From positions 1 to 64,000 of the forward strand of contig JAGTRB010000008.1 of the NCBI GenBank assembly GCA_018396865.1: 64,000 nt of DNA. Direction: 5' to 3'. Below the pieces are notes generated by a model. The model did no database searches and was not told the DNA's origin. It was given only the letters and a program-made list of their open reading frames with translations. Position 1 is the stretch's first letter; each line of letters starts with the position of its first letter. This DNA is from Candidatus Bathyarchaeota archaeon (GTDB lineage: Archaea > Thermoproteota > Bathyarchaeia > TCS64). This document shows positions 1 to 64,000 of the stretch, in pieces. A program made the position numbers and the translations under genes.

Positions 1-788
1 GAGTGGGCCTTTGAGAGTGGGACATGCCCGTCGACCTCTACGTGGACATCTACGAAGTGTTTTGAGCCCGCCCTCCTAACCCTCAACCTATGGCAGCTCT
101 GAACCCCCTCCACCTTCAATATCCTCTTCTTGATCTCCTCAGCCAGCCCTCTGGGGGCGGTATCAATTAAGATGTCGACGCTCCTCTTGAATACATCTAC
201 GCCTGAGTAGATGGTGTAGGCGACAACCACGGTGGCCGCCAATGGATCGGCGTACCATAACCCAACGCCATAAAGGGATATCCCAAGTATGACTATGAAG
301 GCTATGAGGAGGTCGTTGAGGAAGTGGAGGGCGCCAGCGTCCAATGCCTCGCTCACCTCACCCATAGAGGCTTTCCTCAGCCTCGTGTATGCGTAGGAGT
401 CTATGATGATGGAGGCGAGGTTTGTCCCTAACGCTATCCAGTAGAATCTTATCTCCGCGCTCCCGGTGATTAGGCGGTTGGCCGCCGAGTATAAAAGCCA
501 TGTGCAGGTGACAAGGAGGAGGGCAACCTCGCCTATAGCCGCGAAGGATTCAACCTTCTCATGGCCGTATGGATGCTCCTCATCTGGAGGTCTCCCACCC
601 TCTCTTACGGCTATGAGGGAGAGTACCGAAGCTAATAGGCTCATAAAAGTGTTTATAGCACTTGAGAGGAGGGCTAGGCTTCCTGAGAGGAGGCCGCCGG
701 TCAACTCGATGGTTGTCAGAAGCAGCCCTGCTGCAACTCCAGACCTCGCGGCCGAGGCCTTCGAGGGGCTTCTTACCTCCCCTGACAC
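1..788 (-). CDS. Cation diffusion facilitator (CDF) family metal transporter, C-terminus cut off by the window
   Basis: An open frame enters from beyond base 1 and starts at a GTG at 788, preceded by a GGAGGGG ribosome site; an in-frame stop lies just upstream. About 262 residues are visible. They show hydrophobic helices, the CDF loop signature HPYGHEKVES (residues 72-81), an HxxxD metal pair in the fifth helix region (H155, D159) and the start of the cytoplasmic ferredoxin-like domain ending HVDVHVEVDGH. The family exports Zn, Mn, Fe or similar divalent metals in exchange for protons. The second-helix site, normally HxxxD or DxxxD, reads N46...S50, so those metal ligands appear lost. The true C-terminus and the metal specificity cannot be judged here. 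Divergence from typical CDFs could mean altered transport or a regulatory paralogue. Confidence 0.85.
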   Translation of the reverse strand, partial: MSGEVRSPSKASAARSGVAAGLLLTTIELTGGLLSGSLALLSSAINTFMSLLASVLSLIAVREGGRPPDEEHPYGHEKVESFAAIGEVALLLVTCTWLLYSAANRLITGSAEIRFYWIALGTNLASIIIDSYAYTRLRKASMGEVSEALDAGALHFLNDLLIAFIVILGISLYGVGLWYADPLAATVVVAYTIYSGVDVFKRSVDILIDTAPRGLAEEIKKRILKVEGVQSCHRLRVRRAGSKHFVDVHVEVDGHVPLSKAH

Positions 789-957
789 CTCATCCCCTCC
801 TCTAAGCCCATCTCACCATTCCAGTTGTTGAGTAGAGGCTTTACCATCCAACCTCATAGGTCTTGCGCTTTATTTCAAAATTGGATGAGCTTAACAAAAA
901 CTGGGGCTTTCCAAAAAGATGGAAGCTTGTTAGAGCACGTATAGACTCTTCAGTTTC

Positions 958-3057
958 CTAGTACCATGGGAGCTTCCCCATCTTCTCTAGGGTGAGCCAG
1001 CTCTCGTAGTCTTTCTTGACCTCCGCTTGAATGTTGGCTATCTGCTCCTTTGTCAGGTGCCTGAAGCGCCCCTGGAGCCTCAGATACTCTTCAACTGGCC
1101 TTAGCTCCCTAGGCTTTATGTTGACCTTAAGGACCCCTTCCTCTATCTCTAGCAGGGGCCATACTCCTGTCTGGACGGCTAACCTAGCAACCTCGACCGT
1201 CTTCTCGGGGGGGAAGTACCACCCCGTGGCGCAGGGCTGCTGGATGTGGATGTAGGCCATCCCCCTCCCGGCCCTCGTCACCTCAGCCGCTTTCTTGATC
1301 TTCCTCTCCAGATCCGGTAGGTATGCCAACGATGCTGTGGCTATGTAGGGGATCCTGTGGGCGGCCATGATCAGGATCATGTTCTTCGGCTTCTCCGGCT
1401 TCCCAGTCCAAAGCTTCCCGGCTGGGCTTGAGGTCGTGTTGGCGAATAGGGGTGTGGAGCTGCTCCTCTGGATTCCGGTGTTCATGTAGGCCTCGTTGTC
1501 GTAGCAGACCCAGATGAAGCTCTCATTCCTCTCAGCTGCCCCTGAGATGGCCTGGAGGCCGATGTCGACGGTCCCACCGTCTCCTGAGAAGCTGGTTAGG
1601 TATATCTTGTCGGCCCTCCCCTTGATCCTGTAGGCCCTGTAGAGCCCCGTCTCGTACCCCGCAGCTGCCGCGTAGTTGGCGAGAACCCAGGGGACGGTGA
1701 CCACGCCTCCGAAGTTTACGCCTGAGCAGCTCGGTGGGTTGACTATAACCGTGTTCGGCCCTAGAACCTTGAGGAGATGCCTGATTATTATGCTTGAACC
1801 GCACCCCGCGCATCCGTCACTCCCTGGATAGATGGGCATTACCTCCTCCAGCTGGACTGGGGGAGGTGCAGCCTCAGGTTTGTGTTCTATAAACTCTACC
1901 TCCTTCTCCGCCCTGCCTGTGGATGCTGCCTTCAGGGTCTTCCTGCCCATTGCTACGAAGTCCTCTATGGGTATATCCTCGCCTCCCATGCCCGCTATGA
2001 AGTTGATGACCTGGGGCCTCTCATCGAGCGGGTAGAGGGCTGACCTCACATCTGCGAAGGCACCTCCACCCCCTGTGCCGTGGAGGACCATCCTGTCCAC
2101 CACCCCGATCGCCCTCACATCTTCCCCTATCCTCCTCAGCTCCGAGGATGGGAAGGGCCTCATGAACCTCAGCTTAACCAGCCCTATCTTCTCCCCCTCC
2201 CCTCTAAGCCTATCCACAGCCCTTCTGGCTGCGGTGGTCATGGAGCCCATGGTCACGAGGACCGCATCTGCATCCTCACACCTGTACTCCTCTATCAGGC
2301 CCCCATACCTCCTGCCGAAGACCTCCCCGAACTCCTCATCCACTGAGTATATCACCCTCTTCGCGTCCTCCATAATCTCCTCGAATAGCCTCCTGTAGGT
2401 CGTGTGGAGGGATGGGGGGAGGCCGGCGGCAGGCCACTTGTCGCTTATCGTGGGATCGACTGGGTAGGGTGCCTTATATGGTGGTAGGAAGCCGTCGACT
2501 GCCTCCTGGTCCGGGATGTTCACCCTCTCATAGCTGTAGCTGAGGTAGAAGCCGTCTAGGTTCAGCATCGAGGGTAGGAGGACCCTCCAGTCCTCGGATA
2601 TCCTGTAGAGCTGGATGACCATATCCAGGCATTCCTGGTTGCTCTCGGCGAAGTTCACCAGCCATCCAAGGTTCAGCTCAGGCATCACATCCGAGTAGTC
2701 CGGCCCCAGGGACCAGTACCAGCCCAGGGTCCTGTTCGCTACAGCCATAACTAGGGGAGTCCTGTACGAGGGGGCCTGAGCCACCACCTCGTGCATGTAG
2801 GCAAGGCCCTGGGAGCATGTGGCGGTGAAGGCCCTCGCCCCCGCCAGGGAGGCGCCGACCGCGATGCCCAGGCATGTGTGCTCCCCCTCGGCCTGAATAT
2901 ACTCGGCCTTCAGCTGTCCATTAGCTATGAACTCCGCGAGATACTCAACTATGGTAGTCTGAGGGGTTATCGGGAATATCGGTATGACCTCGGCCCTCGA
3001 GAGCCTAACGCCGTGGGCTACGGCCTTATTCCCCGGCATCACATCGAACTCGGACAT
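958..3057 (-). CDS. porAB: 2-oxoacid (pyruvate-type):ferredoxin oxidoreductase, fused alpha-beta subunit
   Basis: A 699-residue protein joins two subunits that are normally separate. Residues 1 to about 385 are the PorA-like alpha part, opening with the GNKAVAHGV and PITPQTT motifs. A proline-rich linker (EAAPPPVQLEE) follows. From about 408 to 699 is the PorB-like beta part, with CAGCG (C416, C419), PSCSGVN and QPCATGW as likely cluster cysteines and GDGGT at about 492 as the thiamine diphosphate motif. The complex oxidises a 2-oxoacid and CoA to acyl-CoA and CO2 and reduces ferredoxin in the cytoplasm. It sits last in an operon after the gamma and delta subunits, 4 bases after the delta gene. 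Pyruvate is the likely substrate from subunit make-up, but other 2-oxoacids are possible. No frameshift is needed, so the fusion looks genuine. Confidence 0.9.
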   Translation of the reverse strand: MSEFDVMPGNKAVAHGVRLSRAEVIPIFPITPQTTIVEYLAEFIANGQLKAEYIQAEGEHTCLGIAVGASLAGARAFTATCSQGLAYMHEVVAQAPSYRTPLVMAVANRTLGWYWSLGPDYSDVMPELNLGWLVNFAESNQECLDMVIQLYRISEDWRVLLPSMLNLDGFYLSYSYERVNIPDQEAVDGFLPPYKAPYPVDPTISDKWPAAGLPPSLHTTYRRLFEEIMEDAKRVIYSVDEEFGEVFGRRYGGLIEEYRCEDADAVLVTMGSMTTAARRAVDRLRGEGEKIGLVKLRFMRPFPSSELRRIGEDVRAIGVVDRMVLHGTGGGGAFADVRSALYPLDERPQVINFIAGMGGEDIPIEDFVAMGRKTLKAASTGRAEKEVEFIEHKPEAAPPPVQLEEVMPIYPGSDGCAGCGSSIIIRHLLKVLGPNTVIVNPPSCSGVNFGGVVTVPWVLANYAAAAGYETGLYRAYRIKGRADKIYLTSFSGDGGTVDIGLQAISGAAERNESFIWVCYDNEAYMNTGIQRSSSTPLFANTTSSPAGKLWTGKPEKPKNMILIMAAHRIPYIATASLAYLPDLERKIKKAAEVTRAGRGMAYIHIQQPCATGWYFPPEKTVEVARLAVQTGVWPLLEIEEGVLKVNIKPRELRPVEEYLRLQGRFRHLTKEQIANIQAEVKKDYESWLTLEKMGKLPWY

Positions 3058-3061
3058 TTTT

Positions 3062-3349
3062 CTATCCCTCCTCCTTAACCATCCCTATCGCTTTGATGGG
3101 GCACTCGTTCGCACATACCCCGCAGCCCTTGCAGAACCTGAGGTCCACCTCGGGCTTCCCAGCCTCGTTGGCCACTATTGCGGCCTCTGGGCAGTACATG
3201 GCGCATAGCATACAACCCGTGCACTTCTCGTAGTCGATATCCGGGGCTAGAACCCTCCACGCCCCTACATATTGGCCTCCCCTCTTAGTCCTGTCAGCGA
3301 CTGCGAATCCTTTGATCAAGCTCTCGTCATAGGTGAATAGGCCCATCAT
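3062..3349 (-). CDS. porD: 2-oxoacid:ferredoxin oxidoreductase delta subunit (2x[4Fe-4S] ferredoxin)
   Basis: A 95-residue ferredoxin-like subunit with two full CxxCxxCxxxCP motifs, CTGCMLCAMYCPEA and CKGCGVCANECPIK, that should bind two [4Fe-4S] clusters. It relays electrons from the catalytic subunits to external ferredoxin. The preceding stretch GGQYVGAWRVLAPDIDYEKC is typical of PorD rather than of free ferredoxins. It lies one base after porC and 4 bases before porAB, so the three genes are almost certainly one transcript. Length is normal for the family. Confidence 0.92.
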   Translation of the reverse strand: MMGLFTYDESLIKGFAVADRTKRGGQYVGAWRVLAPDIDYEKCTGCMLCAMYCPEAAIVANEAGKPEVDLRFCKGCGVCANECPIKAIGMVKEEG

Positions 3350-3350
3350 C

Positions 3351-3914
3351 TCACCCTAGAACCATTATTTTTGCCGAGTCGTGGCCCATCCTGGCTGCCT
3401 CTACGTTCTTCTTAGCAACCTCTCCGCTGAACCTCTTCATTATCGCCTGTTCTATAGACTCGAGTTTCAGGAGGCCAGTCGTCTTGACGAAGAGCCCGAG
3501 CATCACCGTGTTGGGTATGGGCCTCCCTATCACCCTCAAGGCTATCTCGTTGGCGTCTACAACCCCTATCCTCGACGGCTTAGCCTTGAAGAGCTTTAAG
3601 GACTCCTCAGGAGGCTTGGATGTGTTGTGCATTATCACTCCGCCCTCCTTCAAACCCCTCGCGATATCCATCGTGGAAGGCAGCTCGGGGTCTAACACCA
3701 ATAAGTAGCCCGGATTGTATATCATGGACCTGGTGGCCTCTGATTCGGGCCCTATCTGGGCGAATGCCACGACAGGGGCCCCACGCCTAGCCGATCCATA
3801 CATGGGGAAGGCCCTGCAGAACTTCCCCTCGATGGAGGCCGCTATGGCTATGAGCTCCCCGGCCGCCACTACTCCCTGCCCCCCCGTCCCATGGAGCCTT
3901 ATCTCCTCTACCAA
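3351..3914 (-). CDS. porC: 2-oxoacid:ferredoxin oxidoreductase gamma subunit
   Basis: The gamma subunit, with the opening signature EEIRLHGTGGQGVVAAGELI and the segment MYGSARRGAPVVAF typical of PorC. I chose a TTG start at 3914 (187 residues). It is preceded by GGAGGGG at good spacing, it places the conserved domain at the N-terminus as in homologues, and a TATA-like box at 3974-3983 would start transcription near 3950. An ATG at 3965 is in frame but would lie upstream of that transcription start. First gene of the porC-porD-porAB operon. It supports acyl-CoA formation and assembly of the complex. Confidence 0.88.
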   Translation of the reverse strand: MVEEIRLHGTGGQGVVAAGELIAIAASIEGKFCRAFPMYGSARRGAPVVAFAQIGPESEATRSMIYNPGYLLVLDPELPSTMDIARGLKEGGVIMHNTSKPPEESLKLFKAKPSRIGVVDANEIALRVIGRPIPNTVMLGLFVKTTGLLKLESIEQAIMKRFSGEVAKKNVEAARMGHDSAKIMVLG

Positions 3915-3973
3915 GTCTTCCCCTCCATCATGGAACGTGTTGTAAATGGGCCGAGATGGCTCCATTGGGAGAA

Positions 3974-3983
3974 GATTTTAAGG
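3974..3983 (-). promoter_or_regulatory. Probable promoter of the porC-porD-porAB operon
   Basis: Read on the minus strand the site is CCTTAAAATC, a TATA-like box. It lies about 60 bases ahead of the TTG start of porC and would set the transcript start near 3950. It is the only good box between porC and the divergent gene on that strand. Confidence 0.5.
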
Positions 3984-4273
3984 CTTGTTACCATTCTCGG
4001 CTCTTTCTTTTACTGTTTAGATGGAATAAAAACCTTACTAAGACAGCTTCAAAAAATAAATATCATATATATTAATTCAATGGAGAATGAGCATTAAACT
4101 ACCAGAGGATCCAACCGCTGATCATAAACACTGAATGAACTCAAGGTTAAAGGAGGCAGACGAAGGCTGAGGGCTCTGTAAAGGCGTTATGGGAACTTGT
4201 TATTGTTGAGTCATAAATAATTATGTATCTATCATCGGTTTCAGAGGAGGCTTCTGGGCCTATAGTGCTACAG

Positions 4274-4283
4274 TATTTAAAAA
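4274..4283 (+). promoter_or_regulatory. Probable promoter of the unrecognised gene at 4328
   Basis: TATTTAAAAA, a strong archaeal TATA-like box, 45 bases ahead of the ATG at 4328. The predicted transcript start near 4305 excludes the more upstream in-frame ATG at 4223. The region 3984-4273 between the two divergent promoters is AT-rich; I see no gene in it. Confidence 0.55.
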
Positions 4284-4327
4284 TTTGGCCGTTCTGTCTT
4301 CATCTGGAGCTGTTCGAAGGCGGTTTA

Positions 4328-4900
4328 ATGAGCTTCGATGAGAAGATGGATGCCATCGACCTGATAATTAACGTCCTTAGAGAGCATGAGAGGAGCCTAG
4401 ACGAGCTTGTCTCAAGGCTTGAGGAGCTTCTATCTAAAGCTGAGGCCGCTCCAGCGGGTGGTGGGGCTGAGGCCGAGAGGCCAACCATTAGAGCTGTTGT
4501 AAGGGAGTGGAAGGAGTTTAGGGATAGGTGCAGTGGGGCTAGAATCGCCTCGTTCGAGGTACAGGATAGGCAGTTCAGGGTCTCAGCCCTGAAGGGTGGG
4601 GTCCTCCACATCTACGAGGAGATGATCCCTGATATGGAGATAAGGTTCAGGGAGAGGGAGAACAGGGTCGTCATAGATGAGGTTGAGCTTAGGAGGGGGG
4701 AAATGATCCCTGCAGCCCTTAGGGGGAGGCTCAACTGCGGGCTGGAGGTCTCCGTTAGGGGGGAGGAGACGAGGATGCCCGACGGAGTCTCCCTCTACAG
4801 AATTGTTTATGATGTTGAGGCTGAGAGGACGAGGAACTGGCTGGCTAACCAGCTCAAGATGGACCCAAAGAACATAATCCATGGCAGATTACAGGCTTAA
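4328..4900 (+). CDS. Unrecognised protein with N-terminal coiled coil
   Basis: I do not recognise this 190-residue protein. Residues 1-40 (MSFDEKMDAIDLIINVLREH...) look like a charged helix or coiled coil, followed by a short Ala/Gly-rich linker (EAAPAGGGAEAE). The rest alternates charged and hydrophobic residues like a beta-rich soluble domain, with VLHIYEEMIPDMEIRF and a C-terminal NWLANQLKMDPKNIIHGRL. There is no signal peptide, membrane helix or metal motif. The ATG at 4328 follows GAAGGCGG and a TATA-like box. The frame opens further upstream (ATG at 4223), but that ATG precedes the promoter. It stands alone between divergent porC and the convergent winged-helix gene, so the neighbours say little about its function. 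Confidence 0.75.
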   Translation: MSFDEKMDAIDLIINVLREHERSLDELVSRLEELLSKAEAAPAGGGAEAERPTIRAVVREWKEFRDRCSGARIASFEVQDRQFRVSALKGGVLHIYEEMIPDMEIRFRERENRVVIDEVELRRGEMIPAALRGRLNCGLEVSVRGEETRMPDGVSLYRIVYDVEAERTRNWLANQLKMDPKNIIHGRLQA

Positions 4901-4920
4901 AAATAGGCCACTTAAAAGTT

Positions 4921-5235
4921 CTATTCCCTTAGAATTAGGGGGCTGACCATCTCCTCTATCCTTATCAGATCCCTAGCCCTGCTGAAGTAGTTTATGACGC
5001 TCTCCCCCTTCCTGGTTATAATGTAGTAGGTCGTGGTCCTTCTATCCCTTTTGTCCCTCGCATCAACCTCCCTTATCAGCTCCTGCTCAACCAGAGACTC
5101 CAATATCTTTTGGAGGGGTTTCCATGAAAGGTTGGCTCCATACATTATTCTCGTGGGCTTATTAACCCCAGACCTGATCAGCATAAGTACATCTAGGTAT
5201 ATCTCGAGCTTAGACCTTCGGCGCGCCATGCTCAT
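4921..5235 (-). CDS. Small winged-helix transcriptional regulator (COG3432-like)
   Basis: A 104-residue DNA-binding protein. The segment KLEIYLDVLMLIRSGVNKPT, then RIMYGANLSWKPLQKILESL, is the classic opening of the archaeal single-domain winged-helix family related to Sso10a/COG3432. The wing is probably TTTYYIITRKGE, and a C-terminal helix may form a dimer coiled coil. Such proteins bind DNA as dimers and can act as regulators or as nucleoid-associated proteins. It is convergent with the unrecognised gene at 4328, 20 bases away. Its target cannot be told from the sequence. Confidence 0.82.
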   Translation of the reverse strand: MSMARRRSKLEIYLDVLMLIRSGVNKPTRIMYGANLSWKPLQKILESLVEQELIREVDARDKRDRRTTTYYIITRKGESVINYFSRARDLIRIEEMVSPLILRE

Positions 5236-5250
5236 GAATCTCTTCCTTTA

Positions 5251-5523
5251 GTTCTCTAATAAAGATTATGGATTATCTCTTCATGATAAGGAGCCCTCCT
5301 CTAGATCGAAATCAGATAGGACGGGGAAACTTTGAGAAACAAGCATCAGGCCTTTACAAAAATAAAGAAATTTATTTCTAAAAATTATCAAAAAATTTTA
5401 CAAATTTTTAAAAAAAGGATCATATACAAACATTTTAGGGCCTATCAAACAGTTAACGGTTATCAAATTTCAGAAATTCTATTACATTAAAAACATATAT
5501 TTGAAATATGTATTTCATTACTC
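5251..5523 (+). other. AT-rich non-coding stretch with a probable leaderless promoter for the UbiA gene
   Basis: No gene seen. The segment is far more AT-rich than the flanks, with poly-A and poly-T runs at about 5370-5420. A TATA-like ACATATATTT at 5493-5502 would start transcription at about the ATG at 5524, implying a leaderless message. Confidence 0.45.
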
Positions 5524-6423
5524 ATGAATCTGCCAAAGATTCTCAATTTAACATCGGCGGTGCTCAAGTCAAGGGCTGAATACGCCCTCATAGCTTTTAC
5601 CCTTCCTTCTGTGATAGGATTTGTGATCTCCAGCGCAGGTCCCTTATCAATCTCACAATTTATAAAACTAGTTGTCGCGGTGACCTCGGTTGCTTACAGC
5701 ATATATCTGAATAATGACCTATGGGACCTTGAGGACGACATAAGATATTTACACCTTGGAAAACCATCTGCAGCCATGAGGCCTCTAGCCCAGGGTTTAA
5801 TCTCGAAAAAAGGGATGAAGTTGTATGTGGCATTTTTTGCCATTTTAGGTTTAAGTTCTGCTTTGTTAATAAATATTCAAGCTTTTCTGGCTCAATTAGG
5901 ATTTTTAATGATTGGATATGCATATTCTATCGAACCCATAAAATTGAAAAAGAGATTTATAGTCAAATATATAACATTGGCATCAGGAGCCGTCTTATCT
6001 ATTTTTACAGGAGGATTCGCATCAGGAGGAGTAACAGGAAGACTATTGTTTTTTGTAGTGATCAGTTTTGTAATTTATTTTGGTTTAGGTTCATTGAATG
6101 ATTTAAGGGATTTTAAGTGGGATAAGGAAAATGGAATAAGGAGCTTCCCAGTAGTTTTAGGACCTAAAATAACAGTTAGACTTATGTTGAGTGTTCTTTT
6201 TGGAGTGATGGCTGGGTTCATATTAGGCTATTATCAGTTTGGATTCAATATAGCATTTCCAGTGCTAGGTTTAATTATCTTAGCTGGATGGAGTTATTCA
6301 ATATATCCATTATTCTATAGATACGAAGACGAATCTTTTGTTAAAAAGGTTGTAGTTAAAAGGACATATCCGTTTTGGATGATGTTACTGTTAACAATTC
6401 TATTAGGCAGCTTCAAATTTTGA
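5524..6423 (+). CDS. UbiA-superfamily membrane prenyltransferase
   Basis: A 299-residue integral membrane protein with about eight to nine hydrophobic helices. It has both aspartate motifs of the UbiA family: N64-D65-LW-D68-LED-D72, and N192-D193-LR-D196-FKW-D200. These bind the Mg-diphosphate of a prenyl donor while an aromatic or other acceptor is alkylated. YAYSIEPIKLKKR is the usual loop before the second half. The acceptor is unknown: quinone, heme or lipid headgroup synthesis are all possible. It differs from the MenA-like gene at 61861. Codon use and base content are visibly AT-richer than the neighbourhood and it stands alone, so acquisition by transfer is plausible. It ends 34 bases from the convergent regulator. 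Confidence 0.85.
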   Translation: MNLPKILNLTSAVLKSRAEYALIAFTLPSVIGFVISSAGPLSISQFIKLVVAVTSVAYSIYLNNDLWDLEDDIRYLHLGKPSAAMRPLAQGLISKKGMKLYVAFFAILGLSSALLINIQAFLAQLGFLMIGYAYSIEPIKLKKRFIVKYITLASGAVLSIFTGGFASGGVTGRLLFFVVISFVIYFGLGSLNDLRDFKWDKENGIRSFPVVLGPKITVRLMLSVLFGVMAGFILGYYQFGFNIAFPVLGLIILAGWSYSIYPLFYRYEDESFVKKVVVKRTYPFWMMLLLTILLGSFKF

Positions 6424-6457
6424 GAGAAGGGTCATTGTTAAAGGTTAAGTACATTGT

Positions 6458-7351
6458 CTATAATATTGAGAGTTCTCTTCCACTTTTCCAAGTTTTAAGG
6501 AAGGTCTCTTTTAGTACATCTATTATTTTTTTATCTTTGATCTTGACTGAGAATAAAAAACTTTCATCGAAGGGGTTGGGCACTTCTATGAAGGCAACCT
6601 TGTTGTCAATAATAATAAAGCTGTTGAGAATTTTCTCTACAACCTTTATATTTTTTTTATACTTGCCAAAAAAATCATATATTATTTTTATTGATTTTGG
6701 AGATAACAAAAGCCCTAAAATTTTTTTAGCGTCTTCTGTTTTAAACTCTTCCATTATATAAAGTGTTTGAACTCCCGATTCCATTTTTTTAATGCAAGTT
6801 TCTGCAACTGATAAATCATAATATCTGGAAGTAAATAAAATATTTTGTTCGGATTTTCCAATTTCATATACTAACTCATTTTTTAGATCTTCAAAGTTTG
6901 GTATTACATTCGTCAGCGGAAGGGAATCAATTGTGATTAAACTATTTATTTCTTCTGGAAATATCATTTTTATAAAATCAATTTTTTTCTCTCCATTTAT
7001 GATTCCTGAGTTTTCAAGCTCGTCTATAACTTTAAGCTTATCTTTCATTAATAATATTGGTTCTAGCTTAATAACAGTATTCATCATTATTTTTCCGAGT
7101 TGTGATAATTTGTATTTTCCCTCTCTTTTTTCAATTAAACCTACATCAATTAAATCCTTTATTCTTGAATAAAATCTTTTTTGAGTTAGACCTATGGCTT
7201 TAAGAATTTCTTTAGAGCTCGTTATTCCTTTCTCTGAAAACAAAAAAATATTCATAGAATCTTGGTTCCCAAGAACTTTCACAATTTTAATGAACTCCTC
7301 TAATGCTAGCTCCGATATTCCTAATGAGATCTTTCTTTTCGACTCCGACAT
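6458..7351 (-). CDS. Winged-helix transcriptional regulator with C-terminal sensor-like domain
   Basis: A protein of about 297 residues. The N-terminal third is a winged helix (ITSSKEILKAIGLTQKRFYS, then IKDLIDVGLIEKREGKYKLS). The C-terminal part (FIIIDNKVAFIEVPNPFDE... KTWKSG) resembles the effector-sensing, PLD-like domain seen in many archaeal two-domain regulators of the TrmB/FilR1 type. I use the ATG at 7351. A GTG at 7366 is in frame, but a TATA-like run near 7380-7393 would start transcription near 7360. Strongly AT-rich, like the UbiA gene it faces. The target is unknown; the adjacent UbiA gene and two-component pair are candidates. Confidence 0.75.
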   Translation of the reverse strand: MSESKRKISLGISELALEEFIKIVKVLGNQDSMNIFLFSEKGITSSKEILKAIGLTQKRFYSRIKDLIDVGLIEKREGKYKLSQLGKIMMNTVIKLEPILLMKDKLKVIDELENSGIINGEKKIDFIKMIFPEEINSLITIDSLPLTNVIPNFEDLKNELVYEIGKSEQNILFTSRYYDLSVAETCIKKMESGVQTLYIMEEFKTEDAKKILGLLLSPKSIKIIYDFFGKYKKNIKVVEKILNSFIIIDNKVAFIEVPNPFDESFLFSVKIKDKKIIDVLKETFLKTWKSGRELSIL

Positions 7352-7522
7352 TTTGAAACTACTCACGTATTTTTCTGAATTTTAAATAAATGATCGGAAA
7401 TTAAAAAAAATGGAGTGTTATAATTTAAAATCAATCTATATTTTGGTTATAGATTTTTCATGTCCTATTTGGTTCCATTTTATCCATAAAATTTTTAAAT
7501 TTTTTATGAGTAAATTACTGAA

Positions 7523-7885
7523 TTGAAAAGGAAGTCGATCTTGCTGGTCGATGATGATATAGGTCTAGTTAGTACCTTCAGGATGATTCTTGATGGTGCC
7601 GGTTATCATGTGGATGTCGCTGCTACTGGGAGGGAGGCCTTGAAGAGGTTTGAGGATTCTGTTTTCGATCTTATCATCTTAGATGTGATGCTTCCAGATT
7701 TGAGGGGGGACGAGGTTTTGAGATGTTTAAGGAGGCTTCACAGGGGAATAAAGGCTTTGTTGATAACCGGATACTCAACCCTTCAGGATAGTATAGATGC
7801 ACTAGGCCTAGGGGTCTCTGAGATCCTCCTCAAGCCCATTTCCCCTGAGGAGCTGCTCAGGGCTGTGAGGGAGGCCCTATCTTAG
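7523..7885 (+). CDS. Single-domain response regulator (CheY-like receiver)
   Basis: A 120-residue receiver domain and nothing else. The acidic pocket is D10-D12, the phospho-acceptor is D54 in LIILDVMLPD, the switch Thr is in ALLITGYS, and the conserved Lys is in LLKPISPEE. It starts at TTG 7523, since the motif IL(L)VDDD must be near the N-terminus. A TATA-like AAATTTTTAAATT lies at about 7488-7500. With no output domain it probably acts by protein-protein contact. Its 3' end overlaps that of the convergent histidine kinase by 9 bases, and the kinase is the obvious partner. Confidence 0.9.
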   Translation: MKRKSILLVDDDIGLVSTFRMILDGAGYHVDVAATGREALKRFEDSVFDLIILDVMLPDLRGDEVLRCLRRLHRGIKALLITGYSTLQDSIDALGLGVSEILLKPISPEELLRAVREALS

Positions 7886-9640
7886 TGGATTAGTGGATAT
7901 TTCCTTGGGGATAGTTATGGTGAAGGTTGTTCCTTCACCAAGCCTCGAGTCTACGGTTATTCTTCCCCCGTGTGCCTCTACCGTCCTCTTGCAGTAGGCT
8001 AACCCCAGGCCTAGGCCACTCGGCTTAGTTGTCGAGAAGGGTTCGAAGAGGCAGTTCAAGACCTCCTCCGGTATCCCTCCCCCGGTATCCGATATCTTAA
8101 TCACCACCTCATCCCCCGAGGCCTCCGCCGAGACTGTGAGTTCTCCTCCCTTAGGCATAGCCTCCATCGAGTTCCTGAGCAGGTTGTCTAGGACCCTCCT
8201 GAACCTCGAAGCGTCGAGCGGGATTTGGTCAAGGCCTTCCCCAAGCTTCAGGGATACCGAGATCGTCGGTGGCGGATAGAGCTCCTCTAATGCCCTTTTG
8301 ATCAGCTCTCCAAGGTCTGTGGCCCCAACCCTAAGCGAAGCCTCCTTTACATCCTGACGTAGATCCCTTAGGATCGTATCTGCCTGTTCAACAGCCCCCT
8401 CCATAAGCTTCAATATTTGTTCGGATTGCTCAGGCCTAAATCTCAACATGTAGATGGCGTTCTTTATGATCTGGAGGGGGTTTTTCAGGTCGTGGGCAAC
8501 CATGGCCGAGACCTCACCGGCAGCAGCCATCCTCTCAGCCCTTATCAGCTCTTTTGTCTTCTCCTCGACGAGCTCCTCAAGGCCCTGGCTGTACCGGCGG
8601 ATTGTCTCCTGCGAGATCTTGAGGCGTTCAAGCATCGAGTTCACCCCCTCAGCTAGGCTAGAGATCTCATCCTCCCCTGATACTCTAACCCTCAGGGATG
8701 GATCCCCCGTATTTTCTATCTTCCTGACCTCTAGGCTTAGGTGGGATAGGCGGGAGAGAACCATCCCATCCAGCAACTTCAGGATCAGGATGCTTGCCAA
8801 GAGGCTCATTGCGATGCTAGAGGCCATGAAGAATGAGACAGCCCTCAAGCCTTGGGCATAGATCTCCCTAGGCTCGGTAACTGTAAGGATCAATCCGGGC
8901 TTTCCATAGATATCCTTCAAGACGGAGTATCCAACGATTAAACTATCATCTAAGGGTTGGACCGTTATCTTAGAATCGGCCTCTGGGAGGGTTGGTGGAG
9001 TTGATGAAGCTTCAAGCCCTTTGATCTCAAGCTTCAGGTTTGTGACCTCAGCTAACCTTCTCAGCTCTTCAGAGTCAAGGTATCGCCCCATTATGAGGGC
9101 CCCCCTTATAGGCCCTCCCCCATCACTCCTCGTTATGGGCCTTGAGGAGATTAGGAGGGGGGCCTCAGGCAGAATTATAAGTCCTTTCACCTCACTTCCA
9201 GGCTCACCGTGGCTTAGCAGGAGGCTGTTAGGAGCTAGATGCTCCAGGAGCGAGCTGGGAAGGGAAACCTCTTTTCGATTCTCATAGTCATAGGCCTTCC
9301 CAAATACGAGTTTTCCATCGGAGTCATAATATAGGATCACGTTGAGCCTTAGGTTTATAAAGGTGCTATCAACGAGGTTCGAATCTATATAGTCCCTGTT
9401 TTTGTCCTCGATGAAGTTGTAGGTGTCATCCCATGAGGCCCAATCCTCGTTTGTAGCATCCAACTCCCCTAATGAGGTTGAGAGAGCTCGTAGGGCCTGC
9501 TCAACGCCCTTTTTAACTTCACGATCCTCCAAGTCTTGAAAGCCAGAAAGGATGATAAAGTGGGAGGTTAAAAAGAGGAAGGACAGAAAAGTGAAAATAA
9601 TTGATATGATAATTATCAATGTCTTATTATAAATCTTCAA
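7877..9640 (-). CDS. Membrane sensor histidine kinase (CHASE4-HAMP-HisKA-HATPase)
   Basis: A kinase of about 587 residues. An N-terminal membrane helix is followed by an extracellular CHASE4-type sensor (motif NEDWASWDDTYNFIED), a second membrane helix, a HAMP linker (SRLSHLSLEVRKIEN) and the H-box VAHDLKNPLQ with phospho-His at about residue 383. The ATPase domain has NLLRNSMEAM, DTGGGIP, FEPFSTTKP and GLGLGLAYCK. I prefer the TTG start at 9640, which follows GGTGGGAT and fits a TATA-like box near 9670-9690; an ATG at 9670 is the alternative. It should phosphorylate the receiver protein encoded convergently. The ligand sensed by CHASE4 is unknown. Confidence 0.9.
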   Translation of the reverse strand: MKIYNKTLIIIISIIFTFLSFLFLTSHFIILSGFQDLEDREVKKGVEQALRALSTSLGELDATNEDWASWDDTYNFIEDKNRDYIDSNLVDSTFINLRLNVILYYDSDGKLVFGKAYDYENRKEVSLPSSLLEHLAPNSLLLSHGEPGSEVKGLIILPEAPLLISSRPITRSDGGGPIRGALIMGRYLDSEELRRLAEVTNLKLEIKGLEASSTPPTLPEADSKITVQPLDDSLIVGYSVLKDIYGKPGLILTVTEPREIYAQGLRAVSFFMASSIAMSLLASILILKLLDGMVLSRLSHLSLEVRKIENTGDPSLRVRVSGEDEISSLAEGVNSMLERLKISQETIRRYSQGLEELVEEKTKELIRAERMAAAGEVSAMVAHDLKNPLQIIKNAIYMLRFRPEQSEQILKLMEGAVEQADTILRDLRQDVKEASLRVGATDLGELIKRALEELYPPPTISVSLKLGEGLDQIPLDASRFRRVLDNLLRNSMEAMPKGGELTVSAEASGDEVVIKISDTGGGIPEEVLNCLFEPFSTTKPSGLGLGLAYCKRTVEAHGGRITVDSRLGEGTTFTITIPKEISTNPLR

Positions 9641-9872
9641 AACGATCCCACCAAAAATCTGAATATACATTAAAAATTTTTAAATATTTTAGATATAAAA
9701 GTTTTTTGAAAAATTCTGTTATGATTTGTTTTACTATTTTATTTATAGATATCAATTCACCTCTAGTCTTTAAGCAACTAAACACATGTTTCGAAAAATT
9801 ATTCAGATATATATGGATTATATTCTCTTAAAATGTATTTTAAAAATATATTTAGAAATTAGAATTGGTGAT

Positions 9873-12803
9873 TTACTGCGGCTGATCCCCTTCTATGTAG
9901 ATCGCGGGCTTGTAGGGCTTAGACCTCTTGGCTCTCCCCTCGGGGTCCTTTATCCATGGGTCGCTCTCGTCGTTGATGGTGACCTCGCATCCCAACTCAG
10001 ATGCGAAGAACTCCAGAGCATCCTGTAAGAGCTTGAGCTCATTTACGATGCCGAGCTTCAGCCTTCTCTTCAGGGTCTCCTCCGGCAGCCTCCTGACCTC
10101 CTCCACGGTCGCACGGGCGTACTCCGAGACCTCCCTGGGCCTTGTTCTGAGCTCGTCCTCCTTCAGGGCCTCCCTTATGAGATCTCCAACTTCCAGGGTG
10201 CCCATGGCCGCCTGTTGGAGGGCTTTCAGGTAGATCTTCCACTTCCAGCCCGTCGCGGTGTAGAGGTGGACCACCTTGGGCTTAGCTCCAGTAGCCTTCA
10301 ATATGTTCTGTATATCCTCTAGACAGGTCTTCACCATCAGCTCCAGCTCTTCCACATCGGGTCTTATCATGGAGCGATCCACCTCCGGCCAGGGTGCCTT
10401 GGATATGAAGCCCTCTCCCCCCATGGCCTCCCAGATCTCCTCGGATATGTGCGGTGTGAATGGCGCCAGCATTTTGACCTGCGCCTCTAGTACGCGGTAT
10501 AGGACATGCTGGGTGACCTCTATACGGCCTTCCTTCGATCTCTTTGGAGAGGTCCGCTTCATGTACCAGTCTATGTCCGCGTTCAAGTTGAAGAGGATGG
10601 AGTGGATGGCCTTCCTCACCCTCATCTCCTCCATCGCCTGGGTTGCCTCCTCTATGGCCCTCTGGAGCCTGCTCATCATCCATAGATCGATCTCCTCCAG
10701 CTCCCCCACTACGCCTCTTCCTCCCTTGGCCACCTCCATAGCCCAGTTGTAGAGCCTCTCAAGGGTTGACTGCATCGACCTGGCCAGCTCCCTGCTGAAA
10801 TCTGCATCCTTAAGGGGCTCGGCCGTCACCATGAGGGTGAGCCTGAGGGTGTCCGCTCCATATGTTGTTATGGCCTCAGCCAGCGGGATGATGTTCGCGA
10901 AGGACTTGCTCATCTTCTGCCCCTCCATAAGGACGCTCCCGTTCACGTAGATCCCCCTTGGCCATAGGCTCCTCGGGAATATGGCGTCGTGGTTGAAGAT
11001 CATGAAGGTGAGGTGGTTAGGGATGAGGTCCCTCCCCGAGTGGCGGGCGTCTAATGGGTAAAAGTATAGGAACTCAGACCTCAGATTCTCGATCTCCTCC
11101 CTCGGGATCCCCGTCTCCTCAGCCACCCTCTCAGCTGAGCCCTCCCCCAGGAATATGTAGCTCCAGAAGCTAGGCCCTAAAGCCTCTGGATCTGGGTTCA
11201 GCCTCTTCAAACCCCTGACCACTGTGTAGTAGGCCATGTATATGGTTGAGTCTGAGAGGGCCTCGATTATCCACTCAGGGTCCCATGGGAGCCTAGTGCC
11301 CATCCCTGCCTTCCTGGCACATGCCTTCCTCTTCAGCCAGTCTATCACGTGCTCGAACTCCTGCCTCAGCTCCTCGGGGATGATCCTCATCTCAGCTAGG
11401 TTCTCGTAGGCCAGCTTCTTCCAGGACGGATCCCCATAGTCTATGAACCACTGGTTCTCGAATATCTTGACCACGACATCCGTCCCGCATCTGCACTTTA
11501 CGGGGGAGATGAGCTCGTAGATGGTTGTCGCCTTCCTCTCGGCTAATAGGTCCTCCTTAACGGCCTCCTTAGCCTTGGCGACTGGTAGGCCTGAATACCT
11601 GCCCGTGTTACTCCTCATCCTCCCGTTGTGGTACTCCTGGCTGTAGACCTCCTGGGTCGCCTTCTCAAGCCTGGGATCTCCCTGCCCCTTTATCTCCATC
11701 CTCTTTACAACATCTTGAGCTGGAAGCTCTCCATATTCTGGAACCTCTATCACCGATACGGGTTCAACTGTTCTGACAGCACCGGGCTTCAATCCCATCT
11801 CCTGGAGGGCCCTGTTGGAGAGCCTCTTCAACTCCTCTAGGGCTACGAGATCATAGGGGGCGTGGGCTGGGACCGACATGACCACCCCTGTAGCTCCCTT
11901 AGGATCGACGAAGCTAGCGGGCAGTATGGGGATCTCCTTCCCGGTGGCGGGGTTCACCACGCTCCCGCCGATTAGGCGGGAGCCCTGGAATCTCTCCTCG
12001 ACCTCCACCTTTCTACCTAGGAATCTGAGCTTCTCGACGGCTTGGAGGCTTATTATCCAGGCCTCTCCGTCAACTCCAGCCTTGACGTACTCTGAGGATG
12101 GATTGATCCACATGTTCACCGCTCCGAAGACGGTCTCAGGCCTGAGGGTCGCAGCCGGGAAGACCTCCTCCCCCCTCCTAAACTTTATCACCGTGAACTC
12201 CTCTATCTCGGGCTCCACATCCCCGACGGTGTCGTGCTGGCCTACAGGGTTTCCGCAGTGGGGGCACCAGCCAACTGGGTGGCTTCCTTGGACTATGTAG
12301 CCCTTCTCCCTGAGCTTTGTGAACTGCCACTCTATGAACCTGTTGTAGTATGGGTCTATGGTCGTGAACTCCCTCCTCCAGTCTATGCTGAAGCCCATCC
12401 TCTGCATCCCATGCTTTATCTCCCCCGCGAAGTATGTCGCCATCCTTATGGGCGTGTTCAGCTCCTGAAGCCTCTCCTTAGGGACGTGGTATATGTTGAG
12501 GAAGGTGTCCAGGAGGTCTTCATCCCCCTTCATCAGCCTCTCAACCATCGCTATGACGGGGGTTCCAGTGTAGTGCCAGGCCATGGGGAAGAGGACGTTG
12601 TAGCTCTGCATCCTCCTGTACCTGGCGTGGACATCAGCCAACGTGTAGGTTCTACCATGCCCTATGTGCTGGGGGGAGTTGGGATATGGATACGCGACTG
12701 TTAGATAAAATTTGGGCCTTCCCGGTGTGGGGTCGGCCTCGAATATCCTGGCCTCAGACCATCTCCTCTGCCACTTCTCCTCTATGGAGCCCCAGTCGAC
12801 CAT
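9873..12803 (-). CDS. leuS: Leucyl-tRNA synthetase, archaeal type
   Basis: A 976-residue class Ia synthetase that charges tRNA-Leu with leucine. The HIGH signature is in PNSPQHIGHGRTYTLADV near residue 45. KMSKS is at about residues 630-634 in EGQKMSKSF. The large editing (CP1) domain lies between, with the TLRPETVFG segment. The C-terminal extension is of archaeal/eukaryal length. Stand-alone gene, 64 bases downstream of alaS on the same strand. Start ATG at 12803. Nothing unusual seen. Confidence 0.96.
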   Translation of the reverse strand: MVDWGSIEEKWQRRWSEARIFEADPTPGRPKFYLTVAYPYPNSPQHIGHGRTYTLADVHARYRRMQSYNVLFPMAWHYTGTPVIAMVERLMKGDEDLLDTFLNIYHVPKERLQELNTPIRMATYFAGEIKHGMQRMGFSIDWRREFTTIDPYYNRFIEWQFTKLREKGYIVQGSHPVGWCPHCGNPVGQHDTVGDVEPEIEEFTVIKFRRGEEVFPAATLRPETVFGAVNMWINPSSEYVKAGVDGEAWIISLQAVEKLRFLGRKVEVEERFQGSRLIGGSVVNPATGKEIPILPASFVDPKGATGVVMSVPAHAPYDLVALEELKRLSNRALQEMGLKPGAVRTVEPVSVIEVPEYGELPAQDVVKRMEIKGQGDPRLEKATQEVYSQEYHNGRMRSNTGRYSGLPVAKAKEAVKEDLLAERKATTIYELISPVKCRCGTDVVVKIFENQWFIDYGDPSWKKLAYENLAEMRIIPEELRQEFEHVIDWLKRKACARKAGMGTRLPWDPEWIIEALSDSTIYMAYYTVVRGLKRLNPDPEALGPSFWSYIFLGEGSAERVAEETGIPREEIENLRSEFLYFYPLDARHSGRDLIPNHLTFMIFNHDAIFPRSLWPRGIYVNGSVLMEGQKMSKSFANIIPLAEAITTYGADTLRLTLMVTAEPLKDADFSRELARSMQSTLERLYNWAMEVAKGGRGVVGELEEIDLWMMSRLQRAIEEATQAMEEMRVRKAIHSILFNLNADIDWYMKRTSPKRSKEGRIEVTQHVLYRVLEAQVKMLAPFTPHISEEIWEAMGGEGFISKAPWPEVDRSMIRPDVEELELMVKTCLEDIQNILKATGAKPKVVHLYTATGWKWKIYLKALQQAAMGTLEVGDLIREALKEDELRTRPREVSEYARATVEEVRRLPEETLKRRLKLGIVNELKLLQDALEFFASELGCEVTINDESDPWIKDPEGRAKRSKPYKPAIYIEGDQPQ

Positions 12804-12867
12804 ATCAGCCCCTTTCCTGATCGAATCATGTTGCTGTAGGGAGAATAAAGGTTGTGAGTAAAAAATC

Positions 12868-15612
12868 CTACAGAGCTCTCTCCTCAGCCCTTTCCTTAAT
12901 GGTGGCCCATCTTCTCAATATCTCGATTATCTCCTCTCTCCTCTCCCTGAGGAGGCTCGGGTTCCCTCCACCGCCCTGGCCGAAGTGGGGCTCTCCGCCT
13001 CCTCCTCCCCCCACCACCTCAGCTATCTCTCCGGCTATCCTTCCCGCGTGGATCCCCTTCACGAGGGCTTCAAGCCCAACCTTCACAATGAACCTAGCCT
13101 CCTTCTCCGAGGCCAGTACAGCTATTGTCTTCTCCGAGAGCTGGGCTAGCGAGTTTCCAACCTCTATGGCGAGGTCTACTCCCCCCTCAAGCGTTTCGAC
13201 TATGAGGCTCCACCCCATGAACTCGACGGCTCCCTTGAGAAGGTCCTTGGCGATATACCTCGAGGCTAGGCGGAGGTACTCATCCCTCTCCTTTCTAAGC
13301 CTCGATGCCTTCTCAACGCTCTCGGCGACGACCTTCTCGACGTGTTCGATGGATGTTCCAAGGGTCTCAGCCACCCCTAGTAGGATCCGCTCCCTCTTCT
13401 GCACCTCCTCCAGGGCATGGGGTCCAGTGGAGAATAGGATCCGCTCAATCCCGTCCTGTACCCTCTCAGTCCCCAGTATCTTGACCATCCCCACCTCCGA
13501 GGTCTTGCTAACATGGGTCCCGCCGCATGCCTCGGCATCCCAGCCCTCAACCTCAACGACCCTTATCTCCCTTCCAGGGGCCACCCCTCCCTGGTAGAGG
13601 CGGAATCCATACCTCTTCTCGGCCTCGTTCCTGGGCATCCAACTGCATCTGACCCGCCTCCCCTCCGAGACCACCTCGTTGACCAGCTGCTCCATCCTCT
13701 CCACATCCTCCCTCGTCAGCCTTCTGTGGTGGCTTATATCCAAGCGGCTCACCTCAACGCCCTTCTGGGCTCCAGCCTGCCAGGCGTGCTCCCCAAGAAC
13801 CCTCCGGGCGGCTCCTAGGAGGAGGTGGGTCGCAGTGTGGCTCCTCATGAGGGAGAACCTTCTATCCCAGTCTATTATCCCTTTAACATCTTCTCCGACC
13901 TTGAAGTTTGAGCCTTCAACCTCGTGGATTAATACTCCATCGATGGATTGGACGTTTTTGACTCTAACCCTCTCTGATCCCTTCAGAAGCCAGCCCGTGT
14001 CTGAGAGCTGACCTCCAGCCTCGGCGTAGAAGGATGTCCTGTCCAGGACAACATATTTATCATCGATGGTGGCTATGACCCTGGCCTCGAACTCCCTCAT
14101 ATAGGGGTCTTCGTAGAATAGCATAACCGTCTTCTCTAGGCCCTTCACCATCTCTGACAGCTCCCCCTTATCGGCCCTCTCGGGGGCCTCTCTCCCCATA
14201 TGCCTCCTCGCCACCAATGAGTAGAAGTCGCCTGGAACCTGGATATCGAATCTCTCCTCCGAGGCTGCATCCCTCACATCCTCGGGTGTTAGGCCGTGGC
14301 TATCGTAGAACTCTATAAGCTGATCCGTGGAGATAGGCCCCCTCCTCAGCGCCCTCTTGACTAGGGATGATCCCCTCCTCAGCGTCTCGCTGTACTTCTC
14401 CTCCTCAGCCTTGATCATCTCAAGCACCTCCTCCCTCATCTCCCTAAGGTGGGGGAAATCCCCTCCCCAGTAATCTATCTGGGCCTCCACCAGGTCCTGG
14501 AGTCTGCCTTCTAGGCCGACCCTCCTCAAAAGCCTATAGGCTCGCCGGTATAGGAGGCGGGCTAGGTAGCCCTCCCTGACATTGGATGGGACAACCCCTT
14601 CGGATAGTATGAACACAAGGCTCTTCGTGTGGTCTAGGGCTGCGTATACGCTTTCAAATTGACCTATAAGCCTCTCAAGCTCCTGTGGGTCGTATCCTAG
14701 GAGAGCGGCCAGCCTCTCAACCACCTCTTGGGACCTCGGGTGTGGTGTCAGATGCCTGACGACCTCGGATAGGACCTTATTCTTCTCTCCTCTCAGCCCA
14801 GCCCATTCCAAGACCCTTTCTAGGATCGGCCCGTAGACGGCGTGGAAGGCGCTCGGGGTTCCGGCGCTGAGCCAGGTCCAGCGCTCTATCCCATATCCTG
14901 TGTCAACCACCCTTATCGGCATCGGCTCTAGCCTTGAGCCTATAACCCTGAACATCATGAAGACCAGGGTGGATATCTCCAGGCCGTCAACACATCCCTC
15001 CAGGTCGAAGCCCGCGTTTCCTCCACCGCTCCATAATCCCTCCTTATATGTGACCTTCTCCGAGGGCACCCCAAGTTCTCTGGTGAGGAGGTCGTGGTGG
15101 AACCTGACGGTCTCATCCTTCCAATAGATTGGGGGCCTCCCCTCGTAGTTGAAGGCGTGGTGGCCTCCCATCTCGAAGATGGTCAGATGCCTCCCAGCCG
15201 TCTTTCCAACGAGGTCTATATCCTCAAACCTGAGGCATGGCTGGCTTATAACGAGGGGGTTCGCCGGCGGGGGGATGACCCCCTCCGTTACATATGGCTG
15301 GAAGTCCACTATGCTGGCTATGGTTATCATGAGGTCATCCCTCCACCTGGCGACGACGGGGTATGGAGGTATCCTCCCGTGTCCCCTCTCCTCGAAGTAG
15401 GATAGGAACCTCTCCCTCATCTCGGCCACTGTGAACCTCCTGTTAACAGGGGAGTCGCCTATGAAGGTGTAGGAGGCGCATGGGAAGTCTCCGCAGTTCT
15501 CGGAGGAAGGGTTCTGGGTCCAGTAGTGGCTTCCGCAGAGAGGGCAGATCTTCCTCACAAAGCCTTGCTCCTCGAAGAAGGGCAGCCTGAACTCGTCTGG
15601 GGGAACCTCCAA
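12868..15612 (-). CDS. alaS: Alanyl-tRNA synthetase, archaeal type
   Basis: A 914-residue class II synthetase that charges tRNA-Ala and edits mischarged Ser/Gly. The N-terminus carries the archaeal zinc-like segment KICPLCGSHYW and then the catalytic core. The editing domain shows HTATHLL and CGGTHV metal-binding motifs, and the C-Ala domain has the glycine-rich VVGGGGGGEPHFGQGGGG. Start TTG at 15612; an ATG just upstream is in another frame. A TATA-like sequence at 15632-15642 would give an almost leaderless transcript. The gene follows rpl12 by 36 bases, an arrangement seen in several archaea. Confidence 0.96.
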   Translation of the reverse strand: MEVPPDEFRLPFFEEQGFVRKICPLCGSHYWTQNPSSENCGDFPCASYTFIGDSPVNRRFTVAEMRERFLSYFEERGHGRIPPYPVVARWRDDLMITIASIVDFQPYVTEGVIPPPANPLVISQPCLRFEDIDLVGKTAGRHLTIFEMGGHHAFNYEGRPPIYWKDETVRFHHDLLTRELGVPSEKVTYKEGLWSGGGNAGFDLEGCVDGLEISTLVFMMFRVIGSRLEPMPIRVVDTGYGIERWTWLSAGTPSAFHAVYGPILERVLEWAGLRGEKNKVLSEVVRHLTPHPRSQEVVERLAALLGYDPQELERLIGQFESVYAALDHTKSLVFILSEGVVPSNVREGYLARLLYRRAYRLLRRVGLEGRLQDLVEAQIDYWGGDFPHLREMREEVLEMIKAEEEKYSETLRRGSSLVKRALRRGPISTDQLIEFYDSHGLTPEDVRDAASEERFDIQVPGDFYSLVARRHMGREAPERADKGELSEMVKGLEKTVMLFYEDPYMREFEARVIATIDDKYVVLDRTSFYAEAGGQLSDTGWLLKGSERVRVKNVQSIDGVLIHEVEGSNFKVGEDVKGIIDWDRRFSLMRSHTATHLLLGAARRVLGEHAWQAGAQKGVEVSRLDISHHRRLTREDVERMEQLVNEVVSEGRRVRCSWMPRNEAEKRYGFRLYQGGVAPGREIRVVEVEGWDAEACGGTHVSKTSEVGMVKILGTERVQDGIERILFSTGPHALEEVQKRERILLGVAETLGTSIEHVEKVVAESVEKASRLRKERDEYLRLASRYIAKDLLKGAVEFMGWSLIVETLEGGVDLAIEVGNSLAQLSEKTIAVLASEKEARFIVKVGLEALVKGIHAGRIAGEIAEVVGGGGGGEPHFGQGGGGNPSLLRERREEIIEILRRWATIKERAEERAL

Positions 15613-15648
15613 GCCATTAGACCCCAGGATGGTTCATTTAAGGCCAGG

Positions 15649-15966
15649 CTAGCCGAAGAGCGCGCTCAGGCCCTGGAGATCCTCCTCTTCCTCCTTCTTC
15701 TCCTCTTCCTTCGGCTTCTCCTCAGCCTTCTCGGCCACTGGTCCGCTGGGGGTTGGAGGAGAATAGGAAGCTGCAGCTGCGAAAACTGGGGTCTTTATAG
15801 CCTCATCTATATTGACCTCCGAGAGAGCCGCAACCAGGGCCTTCACCCTTATGGGGTCTGGCTTGATCCCAGCCGCGCTCAGGACATTCTCCAGGCTGCT
15901 CTCCGTTATCTCCTTGCCCGCACTATGGAGCAGCAGGGCCGCATACATGTACTGCAAATCCATCAC
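15649..15966 (-). CDS. rpl12: Ribosomal protein P1/L12
   Basis: A 105-residue acidic stalk protein of the large subunit. The N-terminal helical dimerisation domain begins [20 protein letters not shown]. After an Ala/Pro hinge comes the highly acidic tail [19 protein letters not shown] that recruits elongation factors. In most archaea this gene directly follows rplP0, but here it lies about 6.4 kb away on the other strand, still joined to alaS. It is divergent from the zinc-ribbon gene at 16077. Confidence 0.95.
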
Positions 15967-16076
15967 CTCGACTTGAGCTGTTGCTCTTGAAGAGTGAAGA
16001 ATAGAACCGACTTTTATCCTTTCCTATCTCAAACCCTGGGGCACGCCTCACTAGAGGTCTCCCCTTTCGGAGGAGG

Positions 16077-16409
16077 ATGGTTTATAGAGCAGTTAGTCGT
16101 AAAGTTGATGAGAAATTGTCTCAAGAGGAGAGAACCTGCCCGAAGTGCAGGGGTTCGATGAGGAGGGGTGAGCTCCAGATCCCCATCGAGCGACTCCACC
16201 CTCAGTCCATCTCCCCATACTCCTCTGGAGCACTCTTCGGAGGGATGCCCACATTCGAGGAGGTGAATGTCGGGAAGCCCTACTGGGAGGAGAGGACTGG
16301 GGAGAAGAAGGGGGTCATCTTCAAGAGAGAGGAGGCTAAGAGGCTCACCATCTCAGGCTTCAGATGCACAAGGTGTGGATACATCGAACTCTACGCTCAA
16401 GATAAATGA
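16077..16409 (+). CDS. Unrecognised small zinc-ribbon protein
   Basis: A 110-residue soluble protein with two cysteine pairs, C21-PK-C24 and C97-TR-C100, spaced to form one zinc ribbon across the chain. Between them are GELQIPIERLHPQSISPYSS and a Gly-rich segment. The arrangement resembles small nucleic-acid-binding zinc ribbons, but I do not know the family. The ATG at 16077 follows GGAGGAGG almost directly, which is tight for a ribosome site; a TTTTAT box near 16010 may be the promoter. Divergent from rpl12. The function is open. Confidence 0.7.
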   Translation: MVYRAVSRKVDEKLSQEERTCPKCRGSMRRGELQIPIERLHPQSISPYSSGALFGGMPTFEEVNVGKPYWEERTGEKKGVIFKREEAKRLTISGFRCTRCGYIELYAQDK

Positions 16410-16528
16410 TCAGGAATAGGCCTACCATCGATGTGTAAGCATAGATAGACCACTCTGAGGAATAAATTAGAGTCTTTTTATGATCAATCCCCTGAAGATG
16501 CTTTAAAGATGAGTTAGAGAGGAGGCAC

Positions 16529-16540
16529 AGTTTAAATAAC
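16529..16540 (+). promoter_or_regulatory. Probable promoter of the HpaI-type aldolase gene
   Basis: AGTTTAAATAAC is a TATA-like box about 30 bases ahead of the ribosome site GGGGAGG and the ATG at 16569. The rest of 16410-16568 holds no gene that I can see. Confidence 0.45.
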
Positions 16541-16568
16541 GATCCGATGCCATCTAGAGGGGAGGATT

Positions 16569-17333
16569 ATGATGAGGAATAGGGTTAAGGAGAGGCTCAG
16601 AGGCGGAGGGGCAGCTTTAGGGGTCTGGATGTCCATCTTGAACCCTCAGGTGGTTAGGATAGTGGCCAACTCAGGGGTTGACTGGATCCTCTTCGACACC
16701 GAGCATGGACCCCCCACATTTGAGACCGTGGATAGCCTCGTGAGAGCCTCTGTCGGATGTAAGGCCCTGCCTCTGGTAAGGGTTGTCTGGAACGATATGA
16801 ACGCCATTAAGCTGGCGCTGGACACGGGAGCCTACGGGGTCATTGTGCCCTGGGTAAATACCAAGGAGGAGGCGGAGAGGGCTGTCTCATACTGCAGATA
16901 CCCGCCGGAGGGGGTGAGGGGATGCGCCCCGGGAAGACCAGCGTCGGTGTGGGGCCTCAGTGATGAGGAGTACTTAGAGGTAGTTAATGACGAGGTCTTA
17001 GTCGCGGTCCAGATAGAGACGAGGAAGGCCGTTGAGAATATAGAGGAGATCGTGGGAGTTGAGGGGGTTGACGCGACATTCATCGGCCCTATGGACCTCT
17101 CCATGTCCATGGGTTACAGGGGTAAGCCCTTCCACCCTGATGTCGTCAAGGCTATGGAGAGGGTTCTGGAGGCTTGTATCGCTTCAGGTGTCGCCCCGGG
17201 GATAGCCTTCGCTAGGGGGGTGGAGCATATAAACGAGCTTATAGAGAGGGGGTTCAGGTTCGTGGGCATAGGCAGTGATTCAGGCCTCCTCGCCATGGGC
17301 TGCTCCGAGACGTTGAAGAGGATCAGGAGATAG
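16569..17333 (+). CDS. HpcH/HpaI-family aldolase
   Basis: A 254-residue TIM-barrel enzyme. Family signatures include the GVWMSI opening, ILFDTEHGP (D43, E45, H46), PLVRVVWNDMNAIKLALD, GAYGVIVPWVNTKEEA and IETRKAVENIEEI, then IGPMDLSMSMG. Members are metal-dependent class II aldolases that cleave 4-hydroxy-2-oxoacids such as 2,4-dihydroxyhept-2-ene-1,7-dioate, or 2-keto-3-deoxy sugar acids, to pyruvate and an aldehyde. The substrate here cannot be assigned. It has its own promoter and ribosome site (GGGGAGG) and ends 90 bases before rps19e; it is probably a separate transcript. Confidence 0.88.
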   Translation: MMRNRVKERLRGGGAALGVWMSILNPQVVRIVANSGVDWILFDTEHGPPTFETVDSLVRASVGCKALPLVRVVWNDMNAIKLALDTGAYGVIVPWVNTKEEAERAVSYCRYPPEGVRGCAPGRPASVWGLSDEEYLEVVNDEVLVAVQIETRKAVENIEEIVGVEGVDATFIGPMDLSMSMGYRGKPFHPDVVKAMERVLEACIASGVAPGIAFARGVEHINELIERGFRFVGIGSDSGLLAMGCSETLKRIRR

Positions 17334-17423
17334 ATCAGCCTAGGATTATCATTCAGGTCTCAGGAGGAGAGAGATCAGATATATATGTCAGAGGCTTAAC
17401 CAATTCAATGCTGCGGAGAAAGG

Positions 17424-17885
17424 GTGGAGATGCCCACGGTCTACGATGTCCCGGCCGACGTGATCATAGCTAGGCTGAGCGAGTACCTGAAGAGCAGTGT
17501 CCCCGAGGTCAGGCCACCGGATTGGGCTGCCTATGTTAAGACTGGGGTTCACAGGGAGAGGCCACCCCACAACCCCGACTGGTGGTATATAAGGAGCGCC
17601 TCAATGCTCAGGAAGCTCTATGTGAAGGGGCCTTTGGGAGTCTCTAGGTTGAGGAAGCTTTACGGGGGGAGGAAGAGGAGGGGCGTGTCACCAGCCCACT
17701 TCAGGAGGGGGAGCGGAGCCATAACTAGGAGGATACTCCAGCAGCTCGAGGCCGCCGGCCTCGTGGTCAGGGAAGACCTTAAGGGAAGGGGCATAAGCCC
17801 TAAGGGGAGGAGCCTCCTAGACGCCCTCTCCACCCAGATAAAGAGGGAGATGGATAGGGAGGCGCAGCGATCCAGAGAGGCTTGA
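17424..17885 (+). CDS. rps19e: Ribosomal protein S19e
   Basis: A 153-residue small-subunit protein. The opening PTVYDVPADVIIARLSEYLK, WWYIRSASMLRKLYVKGPLG, and KGRGISPKGRSLLD near the end are diagnostic. It starts at GTG 17424, with ATG two codons on as an alternative. A TATA-like GATATATATG near 17369-17378 is the likely promoter of the whole S19e-to-SecE operon. Next gene 11 bases downstream. Confidence 0.95.
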   Translation: MEMPTVYDVPADVIIARLSEYLKSSVPEVRPPDWAAYVKTGVHRERPPHNPDWWYIRSASMLRKLYVKGPLGVSRLRKLYGGRKRRGVSPAHFRRGSGAITRRILQQLEAAGLVVREDLKGRGISPKGRSLLDALSTQIKREMDREAQRSREA

Positions 17886-17896
17886 AGTGAGGAACC

Positions 17897-18232
17897 ATGT
17901 CTTCGGACGAGGAGCTTAGGAGGCTGAGGGAGAGGCGGCTACTCGAGCTTCAGGCTCAGAGGGAGAGGGAGGAGGAGCTGGAGAGGCAGAAGAGGGAGGC
18001 TGAGGCGGCTAAGCAGGTCCTCCTTCGCAGGATACTAACCCCCGAGGCGAGGCAGAGGCTCACGAATATAAAGATGGTGAGGCCCGAGTACGCGGAGCAG
18101 ATTGAACTCCAGCTGATCCAGGTGGCCCAGAGCGGCAGGCTCAAGCTGCCCATAACCGACGAGATGCTGAAGAGCCTCCTAGCCCAACTTCAGGCCCAGC
18201 AGCATAGGGAGATAAAGGTGAGGAGGAGGTAG
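17897..18232 (+). CDS. PDCD5-family DNA-binding protein
   Basis: A 111-residue, very charged and helical protein. The Arg/Glu-rich N-terminal helix precedes the conserved core [20 protein letters not shown] and [20 protein letters not shown], which mark the archaeal PDCD5/TFAR19 family. Its exact role in archaea is unsettled, but it is almost always encoded between S19e and L39e, as here, pointing to a link with translation. Overlap and spacing with neighbours indicate co-transcription. Confidence 0.93.
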
Positions 18233-18233
18233 T

Positions 18234-18392
18234 TTGGCTGGAAATAAGCCATTGGCACTCAAGCTCCGCCTGATAAAGGCTGAGAGGCAGAGGGGGCCTG
18301 TCCCCTCATGGATAATCATGAGGACGATGGGGAGGGTGCGATTCAGCCCCAAGACCAGGAGAAACTGGAGGATTAGGAAGCTCAAGCCTTAA
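18234..18392 (+). CDS. rpl39e: Ribosomal protein L39e
   Basis: A 52-residue, strongly basic large-subunit protein. It begins at a TTG two bases after the preceding stop, with the ribosome site AGGAGGAGG inside the upstream gene. NKPLALKLRLIKA, VPSWIIMRT and the C-terminal RRNWRIRKLKP match the family along its whole length. It lines the peptide exit tunnel. Confidence 0.93.
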   Translation: MAGNKPLALKLRLIKAERQRGPVPSWIIMRTMGRVRFSPKTRRNWRIRKLKP

Positions 18393-18404
18393 GGTGGTTC
18401 GGGG

Positions 18405-18680
18405 ATGTCGGGGTCTAAGCAGGCTGAGGAGAGGATATACACGGTCCCCCTTGGAAGGGCCTACGCCTCGCCGAGGTACAAACGGGCTGAGAAGGCCATC
18501 TCCATACTGAGGAGATTCGTCGAGAGGCACATGAGGCCCTCCAAGGTAGAGATAGACCCTGAGGTGAATGAGGCTATATGGAGCAGGGGCATGGAGAGGC
18601 CACCTAGAAAGATGAGAGTCAGGCTCTCAAGGGATGAGGATGGAACGGTCAGGGTCGCCCTCGCGGAGGAGGAGATTTGA
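18405..18680 (+). CDS. rpl31e: Ribosomal protein L31e
   Basis: A 91-residue large-subunit protein located near the exit tunnel. YTVPLGRAYASPRYKRAEKA and VEIDPEVNEAIWSRGMERPP are characteristic. ATG at 18405, 12 bases after rpl39e. Its stop overlaps the TTG start of the next gene. In many archaea the anti-association factor eIF6 follows L31e; here it is absent from that place. Confidence 0.95.
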   Translation: MSGSKQAEERIYTVPLGRAYASPRYKRAEKAISILRRFVERHMRPSKVEIDPEVNEAIWSRGMERPPRKMRVRLSRDEDGTVRVALAEEEI

Positions 18681-18877
18681 GAGAGGTGAAGCTATACAGG
18701 ATATATGGGATGATAAGGAAGGGAAACCTCCTAGATCCCATCAGGTTCAGGAGGGAGGTCAGGGCGACGGGGAGGGAGCAGGCCGTAGAGAGGATCTACT
18801 CGGAGGTGGGAAGCCACCACAGGGCTAAGAGGCATGAGATCAGGATCCTTGAAGTGGAGGAGCTTGAGGAGGATTGA
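18677..18877 (+). CDS. rplX: Ribosomal protein LX (L18a/L20e type)
   Basis: A 66-residue archaeal large-subunit protein. LYRIYGMIRKGN, REVRATGREQAVERIYSEVG and KRHEIRILEVEEL fit LX. The TTG start overlaps the L31e stop and its own stop overlaps the next start, so translation of the three genes is likely coupled. Confidence 0.92.
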   Translation: MREVKLYRIYGMIRKGNLLDPIRFRREVRATGREQAVERIYSEVGSHHRAKRHEIRILEVEELEED

Positions 18878-19320
18878 CCCAAGAACCTGAGAAGATGGAA
18901 AGGCTCAGGAGGCTGGTAGTGGAGCTCAGGCTCATGGAGGGATCGGCTGAGATCCTCCAGAGAAGGCTGGAGTTCCTCCAGGCCGCCCTCTCGGACCTCC
19001 GCATCGCGGAGAACTCCCTGAGGGAGCTTAAAGGTAAAGAGGAGGGGTCCCCCATCCTGGTCCCAATAGGTGGGAACACCTTCATCGGGGCCAGGCTTGG
19101 GAACCTGAGCAAGGTCATTGTCGGTATAGGGGCAGACGTATCCGTCGAGATGAGCATAGACGAGGCTGTTGAGGACATCTCCTCCCGCATCTCCGAGGTC
19201 GAGAAGGCTGGGTCATCAGTCCAGCAGCAGCTGGAGCAGATAACGGCCCAGATACAGTCTCATAGGGAGATGATAAACGAGCTGAGCTCCCAACTTCAAG
19301 GGGAGAAGAGAGGTGTTTGA
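18874..19320 (+). CDS. pfdA: Prefoldin alpha subunit
   Basis: A 148-residue chaperone subunit. Long N- and C-terminal coiled-coil helices flank a small beta region (SPILVPIGGNTFIGARLGNL). It forms an alpha2-beta4 hexamer that delivers unfolded proteins to the thermosome. The TTG start overlaps the LX stop, and its end overlaps the ftsY start by 8 bases. This position, LX-pfdA-ftsY, is a standard archaeal arrangement. The beta subunit is not in this window. Confidence 0.93.
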   Translation: MTQEPEKMERLRRLVVELRLMEGSAEILQRRLEFLQAALSDLRIAENSLRELKGKEEGSPILVPIGGNTFIGARLGNLSKVIVGIGADVSVEMSIDEAVEDISSRISEVEKAGSSVQQQLEQITAQIQSHREMINELSSQLQGEKRGV

Positions 19321-20227
19321 GAGGCTCAAGCAGGGGCTTAAGGGAGTCCTAGATAAGATATCAAAGACCCAGCTCTCCGAGGAGGATCTGGACCCGATCC
19401 TGGAAGACCTACAGCTACAGCTCATATCCAACGATGTAGCCTTTGAAGTGGCAAGCGGGATATGCGCTGAGCTGAAGAAGAGGCTCAGGGGCGCATCCAT
19501 CTCCAGGTTTGAGGAGAGAGAAAGAATTGTCAGAGCAGCCCTCGCAGAATCCATCAGGTCGGTGATGGCAACGACCTCGGAGGCTGACCTCATAAAGCTC
19601 GCCTCCTCCAGAAAGGGCTCAGGGAGGCCTCTAACGATAATGTTCATAGGGGTGAACGGCACGGGAAAGACGACGACCATCGCCAAGGTGGCGAAGCTGC
19701 TGATGGACCGAGGGTTTAAGGTCATACTGGCCTCAAGCGACACCTATAGAGCTGGCGCAATAGAGCAGCTGGAGGAGCACGCTAGGAGGCTCCACCTGAG
19801 GGTCATCAGGCACACCTATGGGGCCGATCCAGCAGCCGTAGGGTTCGACGCGGTCCAGCATGCAGCCTCCAGGGGGATGGACGCCGTCCTCATAGACACC
19901 GCTGGGAGGATGCAGACGAACAGGAACCTGATGGACGAGCTTAAGAAGATAAAGCGCGTGGTTCAGCCAGACCTGACCATCCTAATCGTGGACGCCCTAA
20001 CGGGGAACGACGCTGTGCAACAGGCTATGGCCTTCGACAAGGGGGTGGGATTCGACGCTGTTATCCTAGCCAAGGTGGATGCAGATGCGAAGGGTGGCTC
20101 AAGCCTGAGCGTCCCCTACGCAACGGGGAAGCCCATCATATACATCGGAACCGGACAGGGCTACGACGACCTCCAGCCCTTCGACCCCGAATGGTTCTCG
20201 GAGAGGATCCTACCCCTTGAGGAGTAA
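19313..20227 (+). CDS. ftsY: Signal recognition particle receptor FtsY
   Basis: A 304-residue SRP-type GTPase. The N-domain four-helix bundle precedes the G domain with P-loop GVNGTGKT (113-120), DTYRAGAIEQL, DTAGRMQTNRNLMDEL and LAKVDADAKGG. It docks ribosome-SRP complexes at the membrane for co-translational insertion. It lacks the long acidic N-terminal extension of bacterial FtsY, as is usual in archaea. GTG start overlapping pfdA by 8 bases. secE follows 26 bases later. Confidence 0.95.
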   Translation: MFERLKQGLKGVLDKISKTQLSEEDLDPILEDLQLQLISNDVAFEVASGICAELKKRLRGASISRFEERERIVRAALAESIRSVMATTSEADLIKLASSRKGSGRPLTIMFIGVNGTGKTTTIAKVAKLLMDRGFKVILASSDTYRAGAIEQLEEHARRLHLRVIRHTYGADPAAVGFDAVQHAASRGMDAVLIDTAGRMQTNRNLMDELKKIKRVVQPDLTILIVDALTGNDAVQQAMAFDKGVGFDAVILAKVDADAKGGSSLSVPYATGKPIIYIGTGQGYDDLQPFDPEWFSERILPLEE

Positions 20228-20253
20228 TTATAAAGGATGAGCCGGGGGATGTG

Positions 20254-20424
20254 ATGGGGATCCTGGAATTCTTCAGGTCGACGGCGAGGCTCCTAAGGAT
20301 CATATCAAAGCCCGACTGGAAGACATTCTGGCTGAGCGTGAAGATCTGCCTCCTGGGGGTGGCCCTGCTGGGGGGTATAGGCTATATAATCAGGCTCATA
20401 TCCATCACCCTCCAAGGCGTATAG
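20254..20424 (+). CDS. secE: Protein translocase subunit SecE (Sec61 gamma)
   Basis: A 56-residue tail-anchored protein. The amphipathic helix EFFRSTARLLRIISKPDWKT is followed by one membrane helix (ICLLGVALLGGIGYIIRLI). ATG at 20254 after GGGGGAT; a GTG directly upstream is in frame but less well spaced. It clamps SecY in the translocon. Sitting between ftsY and nusG is normal for archaea, although here nusG is unusually far (307 bases). Confidence 0.92.
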   Translation: MGILEFFRSTARLLRIISKPDWKTFWLSVKICLLGVALLGGIGYIIRLISITLQGV

Positions 20425-20731
20425 AAGTCACCCACTCAAAAAGCTCTATAACATGGGGAAATTACGTTCTAATAATGTCAGCTTTATTGACCATGGAGAC
20501 CTCAGCTTGCAACCACCTCAAGATTTTATACCTGCAGAGTTGAATTTGAAATAAAGGTTTAAGGAGATCATGGGAGGGAAAGAGACCTCTCAGATTGAAA
20601 GGCTGAGGCTAAGTGGCGAGCCGACTTAGAGAGACGAACTCATGTCGATCGGTCTTTATATCTTGAAGGGATGATTAGTAATGTTAATATCTTAATAGAT
20701 CCACCCTAACGGTAAATCTGAGCGTGATGGA
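20425..20731 (+). other. secE-nusG gap with two adjacent hairpins and a promoter
   Basis: No open reading frame seen. Two inverted repeats stand side by side: CTCAG/CTGAG (20589-20607) and CTAAGT-GG/CC-ACTTAG (20609-20629, loop CGAG, one bulged G). A TATA-like TCTTTATATC at 20653-20662 would start the nusG transcript near 20685. Another TATA-like GATTTTATAC near 20519-20528 could drive a short RNA over the hairpins. Whether they form a functional RNA, a terminator of the upstream operon or neither is open. Confidence 0.4.
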
Positions 20732-21190
20732 TTGAGTATGGAGAGGCCTTGGACTTCCCTCTACGTCGTGAAGGTCACTAGGGGGCAGGAGAGGAACATA
20801 GCTCTGATGCTTTCAGATAGGGCGAGGGTGGAGAAACTTCCGGTGGCTGCTATTCTATCTCCGGCCGAGCTCAAGGGGTATCTGATAGTGGAGGCTGATG
20901 CCCCGCACACCGTTGAGGAGCTTATCCGGGGGATGAAGCATGTAAGGCAGAGGGTTCAGGGAACCCTTAGCATCTCCGAGTTGGAGAAGTACCTCGAAAG
21001 CAGGCGGGCAGCGGGCGTTGAGGTGGGCGCCATAGTCGAGGTTGTGGCAGGCCCCTTCAAAGGCATGCAGGCGAAGGTGATTAGGGTGGACGACGCGAAG
21101 GGGGAGGTTACCGTTGAACTTCTGGAGGCGAGTTATACCCTACCCATCACCATCAATATAGACTATGTCAGGGAGGTGAAGAAGGCCTAA
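20732..21190 (+). CDS. spt5: Transcription elongation factor Spt5 (NusG)
   Basis: A 152-residue protein with an N-terminal NGN domain (LYVVKVTRGQERNIALML, VRQRVQGTLSISELEKYLES) and a C-terminal KOW domain (GAIVEVVAGPFKGMQAKVIR). It binds the RNA polymerase clamp, usually with Spt4, to keep elongation processive. Start ATG at 20732. Its stop overlaps the rpl11 start, so the two are coupled. Own promoter upstream (see the gap entry). Confidence 0.95.
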   Translation: MSMERPWTSLYVVKVTRGQERNIALMLSDRARVEKLPVAAILSPAELKGYLIVEADAPHTVEELIRGMKHVRQRVQGTLSISELEKYLESRRAAGVEVGAIVEVVAGPFKGMQAKVIRVDDAKGEVTVELLEASYTLPITINIDYVREVKKA

Positions 21191-21675
21191 TGGTGAAGAA
21201 GACCTTCAACTTCATCGTGGTTGGGGGGAAGGCCACGGGTGGTCCCCCGATAGGCCCAGCCCTCGGGCCTCTAGGAGTCAACATAATGGCCGTTGTGAAC
21301 AAGATAAACGAGGTTACATCATCCTATGCTGGGGTTAAGGTGCCCGTAGAGGTCACCCTAGACACGGATACGAAGGAGTTTTCAGTAAAGGTTGGGATGC
21401 TATCGACGTACTCTTTGATAACACAGGCTCTAGGCATCTCCAAGGGTTCCTCAACCCCGAAGAGGAGCAATGTTGGAAACTTGACTTTCAAGCAGGTGGT
21501 CGAGATCGCTGAGAGGAAGAGGGAGGGGCTGCTTGCAAACTCCCTGAGGGCCGCTGTGAAGGAGGTCCTGGGAACCTGCCTCAGCATGGGAGTCACGGTG
21601 GACGGTAAAACCGTTAAAGAGGTCCTCCCCTTATTGGAGTCAGGGGTCTACGACGAGTTTTTAAGAGCCCCTTAA
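21190..21675 (+). CDS. rpl11: Ribosomal protein L11
   Basis: A 161-residue large-subunit protein that forms the base of the factor-binding stalk with 23S rRNA. FIVVGGKATGGPPIGPALGP is the canonical opening, and the C-terminal rRNA-binding domain contains LTFKQVVEIAERKR. Overlaps the spt5 stop by one base. Confidence 0.95.
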   Translation: MVKKTFNFIVVGGKATGGPPIGPALGPLGVNIMAVVNKINEVTSSYAGVKVPVEVTLDTDTKEFSVKVGMLSTYSLITQALGISKGSSTPKRSNVGNLTFKQVVEIAERKREGLLANSLRAAVKEVLGTCLSMGVTVDGKTVKEVLPLLESGVYDEFLRAP

Positions 21676-21685
21676 CCTTTATATC
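21676..21685 (+). promoter_or_regulatory. Possible internal promoter before rpl1
   Basis: CCTTTATATC just after the rpl11 stop is TATA-like and lies 29 bases ahead of the rpl1 ATG. It may give extra transcription of rpl1 and rplP0. Confidence 0.35.
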
Positions 21686-21713
21686 GTATCTCCGATCCTG
21701 AGGTGGAACCTAG

Positions 21714-22358
21714 ATGTCGCTGCGGAGGGAACAGGTGATCGATGCCCTCATGAAGGCTAGGGCTGCAGCCCCCCCTAGGGGCTTCGAACAGTCCATAGAG
21801 TTGATAGTTAACCTGAAGGATATAGATTTCAAGAAGCCTGAGAAGAGGATAAACCTGCGCGTTGAGGTCCCGAACGGGTTTGGGGGGAGGAAGGTCCTCA
21901 TCTTCGCCTCAGGAGATCTAGCCCTTAGAGCTAGAAGGGCTGGGGCTGACGCGGTAATTGAGCCCTCCGAGCTGGAGGCCATGGCTAAGGATAAGAAGGA
22001 GATCAAGAGGAGGCTGAAGGAGTTCGATGTCTTCTACGCGGAGGCCCAGCTCATGCCCCTGGTGGGAAGGTTGGTGGGGCCCTTCCTCGGGCCTAGAGGG
22101 AGGATGCCGACCCCCATCCCCTCCAATTTGCCGGTTGAGGGGGTCATCGAGGCCGGTAGAAGGATCGTCTTCCTCAGGAGTAGGGATAAGCCCCTGATAC
22201 AGTGCGCCGTGGGCAGCGAGAAGATGGAGGATTCTAAGGTCGCGGAGAACATAGAGGCCATCCTTTCAAGCCTCACCCCCGCCTTAGACAGGGGCTATGG
22301 AAACATAAGGTCAGCGTATGTGAAGTTGACTATGGGGCCAGCTGTAAGGCTCATATGA
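21714..22358 (+). CDS. rpl1: Ribosomal protein L1
   Basis: A 214-residue protein of the mobile L1 stalk, which also binds its own mRNA in several archaea as a repressor. Motifs: the N-terminal FEQSIELIVNLKDIDFKKPE, then GRLVGPFLGPRGRMPTPIP, and VGSEKMEDSKVAENIEAIL. ATG at 21714 after GAGGTGG. The leader is short, and I did not recognise a clear L1 regulatory kink-turn in it. Confidence 0.95.
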   Translation: MSLRREQVIDALMKARAAAPPRGFEQSIELIVNLKDIDFKKPEKRINLRVEVPNGFGGRKVLIFASGDLALRARRAGADAVIEPSELEAMAKDKKEIKRRLKEFDVFYAEAQLMPLVGRLVGPFLGPRGRMPTPIPSNLPVEGVIEAGRRIVFLRSRDKPLIQCAVGSEKMEDSKVAENIEAILSSLTPALDRGYGNIRSAYVKLTMGPAVRLI

Positions 22359-22371
22359 TGAGGTGTGAGGA

Positions 22372-23238
22372 TTGGTCTCAGAGAATAAATCTAGGATGCT
22401 CGATCAAGCCATTGAGCTTCTCAAGAAATATGAGGTCATCTTCGCAGCAGACCTATTCAAGATGAAGAGCCAGATGCTACAAGATCTCAGAAAAGAGTTA
22501 AGAAAAGAGTTGACCTTGAAATGTATAAAGAATAATATATTGAGAAAGGCCATGGATAAGATGGGGCTTGAGGGCGCTGAAGAGTTTATAGATAGGGTCC
22601 AGGGCTCCAACATCTATGCGTTCTCCAACGAGAACCCCTTCAAGCTCGCTATGATGCTGAAGAAGAGGAAGGTGAGGGTCTTCGCAAGGCCGGGGGACAC
22701 CGCCCTCGAGGACATAGTCATCCCAGCAGGGAACACGGGTCTCGCTCCCGGACCATTCATCAGCAAGCTAGCAACCCTGGGCGTGAGGACGAGAATAGAG
22801 GGTGGAACCATCTGGGTGAACTTCGACACGAAGGTGGCCAGCGCCGGCGATAAGATCTCCCAAGACCTCTCCGAGATACTGGCCCGGCTGGGGATAAAGG
22901 CCGGGGAGATGGGGCTCGAGGCCAAGGCGGTCTACTTCAATGGGAGGATCATACCCAGAGATGAGCTTCTACTTAATGTGGAAGAGTATCGGGATCAGCT
23001 GAGGAAGGCCTCCTCAGAGGCCTTCCAGGTGGCCCTACTTGCTTCTTATCCCACACCCCAGACCCTTCCAGCACTTATCTCCATAGCTGCGCAGAACGCT
23101 GAAAGATTAGCCCTTAGGGCTGAATACGTCGATAGAGATTCAGCCGGGAAGCTCATAGCCATCGCTCACTCCCACGCTTTAACCCTACAAAACCTTGTGG
23201 GGAGAAGGGTTGAGGAGAGCCTGGATCGGCAATCTTAG
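22372..23238 (+). CDS. rplP0: Ribosomal protein P0 (L10), apparently without the acidic C-terminal tail
   Basis: A 288-residue stalk base protein. The rRNA-binding domain has YEVIFAADLFKMKSQMLQDL and the second domain PGDTALEDIVIPAGNTG. The helical spine that binds P1 dimers ends the chain (ALISIAAQNAERLALRA, then HSHALTLQNLVGRR). Many archaeal P0 proteins go on with a hinge and an acidic helix like that of P1; this one stops at SLDRQS. It starts at TTG 22372. The next gene on this strand would usually be rpl12, which is elsewhere here. It is convergent with ilvE, 21 bases away. Confidence 0.93.
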   Translation: MVSENKSRMLDQAIELLKKYEVIFAADLFKMKSQMLQDLRKELRKELTLKCIKNNILRKAMDKMGLEGAEEFIDRVQGSNIYAFSNENPFKLAMMLKKRKVRVFARPGDTALEDIVIPAGNTGLAPGPFISKLATLGVRTRIEGGTIWVNFDTKVASAGDKISQDLSEILARLGIKAGEMGLEAKAVYFNGRIIPRDELLLNVEEYRDQLRKASSEAFQVALLASYPTPQTLPALISIAAQNAERLALRAEYVDRDSAGKLIAIAHSHALTLQNLVGRRVEESLDRQS

Positions 23239-23259
23239 ACTAAAAAATAAAGGGGAAGT

Positions 23260-24189
23260 TTAGACCGGGGTTAACCAGCCGGGCTTCTTCACCCTCCCTG
23301 AGAGGATGTCGGCATAGTGTTCCGCTATCCTCGTGGTGATGGGGCCCGGGTACTCCCCACCCAGCTCTATGTCATCTATGCTCGTTATGGGTGTGACCTC
23401 GGCGCCCGTCCCGCAGAGGAAGGCCTCATCCGAGGCGTAGAGCTCAACCCTGGTTATATCTCTGACCTCAACGGGGATACCGAGATCTCTAGGTATAAAC
23501 TCAAGGAAGGTGTTCCGGGTCACAGACTCCAAGATCGAGGCGGAGACAGGAGGGGTGATAACCCTCCCATCCCTCACAGCCATTATGCAGGCCCCTGGGG
23601 CCTCTGAGACGAAACCCCTATTGTCCAAGAAGATGGCCCCATCATAGCCGCATCTCCTAGCCTCCCTTGTGGCAAGGGCGGAGTTGGCATAGTTAGCCCA
23701 GGACTTCGCCTGGGGCGGGAGGGCGTCGCTGGCTATCCTCCTCCAGCTGCTCACCATAAAGCGCCTGCGAACCCCGAACCTAGGATTCCCCCTTCCTAGA
23801 AGGGTTTCAAACCTCCAGACCGGGACCACAACATGGACGGTCTCCTCGGCTCCAGCCCTAGGCCAGACCCTCGGCTGGATATATACATTAGACCTGAAGC
23901 CGTTCGCCCTTATGGTCTCCCTAACGGCTTCTAGGAGCTGATCCTTCGTGTAGGGGATCTGGAGGCCATCGACAGCAGCGCTCCTCCATAGGCGGTCTAT
24001 GTGAGGCTTCCACTGGAAGATGTTGAGGTTACCCTCGCCAAGTATGTCCCCCTCCACATATGCCTTTATCCCCTCGAAGATGCCGAGGTAGATGGGCTCC
24101 ATGGCAGAGACTAGAGCCTTATCAGTCTCCACTATCTCCCCGTTCATCCAACAGTAACGGGCACCCCTAAAGGCTGCGGACATAGACAC
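23260..24189 (-). CDS. ilvE: Branched-chain amino acid aminotransferase
   Basis: A 309-residue fold-type IV PLP enzyme that interconverts Val/Leu/Ile and their 2-oxoacids with glutamate. The PLP lysine is K162 in AKSWANYANS. GYDGAIFLDNRGFVSEAPG and the C-terminal LYASDEAFLCGTGAEVTPI are family motifs. It lies 2.3 kb from the branched-chain-type ABC transporter, although nothing suggests a shared operon. A TATA-like box is present near 24209-24218. Confidence 0.93.
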   Translation of the reverse strand: MSMSAAFRGARYCWMNGEIVETDKALVSAMEPIYLGIFEGIKAYVEGDILGEGNLNIFQWKPHIDRLWRSAAVDGLQIPYTKDQLLEAVRETIRANGFRSNVYIQPRVWPRAGAEETVHVVVPVWRFETLLGRGNPRFGVRRRFMVSSWRRIASDALPPQAKSWANYANSALATREARRCGYDGAIFLDNRGFVSEAPGACIMAVRDGRVITPPVSASILESVTRNTFLEFIPRDLGIPVEVRDITRVELYASDEAFLCGTGAEVTPITSIDDIELGGEYPGPITTRIAEHYADILSGRVKKPGWLTPV

Positions 24190-24324
24190 CCGAAGATACG
24201 ATCAACTAAGGTTATTAAAGAGTTTATCACAAGCACCTCAGGTATTAAAAACCCGCTTTTAGAGATCCTATCCAAGATTTTTATCTTGAGAGAGGATTAT
24301 TGAGGGAAAAATTGGGAGTGGAGT

Positions 24325-24642
24325 TTAAACTCTTTCTATCTTGAAGATCACGGGTCTAAGTCCGTCCGTGCAGCAGTTCACTGAGACACCGGGCTCCTCG
24401 TACCAGTGGAAGTTCCCACGGAAGCGGAGGGTCTGAACCACCTTGTATAGGTCGTTCCAGGCCCATCCGCAGAACCCATCGGGCATCCTCCCATCCTCCT
24501 CGACGTAGAAGACCTGCTCCTCCTGGAATAGTTCACATGGACCCGTCGGGGCGCCCTTGATGGGAGATCTCTCAAAGACCTCCTCGGGCTTGAATCGCCT
24601 CAGAACCGTTATCTTAAGCCTGCTAGCCCTCTCAACCAACAC
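24325..24642 (-). CDS. TIGR04076-family protein
   Basis: A 105-residue soluble protein. LKITVLRRFKPEEVFE, MPDGFCGWAWNDLYKVVQTL and the C-terminal CCTDGLRPVIFKIERV match the TIGR04076 pattern as I know it. The family is of unknown function and occurs in anaerobic bacteria and archaea. The conserved cysteines suggest a redox or metal role, but that is speculation. Alone between ilvE and the divergent SNase-like gene. Confidence 0.75.
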   Translation of the reverse strand: MLVERASRLKITVLRRFKPEEVFERSPIKGAPTGPCELFQEEQVFYVEEDGRMPDGFCGWAWNDLYKVVQTLRFRGNFHWYEEPGVSVNCCTDGLRPVIFKIERV

Positions 24643-24775
24643 GCATCAAATTAGGTTATTAACCAGTAATTTTAAGTCTTCCCATACCCTTCCGGAAGAT
24701 GTTCAAAAATGGTTCCTTGGATGATTTATCTAGACCCGATAATCTTTAATCTATCTATTTAATGGGTTTATTGTC

Positions 24776-25063
24776 TTGAAGAGGCGTGGGGCAACTGTCG
24801 TAAGGGTTGAGGATGCCTCCACCCTCATAATCAGGCCCTATATGGCCGTGAGGCTCGCGGGGGTGGAGGCCCCCTTGAGGGGTTCACCTGAGGCTGAGAT
24901 GGCTCGAAGGAAGCTGGAGGAGCTCACCCTAAACAAGAAGATAGAGTTTGAGGTTCAGGAGTGGGACAGGCTTGGGTGCGGTATCGCGATGGTCTGGCTC
25001 GATGGCTCAAGCCTCAACGAGGCTATGAGAACCTATATAGAGGGGCTGGGCAAGAAAAATTAA
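24776..25063 (+). CDS. SNase-like OB-fold mini-protein, copy 1
   Basis: A 95-residue protein starting at TTG 24776. It resembles the core of staphylococcal-nuclease domains: GATVVRVEDASTLIIRPYMA, VRLAGVEAPLRGS, then a helix and LNKKIEFEVQEWDRLGCGIA. The arginine in VRLAGVEAP could correspond to the catalytic Arg, but the usual acid and second Arg are not obvious and the domain is short, so nuclease activity is doubtful. Paralogous to the gene 34 bases downstream. Binding of nucleic acid or protein through the OB fold is the most I would infer. Confidence 0.7.
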   Translation: MKRRGATVVRVEDASTLIIRPYMAVRLAGVEAPLRGSPEAEMARRKLEELTLNKKIEFEVQEWDRLGCGIAMVWLDGSSLNEAMRTYIEGLGKKN

Positions 25064-25097
25064 TATATCGTGATGAATTTTTGGGAGGAGATTCGAG

Positions 25098-25373
25098 ATG
25101 GTGATGAAGTCCGGAACCGTCGTTGAGATATTAGACGCCGTCTCCTTCAGGCTCAGAACCGACGCCATATTGGTCCTCGACGGGGTTGAACCCCCACCGA
25201 GAGGCTCAGAGGGAGAGAAGAAGGCCAAGGAGAAGCTTTCAGAGCTCGTCCTGAAGAAGAAGGTCCAATACGAGGTAACGGAGTTCGATGAGCTGGGTAG
25301 GACAAGAGCTAAGGTAAACATAGAAGGCTTAAACGTAAATGAGGAGATGGCTAAATACATTAAAGGCCTTTAA
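25098..25373 (+). CDS. SNase-like OB-fold mini-protein, copy 2
   Basis: A 91-residue paralogue of the preceding gene with the same order of elements: SGTVVEILDAVSFRLRTDA, LVLDGVEPPPRGSEGEKKAK, LKKKVQYEVTEFDELGRTRA, LNVNEEMAKYIKGL. The arginine position of VRLAG is replaced (LVLDG), so the catalytic triad is not kept. ATG at 25098 after GGGAGGAG. The two genes probably arose by tandem duplication and are co-transcribed. Confidence 0.7.
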   Translation: MVMKSGTVVEILDAVSFRLRTDAILVLDGVEPPPRGSEGEKKAKEKLSELVLKKKVQYEVTEFDELGRTRAKVNIEGLNVNEEMAKYIKGL

Positions 25374-25409
25374 CTAACATAATAGATGATAGATCAATTA
25401 GATCCACAG

Positions 25410-25425
25410 TTTTTTGTATCTTTTT
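25410..25425 (+). terminator. Possible poly-T terminator after the SNase-like pair
   Basis: Two T-runs (25410-25415 and 25421-25425) lie 37 bases past the stop. This fits archaeal T-tract termination; there is no obvious hairpin. The remaining AT-rich bases up to 25575 hold no gene that I see. Confidence 0.35.
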
Positions 25426-25575
25426 AGATATCTAATTCTTGTGAAGTTTTTATATTCTATGTCATCATATATATTAAATATTCGATTTTCATAATTATGA
25501 TTTTCCTTGATGTTTTGATAAATAATGTTTATATTGTTTGAAATTATCGTATATGTTTGGAAAAATTGATGTGGC

Positions 25576-26334
25576 TTATTCTTTGACGTGTTTCAGTTCC
25601 CTTGCCTCAACCGCTCCCAGATACATCTCCGTCAGCTGTGGATGGTTCAGTAGTTCCTGCGCCGTGCCCTTAAAGGTGAACCTCCCACCTCTCATCATGT
25701 AGGCTATGTCTCCAACCTCAAGGGCCCTCCTAGCCCTCTGCTCCACTAGGACCACCGGGAGGCCCGTGGTATCCGCCATCTCCTTAAGCTTCCTGAGGAC
25801 ATCGTTTACGAGTTTAGGCATAAGGCCTGCGGTGGGCTCATCTACTAGCATGACCTTGGGATCCCTCATGAGGACCATGCTCTCAGCCAGCATCTGGCGC
25901 TCACCCCCGCTCAGGGTTCCAGCCGGCCTCTTCAAGAACCCCTTCAAGACCGGGAATAGGGTGAAGCATAGCTCCAGCTTATCCTCTATCATCTTCTGGT
26001 CGTTTATGGTGTAGGCGGCCATCTTCAGGTTCTCCTCGACGGTCAAACGGCTGAAGATGTTCCCGACCTGGGGCATGTATCCTATCCCCATCTTAGTCCT
26101 CTCGTACGGGGGAACCCTCGTTATATCCTTTCCCTGGAATAATACCTGGCCTGAGTAGACCGTGACGAGGCCCATAATCGCCTTGAGGAGAGTTGTCTTC
26201 CCCACCCCGTTTGGGCCGACAATGACAGTTACCTCCCCCTCTGGAGCCTCGAAGTCTAGGTCGTAGATCACGTGGATCGGGCCGTAGCCCACATTCAACC
26301 CCTTTGTCTCTATTATGTTGCCCATATCACTCAC
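25576..26334 (-). CDS. livF: Branched-chain amino acid-type ABC transporter ATPase LivF
   Basis: A 252-residue ATPase. Walker A is GPNGVGKTT, the signature TLSGGERQMLAE, Walker B VMLVDEPTAGLMP, and the switch His is in VVLVEQRAR-type context (Q in place of H). The family energises uptake of branched-chain amino acids or similar amides with LivG and the LivH/LivM channel. Its start overlaps the livG stop by 8 bases, so the two are coupled. Confidence 0.92.
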   Translation of the reverse strand: MSDMGNIIETKGLNVGYGPIHVIYDLDFEAPEGEVTVIVGPNGVGKTTLLKAIMGLVTVYSGQVLFQGKDITRVPPYERTKMGIGYMPQVGNIFSRLTVEENLKMAAYTINDQKMIEDKLELCFTLFPVLKGFLKRPAGTLSGGERQMLAESMVLMRDPKVMLVDEPTAGLMPKLVNDVLRKLKEMADTTGLPVVLVEQRARRALEVGDIAYMMRGGRFTFKGTAQELLNHPQLTEMYLGAVEARELKHVKE

Positions 26335-27085
26335 CCAGATAGGAGGTCACAACTCTGGGATCTTCAAATACTTCCTCAGCCGTACCCTCGCAGATGATCT
26401 TACCACGGTCCATGGCGAACACCCAGTCTGCGTACTGGGCTGCAACCTCCAATCTATGCTCAATGACGAGGAAGGTTATCCCGAGTTCTTCCCTGAGGCG
26501 TATAACGTGGCTGAATATCTGGTGGCAGAGCTTTGGATCTATGCTTCCAACAGGCTCGTCGAGGAGGATGGTTTCTCCACCGCTCATAAGGGCCCTACCG
26601 ATCTCCAGAAGCTTAAGCTCACCCCCGCTCAGAGTCTTCGCCGGCATCGCCCAGACATGCCTTAGGCCAAGGATCCTAAGGAGCTCCGAGGCCCTCCTAA
26701 CCGCGCTTATCTCGCTCTCCAGCCAGCTGGGCTTGAAGAGGGAGAGGAAGATATTCTCCCCAGCGTTGTCAGGAAGGGCCACAAGCATGTTCTCCAGGGT
26801 GGTCAACCTGAGGAATGGAGAGGCTATCTGGAAGGTCCTCACAAGCCCCAAACGGGCTATCTTGTACATGTCCCATCCTGTTATGTCCTTACCCCTGTAG
26901 TAGATCCGTCCCTCTTCCGGCTTGAAGATCCCTGAAAGGCAGTTGACCAGTGTAGTCTTCCCGCAGCCATTAGGACCCACGAGGAGGTATATGCCCCCCT
27001 CCTTCAGGCTTAGGCTGACCCCGTCGACCGCCGCGAACTTCCCAAAGTACTTCTTAACATTCTCAGTCTTAAGGACCTCGGTCAT
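26327..27085 (-). CDS. livG: Branched-chain amino acid-type ABC transporter ATPase LivG
   Basis: A 252-residue ATPase with Walker A GPNGCGKTT, signature TLSGGELKLLEIG, Walker B TILLDEPVGSIDP and VIEHR. I chose the ATG at 27085 (MTEVLKTENVKKYFGKFAAV) because the domain begins there in homologues and a TATA-like box at 27121-27130 would start transcription at about 27095. An upstream in-frame ATG at 27208 would precede it. First gene of the livG-livF pair. Confidence 0.9.
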   Translation of the reverse strand: MTEVLKTENVKKYFGKFAAVDGVSLSLKEGGIYLLVGPNGCGKTTLVNCLSGIFKPEEGRIYYRGKDITGWDMYKIARLGLVRTFQIASPFLRLTTLENMLVALPDNAGENIFLSLFKPSWLESEISAVRRASELLRILGLRHVWAMPAKTLSGGELKLLEIGRALMSGGETILLDEPVGSIDPKLCHQIFSHVIRLREELGITFLVIEHRLEVAAQYADWVFAMDRGKIICEGTAEEVFEDPRVVTSYLGE

Positions 27086-27120
27086 CTCGATCTTCCACTC
27101 TATAACCATTAAGACTTGGT

Positions 27121-27130
27121 TTAAATATTT
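27121..27130 (-). promoter_or_regulatory. Probable promoter of livG-livF
   Basis: On the minus strand AAATATTTAA, TATA-like, 36 bases ahead of the ATG at 27085. Confidence 0.5.
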
Positions 27131-27823
27131 TCCTTCGAAGGTTCTGAAAAAGCTTGTTTCGCGGGTTAAAGCAATTGCAACCCTCAAAGAATTTCTGAAA
27201 CATTTCAAAATAAAATAATCGCTTATATTATGAAGATGTATCTAGCTTTTTGAAAGATTTTTTATTCCTATTTTAAGCTAATTCTAGGCTATTTTATCCC
27301 ATTCAATAGATAGAAAAGGAATATATCATCGGGCTAATATGAGTTTAAGAAAATTATGAATTTTCAGGTTCGGGCCTGTTGTCATGATAATGTCTAAGGT
27401 ATGTGATTGTAGCTGAAATTCAAGTCTAGATTGAGAAAAACCTATTGAATGGCAAAGACAGTGAGGGAAGATTCATCTCGAAGCTAATTTATAAATAAAA
27501 TTGCAAAATTTTCAGATATTTTTATTAATAAGATTTATAAGGTGTATTGCATGTTTTAAGTATACTTGAGAATGGTTAGATCGTTTTAATCATAAGGGAG
27601 TTAAAGGCTAAAAGGATTAAGGAGCAGGCCACTTTATGGCCTTAACTTTAAATAATCCCATAAGTAGACTTATCACAGTGAAAGACGTGGGACAACGTGT
27701 GAACTATAAGGATTTGTCAAAAATTCATGAAAACATTAACAGAGTATACCCAAACCACCCCGAATAGTCTAAAGATTGAATAGTTTTGAAATGAGCTGAA
27801 AGAAAAAAATGGGTTTTAAGATT
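27131..27823 (-). other. Long AT-rich gap between the solute-binding protein gene and livG
   Basis: No gene, tRNA or clear repeat array seen in about 690 bases. One short perfect hairpin, AGGCCA-CTTTA-TGGCCT (27626-27642), could mark termination after the solute-binding protein gene. The length is unusual because genes of one transporter are normally close together. Confidence 0.35.
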
Positions 27824-29149
27824 CTATCCACCTAGAGCTGGAACTTTTATTCCTTCCTTCGCTAGCACATCCGTTTTCCAAGTTACTTTGCCAGTTGTAC
27901 CATCATAGAGGCCGTAATTGACGTTATCGACCTTACCATCCCCATCTGGGTCTCCATAGCCCCATATATCATAGTTCGAGGCATATCTATCTCCATTCTC
28001 ATCAAGCCTAGTCCATCCGCTGGCCCCAAACATGTTATAAGTAATTGGGTGGATCAGCGGTATGATCACCTTCGGGTCGGTGCTCTGAGATTGAAGAACG
28101 GCATAAGCCAATGTCCAGCCTATGTCATAGGTGCAGGCGGTGTAGTAGTCGAAGGGTTGCTTGACCAAGGCGTAGTAGCGGTCGTAGAGGGCCCTGTACT
28201 TTGGAGACTCGGCGGGAGCTGCTAGGGTGCTGAATATCTTGAGCTTGTTAGCATGAGCCGGAGCGTCATCTATAAGGCGCTGAGTCATGCTCGTCCCGTC
28301 TGAGCCGAACCAGAATAGGCTGTATATCGTTGGGTAGTCCTTGGCCTGGGTTACGATGGTGACTATCTCCTCGAAGCTGATGACCTCGACGGCTACGGCG
28401 TCCTTCCCATACTGGGCCACGGCTGCCTTCGCCTTGTCCTCCATAGTTGCCAGATAGCTGCTGAACTCTGTCACCTCGGCCGCGTACCTCACCCTATCCA
28501 GTATAGTAACACCCCTCTTAGGAAGCTCCTTCTCAAGTATGTTGTATATGCCGTCAGCCCAGGCGTCTCCACGCTGCATGATAATGACCGCCTTTATACC
28601 CCAGCTCTTAAGCATCTCAGCTATAGCTGGAGACTGGACAAGGTCGTTTGGGCACATCCTGAAGAGGTTGTCATCCTTAATCGCCAGTAGTGGGGAGGTT
28701 GAGGAGGGGCTGAAGAGGAGCATGTTGTTCTCGTTAACGTATGAGAGAGCTGCCTGGGCCTGGGAGGACCACCTGCCCCCAATGACTAGGTTTACTCCCA
28801 TCGCCTTATAGGACTGGATCTTCTCTAGGTGTATGGCAGCCTGGCCTTGGGCGTCGTCGATGAGAAAGTCGAAGGACGTATTGTAGCCCAGTTTTTTAGC
28901 GAAATCATTGAGATCTGGTTTGAGTATCTCTGTGGTGAAAGGTTTCAATGTTTCTAGTCCTGTTGTTGAAGCTGCTATATTACCTATCTTTACTACCTTG
29001 CCCTTGAGGGGCTGAACCTCAACGGTTACAGTCTTCTCAACTACCTTCTCGGTAACCTTCGGAGGGGCTGCGTAATATCCGATCCCAGCGCCGATACCCA
29101 GCCCTACTAAAAGCATCACTATGACCGGAACCACAACTCTACGTTCCAA
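27824..29149 (-). CDS. ABC transporter solute-binding protein, branched-chain amino acid/amide type
   Basis: A 441-residue exported protein. One N-terminal membrane helix (VVVPVIVMLLVGLGIGAGIG) without a lipobox cysteine acts as anchor. A Lys/Val/Glu-rich stalk follows, then a two-lobed receptor domain of the LivJ/Peripla_BP_6 class (IQSYKAMGVNLVIGG, LLFSPSSTSPLLA, then IIMQRGDAWADGI). The C-terminus carries DPDGDGKVD, a calcium-loop-like motif. TTG start at 29149. Divergent from livH, with back-to-back promoters in between. The ligand could be Leu/Ile/Val, an amide or urea-like compound; the sequence alone does not decide. Confidence 0.88.
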   Translation of the reverse strand: MERRVVVPVIVMLLVGLGIGAGIGYYAAPPKVTEKVVEKTVTVEVQPLKGKVVKIGNIAASTTGLETLKPFTTEILKPDLNDFAKKLGYNTSFDFLIDDAQGQAAIHLEKIQSYKAMGVNLVIGGRWSSQAQAALSYVNENNMLLFSPSSTSPLLAIKDDNLFRMCPNDLVQSPAIAEMLKSWGIKAVIIMQRGDAWADGIYNILEKELPKRGVTILDRVRYAAEVTEFSSYLATMEDKAKAAVAQYGKDAVAVEVISFEEIVTIVTQAKDYPTIYSLFWFGSDGTSMTQRLIDDAPAHANKLKIFSTLAAPAESPKYRALYDRYYALVKQPFDYYTACTYDIGWTLAYAVLQSQSTDPKVIIPLIHPITYNMFGASGWTRLDENGDRYASNYDIWGYGDPDGDGKVDNVNYGLYDGTTGKVTWKTDVLAKEGIKVPALGG

Positions 29150-29185
29150 AATTCCTCACCAGTATTTTCAGAGCTTATGGGATCA

Positions 29186-29222
29186 TAACTGTATATAAAA
29201 ATTTTGTAAGAAAAGGCTTAAA
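29186..29222. promoter_or_regulatory. Divergent promoters of the solute-binding protein gene and livH-livM
   Basis: Minus strand: TTTTTATATA-type box near 29187-29199, about 40 bases ahead of the TTG at 29149. Plus strand: GGCTTAAATC near 29215, followed by a leader of about 70 bases up to livH. The two transcripts share this 164-base region, so they may be regulated together. Confidence 0.4.
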
Positions 29223-29313
29223 TCTACCTAGGACCATTTCTCAAGAAGATAGCGGCTTAGACCACGCTCGAAAAAGATTAATAGGACTGCCCTATCTTAA
29301 AGGTAGGTTTAAA

Positions 29314-30276
29314 ATGTCAATCCCGCCGCTCTTAATGGCTGCGATAGTCTACGCGTGCCTAATAACAATTCTGAGCATAGGATTCACCTTAACCTATCTA
29401 ACAGCCAAGATACCGAACTTCGCCCATGGGACATATGCTGGCATAGGCATCTACATAAGCTACACAATCTCAAAAATTATGGGCCTCTCCCCCTACATCG
29501 GTTTCCCTATCGCCTTTCTCCTCGGTGGAGGAATAAGTATTGTGATATTTCTATTGGTCATAAATGTCCTCCAGAAACTTGGAGGTGGAGCAATAGTCCT
29601 CACCATCTCGACCCTCGCCATTCAGATATTCCTCACCGCCTCTCTAAACATCTATGCCTTCTGGCTTCGTGAAGCTTATAAGACATATAGTATGGCATTT
29701 ATGCTCAAGGAGTTTGATTTCTATATTGGGGGATACCCAGGAGTCTTCCCGGTAACTTTGATTCTATGCATAGTTACAGTCATCCTCCTCCACTACATGT
29801 TGACTAAGACAAGAATCGGGGTTGCTATGAGGGCGACAGCTGAGGATCCAGAGTTAGCATCGGTTCTTGGGATCAACATATACAGGGTTCAGCTATTCTC
29901 ATGGTTCCTGACTGGTGGGATGGCCTGCCTAGCGGGATCCTTCCTCCCAATGTGGTTCCAGTCCTCTCCAACCACTGGAGCTGCCATTATAACAAGCATC
30001 ATGGCCGGAAGCCTACTAGGCGGATTTGAGAATGTTTATGGAGCCATTGTGGGAGGCTTCGGCGTCGGCTTCTCGGAGATCCTCTTGACCTATTGGCTTC
30101 AGGGAGTCTGGGGAACATGGGTTGGAGAATATAGGCCATTAATTCCTATGTTCTTCCTAATAGCAGTTCTCCTGCTAGAACCTAGGGGCCTCCAGGGGGT
30201 CTATGAACGTTTATCTGCCACTAAGACGGGGGAGAGGCTTATAGGGATGTTCTCAAGGAGTAGAGGTGTGTCATAG
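29314..30276 (+). CDS. livH: Branched-chain amino acid-type ABC transporter permease LivH
   Basis: A 320-residue membrane protein with about eight helices. TLTYLTAKIPNFAHGTYAGI is the family opening, and the EAA-like cytoplasmic loop is RIGVAMRATAEDPELASVLG. It forms the channel with LivM. ATG at 29314. The stop is directly followed by the livM start. Confidence 0.93.
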   Translation: MSIPPLLMAAIVYACLITILSIGFTLTYLTAKIPNFAHGTYAGIGIYISYTISKIMGLSPYIGFPIAFLLGGGISIVIFLLVINVLQKLGGGAIVLTISTLAIQIFLTASLNIYAFWLREAYKTYSMAFMLKEFDFYIGGYPGVFPVTLILCIVTVILLHYMLTKTRIGVAMRATAEDPELASVLGINIYRVQLFSWFLTGGMACLAGSFLPMWFQSSPTTGAAIITSIMAGSLLGGFENVYGAIVGGFGVGFSEILLTYWLQGVWGTWVGEYRPLIPMFFLIAVLLLEPRGLQGVYERLSATKTGERLIGMFSRSRGVS

Positions 30277-31449
30277 ATGATCGAGCTGATAGGCACCTTA
30301 GCAGGGGAGATAACCGGTGAGGCGAGGCTCATCGTTGACATAGCCATGTTCTTCGGCCTCCTCGTCATAGTAGCCATGGCTCTAAACTTTCAGTACGGGA
30401 ACGCTGGAGTCCCCAATATGGGCTGCGCTGTTCAGGTGATAGTGGGTGCATTCACGGTAAGTGCCATAACTATGAGGCTGGCCTTCTGGATAGTCGAGTC
30501 AGCCGGAGTAAAGCTCCTTCCATACTCATCCGACTTCGACTGGGTATACAACAACCAGATCAATGTCCATGTACTGACGAACCCGTACTTGAAGGAGCAT
30601 CCCATGGTTGCCATATCCCTCCTCCTTTTCTCCATGGCAGTAGCCCTCGTCCTCGGAGCCCTCATAGGATGGCTGATGTCCCTCCCAGCCATAAGGCTCA
30701 GGGCAACATACCTCATGATAGTCCTCATCACCATGGCCGATACATCCCAAATATTCGGGAGGAATATGCCTCAGATAAGCGGAGGAACCCTCGGCGTCTT
30801 CGTCCCCAATGTCTTCGCCTGGTATCCGGGGGATAGGGGAGTGATCACCGCCGTAATAACCCTAGCCATAGGCCTTGTCGCCTTCTTCATATTCAGGACG
30901 ATGCTGAACTCTCCATATGGGAGGCTCATGAGGGCCATAAGGGAGAATGAGGTGACAGTGGCAAGCGTAGGGAAGAACGTGGTAGGGATTAGGAGGAACA
31001 TCCTGGTCTTCGCCTCCGGAATAACTGCATTGGCAGGGGTCCTCAACGCCTTCTACTTCTCCTTCGTAGTTGAGGCGAACTATCAGAGGGCATGGTGGAC
31101 CTACTGGCCCTGGCTCATGCTCATTCTGGGAGGGCCGGGAAACAACGCTGGAACCTTCTTAGGCTGCGCTCTTGTGGTCGCGATGAGGAGAATAATAATA
31201 TACTATAAATGGATATTTGACCAATACTTCTTCTTCCCAATCTCCTACTTCGAGGATATCCTTCTAGGCACGTTGCTCATCGTGGTGATGATCTTCAGGC
31301 CAAGCGGTATAATTCCGGAGAAGCTCCTCTACATCCCCGGCGTGCCCTACGGAAGGCTTGTAAGGGAGGAGGTGAAGGTTGACTGGAGAAGGGCCCCTAG
31401 AGCCAGGGCCGCCGGAGAAAAGCCTAGGTGGATGTTCTGGAAGAGATAG
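30277..31449 (+). CDS. livM: Branched-chain amino acid-type ABC transporter permease LivM
   Basis: A 390-residue membrane protein. LVIVAMALNFQYGNAGVPNM is the LivM opening, and the coupling loop reads SPYGRLMRAIRENEVTVASV. It is somewhat longer than usual owing to a periplasmic insert after the second helix and a basic C-terminal tail (DWRRAPRARAAGEKPRW). ATG directly after the livH stop. It pairs with LivH, LivG and LivF. Confidence 0.93.
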   Translation: MIELIGTLAGEITGEARLIVDIAMFFGLLVIVAMALNFQYGNAGVPNMGCAVQVIVGAFTVSAITMRLAFWIVESAGVKLLPYSSDFDWVYNNQINVHVLTNPYLKEHPMVAISLLLFSMAVALVLGALIGWLMSLPAIRLRATYLMIVLITMADTSQIFGRNMPQISGGTLGVFVPNVFAWYPGDRGVITAVITLAIGLVAFFIFRTMLNSPYGRLMRAIRENEVTVASVGKNVVGIRRNILVFASGITALAGVLNAFYFSFVVEANYQRAWWTYWPWLMLILGGPGNNAGTFLGCALVVAMRRIIIYYKWIFDQYFFFPISYFEDILLGTLLIVVMIFRPSGIIPEKLLYIPGVPYGRLVREEVKVDWRRAPRARAAGEKPRWMFWKR

Positions 31450-31464
31450 GGAGGTTGACACCGA

Positions 31465-31587
31465 ATGGATTGGGACCCGATACTATTCTGGGTTATGATA
31501 GCGATATGGATCATAATGCCTACATTCATAGTGATAGAGGAGATAAGAGAAAGAAGAGCCCTAGCAAAGGATAGAGAACTCGAATAA
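31465..31587 (+). CDS. Small single-helix membrane protein next to livM
   Basis: A 40-residue open frame, 15 bases after livM, with the possible ribosome site GGGAGGT about 9 bases ahead of its ATG. One hydrophobic helix ([19 protein letters not shown]) is followed by a charged tail [16 protein letters not shown]. Composition is typical of small membrane subunits. I know of no named family. It may be an accessory of the transporter. The coding potential is inferred from context only. Confidence 0.5.
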
Positions 31588-31881
31588 ATTCCGCCGAAAA
31601 TCCTAATTATTTCTTTACCAATTTATTGATGATATAAATTACACATCAAAAATTGATGTTTTAATGAAAAATTCTTTAGACATTTTCAAATATGTATTAA
31701 TTAAAATATTAATCATTTTCTCAAGGAAGGTTCATAATTATATTAGAGGAGGAGGGTTTTAAAAAAAGAAAAAGAATCTAAATCAAAAGTTAAATAAGAT
31801 TGAAAATGTGATCTAACAAGATGTTAGCTTATGTAAAACAGTTTCCGAGGTCTGTAATATTAATGAAAAACTATTATAAAC
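31588..31881. other. AT-rich intergenic region between liv and ATP synthase genes
   Basis: 294 bases, very AT-rich, between the convergent small liv ORF and the end of atpC. Poly-A and poly-T runs could serve as terminators for both sides. No gene seen. Confidence 0.4.
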
Positions 31882-32910
31882 CTATATGTTCGGGATGACT
31901 AGGTATTTTAGTATCTGCTCTGAGGGGATCCTCTGTGCTTTGCCCCAGGCTATGCCAACCAGGTCTCCCTTCTCCACCTCTGAGAAGACCAGGTAGGCCA
32001 TTATGACATTGAAGCCGAAGTCGTTGAGGGAACGCCCCTTTTTAGCAGCCATGTACATCTGCGCCCTTGTCCTTGTCCTTATCAGGGCCACGTCTCCCTC
32101 GTATATTGGGGATAGGATCTCGGAGTATGGGGGCCCAAGGTTGGAGATCGCCGACCTGAGGTCCCTAGACTCCATAACCATCTTGATCTCCTCGATGCCT
32201 ATCTTGAAGGTCGCTGGGAAGAGCTCCTCAAGGGGGGCTGGTAGGGGGAGACCCCTCCTCTTCAACGCCGCGAGGAGGTTCTCCACATCCGTCTCGAGCT
32301 CAACTATCCACCTGACTAGAACCCTGTCCCAGTGTGGAAGGGACTCTAGAGATTTCAGGATCGTGGAGGCGTATATGTGGTTTAGGGCCAGCTCTAGGGG
32401 CCAAACTGCCTCGAGCTTCCTATAGAGCTCCATGCTCTCCATCAGCTTGGAATATGGGGTGCCCCTTAGCATCTCCACAGCCCTCTCCAGGGACTCAGCC
32501 TCTGCGAGGCCCCTGTAACTCCCAGCTAAGTAGGGCTCTATGGGGATGAGGCTCTCCAATATTTGTTCAGGATGCATGTAGCTGTACTTCCCCCTAAGGA
32601 TCCGCTTCAGGTTTAGGACCTCGAATCTGAGGTAGTAGTACGCCCTTAGGAAGTCGGCTATGTTTCCTGGGGCCAGCTCTACCACTCCGGCCATCCTCTC
32701 TATGAACTTCCTGTAGAATATCTTCTCCAGGGCTATGGATGGGTCCCCCCCGGCCTCGGAAGATACGGCCCCATACGGGGTCTCAGATAGGCGTCTTATG
32801 AACCCCTCTAGGGTTTCTGAGAGGGCTAGGCTCCTCATCTGCTCGGGTGTGAGGAGGCTGGATATCAGGGCGTGGCTCCTCACCACAGCGTATTCTAGGC
32901 CCGGGCTCAC
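31882..32910 (-). CDS. atpC: A-type ATP synthase subunit C
   Basis: A 342-residue V-type ATPase C/d subunit that forms the socket between the central stalk and the membrane ring. Mostly helical, with EYAVVRSHALISSLLTPEQM and the C-terminal KAQRIPSEQILKYLVIPNI pattern. Last gene of the ATP synthase operon. Its start overlaps the stop of atpD by 4 bases. Confidence 0.9.
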   Translation of the reverse strand: MSPGLEYAVVRSHALISSLLTPEQMRSLALSETLEGFIRRLSETPYGAVSSEAGGDPSIALEKIFYRKFIERMAGVVELAPGNIADFLRAYYYLRFEVLNLKRILRGKYSYMHPEQILESLIPIEPYLAGSYRGLAEAESLERAVEMLRGTPYSKLMESMELYRKLEAVWPLELALNHIYASTILKSLESLPHWDRVLVRWIVELETDVENLLAALKRRGLPLPAPLEELFPATFKIGIEEIKMVMESRDLRSAISNLGPPYSEILSPIYEGDVALIRTRTRAQMYMAAKKGRSLNDFGFNVIMAYLVFSEVEKGDLVGIAWGKAQRIPSEQILKYLVIPNI

Positions 32911-33527
32911 TCTCTGCGGCGTGCCAGTGCCCCTCCGACGAGCTTCATCTTGACGAGCTCCTCTAGGCTCTCGTCGTCCAGCTTGTCCTGGATGAACCTT
33001 ATTATCTGCCTGTACGCTGGTATGACTATGTTCTCCAGGGCGTTGACCTTCCTGTTCGTCTTACCTAGCTCGTCCGCGATCCTCTCAGCCCTAGCCTCGA
33101 ACTCAGCCAGTCGGACCATATCCTCGAGCACTCCGAGCACCTTCGAGGCTGCGTGGCTGAGGGTTATGTCAAGCTCCCCCCCAATCTCCGGCTTCGCCAA
33201 GATCTTGACGTATGGGTAGCGGACCCCCATGACACTTCTCGGTAGGACCTCGACCTCCAGGGCCTTCCTCACAGACATCGCCTGGCTCCTGACCTCTGTC
33301 GGCCCTATGGAGAGGTAGGCTGCGGTCAGGGCTGAGTAGGCCTCCTTGAGGCTCTGGAGTAGGAGCCTCCTCCTACCCCTGAGGATCTCTAGAGAGGCGC
33401 TAAGCTCCTTTGCTAGGTGGTCACGCTTCAGCTTGAGGAACTCGCATCCCCGCTCTATGAAGCCCATCCTCCTCTTCAGCTCCATCAGGTAGCCCTTCGT
33501 AGGCCTGACCGTCATGAGGGTGGACAA
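32907..33527 (-). CDS. atpD: A-type ATP synthase subunit D
   Basis: A 206-residue central-stalk coiled coil. RPTKGYLMELKRRMGFIERG at the N-terminus and RVNALENIVIPAYRQIIRFI-type motif near the C-terminus (here KVNALENIVIPAYRQI) are diagnostic. It rotates inside the A3B3 head. Three bases after atpB. Confidence 0.95.
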   Translation of the reverse strand: MSTLMTVRPTKGYLMELKRRMGFIERGCEFLKLKRDHLAKELSASLEILRGRRRLLLQSLKEAYSALTAAYLSIGPTEVRSQAMSVRKALEVEVLPRSVMGVRYPYVKILAKPEIGGELDITLSHAASKVLGVLEDMVRLAEFEARAERIADELGKTNRKVNALENIVIPAYRQIIRFIQDKLDDESLEELVKMKLVGGALARRRE

Positions 33528-33530
33528 TGC

Positions 33531-34928
33531 TTACTCCGCTCTCCTGTATCTCGGATGGAACTCCTTTATGTAGGCCTCTCTAACTCGGATAAGGTCCTCC
33601 TCCGGTAGGAGGGCTAGGAGGTCCCAGGCTATGTCTAGGGTCTGCTGTATGGTCCTGTTCTCGTATGGCCCCTGGTTCACGAACCTCTTTTCGAACTGGT
33701 CTGCGAACTCCAGCCATGTCCTCTCCCTCTCACTCAGCCCGACCAGGCCGACGATCCTGACAAGCCCCCTAGCCCTCGTCCCCTCAGCGTATGCCATGTA
33801 GAGCTGGTTAGAGACATCGGCGTGGTCCTTCCTAGTCGTCTTCTCCCCGATCCCGTCCTTCATCAGCCTAGAGAGGCTTGGGAGAACGTTGATGGGTGGA
33901 TATATCCCCCTCAATGCCAGCTCCCTCTGGAGGATTATCTGCCCCTCAGTTATGTACCCTGTAAGGTCTGGGACAGGGTGGGTTATGTCCCCACCGGGCA
34001 TCGTCAATATCGGCATCAGGGTTACAGAACCCTTCTTCCCAACGATCCTACCAGCCCTCTCATATATGGTGGCGAGGTCGCTGTATAGGTATCCTGGATA
34101 CCCCTTACGGGTTGGGATCTCCTCCCTAGCTATGGAGATGCTCCTGAGGGCCTCGGCGTAGTTGGTCATATCCGTCATTATGGTGAGAACATGCATGTCG
34201 AGGTCGAAGGCAAGATACTCGGCTATGGTCTGGGCGATCCTCGGAGTTACAATCCTCTCTATCGGGGGGTCATCAGCCAAGTTCAGGATCATCACGGCCT
34301 TGTTAAGGGCCCCAGTCTTCTCGAACTCCTCCCTGAAGAACTCAGCCTCCTCGTTCTTTATCCCCATCGCTGCGAAGACTATGGCGAACTCCTCCTCCTT
34401 GCCGGGGATTGTGGCCTGCCTGGCTATCTGGGCGGCAAGTTGGTTATGCGGAAGGCCAGACTCGCTGAATATCGGGAGCTTCTGCCCCCTGACGAGGCTG
34501 TTCATCCCATCTATGGCTGAGATGCCCGTCTGGATGAACTCGCTCGGAACATCCCTCGCAGCGGGGTTTATGACACCCCCATGGACGTCCCTCATATCGG
34601 TGCTGAGGGGTCTAGGCATCCCGTCGAGGGGCCTGAAGCTTCCGCTGAAGACCCGGCCGATGAGCTCATCCGATACAGGTATCCTCAAGGCCTCACCTGT
34701 GAACCTCACCCCCACGTTCAGGTCCATGCCGCTCGTCTCACCGAAGACCTGTAACATGGCCCAGTCCCTTGAGACATCAAGAACAGTGCCCAGAACCTCA
34801 TCGCCGGACGGGGTGGTTATCCTCACCACCTCGTCATAGGCCACGTCCCTAATCCCCTCGACGAAGAGGAGGGGGCCCTTTATCTCCGTCGTCGTCTTAT
34901 AGACAAGGCCAGCCTCTTCAAGCCTCAT
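33531..34928 (-). CDS. atpB: A-type ATP synthase subunit B
   Basis: A 465-residue regulatory subunit of the A3B3 head. It has the degenerate nucleotide site [16 protein letters not shown] and conserved [15 protein letters not shown]-type text (here [15 protein letters not shown]), plus [20 protein letters not shown] and [20 protein letters not shown]. Length is normal. ATG at 34928 overlaps the atpA stop by 4 bases. Confidence 0.97.
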
Positions 34929-36691
34929 CTCGGGGCCACCTCGTATTCTTTAGCCAGCTTATCTATCTGCCTCTTCATCTCTATCCTTGCCTCCTCTATG
35001 GGCTTTATGCCTTCCCTCTCCTTGAGGCGCATAAGCTCTGGAACTATGTCCAGCTCCCTAACCTTCTCTATAGGGATGCCGTGGCGTATCAGGGGCTCTG
35101 CGAGGTTGTAGAAGTCAACTATTATCTTCAGCAGCCATGCCTGCTTCTCAGGCTCGCAGAACTTATCAACCTCGTGGAAGGCGCTCTGGACCAGGAAGCC
35201 CTCCCTCAGCATCTCGGCTACTAGGAGGACCAGCCTCTGCTCGTCTGGAAGGGCCTTCTCACCGATTATCCTAGCCGTCTCCTCTATCTCCGCCGCCTCC
35301 TCCAGGAGGCCTAGGGCTACGGCCCTAATCTGATCCCAGTTCCTCTCATGCTTCGACCACCACTGGGAGGCAACGTCGAGATACTTGCTGAAGCTTCTAA
35401 GCCAGTTGATCGCTGGGAAGTGACGCCTGAAGGCCAGCTCCTGGTCTAGGGCCCAGAAGGTCCCCACATACCTGAGCGTGTGGGTCGTTACAGGCTCGCT
35501 GAAGTCCCCGCCTGGAGGCGAAACAGCCCCCAGGAGGGTTAGGCTTCCCACCCTCTGTCCTGAACCTAAGGTAACAACCCTACCGGCCCTCTCATATATC
35601 TCCGCTATCCTGTCGGATAGGTAGGCCGGGTATCCGCTCTCCGCCGGTATCTCCTCGAGGCGCCCGGATATATCTCTCAGGGCCTCAGCCCACCTGGAGG
35701 TCGAGTCGGCCATCACGGCCACATCGTAGCCCATATCCCGATAGTACTCGCCCAGCGTTATCCCTAGATAGATGCTGGCCTCCCTCGCTGAGACAGGCAT
35801 ATTGCTGACATTCGCGACTATGACCGTCCTCTCTATCAGCCTCCTACCGCTTCTTGGGTCTGTAAGCTCAGGGAAGTGAGCGACAACATCGGCCATCTCA
35901 TTCCCCCTCTCCCCACATCCTATAAGTATGATGACATCAGCGTCAGCCCACTTGCTGATCTGCTGGAGCATTACAGTTTTCCCAGTCCCGAAACCTCCCG
36001 GTATGCTCGCCGTTCCTCCCTTGGCTACCGGGAAGAATGTGTCTATTACCCTCTGACCTGTCACTAGGGGGATGGATAAGGGTAATCGTTCCTTGAAGGG
36101 GCGGGGGCGTCTCACAGGCCAAGTATGCATAAGCCTGAGCTCTACCGGACCAGCCGCCGTCTTCAGGATGCCGATCTGCTCCTCCACGGTGAAGTCCCCC
36201 CGAGTTATCTGCTCTATGGTTCCCTCTAGGCCAGGTGGTAAGAGGACCCTGTGCTCGAATGACTGGGTCTCTTGGACTGTTCCCAGGATGTCCCCGCCCG
36301 TGACCTTGTCTCCCTGCTTGACAGCGGGCTCGAAGCTCCACCTCTTGCTCCGGTCCAGTGGATTTATCCTAGCCCCTCTTGTTATGAAGGGGCCTGTCAG
36401 CTCCCATAGCTTCGTCTCAGACCGTTCAACGCCGTCTAGTATCGTCCCCATTATCCCTGGGCCGAGCTCTGCCACCAGGGGTTTGCCGGTGTCTATGACC
36501 GGCTCCCCAGGCTTTAGGCCGCTGGTGGCCTCGTAGCATTGTATAAATGCCTCCTCCCCGCTTAGGCGCACGATCTCCCCCATGAGGCCTAGGTTTCCTA
36601 CCTCAACCAGGTCGCCTATCCTCGGCTCGGCCTCGAACCTAGCCACGATCAGGGAGCCGTTTATCCGCTCTATGGTTCCTCTCAGGGACAT
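34925..36691 (-). CDS. atpA: A-type ATP synthase catalytic subunit A
   Basis: A 588-residue catalytic subunit that makes or hydrolyses ATP in the head. The P-loop is GGFGTGKTV at about residues 231-239. [13 protein letters not shown], the catalytic arginine-finger region and [20 protein letters not shown] are present. Also visible is the bulge domain specific to A/V-type ATPases ([19 protein letters not shown]). No intein is present. One base after atpE. Confidence 0.97.
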
Positions 36692-36692
36692 A

Positions 36693-37337
36693 CTAGATCA
36701 GCCCCAGCCTTTTGGCCACCTCGGCCTCCATCTTGCTCCATGCCTTCCTCAACCTCCCCTCTAGGGTGTTATTATATATCTTGGTTCCATCCCTGTTCCT
36801 CACGATGACCCCTCCAACCGAGTCGATGGGTTCATCCTCCAACTCAAGTTTAACCTTTCCAAGAGAGGCTTGGAGGGTCGCCTCCACGTAACCTATGTTG
36901 CTCTTAAGGTATTCGAGATCCCTCTTATTAGCGGCTATTATGAACTCTTCTCCCCCTATAGCTGATGCCGCCTCCTCTATGAGCCTCAATAGGACCTTTC
37001 CATAGTCTATGTCTCCAGTCTTCCCTTGGGCGATCTCCAGCAGCCTCTTCTCTACTTCGGTTCGGACCTTTGATATCATCTCCTCCCGCGCCAGCATCAC
37101 CATCTTCCTCCCCTCAATTATGGCCCTCCCGACTATCCTGTCCCTAATGGCCCTGAGCTCTGAGCTGATTATGTTAAGAACCTGCCTATCCGACTCCGCC
37201 CGGATCCTTTCGCACTCCCTTTCAGCAGCCTGTATTATCCTTCTAGCCCTCTCCTCAGCCTCTGATATTATCCTATTTCTCCTCTCTACGGTCCTCTCTA
37301 TCAACTGGGCCTCCAGCTCAAGTGTAGGGACCCTCAT
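36693..37337 (-). CDS. atpE: A-type ATP synthase subunit E (peripheral stalk)
   Basis: A 214-residue protein with a long N-terminal charged helix and a globular C-terminal domain that ends with VGGVIVRNRDGTKIYNNTLE, the hallmark of subunit E. It pairs with subunit H (G) as the stator connecting head and membrane part. Its start overlaps the end of atpH by 4 bases. Confidence 0.93.
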   Translation of the reverse strand: MRVPTLELEAQLIERTVERRNRIISEAEERARRIIQAAERECERIRAESDRQVLNIISSELRAIRDRIVGRAIIEGRKMVMLAREEMISKVRTEVEKRLLEIAQGKTGDIDYGKVLLRLIEEAASAIGGEEFIIAANKRDLEYLKSNIGYVEATLQASLGKVKLELEDEPIDSVGGVIVRNRDGTKIYNNTLEGRLRKAWSKMEAEVAKRLGLI

Positions 37338-37660
37338 CGGGGTATCACCTCCCTAAGGATCAGCTCAACAGCCTCCTTGAACCTCTCCTCAGGCACCCTC
37401 CTCAGATTTTCAGCCCTAGCCCTGTACTCCTCCAGTATCCTCGCAGCATCCAGCTTCGCCTTCTCCTCCTCAGCTCGGGTTAAGTCCTCTATACCATCCC
37501 CCCTCTGGGCCCTTATCCTCCTGTTCTCAGCCTCCTCCTTAGCCCTAGTGATCATCTCCTCAGCCCTCTTCCTAGCCTCCTCTATCTTCAACTCCCCAGC
37601 CTTCTCCGCCTCCTCAAGGATTCTCTGAAGCCTCTCACTCAGGGTTAAAACCCTCTCCAT
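37334..37660 (-). CDS. atpH: A-type ATP synthase peripheral stalk subunit H (G-like)
   Basis: A 108-residue, almost entirely helical, Arg/Glu/Ala-rich coiled-coil protein (RLQRILEEAEKAGELKIEEA). It sits where archaeal clusters encode AhaH, directly before subunit E and overlapping it. Low sequence complexity makes the assignment depend on context. Confidence 0.8.
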   Translation of the reverse strand: MERVLTLSERLQRILEEAEKAGELKIEEARKRAEEMITRAKEEAENRRIRAQRGDGIEDLTRAEEEKAKLDAARILEEYRARAENLRRVPEERFKEAVELILREVIPR

Positions 37661-37675
37661 GCTTCTTTAATCCTC

Positions 37676-37993
37676 CTAAAGCTCGAGCTTCGCCCCTATT
37701 GCCAGGGAGACGACGGCTTGCAGCTCCTCCATTCTCAAACCCGTCTCCAGCGTGAGGTCTGGGATGAGGGCGAAGATGGGAGTGATCATTCCCCTCTTCA
37801 GCACCTCCTCCCGGATTGGAAGAGTCTCCTTAGCAAACCTCTCGGGAATTATGATGATCTTGAAATCCTGTTCATTAACTAGGTGTTCTAGGATTTCGGC
37901 GACAGATTCCCCATCCTCAGCCTCGTATCCTATGGCCCCTATTATCTGGAAGCAGGTGACAAAGGATGATGGACCTACTACGGCTACGCTCAT
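37676..37993 (-). CDS. atpF: A-type ATP synthase subunit F
   Basis: A 105-residue central stalk protein. VAVVGPSSFVTCFQIIGAIG at the N-terminus and DFKIIIIPERFAKE are typical. I chose the ATG at 37993: it follows GGAAGG, and a TATA-like TTTTTTAATC at about 38018-38028 would start transcription just upstream. A longer in-frame start at 38092 adds 33 unrelated residues. First gene of this operon: F-H-E-A-B-D-C. Confidence 0.9.
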   Translation of the reverse strand: MSVAVVGPSSFVTCFQIIGAIGYEAEDGESVAEILEHLVNEQDFKIIIIPERFAKETLPIREEVLKRGMITPIFALIPDLTLETGLRMEELQAVVSLAIGAKLEL

Positions 37994-38217
37994 TTCATAT
38001 TTGGTCCTTCCTTCCTGATTAAAAAATTTGTGCAGGCTTAGTCGGCTTGGGAATAAAAAGCCTAATCCTAGGATTTTGAGGATTATCTTCACCTAAAGAT
38101 GGATGATAGACATTGGCGAATGCTATTTGAACTCTAAGCCTTAAGAAGTTTCTGGATTAAACCCGATGAATCAATCAGAATATTCTAATTGGATCTCGAG
38201 GGTTAAGGTCTTTAAAT

Positions 38218-39711
38218 TCATCCGAGAAGATGTTCTAGGTAGACCTCAATGGGCTCCGTGATTATGGTAGGCCATATACCATAGATCAGGGATAAGGAGC
38301 TCAAAGCCAGCAGGGCTATTATCATCGGTATCGGAGCCTCCCTGATGCCCTTCAGGTACTCGGGAAGGGATCCATAGAAGACGCGCCAGACCGTTCGGAA
38401 CTCGTAGGCGAGGGTTATGGCCGTAGCTAGAGTCGCAGCCAGGAGGGCCACTGTAAGCTCGAGGGGGGACCTCATGAATCCTCTCTCGAAAGCGCCCGTG
38501 AGAAGTATGAATTTAGATTTAAATCCGACCGTTGGTGGGACCCCGCCTATCGTGAGGAACCCAACCAGGGCTGCTATAATTGAGGATGGCAGCCTCGAGG
38601 CCAGCCCTCCAAGTTTATCCATCTCCCTAGTCCCGGTCCTGTAAAGGATCGCCCCGGCAACTAGGAAGAGGAGGGCTATTGCAAGTCCATGGCTGATGGC
38701 ATAGGAGATGGCGCCCACAACCCCATACTTCATGTAGGTGAAGACCCCAAGGAAACAGTAGTTCATCTGGCTCATGCTTAGGTAAGCAACTAGACGTTTA
38801 GTGTCATTCTGCATCAGGGCCATGATCCCTGCATACAGGATCGTCAGGAGAGCCCATAGCTCAAGCCAGCCGCTGTAGGCGAATAGAACCTCTCTGAATG
38901 GCATCAGTAGTCTTGCCATAGAGTATGTCCCTAAGAGGACGGAGGTGGCTCCCAGAACTGCGCTGACTGGCGACGGAGATTCTGAGTAGGTGTCGGGGAG
39001 CCAGCCGTGAACCCCAAGGGACCCGATCTTAACTAAGAGGCCCAATGTTATGGCCAGCCCTATCCATGGCTCCATCGAGCCTGCCTCGATCCTCCATAGG
39101 TCTGAGATCTCGAAGCTTCCTATGTGCTGGGAGACGGCCAGTATCCCAACAAGGAGGGATACGCCTCCCACATGGGTCCAGAGAAAATAGGATAGGGAGA
39201 TTCTCTCTCTTTCTCCATAACCGTAAAGGAGTATTAGGAGCCATGAGAAGATGAGGGCACACTCGAAGAATAAGTAGAACTCTATTAGGTTTGTGGCTAG
39301 GATGGCTCCCAGAACGCTTCCAGAATAGAGCAGGTAGAGGGCTGGATATGCCGCGTACATCGTGCCACTTTCCTCGATATCCCCCATTCTCATACGCTTA
39401 TCTATGTATGGAATAGAGTGTAAGGCTGAGAATGCGAAGACGAAGGCCATTGTGAATATTACAGGGATACTCAGCCCATCGCCCAAGAGGCCGAAATTCA
39501 ACCTTACTGTTGTTAAAGTCCAAGCATACTCGACTAAAATGGGATGCATATGAGCTGTTAAGAGAAGCGGGGCGAACATCATTGTAATTGAAAAAAGGAT
39601 GATGAAGACAAGCCAATTAGTTGATTTTCCGAGAGTTCTTCCTATTATAAATAAAAGAGGGGCTGAAAAGATTGGTATGAATACCGCTGCTATCATAAGA
39701 TAATTGATCAT
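38218..39711 (-). CDS. Complex I antiporter-like subunit (second NuoM-like copy)
   Basis: A 497-residue membrane protein with about 14 helices. Proton-path residues: Glu in the fifth-helix motif FYLFFECALIFSW, Lys in LGLLVKIGSLGVHGWLPDT, and Lys in GFKSKFILLTG. The usual lysine of helix 8 is replaced (LLGTYSMAR, Leu four residues before Tyr). It is closest in order of motifs to NuoM and to its neighbour, and appears to be a tandem paralogue. Last gene of the cluster. Its start overlaps the preceding stop by 4 bases. Confidence 0.85.
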   Translation of the reverse strand: MINYLMIAAVFIPIFSAPLLFIIGRTLGKSTNWLVFIILFSITMMFAPLLLTAHMHPILVEYAWTLTTVRLNFGLLGDGLSIPVIFTMAFVFAFSALHSIPYIDKRMRMGDIEESGTMYAAYPALYLLYSGSVLGAILATNLIEFYLFFECALIFSWLLILLYGYGERERISLSYFLWTHVGGVSLLVGILAVSQHIGSFEISDLWRIEAGSMEPWIGLAITLGLLVKIGSLGVHGWLPDTYSESPSPVSAVLGATSVLLGTYSMARLLMPFREVLFAYSGWLELWALLTILYAGIMALMQNDTKRLVAYLSMSQMNYCFLGVFTYMKYGVVGAISYAISHGLAIALLFLVAGAILYRTGTREMDKLGGLASRLPSSIIAALVGFLTIGGVPPTVGFKSKFILLTGAFERGFMRSPLELTVALLAATLATAITLAYEFRTVWRVFYGSLPEYLKGIREAPIPMIIALLALSSLSLIYGIWPTIITEPIEVYLEHLLG

Positions 39712-41198
39712 GCTCTTCCCTCCAATAATTCTAAAACGGTTCTCATCATTGGATCAAGAATGAATCTCGGATATATCCCTATAATTATAGATAGGACGCT
39801 GAATATGATCAATGGTATTGTCATCTTAGCCGGAGCTTCCTTCATGTCCCTCAGATGCTCAGGGGTAGGGCCGAAGAATATACGCCTCACCGTCCATAGG
39901 GTGTAGGCTATTGTGAGAGCCGTTGAGATTAAGGCGGCTAGAGATATGCTCAGCTCAAGCCACGAGGATTGTAGGCCCCGCTCGAAGGCCCCCGAGAAGA
40001 CCAGAAGCTTGGATATGAAGCCAACTGTTGGTGGTATCCCAGCTATATTCATGCATCCTATCAGGAAAGCCGTGGCTGAGATGGGCATCCTCCCAGCTAG
40101 GCCCCCCAGGGACCTGATATCACGGATGCCGCTTCTATACATCACGGTGCCAGCCGTTAGGAAGAGGACAGCCTTGCCCAGCCCGTGGCTTATATAGTGT
40201 AGCATGGCTCCAGATACTCCAAGGGGCATTGAACTGGCTATTCCTACGAGGATATAGCCCATCTGGCTTATGCTAGAGTATGCCAGCAGCCTCTTTATAT
40301 CGTTCTGAGCCAAGACCATAAGACCTCCGTAGAGCATTGTAAAGAAAGCCCATAGGAATACTGGCCAGTAAAGGCTCTGGAAGGCGCTTTGGATCGGGAT
40401 TATTAGCCTCACAATGGCATACGCGGCTAGTCCTATCATGGCTGGGCTAAGGAGGGCCGAGATTGATGTGGGAGCCTCCGCGTGGGCGTAGGGAAGCCAG
40501 ATGTGGAGGCCGAAGACGGCCATCTTAATGAAGAAGCCTAAAAGCATCATCAGCATGACAAAAGTGGCTAGGGGATTGCCATTGAGCCTCTTCAATTCAG
40601 AGATCTCGAAGCTGTGGATGGTGGCATATGTGGTGAGGGCTCCAGTTACGAATAGCACCGCGCCGACTATAGACCAGAGGAGGTACATGAGGGCGATCTT
40701 CTCCCTCTCCCCATACCCATAGATGTTTATCAAGGCCCATGAGGGGATTATCATCAACTCGAAGAAGAGGTAGAACTCGAAGAGGTTGGTCGCTAGGACC
40801 ACCCCCATCATGCTGGTGGCATAGGCTAGGTAGAGGGAGTAGTAGGTGGCATAGGCCTTTTTATTCTCTTCATGGTACTCCTCATGGATTCTATGCTCCA
40901 TATAAGGTTGAGAGTATATTATGATGATTGTGCAGAGAAGGGCAACGGTTAGGACGATAGGCAGACTCAACCCGTCTAGAAGAAGGCCAAACCTTATCTC
41001 AGGCAGCCAGAAGAAATATTCGCTTAATGGAGATACTGCAACCCTAGGCATAATGATTATGAAGAAGATTGTGCTATAGAGCAATGGAAGCAATGCCATC
41101 CAACCAACATACCTCCCAATTTTGCGGCCGGCCGTGTAAACTATTGGCATGAACACCGCCGGAGCTAAGACAGCCAACCAAGCGGATGGGTACATCAT
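39708..41198 (-). CDS. nuoM: Complex I antiporter-like subunit NuoM
   Basis: A 496-residue membrane subunit, NuoM-like: FYLFFELMIIPSWALINIYG with the key Glu, FFIKMAVFGLHIWLPYAHAE with the key Lys, and SYSSISQMGYILVG-type text (AYSSISQMGYILVG). The helix-8 lysine position is Gly (IGLAAYAIVR), and the helix-12 position, Glu in bacterial NuoM, is Lys (FISKLLVFSG). ATG at 41198 follows GGAGGGAGGG; a GTG at 41216 is in frame. Preceded by a gap of 180 bases after nuoL, so a separate promoter is possible. Confidence 0.88.
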   Translation of the reverse strand: MMYPSAWLAVLAPAVFMPIVYTAGRKIGRYVGWMALLPLLYSTIFFIIIMPRVAVSPLSEYFFWLPEIRFGLLLDGLSLPIVLTVALLCTIIIIYSQPYMEHRIHEEYHEENKKAYATYYSLYLAYATSMMGVVLATNLFEFYLFFELMIIPSWALINIYGYGEREKIALMYLLWSIVGAVLFVTGALTTYATIHSFEISELKRLNGNPLATFVMLMMLLGFFIKMAVFGLHIWLPYAHAEAPTSISALLSPAMIGLAAYAIVRLIIPIQSAFQSLYWPVFLWAFFTMLYGGLMVLAQNDIKRLLAYSSISQMGYILVGIASSMPLGVSGAMLHYISHGLGKAVLFLTAGTVMYRSGIRDIRSLGGLAGRMPISATAFLIGCMNIAGIPPTVGFISKLLVFSGAFERGLQSSWLELSISLAALISTALTIAYTLWTVRRIFFGPTPEHLRDMKEAPAKMTIPLIIFSVLSIIIGIYPRFILDPMMRTVLELLEGRA

Positions 41199-41378
41199 CC
41201 CTCCCTCCTGGGCCACAAGCCCATCTCAAAGATCTCTAAGAGGCGGTAAGGGGACTTTATGAAAACAGGAATAATCCTGCAATTATTGAATCTTCTAGAA
41301 GTAGCAAAGTAGTAGGATGGAGAATAGGTTATTGAATGGAGGAAAAGATAAAGAATAGTAGTTTTGAGCATCATTGAA

Positions 41379-43685
41379 TTATAACCCTCCTAATCTTAGT
41401 AGTATTATTAAGGTGAGAAGGAAAAAGGTAATCCCAATATATAGGATATTATAGTTTAGGATTCCCGTCTGTAGCCTCTTCACCTTGTGATAAAGCACCG
41501 TAACGGCGTTCGGAACCCCCCGGTTCAGGCCTCTCTCCATAACACCCATCTCCAACCCCTTGAACATCACACCCCCGAGGGCCTTGAAGAGCCCCGCCAT
41601 GGCTGGAGATATCCTGTCGAAGACCGCTTTCTCCAGACCCCTGTTGAGCCAATCCTTAAAACTGAGAAGGCCGTCGACAAATATAGCGTAGTATGTTGGG
41701 TTCATATACCATCTGTTCCATAGGAAGGTGTGCAACCCTCTAAGAAGAGGCGAGGCTGAGACTAGGGCCCATGGATCGATCTTCCTAGCTAGGTAGAATA
41801 TCCAGCCGGTGACCCCACCTACTAGGAGCATGACCGCGGAGATCATAGCGGCCATCAATTTCGTCGAAGCTCCAACCTCTGCGGGGTGGATCTCCACCCC
41901 CAAGTGGTGAAGCATCTCCTCGAGTTGATGCTCTATGAAGACCTCCGGTGAAAGCTTCGGATTGAAGAGGCCTACCAGGCCCAAGAGACCGACCGCGATA
42001 ACCATAACAACCAATATGGCGTATGGTATCCACATCACCATCGGAGCCTCATGGATGTGTTTAGCCCCATGCTCCTCATGAGGGGGGGCATGGTGTTCTC
42101 CGGCATTTAGGTGCTCGGAACCAGATTTCTCATCTTCTCTATGTCCATAACTGTGTTCGTTAGAGGAGCCCTGATGACCTTGAGTCTCTCCCCCATTATG
42201 GTGGATACCTTTAATCAGATTTCTTAAAAACTCGCTCTCATGGCCGTAGAAGGTCATGCTCATATACCTTATGCTGTAGAAGAAGGTCATGGCGGCGCTT
42301 ATGCTCGCGACCGCTAATAGGGCTAGGGAGAGGGGAGTTCCCGCGGTGAGGCATGCCAAGAATACTGAATCCTTACTCCAGAACCCGCTTAGGGGTGGTA
42401 TCCCAGCTAGGGATAGGGTTGCTATTAGCATGAGGCTGTGAGTTATGGGCATATACCTCTTCAGCCCTCCCATATCGGACATATAGATGGACTCGACGGC
42501 GTGAATAACCGAACCAGCGCATAGGAACAGGGCGGCCTTGAAGAGGGCATGGCTCATAAGATGGAACACTCCACTGGTGAGACCAGCCAAATACCCATCC
42601 TTGCTTAGGCCGGATACTCCCAGGCCTAACATCATATAGCCAATCTGGCTTATGGTTGAGTATGCGAGGACCTTCTTAAGCTCTAAGGCGACTATAGCCT
42701 GGGAGGCTGCTAGAAAGGTGGTGAAGGCTCCGACTAGGGCTATCGCGGTGAAGTATACTAGGGCCTCATCAAGGTGGTAGGCCCATCCTCCCAGGTAGAA
42801 TACTGGGGACATCCTCGCGACTAGGTAGACTCCGGCCTTAACCATCGTTGCAGCGTGTATGAGAGCAGAGACTGAGGTGGGACCAGCCATGGCCTCCGGC
42901 AGCCACTCATGTAAGGGGAACTGGGCAGATTTTCCTATGGGCCCACCTAGGAAGCATATAGCTGTTATGGATAGAAGACCAGGCGTCGCAGATATGGCCG
43001 GGAGCCACTCAGGTGCCAACTCTATAAGCTCCTCGAAGTTCAATGTGCCTGCATAATGGAAGATGATGAATATGGCCGCTAAGAGGAAGACATCGCCGAT
43101 CCCAGTGACGACGAAGGCCTTCATACCAGCGTGGGATGGAGGGTACATCTTAGTTGGAGGAGGGCCGCCAAGCCATCTCTCCTTCTCGTCTCTGTAGTAG
43201 TACCCTATGAGGCCGTAGCTGCAGAGGCCAACCCCCTCCCATCCGATGAGGAGTTGGAGGAGGTTGTTCGAGAGAACCAGGAGGAGCATGTTACCTATGA
43301 AGAAGAGGAAGAAGAACCAGTACCTCGCCATGTGGGGGTCTCCATGCATGTAGCCGACTGAGTAGACGACGATGAGGAAGGCTATGAAGGCGACGACGTT
43401 GGATATTATTATGCTTAATGGGTCAACCAAGAGGCCTACCTTGAGGGGGTGGCCCGGGAAGTCTATCCAAGTCGTGAGGGTCAATTCGCCGGGGTACTTC
43501 CCAGTGAAAAGGTATGGGAGCATGGAGGCTGCGCAGATGACCGAGGAGAAGGCGAAGGCCACAGCGGCGTAATCCCTGATCCTGTGGCCGAGTCTGGTGA
43601 GAAGGGGCATCAGAAGAGCCCCTGTGATCGGTAGGATCCAGCTCAGCCAAGGTCCGGGATGATTCAGGAGAGCCTCGATCCCCAA
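41379..43685 (-). CDS. nuoL: Complex I antiporter-like subunit NuoL with a His-rich loop
   Basis: A 768-residue membrane subunit, longer than the usual 600-650. The core carries LLIGWEGVGLCSYGLIGYYY, GPIGKSAQFPLHEWLPEAM, ALIHAATMVKAGVYLVAR and GFWSKDSVF, so the Glu and Lys of the ion path are kept. After the core, residues 495-545 form a hydrophilic stretch with about a dozen histidines. The lateral helix and last membrane helix follow, as expected for NuoL. TTG start at 43685 after GGAGGTTGGATGA. The His-rich loop is unexplained. Confidence 0.93.
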   Translation of the reverse strand: MGIEALLNHPGPWLSWILPITGALLMPLLTRLGHRIRDYAAVAFAFSSVICAASMLPYLFTGKYPGELTLTTWIDFPGHPLKVGLLVDPLSIIISNVVAFIAFLIVVYSVGYMHGDPHMARYWFFFLFFIGNMLLLVLSNNLLQLLIGWEGVGLCSYGLIGYYYRDEKERWLGGPPPTKMYPPSHAGMKAFVVTGIGDVFLLAAIFIIFHYAGTLNFEELIELAPEWLPAISATPGLLSITAICFLGGPIGKSAQFPLHEWLPEAMAGPTSVSALIHAATMVKAGVYLVARMSPVFYLGGWAYHLDEALVYFTAIALVGAFTTFLAASQAIVALELKKVLAYSTISQIGYMMLGLGVSGLSKDGYLAGLTSGVFHLMSHALFKAALFLCAGSVIHAVESIYMSDMGGLKRYMPITHSLMLIATLSLAGIPPLSGFWSKDSVFLACLTAGTPLSLALLAVASISAAMTFFYSIRYMSMTFYGHESEFLRNLIKGIHHNGGETQGHQGSSNEHSYGHREDEKSGSEHLNAGEHHAPPHEEHGAKHIHEAPMVMWIPYAILVVMVIAVGLLGLVGLFNPKLSPEVFIEHQLEEMLHHLGVEIHPAEVGASTKLMAAMISAVMLLVGGVTGWIFYLARKIDPWALVSASPLLRGLHTFLWNRWYMNPTYYAIFVDGLLSFKDWLNRGLEKAVFDRISPAMAGLFKALGGVMFKGLEMGVMERGLNRGVPNAVTVLYHKVKRLQTGILNYNILYIGITFFLLTLIILLRLGGL

Positions 43686-43753
43686 TCATCCAACCTCCTG
43701 AGGATATCCTTCCCCTTTCCATACACACTCTATAAAGGATTTACGATCTCTCA

Positions 43754-45274
43754 TCAGCCTATCACTGCCCCTATGTAGTTCTCGATACCCTCCACTAGGG
43801 CTCTAGAGGCTTCATTTGCGTACCTCAAGGCGGGCTCAGGCCATACTCCTAGAAGGATGATGAGCACAGCCATGAACATGGTGACCGATACCATCAGGGG
43901 TGGTGCCTCCTTGACCTTCAACCCAGCCCCAGGCTTAGATATAAGGGCCTTCATCACCCTGAGGTAGTAGGCCATGCTGAAGGCGCTATTGAGGACGCCT
44001 GCCACAGCCAACCATGACGCCCCAACGAGAATGGCCGAGTTGAAGAGGATGAACTTGCTTACGAAACCATTTGTGGAGGGTACGCCTCCAAGGCCGAGCA
44101 GGGAGATGAAGAGGGTCAGGGTTGAGAGAGGCATCATCCTCCCCACCCCTCTGAGATCCTCTATATCCCTCGTCTCAGCCTCATGGACTATGGAGCCAGA
44201 GGCTAGGAATGCCAGGCCCTTCATCAGGGAGTGGTTGAAGACATGAAGGAAGGTCCCCATAACCCCATAGGATGTCCCTGATGCCACTCCTATGAGCATG
44301 TAACCCATCTGGGCTATGCTGGAGTAGGCCAGTAGCCTCTTTATATCCCTCTGGAGGAGGGCCCAGATGTTGGCCATAGTCATAGTCAATACGGCGAGGG
44401 CTGAGAGGGGTATATGGAAGAATTCCGGGGTGAAGATGAGGTATAACACCCTAGTCAGCCCGTATAGGCCCGTCTCAATGACGATCCCTGAGAGCATCGC
44501 GCTTATAGGGCTGGGGGCCTCTGGATGGGCATCTGGTAGCCAAGTATGGAGGGGAACAATGGCCGATTTAACCCCGAAGCCCACTATCAGGCAACTGAAA
44601 AGGATCATCAGCCAGGGTGTTGGTGGAGACCCCCTTAGGCCTAGGGAGAGCTGGGCGAAGTTCAGGGTTCCGGTCATCCCGTAGATGAAGGACATGCTCA
44701 GGAGTAGGAAGGCGCCTGCAGAGGCGCTCATGAGTAGGTATTTGAAGCCCGCCTCTATAGGGGCCCACCTCTCCTTCATGAAGGCAACCAGGACATAGCT
44801 TGACAGGCTCATCATCTCCCAGAAGACGAATAGGGTGAAGAAGTCCCCAGCCATCGCGACACCAGTCATCCCCGCCATCATGAAGAGGAGGAGCGTGTAA
44901 TACTCGTTAAGGCGGCCTATCCGTTCCATGTAGCTGAAGGAGTATATGGCGACCAGTAGTCCTAGGAAGGCCACACTCCAGACCATGAATAGGCTTAGGG
45001 CATCAACCTCGAAGCAGCTCCCTAAGAGTGGTGTCGGGCCCCAAGGGGTTATAAGGAGAATCCCATCAGGCTTGGCTCCGAGCTGCTGGAGGAGGGGATA
45101 GACGGATATTAGGGCTAGGGATGAGACTAGGACTACCCATATCTCCCTCAGCCTCCTCGCTCCCAGCCTCTCCCCCAAGAGGCCTAGGAATGGAGTGGCC
45201 AAAGCTCCGATGAGGAGAGTGAATAATGGAGCTGGAAGCTGTATTGCTTGGTTTAATGGCCATTCCGCTACCAT
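43754..45274 (-). CDS. nuoN: Complex I antiporter-like subunit NuoN
   Basis: A 506-residue membrane subunit. LFVFWEMMSLSSYVLVAFMK and IEAGFKYLLMSASAGAFLLL are typical of NuoN/MrpD-type subunits. GFGVKSAIVPLHTWLPDAHP holds the helix-7 Lys and GFVSKFILFN the helix-12 Lys. At helix 8 the usual Lys is Glu (IVIETGLYGLTR). Its start overlaps the nuoK stop by 7 bases. It might instead be called NuoM by gene order; motifs favour NuoN. Confidence 0.85.
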   Translation of the reverse strand: MVAEWPLNQAIQLPAPLFTLLIGALATPFLGLLGERLGARRLREIWVVLVSSLALISVYPLLQQLGAKPDGILLITPWGPTPLLGSCFEVDALSLFMVWSVAFLGLLVAIYSFSYMERIGRLNEYYTLLLFMMAGMTGVAMAGDFFTLFVFWEMMSLSSYVLVAFMKERWAPIEAGFKYLLMSASAGAFLLLSMSFIYGMTGTLNFAQLSLGLRGSPPTPWLMILFSCLIVGFGVKSAIVPLHTWLPDAHPEAPSPISAMLSGIVIETGLYGLTRVLYLIFTPEFFHIPLSALAVLTMTMANIWALLQRDIKRLLAYSSIAQMGYMLIGVASGTSYGVMGTFLHVFNHSLMKGLAFLASGSIVHEAETRDIEDLRGVGRMMPLSTLTLFISLLGLGGVPSTNGFVSKFILFNSAILVGASWLAVAGVLNSAFSMAYYLRVMKALISKPGAGLKVKEAPPLMVSVTMFMAVLIILLGVWPEPALRYANEASRALVEGIENYIGAVIG

Positions 45275-45579
45275 CTTAACCGCCTCAGCCTCCTCACATC
45301 GACTGTTCTATAATGCCTGTAGACATTCAGGGTCATGGCCAACCCAACAGCTATGACAGCCCCATCTAGGACTATGGCCATCATGACAACAGACTGGGCC
45401 AAGGGATCCACGAAGCCCTCGACCTGGGCTGAGAGGGCTATGAAGTTCAGGTTGGCAGCGTTAAAAAGGATCTCTATACCCATCAATAGGCGTATCATAT
45501 CCCTCCTCATCATCATGCATCCCAGGCCTATGGCCATAAGCAGGACAGTTGACACGATGAATGGCTGATATGGGATCAT
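45268..45579 (-). CDS. nuoK: Complex I subunit NuoK
   Basis: A 103-residue protein with three membrane helices. LLMGIEILFNAANLNFIAL contains the conserved intramembrane Glu, and VMMAIVLDGAVIAVGLAMTL the third helix (Asp instead of the usual first Glu of AIVLxAAE). The ATG at 45579 overlaps the preceding stop (ATGA), which favours it over a longer frame reaching back to 45681. Confidence 0.9.
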   Translation of the reverse strand: MIPYQPFIVSTVLLMAIGLGCMMMRRDMIRLLMGIEILFNAANLNFIALSAQVEGFVDPLAQSVVMMAIVLDGAVIAVGLAMTLNVYRHYRTVDVRRLRRLRW

Positions 45580-45872
45580 GGCCCCCCTGCCTCCTCGGGC
45601 TTCAGAAGGGCTAGGCAGCAGATTATGGCCACGACTATGACGAAGGCTTGCATGGTCACATCGAGGGCCCTGTTCTCCCATAAGAACCTGCTGACCCCTT
45701 GGGATATACCCTCGAATGGTTGGATTGGTATTAGGCGCCTAGAGACGATCCCAAGAGCGTATCTGAGGGTTGGGAAGGGCTCTGCTAGGATAAGCGTAGA
45801 GAAGAGGTAAATTATGCAGAGCACTATAACGGCCGCTAGGGCTGAGCCTAGATCTAAGCCCTTCCTCCTCAT
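45576..45872 (-). CDS. nuoJ2: Complex I subunit NuoJ, C-terminal half (split)
   Basis: A 98-residue protein with two membrane helices (LGSALAAVIVLCIIYLFSTL, AFVIVVAIICCLALLKPEEA). It lies where the C-terminal part of NuoJ belongs. Together with the 85-residue ORF before it, it restores a NuoJ of normal helix count. A split J subunit is also known from Methanosarcina Fpo. Starts and stops overlap (4 bases) on both sides. Confidence 0.75.
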   Translation of the reverse strand: MRRKGLDLGSALAAVIVLCIIYLFSTLILAEPFPTLRYALGIVSRRLIPIQPFEGISQGVSRFLWENRALDVTMQAFVIVVAIICCLALLKPEEAGGP

Positions 45873-46126
45873 TCCTCAGCCTCCTCGACCTCCATCTCTC
45901 CTCCCCTCGTCAGCATAACCGTGATTATGAAGAAGACGACGATCGCCCCTGCGAAGATGGCGAGCTGGAATAGGGAGGCCATCGGTGCTCCAACTATATA
46001 GTAAATTATTCCTAGCAGTATGTTTGTGCATAGAAGAAAGATCACGCCATAGACTATGTTTGGATCAGAGACTGCGAGTAATGCTGAGAGAACAGTAAGA
46101 GATAACAATATTATTAGCTCTATCAT
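45869..46126 (-). CDS. nuoJ1: Complex I subunit NuoJ, N-terminal half (split)
   Basis: An 85-residue protein with three membrane helices. NIVYGVIFLLCTNILLGIIY and AIFAGAIVVFFIITVMLTRG match the first half of NuoJ, including the AGAIVVFFIITVML pi-bulge segment. It ends with an acidic tail instead of running on. The overlapping next frame supplies the rest. Confidence 0.85.
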   Translation of the reverse strand: MIELIILLSLTVLSALLAVSDPNIVYGVIFLLCTNILLGIIYYIVGAPMASLFQLAIFAGAIVVFFIITVMLTRGGEMEVEEAEE

Positions 46127-46590
46127 AGCTCTTCGACCTTCCTGTACTTCATCTCAGACTCGGTTAAATAGGGCTCTATTCTCCTCTTCAACCTCGGGAC
46201 AACCTCCTTTATATCTGGGACATGGGAGAGCATCTCAGGCGTGTAGATAAGCCTCCCTCTCTCCATGCTTGAGAACTCGACAAGATCTGTAAACTCTAAG
46301 GCCTTTGTTGGGCAGAACTCCACGCAGAACCCGCAGAGGCTGCATGTGCCGTAATCTATCCTAGGATACTTTCCTTCCCTCCCCTCCGCCTCCACTAGGA
46401 GGATGGAGCTGCAGGGGCAGATCCTGGCGCAGGTTCCGCAATGGATGCATCGATCCAGGTGGAGCTTGTGGCGCCCCCTAAACCTGGGGGAGAAGACGAG
46501 CCTCTCATCCGGATATGCAACAGTCTGGGATTTCCTTAGGACCTTAGGGGCGACGACCATAAAGGGCTTGAGGATCTTCGCAAGGCTCAA
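46123..46590 (-). CDS. nuoI: Complex I subunit NuoI
   Basis: A 155-residue peripheral subunit with two [4Fe-4S] sites: C48, C51, C54, C58 and C83, C86, C89, C93 (RCIHCGTCARICPC; TCSLCGFCVEFCPT). It passes electrons to the N2 cluster of NuoB. RGRHKLHLDRC is the usual lead-in. It is the entry point for electrons here, since NuoE, F and G are missing. Overlaps nuoJ1 by 4 bases. Confidence 0.95.
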   Translation of the reverse strand: MSLAKILKPFMVVAPKVLRKSQTVAYPDERLVFSPRFRGRHKLHLDRCIHCGTCARICPCSSILLVEAEGREGKYPRIDYGTCSLCGFCVEFCPTKALEFTDLVEFSSMERGRLIYTPEMLSHVPDIKEVVPRLKRRIEPYLTESEMKYRKVEEL

Positions 46591-47718
46591 CTAGAATATC
46601 CCCCCCAGTTTTAAGGCTAGCGTTATGAAGAGGTTTAAGATGGATAGGGGCATTAGGTAGTACCAGCCCAGCCGGAGTAGCTGGTCCATCCTAAACCTCG
46701 GGAAGACCCCCCTTATCAATATGACTATGGGGACTAGGATTGCTAGCTTAAATAAAATCCAGAAGATGTGGCTGTATAGGGGGAGGCCGAATATATTTGG
46801 GCCGTTATACCCTCCAAGGTAGAGGGTTATGAAGAGGAGGGCCCAGGCCAGGAAGCTCACATACTCAGCCATCATGGTGAATCCGAAGAGGATCCCACTG
46901 AACTCGGTCCTCCATCCCAGGACGAGCTCGACCTCCGCCGTGGGAATATCAAATGGGGTCCTCTCCGCCTCAATTATCAGCCCCAAGAAGAATATTATGA
47001 AGCCTATGAACTGTGGAACTGAAAACCAAATGGTTGACTGGGCCTCAACTATCCTCACCAGATCGAAGCTCCCAGCCATGATGGCGACAGCGGCGGCGCA
47101 TAAGACCAAAGGTATCTCAGCCGAGATGTAGAGGAAGGCGGTCCTGAGGCTCCCTATAATAGTGTACTTATTATTGGCGGCCCATCCGGCGAACACGGGG
47201 ATCAGGGGTGAGAAACCGGCTATCGCAAAGAACATGGGCAGGCTTAGGCCTCCAGCCCTGAATAGGACCCAGTCTAGGTCGAAGGGAATTAGGGTGATCG
47301 CAAGGGCTGGGATGGTCGGCAGGATGACGGGCATAGACACGAAGAGGGCCCTATGAGCATCTTTAGGAATTACTATCTCCTTGAGGAAGAGCTTCAAGAA
47401 GTCCGCGATGAGCTGGAGAACCCCTGATCTCCCCCCACAGTAGTAGGGGCCGACCCTTAGCATCGCCCTCGCGAGGAACTTCCTCTCAAACCATACGACA
47501 ATGATGGCGAAGAGGAGGATGAAAGCTAGGCCAGGGATAACGATGATCTGGGTCAGGGGCTTCAGGTTGAACAAGACCAACCTCAATAACAAGCTGGGCG
47601 ATTCAAGTATCATCCCCGAGATGATGTCAAGGATGTCGAGAATCGATCCCAGGGAGATCCCTATGAGCTCCTGAATAGAGACTAAGGCCACACCCCACAA
47701 ATAGGTAGATGTGATCAT
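46591..47718 (-). CDS. nuoH: Complex I subunit NuoH
   Basis: A 375-residue membrane subunit that forms part of the quinone chamber. ERKFLARAMLRVGPYYCGGR, FLKLFLKEIVIP, AERTPFDIPTAEVELVLGW and FRMDQLLRLGWYYLMPL are hallmark motifs. I chose the ATG at 47718, which follows GGGAGGTTGAG. A longer in-frame ATG at 47757 lies inside nuoD. The ion-path acidic residues of the cytosolic loops are present. Confidence 0.94.
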   Translation of the reverse strand: MITSTYLWGVALVSIQELIGISLGSILDILDIISGMILESPSLLLRLVLFNLKPLTQIIVIPGLAFILLFAIIVVWFERKFLARAMLRVGPYYCGGRSGVLQLIADFLKLFLKEIVIPKDAHRALFVSMPVILPTIPALAITLIPFDLDWVLFRAGGLSLPMFFAIAGFSPLIPVFAGWAANNKYTIIGSLRTAFLYISAEIPLVLCAAAVAIMAGSFDLVRIVEAQSTIWFSVPQFIGFIIFFLGLIIEAERTPFDIPTAEVELVLGWRTEFSGILFGFTMMAEYVSFLAWALLFITLYLGGYNGPNIFGLPLYSHIFWILFKLAILVPIVILIRGVFPRFRMDQLLRLGWYYLMPLSILNLFITLALKLGGIF

Positions 47719-47732
47719 CTCAACCTCCCTCT

Positions 47733-48848
47733 TCACCTGTCGCAGTCGAGATACCATGGATCTATGGAATTTATTACCACTGGGACATCGGCTACTAGAA
47801 TCCTATTAAGCTCCGCCAATCTCTCGAAGACGAACATATTCCTGAGGGATGGGGAGTTTATCTTCACCCTGTAGGGGTTCATGCCACCATCGGTGAACAG
47901 ATGGATCCCCAGCTCTCCCCTCGCGGTCTCGACCCTGCTTAGGAACTCCCCAGGCTTAGGCCTCGGGAAGAGGGGGATCTTAACCCTGACCGGGCCTCCA
48001 GGTATTTCACTTGCTACCTGTTCTATCATATTTAGGCTCTGCTCAATCTCGTGGAACCTAACTTTAAGCCTGGCCATGGCATCCCCATCAGTTTCTGTTA
48101 TCACCTTGAAGTCGAGATCGCCGTAGGCCGCGTAGGGCTCGTCCTTCCTGATATCCATGTCGACTCCAGATCCCCTTAGGACTGGCCCGGTGGCCCCAAG
48201 CCTGATGGCGTCTTCTTTTCTCAGGACGGCGACGCCGACACACCTCATCTCGAAGACCGCGTTCTCCACCATCGCCTCCCAATACTGCTGGAATCTTCCC
48301 CTTAGATAGTTGACCGCCTCCCTCACCTTCTCCTGGAAGCCCTCTGGGAGGTCGTTCATAACCCCGCCGGGGATTATGAAGTTGTAGCTCCACCTAGCCC
48401 CCGTCAGCCTCTCCAATAGGTCTAGGAGGACTTCTCTATCTATGGTTGTCCACAAGAACACGGCTGGGAAGTAGCCCGTGGACTCGGCTTGAAGGCCGAA
48501 GGCGTATAAGTGGCTGTTGATCCTGCACATCTCACAGATCATCGACCTTATCCAGTTGGCCCTCTCTGGGGGCTCTATGCCTAAGGCCTCCTCGACCGCT
48601 AGAACATAGCCCAAACCTATGTTGGCTGTGTCCACCATTGCCATCCTCTCTATGGGGACCAGGCCCTGTAGGAAGGTTCTATTCTCGAGGATCTTCTCTA
48701 TCCCTCTATGTGTGAAGCCCAAGTCTGCGATGAGCCTGTGGACCACCTCCCCGTCGACATCTATGAGGATCCTGGTCTGGCCGCTCATGGGGTGCTGGGG
48801 ACCCCAGCTTATCCTCATTATCTCAGGCTCTAATTGGGGCTCGCTCAA
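47733..48848 (-). CDS. nuoD: Complex I 49-kDa type subunit NuoD
   Basis: A 371-residue subunit of the quinone site. GFTHRGIEKILENRTFLQGL and the C-terminal NSIDPWYLDCDR are typical. The cysteine pairs that bind Ni-Fe in hydrogenases are absent (the RICGIC position reads PIERMAM), so this is a quinone-type, not a hydrogenase-type, subunit. The stop lies past the chosen start of nuoH, giving close packing. Overlaps nuoC by 4 bases. Confidence 0.95.
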   Translation of the reverse strand: MSEPQLEPEIMRISWGPQHPMSGQTRILIDVDGEVVHRLIADLGFTHRGIEKILENRTFLQGLVPIERMAMVDTANIGLGYVLAVEEALGIEPPERANWIRSMICEMCRINSHLYAFGLQAESTGYFPAVFLWTTIDREVLLDLLERLTGARWSYNFIIPGGVMNDLPEGFQEKVREAVNYLRGRFQQYWEAMVENAVFEMRCVGVAVLRKEDAIRLGATGPVLRGSGVDMDIRKDEPYAAYGDLDFKVITETDGDAMARLKVRFHEIEQSLNMIEQVASEIPGGPVRVKIPLFPRPKPGEFLSRVETARGELGIHLFTDGGMNPYRVKINSPSLRNMFVFERLAELNRILVADVPVVINSIDPWYLDCDR

Positions 48849-49315
48849 ACCCTGGCCTCCTCTCCTTTGAAGTCCTTCCTAAGGGGGTATCCTCCCCTCC
48901 AGTCCGGGGGGAGGAGAAGGTGGACTGGGTTTGGATGGCCTTCGAATACGACGCCGAACATCTCCATGGTCTCCCTCTCGTGGAAGTTCATGGCCTCCCA
49001 GACCCTGGTCATAGAGGGGATCTTCGGCTCGTCTCTTGGGAGGTCAACCCTCAGAGTTAGGATGAACCTCTTAGAGGGATTGGTCAGGTAGTAGATCACC
49101 TGAATCTTCCCTTCCTTGGGATAGTCTACGGCTCCGGCGGATATTGGGTGGATGAAGCCATATTCGTTCCTCAATACCTCTGCAAGCCTCTCCAGATGCT
49201 CCCTTCTGGCGAGGATGGAGACCCTTCTGGGCCTTAGAACCCTTGCCTCCTCTACCAGTTCTGGGTGGGCCTTCTTTATGGCCTCCACGAGGGCAATCTC
49301 ATCCCCTTCTCGCAC
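48845..49315 (-). CDS. nuoC: Complex I 30-kDa type subunit NuoC
   Basis: A 156-residue soluble subunit. MNFHERETMEMFGVVFEGHP and HLLLPPDWRGGYPLRKDFKG form the signature. It is separate from NuoD, not fused to it. It overlaps the end of nuoB by 17 bases. Confidence 0.94.
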   Translation of the reverse strand: MREGDEIALVEAIKKAHPELVEEARVLRPRRVSILARREHLERLAEVLRNEYGFIHPISAGAVDYPKEGKIQVIYYLTNPSKRFILTLRVDLPRDEPKIPSMTRVWEAMNFHERETMEMFGVVFEGHPNPVHLLLPPDWRGGYPLRKDFKGEEARV

Positions 49316-49802
49316 CTATCTTGACCTCCCTCTTGATCTTCTCCTGTAAGAGCATCATACCCTGGATTATGGCTTCCGGCCTGGGTGGACAGCCCGGGAT
49401 ATACACATCCACTGGGACTATCTCGTCAGCCCTCACAACCGAGTATGAGTCGTGGAAGGGGCCTTTTCCCGTCGGGCAGGCGCCCACGGAGACGACGTAT
49501 TTCGGCTCCCCCATCTGGTCGTAGAGGTACTTGACCCTCTCCCCCATCTTCCTAGAGATGACGCCGACTATCATTATGCAGTCGCATTGGCGGACGCTGG
49601 CGAAGGGTAGGATACCGAGCCTCTCCATATCGAAGCGGGATCCCGAGACCTGCATGAACTCAGGGCTGCAGCACCCCGTCACAAAGTGTATCGGCCAGAT
49701 TGAGAACTTTCTAGCCCAGCCCGCTATATACTCTACAACATCGTATATGGGTTTAGGTATATAGTACTTATCGAAGATTCGCTCCTTGATCGTCGTCTCC
49801 AA
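49299..49802 (-). CDS. nuoB: Complex I N2-cluster subunit NuoB
   Basis: A 167-residue subunit that carries the N2 [4Fe-4S] cluster next to the quinone. Ligands are C44, C45, C109 and C138 (TGCCSPEF, GACPTGKG, GCPPRPEA). IMIVGVISRKMGERV is typical. Directly follows nuoA (stop and start abut). Confidence 0.96.
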   Translation of the reverse strand: METTIKERIFDKYYIPKPIYDVVEYIAGWARKFSIWPIHFVTGCCSPEFMQVSGSRFDMERLGILPFASVRQCDCIMIVGVISRKMGERVKYLYDQMGEPKYVVSVGACPTGKGPFHDSYSVVRADEIVPVDVYIPGCPPRPEAIIQGMMLLQEKIKREVKIGARRG

Positions 49803-50171
49803 TTACCTCACCGCCTCCCTAAGCTCGTGGAGGAAGTAGCCCACTCCCACAAGGACGATGAGGATGTATAACGATGAGATTGCCATGGCCTCAGGCCTGC
49901 TTGAGATGGACATGGCCGAGGTCAGAATCATCCATGAGAAGGCGTCGAGGGCAAAGAAGACAACAGCGTAGCCGAAGTAGCGGACTGCACCTGTTATCCT
50001 GAAGTCAAGAGCCCTCCCGAAAGGGGTTTGACCACACTCATAAATATTCTCCTTTATGGGATTTGGCTTTATAGGCCCTATCAACCGTGCAATGATGATA
50101 GCGATGGATAAGAAGGCGACAAAGATAGCAGCGAAGAGCCAGAAGGCGATATAATCGCCTAGGTAAATCAT
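49803..50171 (-). CDS. nuoA: Complex I subunit NuoA
   Basis: A 122-residue membrane subunit with three helices and the loop motif IYECGQTPFGRA, whose Cys is the conserved quinone-site residue. ATG at 50171 after GGAAGGGG. First gene of the A-B-C-D-H-I-J1-J2-K-N-L-M-M cluster. Confidence 0.94.
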   Translation of the reverse strand: MIYLGDYIAFWLFAAIFVAFLSIAIIIARLIGPIKPNPIKENIYECGQTPFGRALDFRITGAVRYFGYAVVFFALDAFSWMILTSAMSISSRPEAMAISSLYILIVLVGVGYFLHELREAVR

Positions 50172-50202
50172 CCCCTTCCACTCCCCCTAAGCACAGCCAA
50201 CA

Positions 50203-50212
50203 TATTTATAAA
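50203..50212 (-). promoter_or_regulatory. Probable promoter of the complex I operon
   Basis: TTTATAAATA on the minus strand, 32 bases ahead of the nuoA ATG. It would give a short leader of about 10 bases carrying the GGAAGGGG ribosome site. Confidence 0.55.
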
Positions 50213-50610
50213 ATTTTCACCCCTAAGATCAAGGGAACTGGCTTTTTAGAAGAATTACCTGTATATTTTACAGAAGTTCGATATATAGCTATCGAGAGGA
50301 TGTTTTAGATAATCCCCAGATGGCGGGTTGAAGGGTGGAAGGCTCAGTTTAACAGAGACTAAAGTGGACCCTTTAATACTTCTTATATGGTGGATAATTG
50401 AGTAGGGGGCCAACGCTCCTAATGAACCTGAGTATATCAACTCTTTCAGCTTATGATCGGATCATAAAACTGATGTCCGATAAAACATAACATTATGAGT
50501 TTAATATATTATAAATATCGATTTATGAAATCCGTAATGTGTTATATTATTAAATTTGATTTAAATCATATGTAAATGTTCTATATTTAGAATAGATGTT
50601 AAAGTATTAC
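50213..50610. other. Non-coding gap between tatC and the complex I promoter, with a perfect palindrome
   Basis: About 400 bases with no convincing gene. At 50451-50467 there is a 17-base inverted repeat with 8-base arms and one central base (TTATGATC-G-GATCATAA), which looks like an operator for a dimeric regulator. It lies about 240 bases upstream of the nuo promoter. The part nearest tatC is very AT-rich. Confidence 0.4.
50451..50467. repeat. Perfect 17-base palindrome, possible operator
   Basis: TTATGATC-G-GATCATAA. The single-base centre rules out a stable RNA hairpin, so a protein binding site is more likely than a terminator. A chance occurrence cannot be excluded. Confidence 0.4.
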
Positions 50611-51393
50611 TTATTTTTGTTTCACTTTATTTTTTATCCATATTCCGATCAAGATCGAGAGTTCATATAAGAGATAGAAGGGTATTGATATGAGAAGCAT
50701 GCTTAGGGGTGTCGGATCCGGTGTGATGATGGCTGTAACTATTAAAAGGCCGACGAGGATATAACCCCTGTTCTTCCTCAGAATCTCAGGATCAATTACC
50801 TCCATTTTCACTAGAAAGGCTATGAAAAGCGGGAGGGTGAAGAAGAGGCCTGATCCAACGATGCCGATGAAGACCATTTCGAAGAAGTCTTTCATGGCGA
50901 AATGGGGGATTGCCCCGAGGCTGTATACGAACCTCATCAGTGTTTTGAAGGTTATTGGGAGCAGGATTAAGCAGGCGTAGGCGGCTCCTCCGATGAATAG
51001 GATGGAGAATGAGATCATAAATGTTATAAGCGCTCTTCTCTCATGTGATAGGAGGGCGGGACTCAAAAATTTATAGAACTCAAATGCTATAACAGGGGTG
51101 GAGACCAGCGTCCCTAAAGCGATGGCTATTAGAACATATACATAAAATGTATCTACCCAGTTTAGGGCTATAAGGTTAACATCTCTAGGGAGCATCATGT
51201 CTTGAATTATTTCTATTATTAGAGAGAGGAGGGGTTTATAATCTGAGAGGCTTGGATTATTGATGAAATTTAAGTCGGCTGGGAAAAAAGATATCAAAAC
51301 AGAAGAGATGAAAATCGAGAGAAGGGATACTCTCAATCTCCTTGCCAGTTCCTCCAAGTGATCCCATAATGGTAGCTCAGCGTCCTTTGACAT
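50611..51393 (-). CDS. tatC: Twin-arginine translocase subunit TatC
   Basis: A 260-residue protein with six membrane helices. LPLWDHLEELARRLRVSLLS contains the conserved signal-recognition residues, and the loop FYKFLSPALLSHERRALITF the conserved Pro/Glu. It recognises twin-arginine signals such as the one on the dehydrogenase encoded upstream. Long extracellular first loop. 44 bases after tatA. Confidence 0.95.
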   Translation of the reverse strand: MSKDAELPLWDHLEELARRLRVSLLSIFISSVLISFFPADLNFINNPSLSDYKPLLSLIIEIIQDMMLPRDVNLIALNWVDTFYVYVLIAIALGTLVSTPVIAFEFYKFLSPALLSHERRALITFMISFSILFIGGAAYACLILLPITFKTLMRFVYSLGAIPHFAMKDFFEMVFIGIVGSGLFFTLPLFIAFLVKMEVIDPEILRKNRGYILVGLLIVTAIITPDPTPLSMLLISIPFYLLYELSILIGIWIKNKVKQK

Positions 51394-51437
51394 CTAACCA
51401 CCCCGGAGAAATGAGGGGTGAGTTTAATTAATTATTA

Positions 51438-51755
51438 TCACTTCTTCATCTCTTCGGCTTTGGATATATCCAGCATGATCTCCTTTAGGCTTCTACCCTC
51501 GGTCTCGATCCCCAGCTTCTTAGCGGTCTCCAGGATAGCCTTCCTCAGTTCCTCATCTGTCTGCGCTTTCCCCTTTGTCTCTTCCTCGCTCGCCTCCTCA
51601 CTAGCCCCACTCATAGCCTTCTGATACTCTCTTACCGCTCTCCCCAGAGATCTGGCAAGCTCCGGTAGCTTCCTACCTCCGAAGAGAAGAAGGACTATAA
51701 ATAAGATGATGAGGAGCTCCCCGGTGCCAATGCCACCTAGCAATCTATCGCTCAC
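51438..51755 (-). CDS. tatA: Twin-arginine translocase subunit TatA
   Basis: A 105-residue protein: one N-terminal membrane helix (GTGELLIILFIVLLLFGGRK), an amphipathic helix (LPELARSLGRAVREYQKAM) and a charged tail. I prefer the GTG at 51755, because it puts the helix near the N-terminus as TatA requires and a TATA-like TTAAATATC lies just ahead (near 51772-51781). The longer frame from TTG 51812 adds 19 unusual residues. TatA forms the pore that TatC recruits. Confidence 0.88.
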   Translation of the reverse strand: MSDRLLGGIGTGELLIILFIVLLLFGGRKLPELARSLGRAVREYQKAMSGASEEASEEETKGKAQTDEELRKAILETAKKLGIETEGRSLKEIMLDISKAEEMKK

Positions 51756-51908
51756 CTTACTACTCTCTGAGTCGATATTTAAGGCCTGACTATTTAAGGA
51801 TTGCCCCAACAATAAAAAGAAACTTGATAATCACTTCAACCAATCTCTCTGGTTGGTTTAATATATACCAATTTAGCATCAATAGTGTAATATTAAAAAG
51901 ATGGGGGA

Positions 51909-52808
51909 TTATAGCTGACCTGCAATGAGAACTACATATCTCAGTATAAAGCCACCTATGAGAACTAGAATAAAACTAACAAGAGATCCGAAAACTATAG
52001 TATTTTCTTCTACAGATTTTATATGGCTATATAGGCTGAGAGCAAGATGTACAAGTAGACCGATCACTAAGTACATCCAGAAGAGTGTTGATAGATTCCC
52101 TAATATTAAGGCGAATGAGCCATTAGTACTCCATACTGTTCCAATGAAAAGTGCTACAACTATGATCTCAAGTAATGTTGGAACAATTGAATATTCCTCT
52201 ATAGATTTGAACATCTGTGATACCTCAGACCTTTGCTCAAAGAACTCTGGAAAGCTTCGATCTAACCTCGGCATGATTTTTGCAATTATCGGAATACCCA
52301 CAACAGCCAAACCTAGACCAGTTAGAATTCCAGAGACTGTGAAGAGCCAAGGCAGGAAGGGTGAACTCCAGAAGGGTCTTCCTCTAGCATAGGAGAGGAG
52401 TATACCAGTGTATGCGGTTGTTGAGAAACCTAAAACTATTCCGAGGATCTCAAGAAACTTTCTCAGAAGTCTGTTTCCATTCATGAGCCAGATGATAGTT
52501 GTCGATAGTGATATTATGGTAAAGGCAGATATTATCCAAGTACCAACGGACATTATTGACACCGGAAAATGTATGTAGGCGTTAAGGACACTGAATGGAG
52601 CTACAGTTAATCGTTTAAGATCGAGGATAAGGAAGATTAGCCCAGCAAGGATCGAGATGAGGCTTGTGTATACTCCAGACTTTGCTAGAACCTTGTATCT
52701 GTCTTTTCCAAAGAGATCTGACCATGCACCAATGACATAGGCTCCACCCGCCATTCCACCCAGGAATAGATAGGCAGCTATTAATATTCCCCAGACCGGT
52801 TCAGACAT
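51909..52808 (-). CDS. nrfD: NrfD/PsrC-type membrane subunit of the formate dehydrogenase
   Basis: A 299-residue membrane protein with about eight to nine helices. The N-terminal AAYLFLGGMAGGAYVIGAWS is the NrfD signature, and YTGILLSYARGRPFWSSPFL lies in the middle. Such subunits pass electrons between a peripheral FeS subunit and the quinone pool, without heme. It replaces the cytochrome b (FdnI) that E. coli uses. One base after the FeS subunit gene, so clearly the same operon. Confidence 0.9.
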   Translation of the reverse strand: MSEPVWGILIAAYLFLGGMAGGAYVIGAWSDLFGKDRYKVLAKSGVYTSLISILAGLIFLILDLKRLTVAPFSVLNAYIHFPVSIMSVGTWIISAFTIISLSTTIIWLMNGNRLLRKFLEILGIVLGFSTTAYTGILLSYARGRPFWSSPFLPWLFTVSGILTGLGLAVVGIPIIAKIMPRLDRSFPEFFEQRSEVSQMFKSIEEYSIVPTLLEIIVVALFIGTVWSTNGSFALILGNLSTLFWMYLVIGLLVHLALSLYSHIKSVEENTIVFGSLVSFILVLIGGFILRYVVLIAGQL

Positions 52809-52809
52809 A

Positions 52810-53583
52810 TCAGTTCCCCTCCCTCTTAGTTTCTTCTAGTTTACTCCTCCTCTTTGAGTATAGCCATAGTCCTCCTAAAGCTATTAAGCCTACAGCTCCT
52901 ATTATCGAGACGTTTTCCAGCATTCTTAGGTTGAAGGCTGTTGGGGTTTCTGAACCGACCTTTGAAAATCCAAGCTCTGTGAAGGGGACTTCTGAGATAT
53001 AGATCCAGGAGGTTCCACCCGCCTCATAAAGCCCATAGGTGTACAGCCCTTTAGCCTCAGCCTCTTTAGCCTTCCTTCTAGCCTCTTCTAGATCCATTAA
53101 GACGAGGGTATCCGTTGGGCATGCCTGGACACATGCTGGTTCCAAGCCTTCAGTCAGCCTCTCCGAGCAGAATGTGCACTTCTCTATGGTCTTGTTCTCC
53201 TCATCGAACTTAGGAACATTGAAGGGGCATGCATTTATACAGTAGCCGCATCCTATGCATAACTCCTTCCTGTAGATTACAGGTCCCTCCTTGGTCTTTA
53301 TCAGGGCTGTAGTGGGGCAGGCAGTGGCGCATCCCGGCTCGATACAGTGGTTACATTGAACCTTGGCGAAGACCCATTTGAGCGATTCCCCCTTCCCAAG
53401 CTTGACGAACTTGACATAGGTGTAGGTCTGAGGTGAGAATTCAGAGGGGTTCGTCCACTCAAACTTCGGATCGGGATTATGCTTGGTTGCCGTCACTCCA
53501 CGGTCGTTCCAGCGTTTACATGCCACCTGACAAGATCTGCAGCCTATGCATCTCCTCAAATCAACTAGAACCGCCTTAGCCAT
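52810..53583 (-). CDS. fdnH: Four-cluster ferredoxin subunit of the formate dehydrogenase (FdnH-like)
   Basis: A 257-residue electron-transfer subunit with four [4Fe-4S] motifs: CIGCRSCQVACKRWN, CNHCIEPGCATACPT, CIGCGYCINACPFN, and CTFC with CVQACPTDT. A C-terminal membrane helix (VSIIGAVGLIALGGLWLYSK) anchors it, as in FdnH. It has no signal of its own, so it probably travels by Tat with the catalytic subunit. 10 bases after fdnG. Confidence 0.93.
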   Translation of the reverse strand: MAKAVLVDLRRCIGCRSCQVACKRWNDRGVTATKHNPDPKFEWTNPSEFSPQTYTYVKFVKLGKGESLKWVFAKVQCNHCIEPGCATACPTTALIKTKEGPVIYRKELCIGCGYCINACPFNVPKFDEENKTIEKCTFCSERLTEGLEPACVQACPTDTLVLMDLEEARRKAKEAEAKGLYTYGLYEAGGTSWIYISEVPFTELGFSKVGSETPTAFNLRMLENVSIIGAVGLIALGGLWLYSKRRSKLEETKREGN

Positions 53584-53593
53584 CTCTCATCAC

Positions 53594-56491
53594 CTAATCT
53601 TTCACAATGTTGCAGAGGCATGTCTTATACTCTGGGATGTTAGCCGCTATGTCGACGGTGTCTATGGTCAGCTCGTTTGCGCTTGGCCCGGTGCTCAACC
53701 CCTTGAATCCCCAGTGCCATGGCATTGCAACTACGTGGACATCCCTCCCGTTGACCTTCACAGGAAGAAGGCGCTCAGTTATGTTGACCTTCACCCTTAT
53801 CCCCTCAGGTTTCCTAGCTGTCTTGACCCTGACATAGTCGCCGTTCTTTACCCCGATCTGGGCTGCCAGCTGGGGGCTTATCTCCACGAACATCTCTGGA
53901 TGGGCCTCAACGAGCCAGGGGATGTTGCGTGTCATAGCTCCTGCCTGCATATGCTCAGCAAGCCTGAACGTCGTCATGACATATGGATAATCCTCTGGTT
54001 TACCTATAGCCACGGGGAAGCGTTCATCCCATAGTGTGGGATACCTCTTTGCAAGCTCCCCATCCGGGCTCTCGGCTGGCTCGTTGTGAAGGGGAATTCC
54101 ATATCGGTATGGATGCCACTCAGGCTTAGAGGGGTCGTATAGAGGCCTAGACCATATCGCGGCCCTGTCTAAACCAAGCCATGTATCCTTATCATGGGCC
54201 CACCATACGAAGAAGGTCTTCACCCCTGCGGGGTCCTCATCGATGTCGTAGAGGATCCTCTGATTGAGCATCCAACTCCAAGCCCAATTCTTATATAGGC
54301 CGTACTTTGCATCCCGAGCATTAACGGGCCTCGGGTCGCGCCTCTTAGCTAGAACCCCTCCGACATCGGGCCTCAGCGTCCCATCCCATGCTCCCCTATA
54401 GATGACATTGGCCCAGAGGGTGGGATGGCCTATCTCTTTGTATACAGCCTCAGCGGTCTCCCCAAGCTCGGCCTTCCATATAGTTGGCCAAGAGGAGTCT
54501 ACCCTTGATGGAAGACCATACGGCGAGAGCTCGGAAGGCGTCTTGAAGCCCTTCGCCCTTATCTTCTTGAAGAGCTGGGTTACGAACCAAAGCTCATCCA
54601 TGCACTCTCCTGGTGGTTCTGCGGCCTTCCAGTGCCACTGAACCCAGCGGCCTGTGTTGGTTACGCTCCCTTCCCTCTCAGCCCTTGTGGTCCCTGGAAG
54701 GACTATGTCGGCGAAGTGGGCCGTCTCTGTCTCGAAGATCTCGTTTACGACGACAAAGACGCCGGGCTTGCTCAGAGCCTCCCTGACTAGGTTAGCATTA
54801 GCATTGGATACCGCAGGGTTCTCACCGACTATCACAGCTACCTTGATCTTCCCATCTAGTATCGCTCTGAAGAGCTGGGTTGTGGCGTTTCCCGTCCCTA
54901 TCGGCATATCGCAGATAACAGGCTCATTATCGGGGTCTTTTCCTGGATAAGTTCCTATATGCATCCCCCAGTTGAACTCAAGGTTCTTCCACGTCGGAAA
55001 GTGCCTATCATCCCAACGCTCCTCTATCTTGTCGGCGGGCTTATAGGTGACGCCCCCCTCAACCCCTCCAGGCCTATTCGCGGGATCTGAGTTCTTCCAT
55101 TTCTGATAGCGCCTCACATCATACAGGTTTCTCGGGGGGGCTCGATATCCCATGATGACGTGGGACAGCAGGTTCATATCAGTTGAGCCCTGGACATTGC
55201 TGATTCCTCGAAGGGCGTTGATGCCTCCTCCCGGCCTACCCATGTTACCGAGGAGGAGCTGAAGGATCGCTTGTGCTCTTATGGCTTGAGTTGCATTTGT
55301 GTGCTGGGTCGTCCCCATGGCATAGTAGATGTTGCCGGGCTTGTTACGGAAGAATGCCTCAGCTATCTCCCTTAGCTTCTCCGCCCTCAGACCGGATATC
55401 CTTTCAACCTCACTGGGAGTATAGCTTGCGACTAGGTTCTTGAGCTTGCTGAAGATGGAGTTGGGGTTGTCCATCCAGTCAGCTAGGAAGTTCCCATCAA
55501 GGTCGTATGGGGCATTGGTCCTCTTCTCTACAAACTCTCTGTCGATGTACTGGGGCATCTCGTAGAGGAGTAGGTGGATTAGGCCCAAGAATATAGCTGC
55601 CTCAGCCCCTGACCTGTACTTGGCGTATATATCGGCCTTCGAAGAGGTTCTATTATACCTAGGATCGAGGTTTATTATAATGGCGCCCCTATCTTTAGCC
55701 TCCATAACCCACCTGAACTCCATGGTGTGGCTCTCAGCCGGGTTGCTGACTATCAAGAAACTCTTCGAGTTCTTTGCGTCTATAATGTGATTGGTCATCG
55801 CCCCGAAGCCAAAGGTGTTTGCGAGGGCCACCACAGTTGAGGCATGGCATTTACGAGCCTGGTGCTCAACATTCAATGATCCCAGGAGGGAGATCATCTT
55901 CTTGGCCAGATAGCACTCCTCGTTGCTCCAATAGGAAGAACCGTGCCACATAACGGGGGAATCCTTCCCAACCCAGTAGTAGTTTCGAACAGTTTTGCCG
56001 CCCAGGGTCTCCTCATGCTCGTATCTTTGACTTTTTATCGCATCGACTATCTTCTCTGCTATGATCTCGAGGGCCTGATCCCAAGAGATATAGACCCATC
56101 GAGGGTCCTCATTTACACCCTTCTTAGGGTTTGTCCTCATCATGGGTCTGGTGATGCGGCGTTTGCTGTTAACCAGTTCAATATATGCTGCGAGCTTGCT
56201 GCAGGTCGCCCCTTGGTTAATTGGGTGGTATGGATCCCCCTCGGCTTCAATAACCTTTCCGTTAAGAGATGTTAATATCACCCCGCAACCCCCCGCACAG
56301 TAGACGCATATTGAGGGGACCCTCCTACCCCTCTTGTACATTTTCAGTTTTTGCTCTCCTAGGGTCTCAGAGAAGGTCTGAGCACCGAGGATCGGCTCAA
56401 TCTTCGTTAAGCTCAATATCATGGGTACAGAGGCACAAAGCTTCAGGAAATCCCTTCGACTCGTCTTTAAGGTGGTCATCTCCGATGACAT
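53594..56491 (-). CDS. fdnG: Molybdopterin formate dehydrogenase catalytic subunit, FdnG-like, Tat-exported, Cys in place of Sec
   Basis: A 965-residue oxidoreductase. A twin-arginine signal (TSRRDFLKLCASVPMILSL) at the N-terminus indicates export in folded form. A [4Fe-4S] site is at C62, C65, C69 and C97. The metal ligand is C215 in NVEHQARKCHASTV followed by His, where E. coli FdnG has selenocysteine. FGFGAMTNHIIDAKN and the C-terminal molybdopterin dinucleotide domain (FRLAEHMQAGAMTRNIPWL) match FdnG. The ATG at 56491 follows a Shine-Dalgarno-like GGAG and a TATA box at 56528-56539; the longer frame from 56521 is less likely. It oxidises formate to CO2 outside the membrane. The metal (Mo or W) is unknown. 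Confidence 0.93.
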   Translation of the reverse strand: MSSEMTTLKTSRRDFLKLCASVPMILSLTKIEPILGAQTFSETLGEQKLKMYKRGRRVPSICVYCAGGCGVILTSLNGKVIEAEGDPYHPINQGATCSKLAAYIELVNSKRRITRPMMRTNPKKGVNEDPRWVYISWDQALEIIAEKIVDAIKSQRYEHEETLGGKTVRNYYWVGKDSPVMWHGSSYWSNEECYLAKKMISLLGSLNVEHQARKCHASTVVALANTFGFGAMTNHIIDAKNSKSFLIVSNPAESHTMEFRWVMEAKDRGAIIINLDPRYNRTSSKADIYAKYRSGAEAAIFLGLIHLLLYEMPQYIDREFVEKRTNAPYDLDGNFLADWMDNPNSIFSKLKNLVASYTPSEVERISGLRAEKLREIAEAFFRNKPGNIYYAMGTTQHTNATQAIRAQAILQLLLGNMGRPGGGINALRGISNVQGSTDMNLLSHVIMGYRAPPRNLYDVRRYQKWKNSDPANRPGGVEGGVTYKPADKIEERWDDRHFPTWKNLEFNWGMHIGTYPGKDPDNEPVICDMPIGTGNATTQLFRAILDGKIKVAVIVGENPAVSNANANLVREALSKPGVFVVVNEIFETETAHFADIVLPGTTRAEREGSVTNTGRWVQWHWKAAEPPGECMDELWFVTQLFKKIRAKGFKTPSELSPYGLPSRVDSSWPTIWKAELGETAEAVYKEIGHPTLWANVIYRGAWDGTLRPDVGGVLAKRRDPRPVNARDAKYGLYKNWAWSWMLNQRILYDIDEDPAGVKTFFVWWAHDKDTWLGLDRAAIWSRPLYDPSKPEWHPYRYGIPLHNEPAESPDGELAKRYPTLWDERFPVAIGKPEDYPYVMTTFRLAEHMQAGAMTRNIPWLVEAHPEMFVEISPQLAAQIGVKNGDYVRVKTARKPEGIRVKVNITERLLPVKVNGRDVHVVAMPWHWGFKGLSTGPSANELTIDTVDIAANIPEYKTCLCNIVKD

Positions 56492-56527
56492 CTTAGAATT
56501 CTCCTTTCCCCCTTCTTCCAAGTCAGA

Positions 56528-56539
56528 AATATTTAAAAA
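56528..56539 (-). promoter_or_regulatory. Probable promoter of the fdn-nrfD operon
   Basis: TTTTTAAATATT on the minus strand, about 40 bases ahead of the ATG at 56491. The predicted start near 56505 argues against the upstream TTG start. Divergent fdhE begins 190 bases away. Confidence 0.5.
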
Positions 56540-56731
56540 TTTTCAGTATTTAGCTCCTAACATTGGCTTTAGTGGGAGAATGGAGCTTACATAGGTTCCT
56601 CCAAAATCTTAAACAAGTTTATCAGGTCTTAGGTGACGATAATTTGACAAAACCAATTTGGCATTTTCTATTCAGGAGTATACAAAAAATAAAATAAACT
56701 GGATGGATCTAAAATTAAGTGGGTAAACCCT

Positions 56732-57592
56732 TTGGCCAGACCCGAAATCAGAAAACAGATGCTTGAACTAGACTCCGCCTGCAGGGATTTCCCAAGGCAC
56801 CTAGAATCCTTAAGGATTCAGGTTGGGATTTTAGAGATACTCACCCCATTATATGAATCTCCTAAAAGGGGGGCTAGGAAAACCTTAAGTGATATGGATT
56901 TGAAAACCCTCCAGGAGAAGGCAGCCAACTCAAAGATGCCTATCAATGAATTCCTAGAGGCCTCCTTCTTTGACGAGGCTACGTTCTTGACCTTCGCTGA
57001 AAGGATAGCTGAATATTTGAGAGATAGGCATTTATGGGAGGATAAATTGGAGGGAGTTCTGAAAGCCTTAAAACTTGGCGAGATCGATGCTTATGAGGCT
57101 CTGAGAGCCGTTGTTGAAGAGGATGGTGATTGGTTTAAAGAACTAAGCGTTAAGCTGAACTCCGATGCCCCCTTACTTTTATTCTTGTTCGAAACACCGC
57201 TACGCCCCTTCTATGAGGATTTGGCGAGGAGGGTAGAGAGAGAATTCAGAGAGACATGGTGGGAGGCTCTATGCCCCATCTGTGGAAGGCTTCCCCCCGC
57301 GGCGAGAATTAGAGATGGAAAACGTTATGTTGTATGTTCCTATTGTGGTGCTGAATATTTGATTGACTTATTCTTATGCGTAAATTGTGGGAATAGAGAT
57401 CCATATACCTTGGGATTCATCGTTTTTGATGGCCTTCCAGAGTACGAGTTAAACTATTGTGAAAAATGTAATCATTATATCAAGATCATCCATGAAAGCC
57501 GGTTAAAGAAGAGAATACCTGAGGGACTTGAAGATCTTCTCACAAGTGAATTGGATGCTCTCGCTAAAGACATTGGACTTAAACATTTATAA
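56732..57592 (+). CDS. fdhE: Formate dehydrogenase accessory protein FdhE
   Basis: A 286-residue maturation factor. The C-terminal part has four CxxC pairs: C181/C184, C202/C205, C216/C219, C243/C246 (LCPICGRLPP, VCSYCGAEYL, CVNCGNRDPY, YCEKCNHYIK), the rubredoxin-like iron sites of FdhE. It starts at TTG 56732. Its divergent position beside fdnG supports the assignment of that gene as a formate dehydrogenase rather than another molybdoenzyme. FdhE is needed for activity of exported formate dehydrogenases in E. coli. Confidence 0.9.
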   Translation: MARPEIRKQMLELDSACRDFPRHLESLRIQVGILEILTPLYESPKRGARKTLSDMDLKTLQEKAANSKMPINEFLEASFFDEATFLTFAERIAEYLRDRHLWEDKLEGVLKALKLGEIDAYEALRAVVEEDGDWFKELSVKLNSDAPLLLFLFETPLRPFYEDLARRVEREFRETWWEALCPICGRLPPAARIRDGKRYVVCSYCGAEYLIDLFLCVNCGNRDPYTLGFIVFDGLPEYELNYCEKCNHYIKIIHESRLKKRIPEGLEDLLTSELDALAKDIGLKHL

Positions 57593-57601
57593 GATTATGA
57601 G

Positions 57602-58144
57602 CTATCCCCAAGGTATCTCTTCCCTTTTCTTATTTATTATAAAATCTTCTCTTTTTTCTTCTCCATTCCGGACTTCAACTATCTTCATCTCATCCTCATA
57701 TTCAACGAGTGAGACCCAGAGGGTATACTGACCAGGTGGAAGATGAGTGAACTCATAATATCCATCGAATGGATTGATGGGCGTATATCTATTCAGGGAG
57801 GGATGGCTCATATATACTGAGCCTCCGGTCTTAATCGGCTCCCAAGTCGATCCATCCAATACATACCCGAATATTTTGCTATCTCCCTCCCTTGGCTCCA
57901 GATGGAAGTCCAACACGACCGTTTCTTCTTCTCTCAGAATCTCTATATGATGCTTCTGTGTTTTATATCTCTCAACAGCAACCTCAACTATGTGGTGGCC
58001 GATCGGTAATCCATCGAACTTGTAGGATCCATCGAAGAGGGTTTTAGTCTCTTCTCCATCGCAGGTGACCGTCACCCCAGCGATAGGCCTTCCTTCCTCA
58101 TCGAATACCCGCCCTGTTATTTCACGCTTACCCTTCACGTCCAT
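57602..58144 (-). CDS. Protein of two carboxypeptidase-regulatory-like beta-sandwich repeats
   Basis: A 180-residue protein. Two similar units are visible: TGRVFDEEGRPIAGVTVTCD followed by FDGSYKFDGLPIGHHIVEV, and IFGYVLDGSTWEPIKTGGSV followed by FDGYYEFTHLPPGQYTLWVS. This is the CarboxypepD_reg fold, usually found in secreted or surface proteins. Here there is no signal peptide or membrane helix, so it seems cytoplasmic unless exported by another route. Function unknown. It ends 10 bases from fdhE, convergent with it. Confidence 0.8.
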   Translation of the reverse strand: MDVKGKREITGRVFDEEGRPIAGVTVTCDGEETKTLFDGSYKFDGLPIGHHIVEVAVERYKTQKHHIEILREEETVVLDFHLEPREGDSKIFGYVLDGSTWEPIKTGGSVYMSHPSLNRYTPINPFDGYYEFTHLPPGQYTLWVSLVEYEDEMKIVEVRNGEEKREDFIINKKREEIPWG

Positions 58145-58337
58145 TCCGTGATTCCTCCCCAGCTAAACTCTGTAAAAATTTCAACTGGCTTTGATATATA
58201 TCCTATGGAAAAATCGCATAATCTTAGCTCCTTATTGAAAAAATTAAATTCACAATTTCTTAGAGGACGAATGTTTGGAAATTCTATCTCCCATATACGA
58301 GCTTAAATAATGGGAGAGCTTCGGGTTTTGAAGAGAG

Positions 58338-60050
58338 TTGAGGAGGGCTGACCTCATCCTACTACATGCCCCAAGCGTCTACGACTTCAGGAAGCGCTTC
58401 GCAATGTATGGCCCTATCAGTGATGTTATACCCTCCACACCCATTTTCGAGATGTATCCCCTCGGTTTTGTGAGCATAGTTGGCTACCTGGAGGCTAGGG
58501 GCTATAGAACGCGGATTGTGAACATCGCTGTGAAAATGCTGAGAGATAGAGAGTTCGATGTTGAGGGGGCTATATCTAGGCTAGATCCCATGGCCTTCGG
58601 CATTGACCTCCACTGGCTGGTCCACGCCTCTGGAAGCCTAGACATCGCAAAGATGATCAAAAGATTCCACCCCGAGACTCCAATCATCCTAGGAGGCCTT
58701 TCTGCTACCTACTATCATGAAGAGATCATTAAGGACCATCCTCAGGTGGACTATATTCTCAGAGGGGACTCCACTGAGAGGCCCCTTCTGCAGCTCCTCG
58801 AAGATATAGAAGCGGGGAGGGAGCCGGAGGAGGTCGAGAACCTTACCTGGAGAAGTAAGAGTGGTGGGATCAAAGTTAATCCCTTATCCTATGTACCAGA
58901 GAGCCTGGACGATATGGAGCTTGACTATGGCGACATGGTGAATTTGGTTATTAGGCATCGAAGCCTCGAGGAGAACCTTCCATATGAAAGCTTTATGGAC
59001 TATCCCTTCACAGCCCTATTGACCTGCAAGGGATGCCTCCACAACTGCGTGACCTGCGGGGGCTCAATGTTCGCTTACAGAAACTTCTTTAATAGAAATA
59101 GACCTGCCTTCAAGTCCCCAAAGAGGCTCTTAGAGGAGATGAGAGCGGTGAGCGAGTACTTCGATGCTCCTATCTTCCTGCTCGGAGACATTAGGGAGGG
59201 TGGAGGTAGATATTCTGAGGAGCTCCTTAATGGGATAAGGAGGGAGGGAATAGAAAACACCGTAACTCTTGAGCTATTCACCCCAGCTTCAGAATCCTTT
59301 CTCGAGGCTGTGGCAGGGAGCTGTGAAAGATTTGCGGTTGAGATCTCCCCTGAGACTCATGATGACTATGTGAGGAGGCTTCAGGGGCGACCCTACAGCT
59401 CAGCGGAGCTGGAGAAAACCATAGAGGAAGCCCTGAGGCTTGATTGTGAGAAGTTCGACGTATTCTTCATGGTGGGCCTTCCAGGCCAGACGATAGATTT
59501 GGCCATAGACTCGGTCGAGTATTCGAGGAGGCTTATTAAGAGGCTTGGTAGAGGAGGAAGGCTCCACACCTTTATAGCCCCTATGGCCCCATTCCTAGAC
59601 CCTGGAAGCTTGGCCTTTGAATATCCAGCTCGATATGGTTACAGGAGGCTCTACTCATCCCTCAGGGAGCATAGGGAGGCCCTACTCCAACCATGCTGGA
59701 AGCTTATACTCAACTATGAGACGAGGTGGATGACTAGGGACCAGATAGCTGAGGCGACCTATGAGGCCATGATGAGGATGAACGAGGTGAAAATGGAGGC
59801 GGGGTTGATAGATAGGGAGGCGGGGGAGAAAGTGGTAGAGGGCTTAGCACTGGCCTGGGAGATAATGCGAAGGATAGATGCCCTCAACGTGCTAAATGAG
59901 GAGGAGGCGAAGAGGGTGTATGAGGAGCTCAGGCTGGAGGTGGAGAGGTCGGCTAGATGGACGGGGTACTCTAAGAGGGGGTTGAGACCTCAGGCCAGAG
60001 CAGGGGTCAGACTTAGGGGGGTTCTCAAGCACCTATTAGGACTCACCTGA
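58338..60050 (+). CDS. B12-binding/radical SAM domain protein (possibly Ta0216 family)
   Basis: A 570-residue protein. The N-terminal part is a cobalamin-binding-like Rossmann domain (YPLGFVSIVGYLEARGYRTR, PIILGGLSATYYHEEI). The radical SAM domain has C233-x3-C237-x2-C240 (CLHNCVTCGG), with an extra C230. It resembles the family named after Thermoplasma Ta0216, whose reaction is unknown to me. It starts at TTG 58338. Its last 15 bases overlap the convergent ArsA-type gene. No partner protein marks a pathway. Confidence 0.85.
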   Translation: MRRADLILLHAPSVYDFRKRFAMYGPISDVIPSTPIFEMYPLGFVSIVGYLEARGYRTRIVNIAVKMLRDREFDVEGAISRLDPMAFGIDLHWLVHASGSLDIAKMIKRFHPETPIILGGLSATYYHEEIIKDHPQVDYILRGDSTERPLLQLLEDIEAGREPEEVENLTWRSKSGGIKVNPLSYVPESLDDMELDYGDMVNLVIRHRSLEENLPYESFMDYPFTALLTCKGCLHNCVTCGGSMFAYRNFFNRNRPAFKSPKRLLEEMRAVSEYFDAPIFLLGDIREGGGRYSEELLNGIRREGIENTVTLELFTPASESFLEAVAGSCERFAVEISPETHDDYVRRLQGRPYSSAELEKTIEEALRLDCEKFDVFFMVGLPGQTIDLAIDSVEYSRRLIKRLGRGGRLHTFIAPMAPFLDPGSLAFEYPARYGYRRLYSSLREHREALLQPCWKLILNYETRWMTRDQIAEATYEAMMRMNEVKMEAGLIDREAGEKVVEGLALAWEIMRRIDALNVLNEEEAKRVYEELRLEVERSARWTGYSKRGLRPQARAGVRLRGVLKHLLGLT

Positions 60051-61013
60051 GGAGGAGCTGAAGAGGAGGCATCTCACCTCCTTTAGGGCTTCTAACCCCT
60101 TCACTTCGAAGGGAAGAAGAGGTAGGGTCACTATCTCCATAGATCCTCCGTAGAGCCTCTCCATCTCTCTTATGTATTCCATCTGCATCTCCCTCCTCTT
60201 TCCATAGAATTCTGAGGATAGAGCCGCCTCCGCATCCACGACATAATTGAGGATAACAGCGGAAGGCCTGATGCCGTAGCTCTTCAACTCTTCCGCCACC
60301 CTCTTGGTCTGGCTAACCCCTAGGGACTCTGGAATTGTCACTAGTATAGCGGTTGTCTTCTGATCCTTAAGCATTGAGAGAACCTCCTCAGCTAATGTCT
60401 TCCATTTCTCTATGATGATTAGAGGATCCCTCTTCGCCCTGCCTTTAGTTAGGATCTCGAGGGCCGTCCTAACCCTAAGGTACAGCTTCGAGGCCTCACC
60501 AAGATGCCTGTAAAACTTCTCCTGCAGCTTTATCAGTGATAGGGTACCACCCGCGGGTGCGGTGTCCCAGATTATTGCCTCATATCTAGATCCCCTATAC
60601 AGATCATATACATAGCTAAGGGCGAATTCCTGGTCTATGCCAGGGGCGTTGGCAACATAATCTATTATCTCTTCATCGACCGGTAGGAAGGAGGAGACCA
60701 CCTCAAAAACCTCCTGGCCGAACTTCTCCTTCCACATCTCAACCACAATGTCATAGTCTAGCTCAACGGCATCTAAGCCCTCAACACCCCTTACTGGCGT
60801 GATATCTTCCCTAACATCGAGTTCGAGGATATCTGAGAGGGAGGGGGTTGGATCCGTGGAGAGCAAGAGTGTCTTAAGGCCCCTCTCCGAAAAGTGGAGG
60901 GCCGTGGCTGAGGCTGTAGTGGTCTTCCCAACACCCCCCTTTCCGCAGAACATGACTATCCTAGGCCTCTCCACTTCCAGAAAGCTCAAACTCCCTCGGC
61001 GCATACTAATCAC
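60036..61013 (-). CDS. ArsA/Get3-type anion-transporting ATPase
   Basis: A 325-residue deviant Walker A ATPase. GKGGVGKTTT begins at about residue 24, switch I is LLLSTDPTPSLSDILELD, and IIWDTAPAGGTLSLI is switch II. The family includes ArsA, which drives arsenite export, and Get3, which delivers tail-anchored proteins. No ArsB or ArsR lies nearby and there is a single ATPase domain, so a Get3-like chaperone role is at least as likely. Divergent from the methyltransferase gene. Confidence 0.88.
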   Translation of the reverse strand: MISMRRGSLSFLEVERPRIVMFCGKGGVGKTTTASATALHFSERGLKTLLLSTDPTPSLSDILELDVREDITPVRGVEGLDAVELDYDIVVEMWKEKFGQEVFEVVSSFLPVDEEIIDYVANAPGIDQEFALSYVYDLYRGSRYEAIIWDTAPAGGTLSLIKLQEKFYRHLGEASKLYLRVRTALEILTKGRAKRDPLIIIEKWKTLAEEVLSMLKDQKTTAILVTIPESLGVSQTKRVAEELKSYGIRPSAVILNYVVDAEAALSSEFYGKRREMQMEYIREMERLYGGSMEIVTLPLLPFEVKGLEALKEVRCLLFSSSSGES

Positions 61014-61100
61014 CTACCACCCGCTAGAGAAATGGATAAAGGTTCCAGTTCTAAAGCTGACTTTTTATTTGAATGATAAGGACGATCCTTCGGTCTCATC

Positions 61101-61778
61101 ATGTGGAGGGAGATAACTGAGGCCCTGGAGAGGATCGTAGATGTATATGAGGGGTCCAACCACATCATATCCCTCTTTCAGGATGACAGGGCTAGGATGA
61201 GGGGCTTAGAGCTCATAGATAAGTGGGAGGGGGTCGCCCTAGAGCTTGGGGTGGGGCCCGGAAACTTCGCTGTTATGCTCCTGAGAAGACTCAAAGACTC
61301 ACTCATATGTCTAGACTACTCGAATATCATGATTTGTAAGGCTAGGGAGAGGTTACATTGCCACGTTCACCTCGTAAGGGGAGTCTTCGAAGCGGTTCCT
61401 TTAAGGAACTCATGCATCTCACTAGTTGCAGCGGCATATTCGCTCAGAGACTCCAAGAGGAAGCTTAAAGTGATTAGGGAGACCGCTCGCATCCTAAAAG
61501 CTAGAGGAGAATTCTTGGTCGTGGATGTGGGTAAGCCGAAGAACCCAATATATAGGGGGATCCTCTCCTTATATCTCAGGTGGGTCGTTCCGATACTGGC
61601 AGGGCTCTATACGGGATATGGCCCGAGGAATCCCTGGAGCATGATATTCCACTCCTACAATCTCCTACCTCACAACGCGGAACTCCTTAGAACACTAAGG
61701 ACCGTCTTTGGTTGGGCAGAACTAGAAGAGAGGATGTATGGCGGCCTCATCATCGCGGTTGCCCATAAAATGGGGTAG
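61101..61778 (+). CDS. SAM-dependent methyltransferase, UbiE/MenG-like
   Basis: A 225-residue class I methyltransferase. The SAM motif is ALELGVGPGN (46-55), then LICLDYSNIMICKARERL and VFEAVPLRNSCISLVAAAYS. The order YSLRDSKRKLKVIRETARIL followed by GEFLVVDVGKP matches UbiE/MenG, which methylates the ring of ubiquinone or menaquinone precursors. The MenA-like and prenyl synthase genes just downstream favour a quinone role; other substrates remain possible. ATG at 61101. Confidence 0.8.
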   Translation: MWREITEALERIVDVYEGSNHIISLFQDDRARMRGLELIDKWEGVALELGVGPGNFAVMLLRRLKDSLICLDYSNIMICKARERLHCHVHLVRGVFEAVPLRNSCISLVAAAYSLRDSKRKLKVIRETARILKARGEFLVVDVGKPKNPIYRGILSLYLRWVVPILAGLYTGYGPRNPWSMIFHSYNLLPHNAELLRTLRTVFGWAELEERMYGGLIIAVAHKMG

Positions 61779-61860
61779 GATCCTTTACTCGAGCCTCTAA
61801 TCAGGTTAGGCGGAGGTCTATCTTCCTCAACCCTCCTCGCTGTTAGCCCGGAGATTAATC

Positions 61861-62760
61861 TTATAAGATGACATCGAGGATCAGGCCGATGGATGTTGCT
61901 AATGTTGTTAGGAGGACTAAGAAGACATTCACACCCATGTAGGGTATGAGAAGCTCAAGCCTCTCGTGATATCTTAGGACGCCCATCGAAGCCTTCAATG
62001 CGAGGGGGAGAGTGGTGAGAATTATAAGCATGGTGAAAGGCATTCTCCCTATTATTATATGGAGGATAACCCAGAGGTATACCGAGGCGATGAGTACCAC
62101 ATACACCTTAGATGCCCTTCTCAAGCCTAGCAGGATGACGAGGTTCCTCCTACCAACGGCCCTATCGGCCTCCAAGTCGGGGAACTCGTTGAGGAATAGG
62201 AGGGTGCCTATGAGGATTCCAGGTACCGCCCCTGAGATGAGCGGAGAGAAGCCTAGACGCCCTGTCTGGATGAGATATCCTCCTAGGGATATGAGGGGGC
62301 CGAAGTTGAAGCCTGTGAAGAGTTCCCCCAAGTACCAGTGGCTTAGATGGGTTGTGTAGAAGTAGATCGTGAGAGCTGCGAGGGTTATTATTGGAAGAAT
62401 CACCAATCCAACGGTCAAGGTGAAGTATACCCCTATGGAGAATCCCAGAAGGAGGCAGATTAGGGAGAAGATGAGAACCCTCCTAGGCTCCAGGAGGCCC
62501 TTAGGGAGGATGCCGCTCCCCCCGCTGAAAGGGGTCCTTCTCACCCTTAGATCCAGCCCGCTCATATAGTCGAAGTAGTCGTTAATGACGTTAACGCTCA
62601 CGTGAGCTAGGAGGACACCCCCCAACCCAAGAAGGGCTCTAAGGGGATCCAGAGACCCCTCTCTATATGCCTCAGCGATCCCTACTGAGAAGGCGAGAGG
62701 CGTCAATATTAGAAAGTGGGGGCGAGTCTCCTTGAACCAGAGGTTGAAGCCCTTCATCAC
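61861..62760 (-). CDS. menA: MenA-like UbiA-family prenyltransferase
   Basis: A 299-residue membrane protein with about nine helices. The opening WFKETRPHFLILTPLAFSVG and the motif N60-D61-YF-D64-YMSG-D70 are typical of MenA-type 1,4-dihydroxy-2-naphthoate prenyltransferases, with the second Asp motif NEFPDLEADRAVGRRNL. It would attach the isoprenoid tail of menaquinone in the membrane. It starts at GTG 62760 or at ATG 62757. It lies among a methyltransferase and a polyprenyl diphosphate synthase, which strengthens the reading. No genes for naphthoate ring synthesis are in the window. Confidence 0.85.
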   Translation of the reverse strand: MMKGFNLWFKETRPHFLILTPLAFSVGIAEAYREGSLDPLRALLGLGGVLLAHVSVNVINDYFDYMSGLDLRVRRTPFSGGSGILPKGLLEPRRVLIFSLICLLLGFSIGVYFTLTVGLVILPIITLAALTIYFYTTHLSHWYLGELFTGFNFGPLISLGGYLIQTGRLGFSPLISGAVPGILIGTLLFLNEFPDLEADRAVGRRNLVILLGLRRASKVYVVLIASVYLWVILHIIIGRMPFTMLIILTTLPLALKASMGVLRYHERLELLIPYMGVNVFLVLLTTLATSIGLILDVIL

Positions 62761-62937
62761 AATAGAGCTTGGAGGGGTAAATAAAATTTCTTTTGTTAGG
62801 AGACTCCTGTCATATACAAACTATATTAGTTCAGTTGCAAAAATTCTCCTCTCTTTTTATATTCAGGTTCTTTATCTCCTGTAGGGAAGTCTATCGATAG
62901 AGTTAAAATATCAGCCGGAGAGACACCTACAAGCGGT

Positions 62938-63939
62938 TTGGGCTACCCGCTCGGATGTGAAGAAATGATCCTAAGGAGGCTTAGGGAGAGGCGAGAGTTT
63001 ATAGACAAAGCGATAGAAGAGTTAAGCCTCCAAGTAGAAGCCGTGCTTGAGGCTCCCATAAGGCATATGTTGGGGACTGGTGGAAAGAGGCTCAGACCCC
63101 TTATCTGCATCCTGAGCTGTGAACTTCTGGGTGGCGATTACAGGAACACTAGGGATGCCTTCCTAGCCCTAGAACTCATCCATAATGGAACCCTTATCCA
63201 CGATGACATTTTAGATGAGGACAAGATCAGGAGGGAAGCATTAACTATCCACTCCGCCTTTGGGGTAAATACCGCCATCTTGGCTGGAGACCTACTACTG
63301 AGTCTCGGCTTAAGGTACGCTGCAGAGACTGGGAGGCTTGAGGTTATAAGGAGGCTTTCCGAGGCGACATCCAAGATGATTCAGGGTGTGGCCCTCCAGC
63401 CCCACTACCGCAGAAGGAAGGCTACGGCGGAGGACTACCTGAAGGTGGCATACCTCAAGAGCGGAAGCCTATTCGAGGCCTCTGCCTCTCTCGGGGGTGT
63501 CATGGCAGGGGGAGAAACGGAGATCCCCCTCTTAGAGCAGTTCGGGGGGAATTTCGGGATAGCTTATCAGATCAGGGATGACATCCTTGAAGTGATCTCA
63601 GAGAAGGAGACAGGCCTAAGAGACCTGATCAACGGAGACATGAATCTTCCATACATATATGCTCAGGAGTCCACCTTCATATCGGAGAGGGAAAGGACGC
63701 TCCTCTCAGAGATCTTTATGGGGAAAAGGGAGCTCTCCGACCCCGAAGAGGTTAAAGACATATTCCTCAGGTCTAAAGCCCTAGAGAGGTGTGTTGAGAG
63801 TATGAGGGAGTACGGAGAGAGAGGAGGTGAGATACTGAACTCCTTTGAGCAGAGTGAGGCTCAGAAGTGCCTTAGATATCTACTCGATAGCTATTGTAGA
63901 AGCTTCAACCTAGAAGAGGCCAGAGACCCTGAGTTTTGA
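62938..63939 (+). CDS. Polyprenyl diphosphate synthase (trans-type)
   Basis: A 333-residue all-helical synthase that condenses isopentenyl diphosphate units. Motifs: GTGGKRLRPL, the first Asp-rich motif D89-D90-IL-D93, and the second D214-D215-ILE (third acid is Glu). The residues four and five positions ahead of the first motif are small (Thr, Gly), which usually permits long chains, as for a quinone tail. Product length is not certain. Start TTG at 62938; an ATG at 62965 is the alternative. A TATA-like AGTTAAAATA lies near 62900. Confidence 0.85.
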   Translation: MGYPLGCEEMILRRLRERREFIDKAIEELSLQVEAVLEAPIRHMLGTGGKRLRPLICILSCELLGGDYRNTRDAFLALELIHNGTLIHDDILDEDKIRREALTIHSAFGVNTAILAGDLLLSLGLRYAAETGRLEVIRRLSEATSKMIQGVALQPHYRRRKATAEDYLKVAYLKSGSLFEASASLGGVMAGGETEIPLLEQFGGNFGIAYQIRDDILEVISEKETGLRDLINGDMNLPYIYAQESTFISERERTLLSEIFMGKRELSDPEEVKDIFLRSKALERCVESMREYGERGGEILNSFEQSEAQKCLRYLLDSYCRSFNLEEARDPEF

Positions 63940-63972
63940 TACTAACCCTTCATACATGAGAGGAATGCAATT

Positions 63973-64000
63973 ATGCAGGAAGACTATGACGTAGTAGTTG
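63973..64000 (+). CDS. Start of a probable FAD-dependent geranylgeranyl-reductase-type flavoprotein (cut off)
   Basis: Only nine codons are visible, MQEDYDVVV, leading into what looks like the first beta strand of a Rossmann fold (YDVVVVG...). In archaea such a beginning next to prenyl synthase and MenA genes often belongs to a geranylgeranyl reductase that saturates isoprenoid chains. The call rests on context and a few residues. Confidence 0.4.

Follow-up and report, generated by a model that had tools for sequence, protein, structure and literature searches.

We consider it quite probable that an uncultured hot-spring archaeon of the Bathyarchaeia encodes a formate:quinone oxidoreductase resembling FqoABC, with a transthyretin-like protein as the dedicated partner of its catalytic core, a reading that comes from comparison of sequences. 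In the window, the whole 64,000-nt stretch of DNA that was analysed by reading its open reading frames and by Pfam, predicted genes for an exported formate dehydrogenase (FDH) lie beside tatA and tatC (Table 1), as the earlier note on this DNA had claimed. The ORF of the catalytic subunit starts with TTG at 56521, and an in-frame ATG at 56491 is the end given in that note. In the complex I-like cluster, we take further genes to be NuoB, C, D, H and I from the look of their sequences. An FdhD gene (C8:72637) and MobA- and MoeB-like genes are found on the same contig as FdnG. The ATP synthase, cofactor, quinone-type and complex I genes near the FDH locus suggest quinone-linked respiration.

Table 1. 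Predicted genes of the FDH locus and its surroundings (positions in the window).
Feature	Position	Strand	Remarks
Complex I / Fpo-like cluster, directly downstream of tatC	38218..50171	-	NuoA, NuoK and four antiporter-type subunits by Pfam
TatC	50611..51393	-	Pfam TatC, E 6.6e-45
TatA	51438..51812	-	Pfam TatA_B_E, E 2e-18
NrfD-family membrane subunit	51909..52808	-	8 TM by hydropathy count
FdnH-type electron-transfer subunit	52810..53583	-	Four 4Fe-4S motifs and C-terminal hydrophobic segment (from sequence)
FdnG-type catalytic subunit	53594..56521	-	975 aa from TTG; Tat motif, cluster motif, active-site residues
FdhE-like accessory protein	56732..57592	+	Four CxxC motifs
FDH-associated protein, two transthyretin-like (CarboxypepD_reg) domains	57602..58144	-	180 residues; 0 TM by hydropathy count; C-terminus E-x-x-W-G
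UbiE-like methyltransferase, possible quinone-biosynthesis gene	61101-61778	+	NCBIfam score below curated cut-off
MenA-like UbiA prenyltransferase, possible quinone-biosynthesis gene	61861-62760	-	NCBIfam score below curated cut-off
Polyprenyl diphosphate synthase, possible quinone-biosynthesis gene	62938-63939	+	NCBIfam score below curated cut-off

The catalytic subunit matches the Molybdopterin family of Pfam (E 1.4e-44) and carries the Tat motif TSRRDFLK at residues 20-27, a cluster motif (C72/C75/C79/C107) and the active-site residues K109, C225, H226 and R438. As had been proposed earlier, cysteine stands in the place of selenocysteine: in the alignment Cys225 stands opposite Sec140 of E. 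coli FdhF and the Sec of E. coli FdnG, and TGA occupies this place in seven bacterial relatives (read through) and in the gene of Thermomicrobium roseum. All four active-site residues are retained throughout the crown clade of our tree wherever the alignment covers them. The Tat motif was observed in 14/14 crown-clade rows with a complete N-terminus, in four of them only when reading above the first ATG, GTG or TTG. The formate-site His and Arg occur in 16/16 crown-clade rows, and NapA, DmsA, YnfE, TorA and NarG lack them; since E. coli YdeP also has both, the pair is not confined to formate dehydrogenases. At residue 440 the window protein has Ile, where FdhF has Gln335 and E. coli FdnG has His.

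The best NCBIfam profile for this protein is TIGR01553, at 568 of the 814 bits of its equivalog cut-off, against 198 bits for NapA, 149 for PhsA and 96 for ArrA. Its 20 best PDB matches are all formate dehydrogenases or the formate dehydrogenase-like subunit of CO2 reductase (1h0h, 434 bits; Desulfovibrio, 420; E. coli FdnG, 379). In the tree it falls within an FdnG assemblage of 37 rows (99/98), with DmsA, YnfE, TorA and NarG placed apart from it. The reductase rows of this tree were E. coli DmsA, YnfE, TorA, NarG and NapA; PsrA, TtrA and ArrA sequences are not among them, and for polysulfide and arsenate reductases the comparison was by profile (PhsA, ArrA). Profiles, PDB matches, tree and active-site residues thus place the FdnG/FdnH-like enzyme with the respiratory formate dehydrogenases, as the earlier note had it, and not with the non-formate molybdoenzymes compared.

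The four motifs of FdnH contain 16 Cys, and the protein matches Fer4_11 (E 3.1e-25). Its score is higher for HmcB (201 bits) than for the FDH beta model TIGR01582 (179 of the 335 bits of the equivalog cut-off), both being below cut-off. No di-heme cytochrome b gamma subunit was found at the FDH locus by Pfam, and its place is occupied by the NrfD protein (PF03916, E 1.8e-28), the sole PF03916 match in the genome, whose relatives have six to eight TM helices by hydropathy. Against the PDB no match was found for this protein alone, and the aligned NrfD family matched PsrC and ActC-type chains. Its D63 and R290 align with H65 and R271 of DmsC, which have been equated with the quinone-site acidic residue Asp65 and the TM8 Arg293 of FqoC (PMC8076601, in extract). 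The FqoC-type acidic residue and TM8 Arg are hence present as D63 and R290 by an alignment that runs via DmsC and not FqoC itself. Of the corresponding residues of QrcD, the Arg is dispensable, and a change of the Asp to Ala leaves about 66% activity (PMC13059093, in extract). The FdhE-like protein has eight Cys invariant in 13/13 sequences; its profile matches the FdhE homologue 2fiy (E 5.6e-9), and the protein reaches 32 of the 188 bits of the TIGR01562 equivalog cut-off. Its four CxxC motifs are presumably the hallmark of FdhE. This gene and the transthyretin-like gene lie outside the part described in the earlier note, which missed both.

The FdnG-FdnH-NrfD hybrid is not new, as FqoABC was proposed by Calisto and Pereira in 2021 (PMC8076601). 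In the extract of that paper it is called an uncharacterised, putative formate:quinone oxidoreductase, held by Actinobacteria, Chlorobi, Crenarchaeota, Chloroflexi and Deltaproteobacteria; neither Bathyarchaeia nor a transthyretin-like partner is among those named there. The likeness consists of FdnGH-like peripheral subunits and an NrfD-like eight-TM subunit encoded next to them. E. coli FdnGHI and FdoGHI share with the window the catalytic and four-cluster subunits and the Tat motif (FdnG is 35% identical over 875 columns), whereas the window enzyme is without a cytochrome b subunit, has Cys for Sec and has an extra partner protein. In E. coli, fdhE adjoins fdoGHI and fdhD is close by; here the FDH genes adjoin an FdhE-like gene, with FdhD on the same contig. 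The fdh operon of T. roseum (L084) has a window-like order (fdh, 4Fe-4S, nrfD, hypothetical, FdhE), and its catalytic subunit, with the Sec codon TGA, is 36% identical to the window's. No CarboxypepD_reg gene is annotated in that stretch, and T. roseum is not among the six plasmid records with a weak partner match. QrcABCD of sulfate reducers likewise has an NrfD-family subunit, with an outer quinone site and protons drawn from the cytoplasm (PMC13059093, in extract), but it takes its electrons from cytochrome c3, while the window enzyme has a formate site of its own. For an Ignicoccus complex resembling nitrate reductase and FDH, no FDH activity was detected (PMC2614490, in extract).

The arrangement had been called uncommon in archaea. 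This holds within the window's class, where FdnG was found at E<=1e-150 in 10/256 genomes, with one partial copy besides, but the same order occurs in another Thermoproteota family (L065), as it does in T. roseum, and FqoABC is held by nine Crenarchaeota species (PMC8076601, in extract). The partial copy (G447) lies below this threshold and was found through its partner match; the other 245 genomes were searched for FdnG at E<=1e-150 only. FdnG copies are broken in G355, G447 and G467, of which G355 and G447 were assigned to the crown clade by 62-65% identity and not by tree.

Three types of anchor occur in the crown clade, namely NrfD, cytochrome b, and a four-TM protein with a CCG (HdrD-like) protein. 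Among the rows of the archaeal clade whose anchor is known, those that branch first (L065, L041) carry NrfD, and the cytochrome b forms are nested; outside this clade, E. coli and most Thermoproteota rows have cytochrome b. Four anchor changes are needed on the tree (14 cytochrome b, 8 NrfD and 3 four-TM + CCG rows, with 20 rows ungrouped). Dating of NrfD by the tree was rejected: two changes are needed if the cytochrome b rows of E. coli and Thermoproteota are left ungrouped, and four once they are grouped. The earlier statement that NrfD replaces cytochrome b is thus borne out for its place in the locus, and the tree speaks neither for nor against a past exchange. Not included as tree rows were L046, L049 and L052, which are partial or short, the loci L006-L025, which have short flanks, the loci L075-L083, and L071 (partial). 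The L026 sequence is truncated at its N-terminus, and that of L029 seems to be misjoined there.

The partner profile matches 11/256 class genomes, of which ten are those with FdnG at E<=1e-150, while the remaining one has the partial FdnG. It was also observed in 7/7 other crown-clade genomes searched, whatever the anchor where known, and a full-length partner was not found in 29/29 genomes with a more distant FdnG. Three weaker matches in the phylum sample are parts of ORFs of 1668-1762 aa, without the C-terminal tail. The predicted structure of the partner has a pLDDT of 90.3, and one of its domains superposes on 4v4c_B (26% identity, rmsd 2.2 over 81 columns, Foldseek rank 41), a match that is not significant by sequence profile (E 0.79). 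We take 4v4c_B to be the small subunit of a molybdopterin enzyme, pyrogallol-phloroglucinol transhydroxylase; there the transthyretin-like domain is one part of a subunit, whereas the window partner is a free two-domain protein, and the reaction is different. In literature searches with most subscription journals outside their reach, we found no report of the partner with formate dehydrogenase, and no match for Bathyarchaeia with formate dehydrogenase and Tat or for Kustc1130.

In the mechanism that we propose, FdhE and FdhD would help to assemble FdnG/FdnH in the cytoplasm, and the pair, bearing a Tat motif, would be exported by Tat and seated on NrfD at the outer face. Formate would be oxidised at the Cys225/His226/Arg438 site, and electrons would cross about five 4Fe-4S clusters, for which the motifs are seen, to a quinone site near NrfD Asp63 on the outer side. 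The protons of the quinol may be taken from the cytoplasm through NrfD, by homology with QrcABCD, for which this route has been proposed and tested, and such uptake would give an electrogenic step without heme b. Possible quinone genes lie less than 8 kb from the FDH locus; MqnA and MqnD were not found in the genome, and the prenyl genes could instead serve membrane lipids. The partner is probably, by its sequence pattern, a dedicated subunit or maturation factor of the catalytic core, and would accompany it in one archaeal clade regardless of the membrane anchor, either acting in maturation or being carried along as a third outer subunit. We regard it as fairly likely that it is a previously unrecognised obligate partner of one Tat-exported archaeal FDH clade, a maturation factor or exported third subunit which gates or stabilises the core and was retained while the membrane module was swapped among the three types.

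The co-occurrence of partner and FdnG may also reflect joint inheritance of neighbours. The partner lies within a few genes of FdnG in the loci showing both, and therefore joint transfer would yield the same pattern. That the transthyretin-like gene is simply a neutral neighbour, inherited with the FDH genes through adjacency, nevertheless appears unlikely to us. Its closeness to FdnG persists across three gene orders and three anchor types, the tail E-x-x-W-G is present in 19/19 copies (taken as ORFs ending in or near WG, the fallback list of loci without one having stayed empty), and no crown-clade genome without the partner was found among those searched.

As regards the reaction itself, the enzyme might mainly make formate from CO2 for the Wood-Ljungdahl pathway. 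The genome contains an acetyl-CoA synthase (CdhC), the fdhA of Bathyarchaeia Family-5 has been assigned to CO2 reduction, and the genome, with its extra antiporter subunit, would fit Family-5 of the table in that study (PMC8407382, in extract). The Tat motif and membrane partner, however, put the site outside the cell, away from the cytoplasmic formate-fixing enzymes. Without reverse proton flow, quinol is moreover only a weak donor to CO2, and we hold this direction to be rather unlikely. It is quite improbable that the protein uses another substrate or, like OmeA of Dehalococcoides, in which formate activity has presumably been lost, does not use formate. In D. mccartyi OmeA/HupX/OmeB, a CISM large subunit and an NrfD protein belong to a reductive dehalogenation complex (PMC10772276, in extract), and both Ile440 in place of His or Gln and the profile scores below equivalog cut-offs would agree with such a loss. 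Against it stand the four residues retained through the crown clade, the adjoining FdhE-like gene and the FdhD gene on the contig. Direct transfer of electrons from NrfD to the neighbouring complex I, bypassing the quinone pool, would suit the complex I cluster directly after tatC and the failure to find MqnA/D in the genome; given the possible quinone genes nearby, and the related loci with cytochrome b anchors, which suggest a quinone or phenazine acceptor, we think it highly improbable.

An FDH gene of Bathyarchaeia has been read as carbon-fixing in one comparative study (PMC8407382, in extract). The Tat motif and anchor reported here suggest instead a respiratory enzyme at the outer face, and the role of formate in these archaea would then be a different one. 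One catalytic core is combined with three membrane modules, and therefore heme-free and heme-based coupling could be compared as in a natural experiment. The constant small partner offers a testable way into the question of how enzymes of this kind mature or stay together.

The second molybdopterin enzyme of the genome (C1, L064:7417-10119) was considered as the actual FDH and set aside, as neither the His nor the Arg was found at its site and no Tat motif was found. Since Fdh-alpha is the NCBIfam model that it matches best (260 of 666 bits), it may still have a role with formate.

The gene order FdnG-FdnH-NrfD-TatA-TatC, claimed by the earlier note, is a real run on the minus strand, and its observation that cysteine replaces selenocysteine was borne out, with Cys225 of FdnG at that position. 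FdnG has a Tat motif from residue 20 and a CxxCxxxC...C motif, and the 16 cysteines of FdnH are arranged in four motifs. The window copy of the FdhE-like gene matches PF24859 barely above the cut-off. Among the 13 aligned members of its family, FdhE_C and FdhE_central were each matched by 11, all 13 share eight cysteines arranged as four CxxC motifs, and the aligned family matches the FdhE homologue 2fiy (E 5.6e-9). FdhD lies at position 72637 of contig C8, with MobA-, MoeB-, HypD- and HypF-like genes between it and the window. A B12-binding radical SAM protein of the TIGR04190 family is encoded at 58338-60050, and a relative of it adjoins the formate dehydrogenase genes of locus L028.

Genes of the formate dehydrogenase locus
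Gene	Position	Strand	Remark
FdnG	53594-56521	minus	
FdnH	52810-53583	minus	
NrfD	51909-52808	minus	
TatA	51438-51812	minus	
TatC	50611-51393	minus	
FdhE-like gene	56732-57592	plus	divergent from FdnG
partner	57602-58144	minus	180 residues, two CarboxypepD_reg domains; tail to tail with FdhE-like gene

The catalytic subunit was compared with profiles, structures and related enzymes. FdnG scored 568 bits against TIGR01553 (formate dehydrogenase N alpha), below the cut-off of 814, as against 198 for NapA, 149 for PhsA and 96 for ArrA; FdnH scored higher against HmcB (201 bits) than against the FDH beta model (179 bits), both under cut-off. The best PDB matches of FdnG were formate dehydrogenases, namely D. 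gigas 1h0h (434 bits), Desulfovibrio (420) and E. coli FdnG (379). A tree of 45 rows, drawn up without PsrA, TtrA or ArrA sequences, joined the window enzyme to L026 (100/100) among five Bathyarchaeota NrfD rows (98/96), and these in turn fell inside a crown clade (16 rows, 100/99), an archaeal clade (18 rows, 100/99) and an FdnG assemblage (37 rows, 99/98). DmsA, YnfE, TorA, NarG and the second molybdopterin enzyme of the window genome formed a separate part (96/95), with NapA, FdhF and YdeP intermediate and without resolved placement. The tree groups the window enzyme with FdnG and apart from DmsA, YnfE, TorA and NarG; its root is midpoint only, and the program warned of long branches (YdeP, NarG, NapA, L065 and others) and of possibly false joins.

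The active site agrees with this placement. Lys109, Cys225, His226 and Arg438 align with Lys44, Sec140, His141 and Arg333 of E. coli FdhF, and all four positions are kept by the crown rows wherever covered. The formate-site His and Arg are absent from NapA, DmsA, YnfE, TorA and NarG, and both are present in YdeP. Where FdhF has Gln335 and FdnG of E. coli a His, the window enzyme has Ile440, with Ile in all 18 archaeal-clade rows. The second molybdopterin oxidoreductase, of 900 aa (L064:7417-10119; about 148.4-151.1 kb of contig C1), has its own FdnH-like subunit and the Cys; a Tat motif was not found in it, and both the formate-site His and Arg are absent.

The hybrid of FdnGH with NrfD is a known kind. 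Calisto and Pereira propose such subunits as a putative formate:quinone oxidoreductase, FqoABC, present in 110 species, nine Crenarchaeota among them (PMC8076601); our literature search found the name in that paper alone. Thermomicrobium roseum likewise has consecutive fdh, 4Fe-4S, nrfD, hypothetical and FdhE genes, and the order FdhE, FdnG, FdnH, NrfD occurs in a Thermoproteota genome from a different family (G017, L065). Rarity in archaea, as earlier supposed, holds only in part: FdnG was present at E<=1e-150 in 10 of 256 genomes of the window's class, with a partial copy in one more, and the same three-gene order recurs in L065 and the nine Crenarchaeota are on record.

The membrane anchor varies between loci. 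NrfD was found in L026, L027, L028, L029 and L041, and a cytochrome b561-type anchor in L030, L032, L036, L037 and L039 (PF01292 on L032, E 1.1e-15; the others by clustering). L042 had no adjoining anchor, its sole PF01292 match, under cut-off, lying 2.8 kb past FdnH; L033, L034 and L040 were left out of the scoring, as their contigs end or an anchor was not found. In L031, L035 and L038 a four-TM protein (without a Pfam match in L035) occurs together with a CCG-domain (HdrD-like) protein and UbiA, which makes a third type of membrane module, unusual for a formate dehydrogenase. Two anchor changes are needed on the tree for the three anchor groups and T. roseum, rising to four when cytochrome b is also assigned to FdnG/FdoG of E. 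coli and to seven rows from Thermoproteota. The first branches of the archaeal part, L065 and L041, have NrfD, with cytochrome b forms nested above; given the four-change count, the tree does not establish NrfD as the earlier anchor. In the Thermoproteota relatives L066-L070, L073 and L074, FdnG is longer (1170-1226 aa), the extra stretch falling between window residues ~761 and 805, and cytochrome b561-like proteins are among its neighbours (Pfam on L066 only).

The partner follows the crown-clade enzyme closely. Its profile, built from 12 copies and searched in the same 256 genomes, matched at E<=1e-15 the 10 FdnG genomes and G447, where a partial FdnG (1.6e-103) was found after the partner match; the 245 genomes without a partner match were covered for FdnG at E<=1e-150. 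The chance that two sets of 11 out of 256 coincide would be ~1.6e-19, which is no true probability since the genomes are related and the genes adjacent, hence not independent. In a phylum draw of 300 genomes (the same set, so far as listed, as in an FdnG search of the phylum), the profile matched the genome of the window, G276 and a further three, in which the weaker match falls within an ORF of 1668-1762 aa and leaves the tail uncovered; the 19 other genomes with FdnG at E<=1e-100 gave no match. A 19-genome search found it at E<=1e-78 in all seven crown-clade genomes (L030, L032, L033, L034, L036, L037, L039), two of which had extra weaker matches in longer ORFs. The full-length protein was absent from the other 12 (L041, L042, eight bacterial loci, G017, G223), in two of which longer ORFs gave partial matches (1.5e-12 and 4.4e-11 at best). 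Altogether, 18 of 18 crown-clade genomes examined were positive, two assigned by identity alone, as against 0 of 29 with a more distant FdnG (12 of the 19-genome search, 17 of the phylum draw). A plasmid search with the window copy gave six records, all weak. Three gene orders occur: the partner gene is found on the far side of FdhE (window, L027, L028), behind the anchor (L030, L032, L036, L037, L039) or immediately behind FdnG (L031, L035, L038, L040, L052). In the single-contig MAGs G355 and G467 (L082, L083, L098, L099), FdnG fragments lie far apart, a terminal one near the transthyretin-like partner gene; these look like misjoined assemblies.

W-G closes the protein in all 19 distinct partner copies, from 18 genomes, and a Glu stands three positions ahead of the Trp. 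Every copy has Cys28; another Cys, close to the tail, is absent from the window copy and two others. Hydropathy gave no TM segments. The structure model (mean pLDDT 90.3, pTM 0.62) is all beta with 15 strands. Foldseek returned 101 matches at E<=0.001, the best 50 being mostly domains of surface proteins, pilins, teneurins and carboxypeptidase D, with the small subunit of pyrogallol-phloroglucinol transhydroxylase at rank 41 (26% identity, rmsd 2.2). The sequence profile matched human NOMO2 best (E 2.3e-12), then a hydrazine dehydrogenase assembly factor (6hif_Y, 3e-4), and the transhydroxylase at no better than 0.79. These likenesses are to a very common fold and serve as leads only.

Formate would probably be oxidised at the outer side, with electrons passing from FdnG through FdnH to a quinone site of NrfD, the sole PF03916 match in the window genome. 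In the alignment, D63 of NrfD takes the position of DmsC H65, and R290 that of DmsC R271; PMC8076601 equates the DmsC pair with FqoC D65 and R293. For QrcD, mutants described in PMC13059093 support a reduction of quinone on the outer side that draws its protons from the cytoplasm, the equivalent Arg being dispensable and the Asp partly needed, unlike PsrC and DmsC, where the equivalent residue is essential. D63 and R290 are therefore weak evidence for pumping.

As for the wider assignment, the nearest named relative in a genome contig search is the Bathyarchaeota MAG QZM_A1_bin_46 (95% identical), and samples so named have Tibetan hot springs as their source, according to PMC8407382. That study attributes the fdhA of Bathyarchaeia Family-5 to CO2 reduction, as part of a Wood-Ljungdahl pathway of bacterial type. 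By its number of contigs (43), its size (1.83 Mb) and the additional antiporter gene of its complex I operon, the window genome resembles Family-5 and may belong to it. If so, Family-5 fdhA may be the Tat-motif enzyme of the window, and its assignment to CO2 reduction would be doubtful; CdhC is present, so this genome may still encode an acetyl-CoA pathway.

Possible quinone genes, A-type ATP synthase genes and a complex I cluster frame the locus. Genes for UbiE-like and MenA-like proteins, a polyprenyl synthase and a geranylgeranyl reductase stand consecutively at 61101-63939 and L063:74-1270, possibly a quinone cluster; their scores are under curated cut-offs except for the geranylgeranyl reductase subfamily model, and MqnA/MqnD were not found in the window genome. 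Complex I usually has three antiporter-type subunits; the complex I-like cluster here (38218-50171), among whose genes no NuoEFG gene was noticed, has four, and is followed by the A-type ATP synthase genes (31882-37337).
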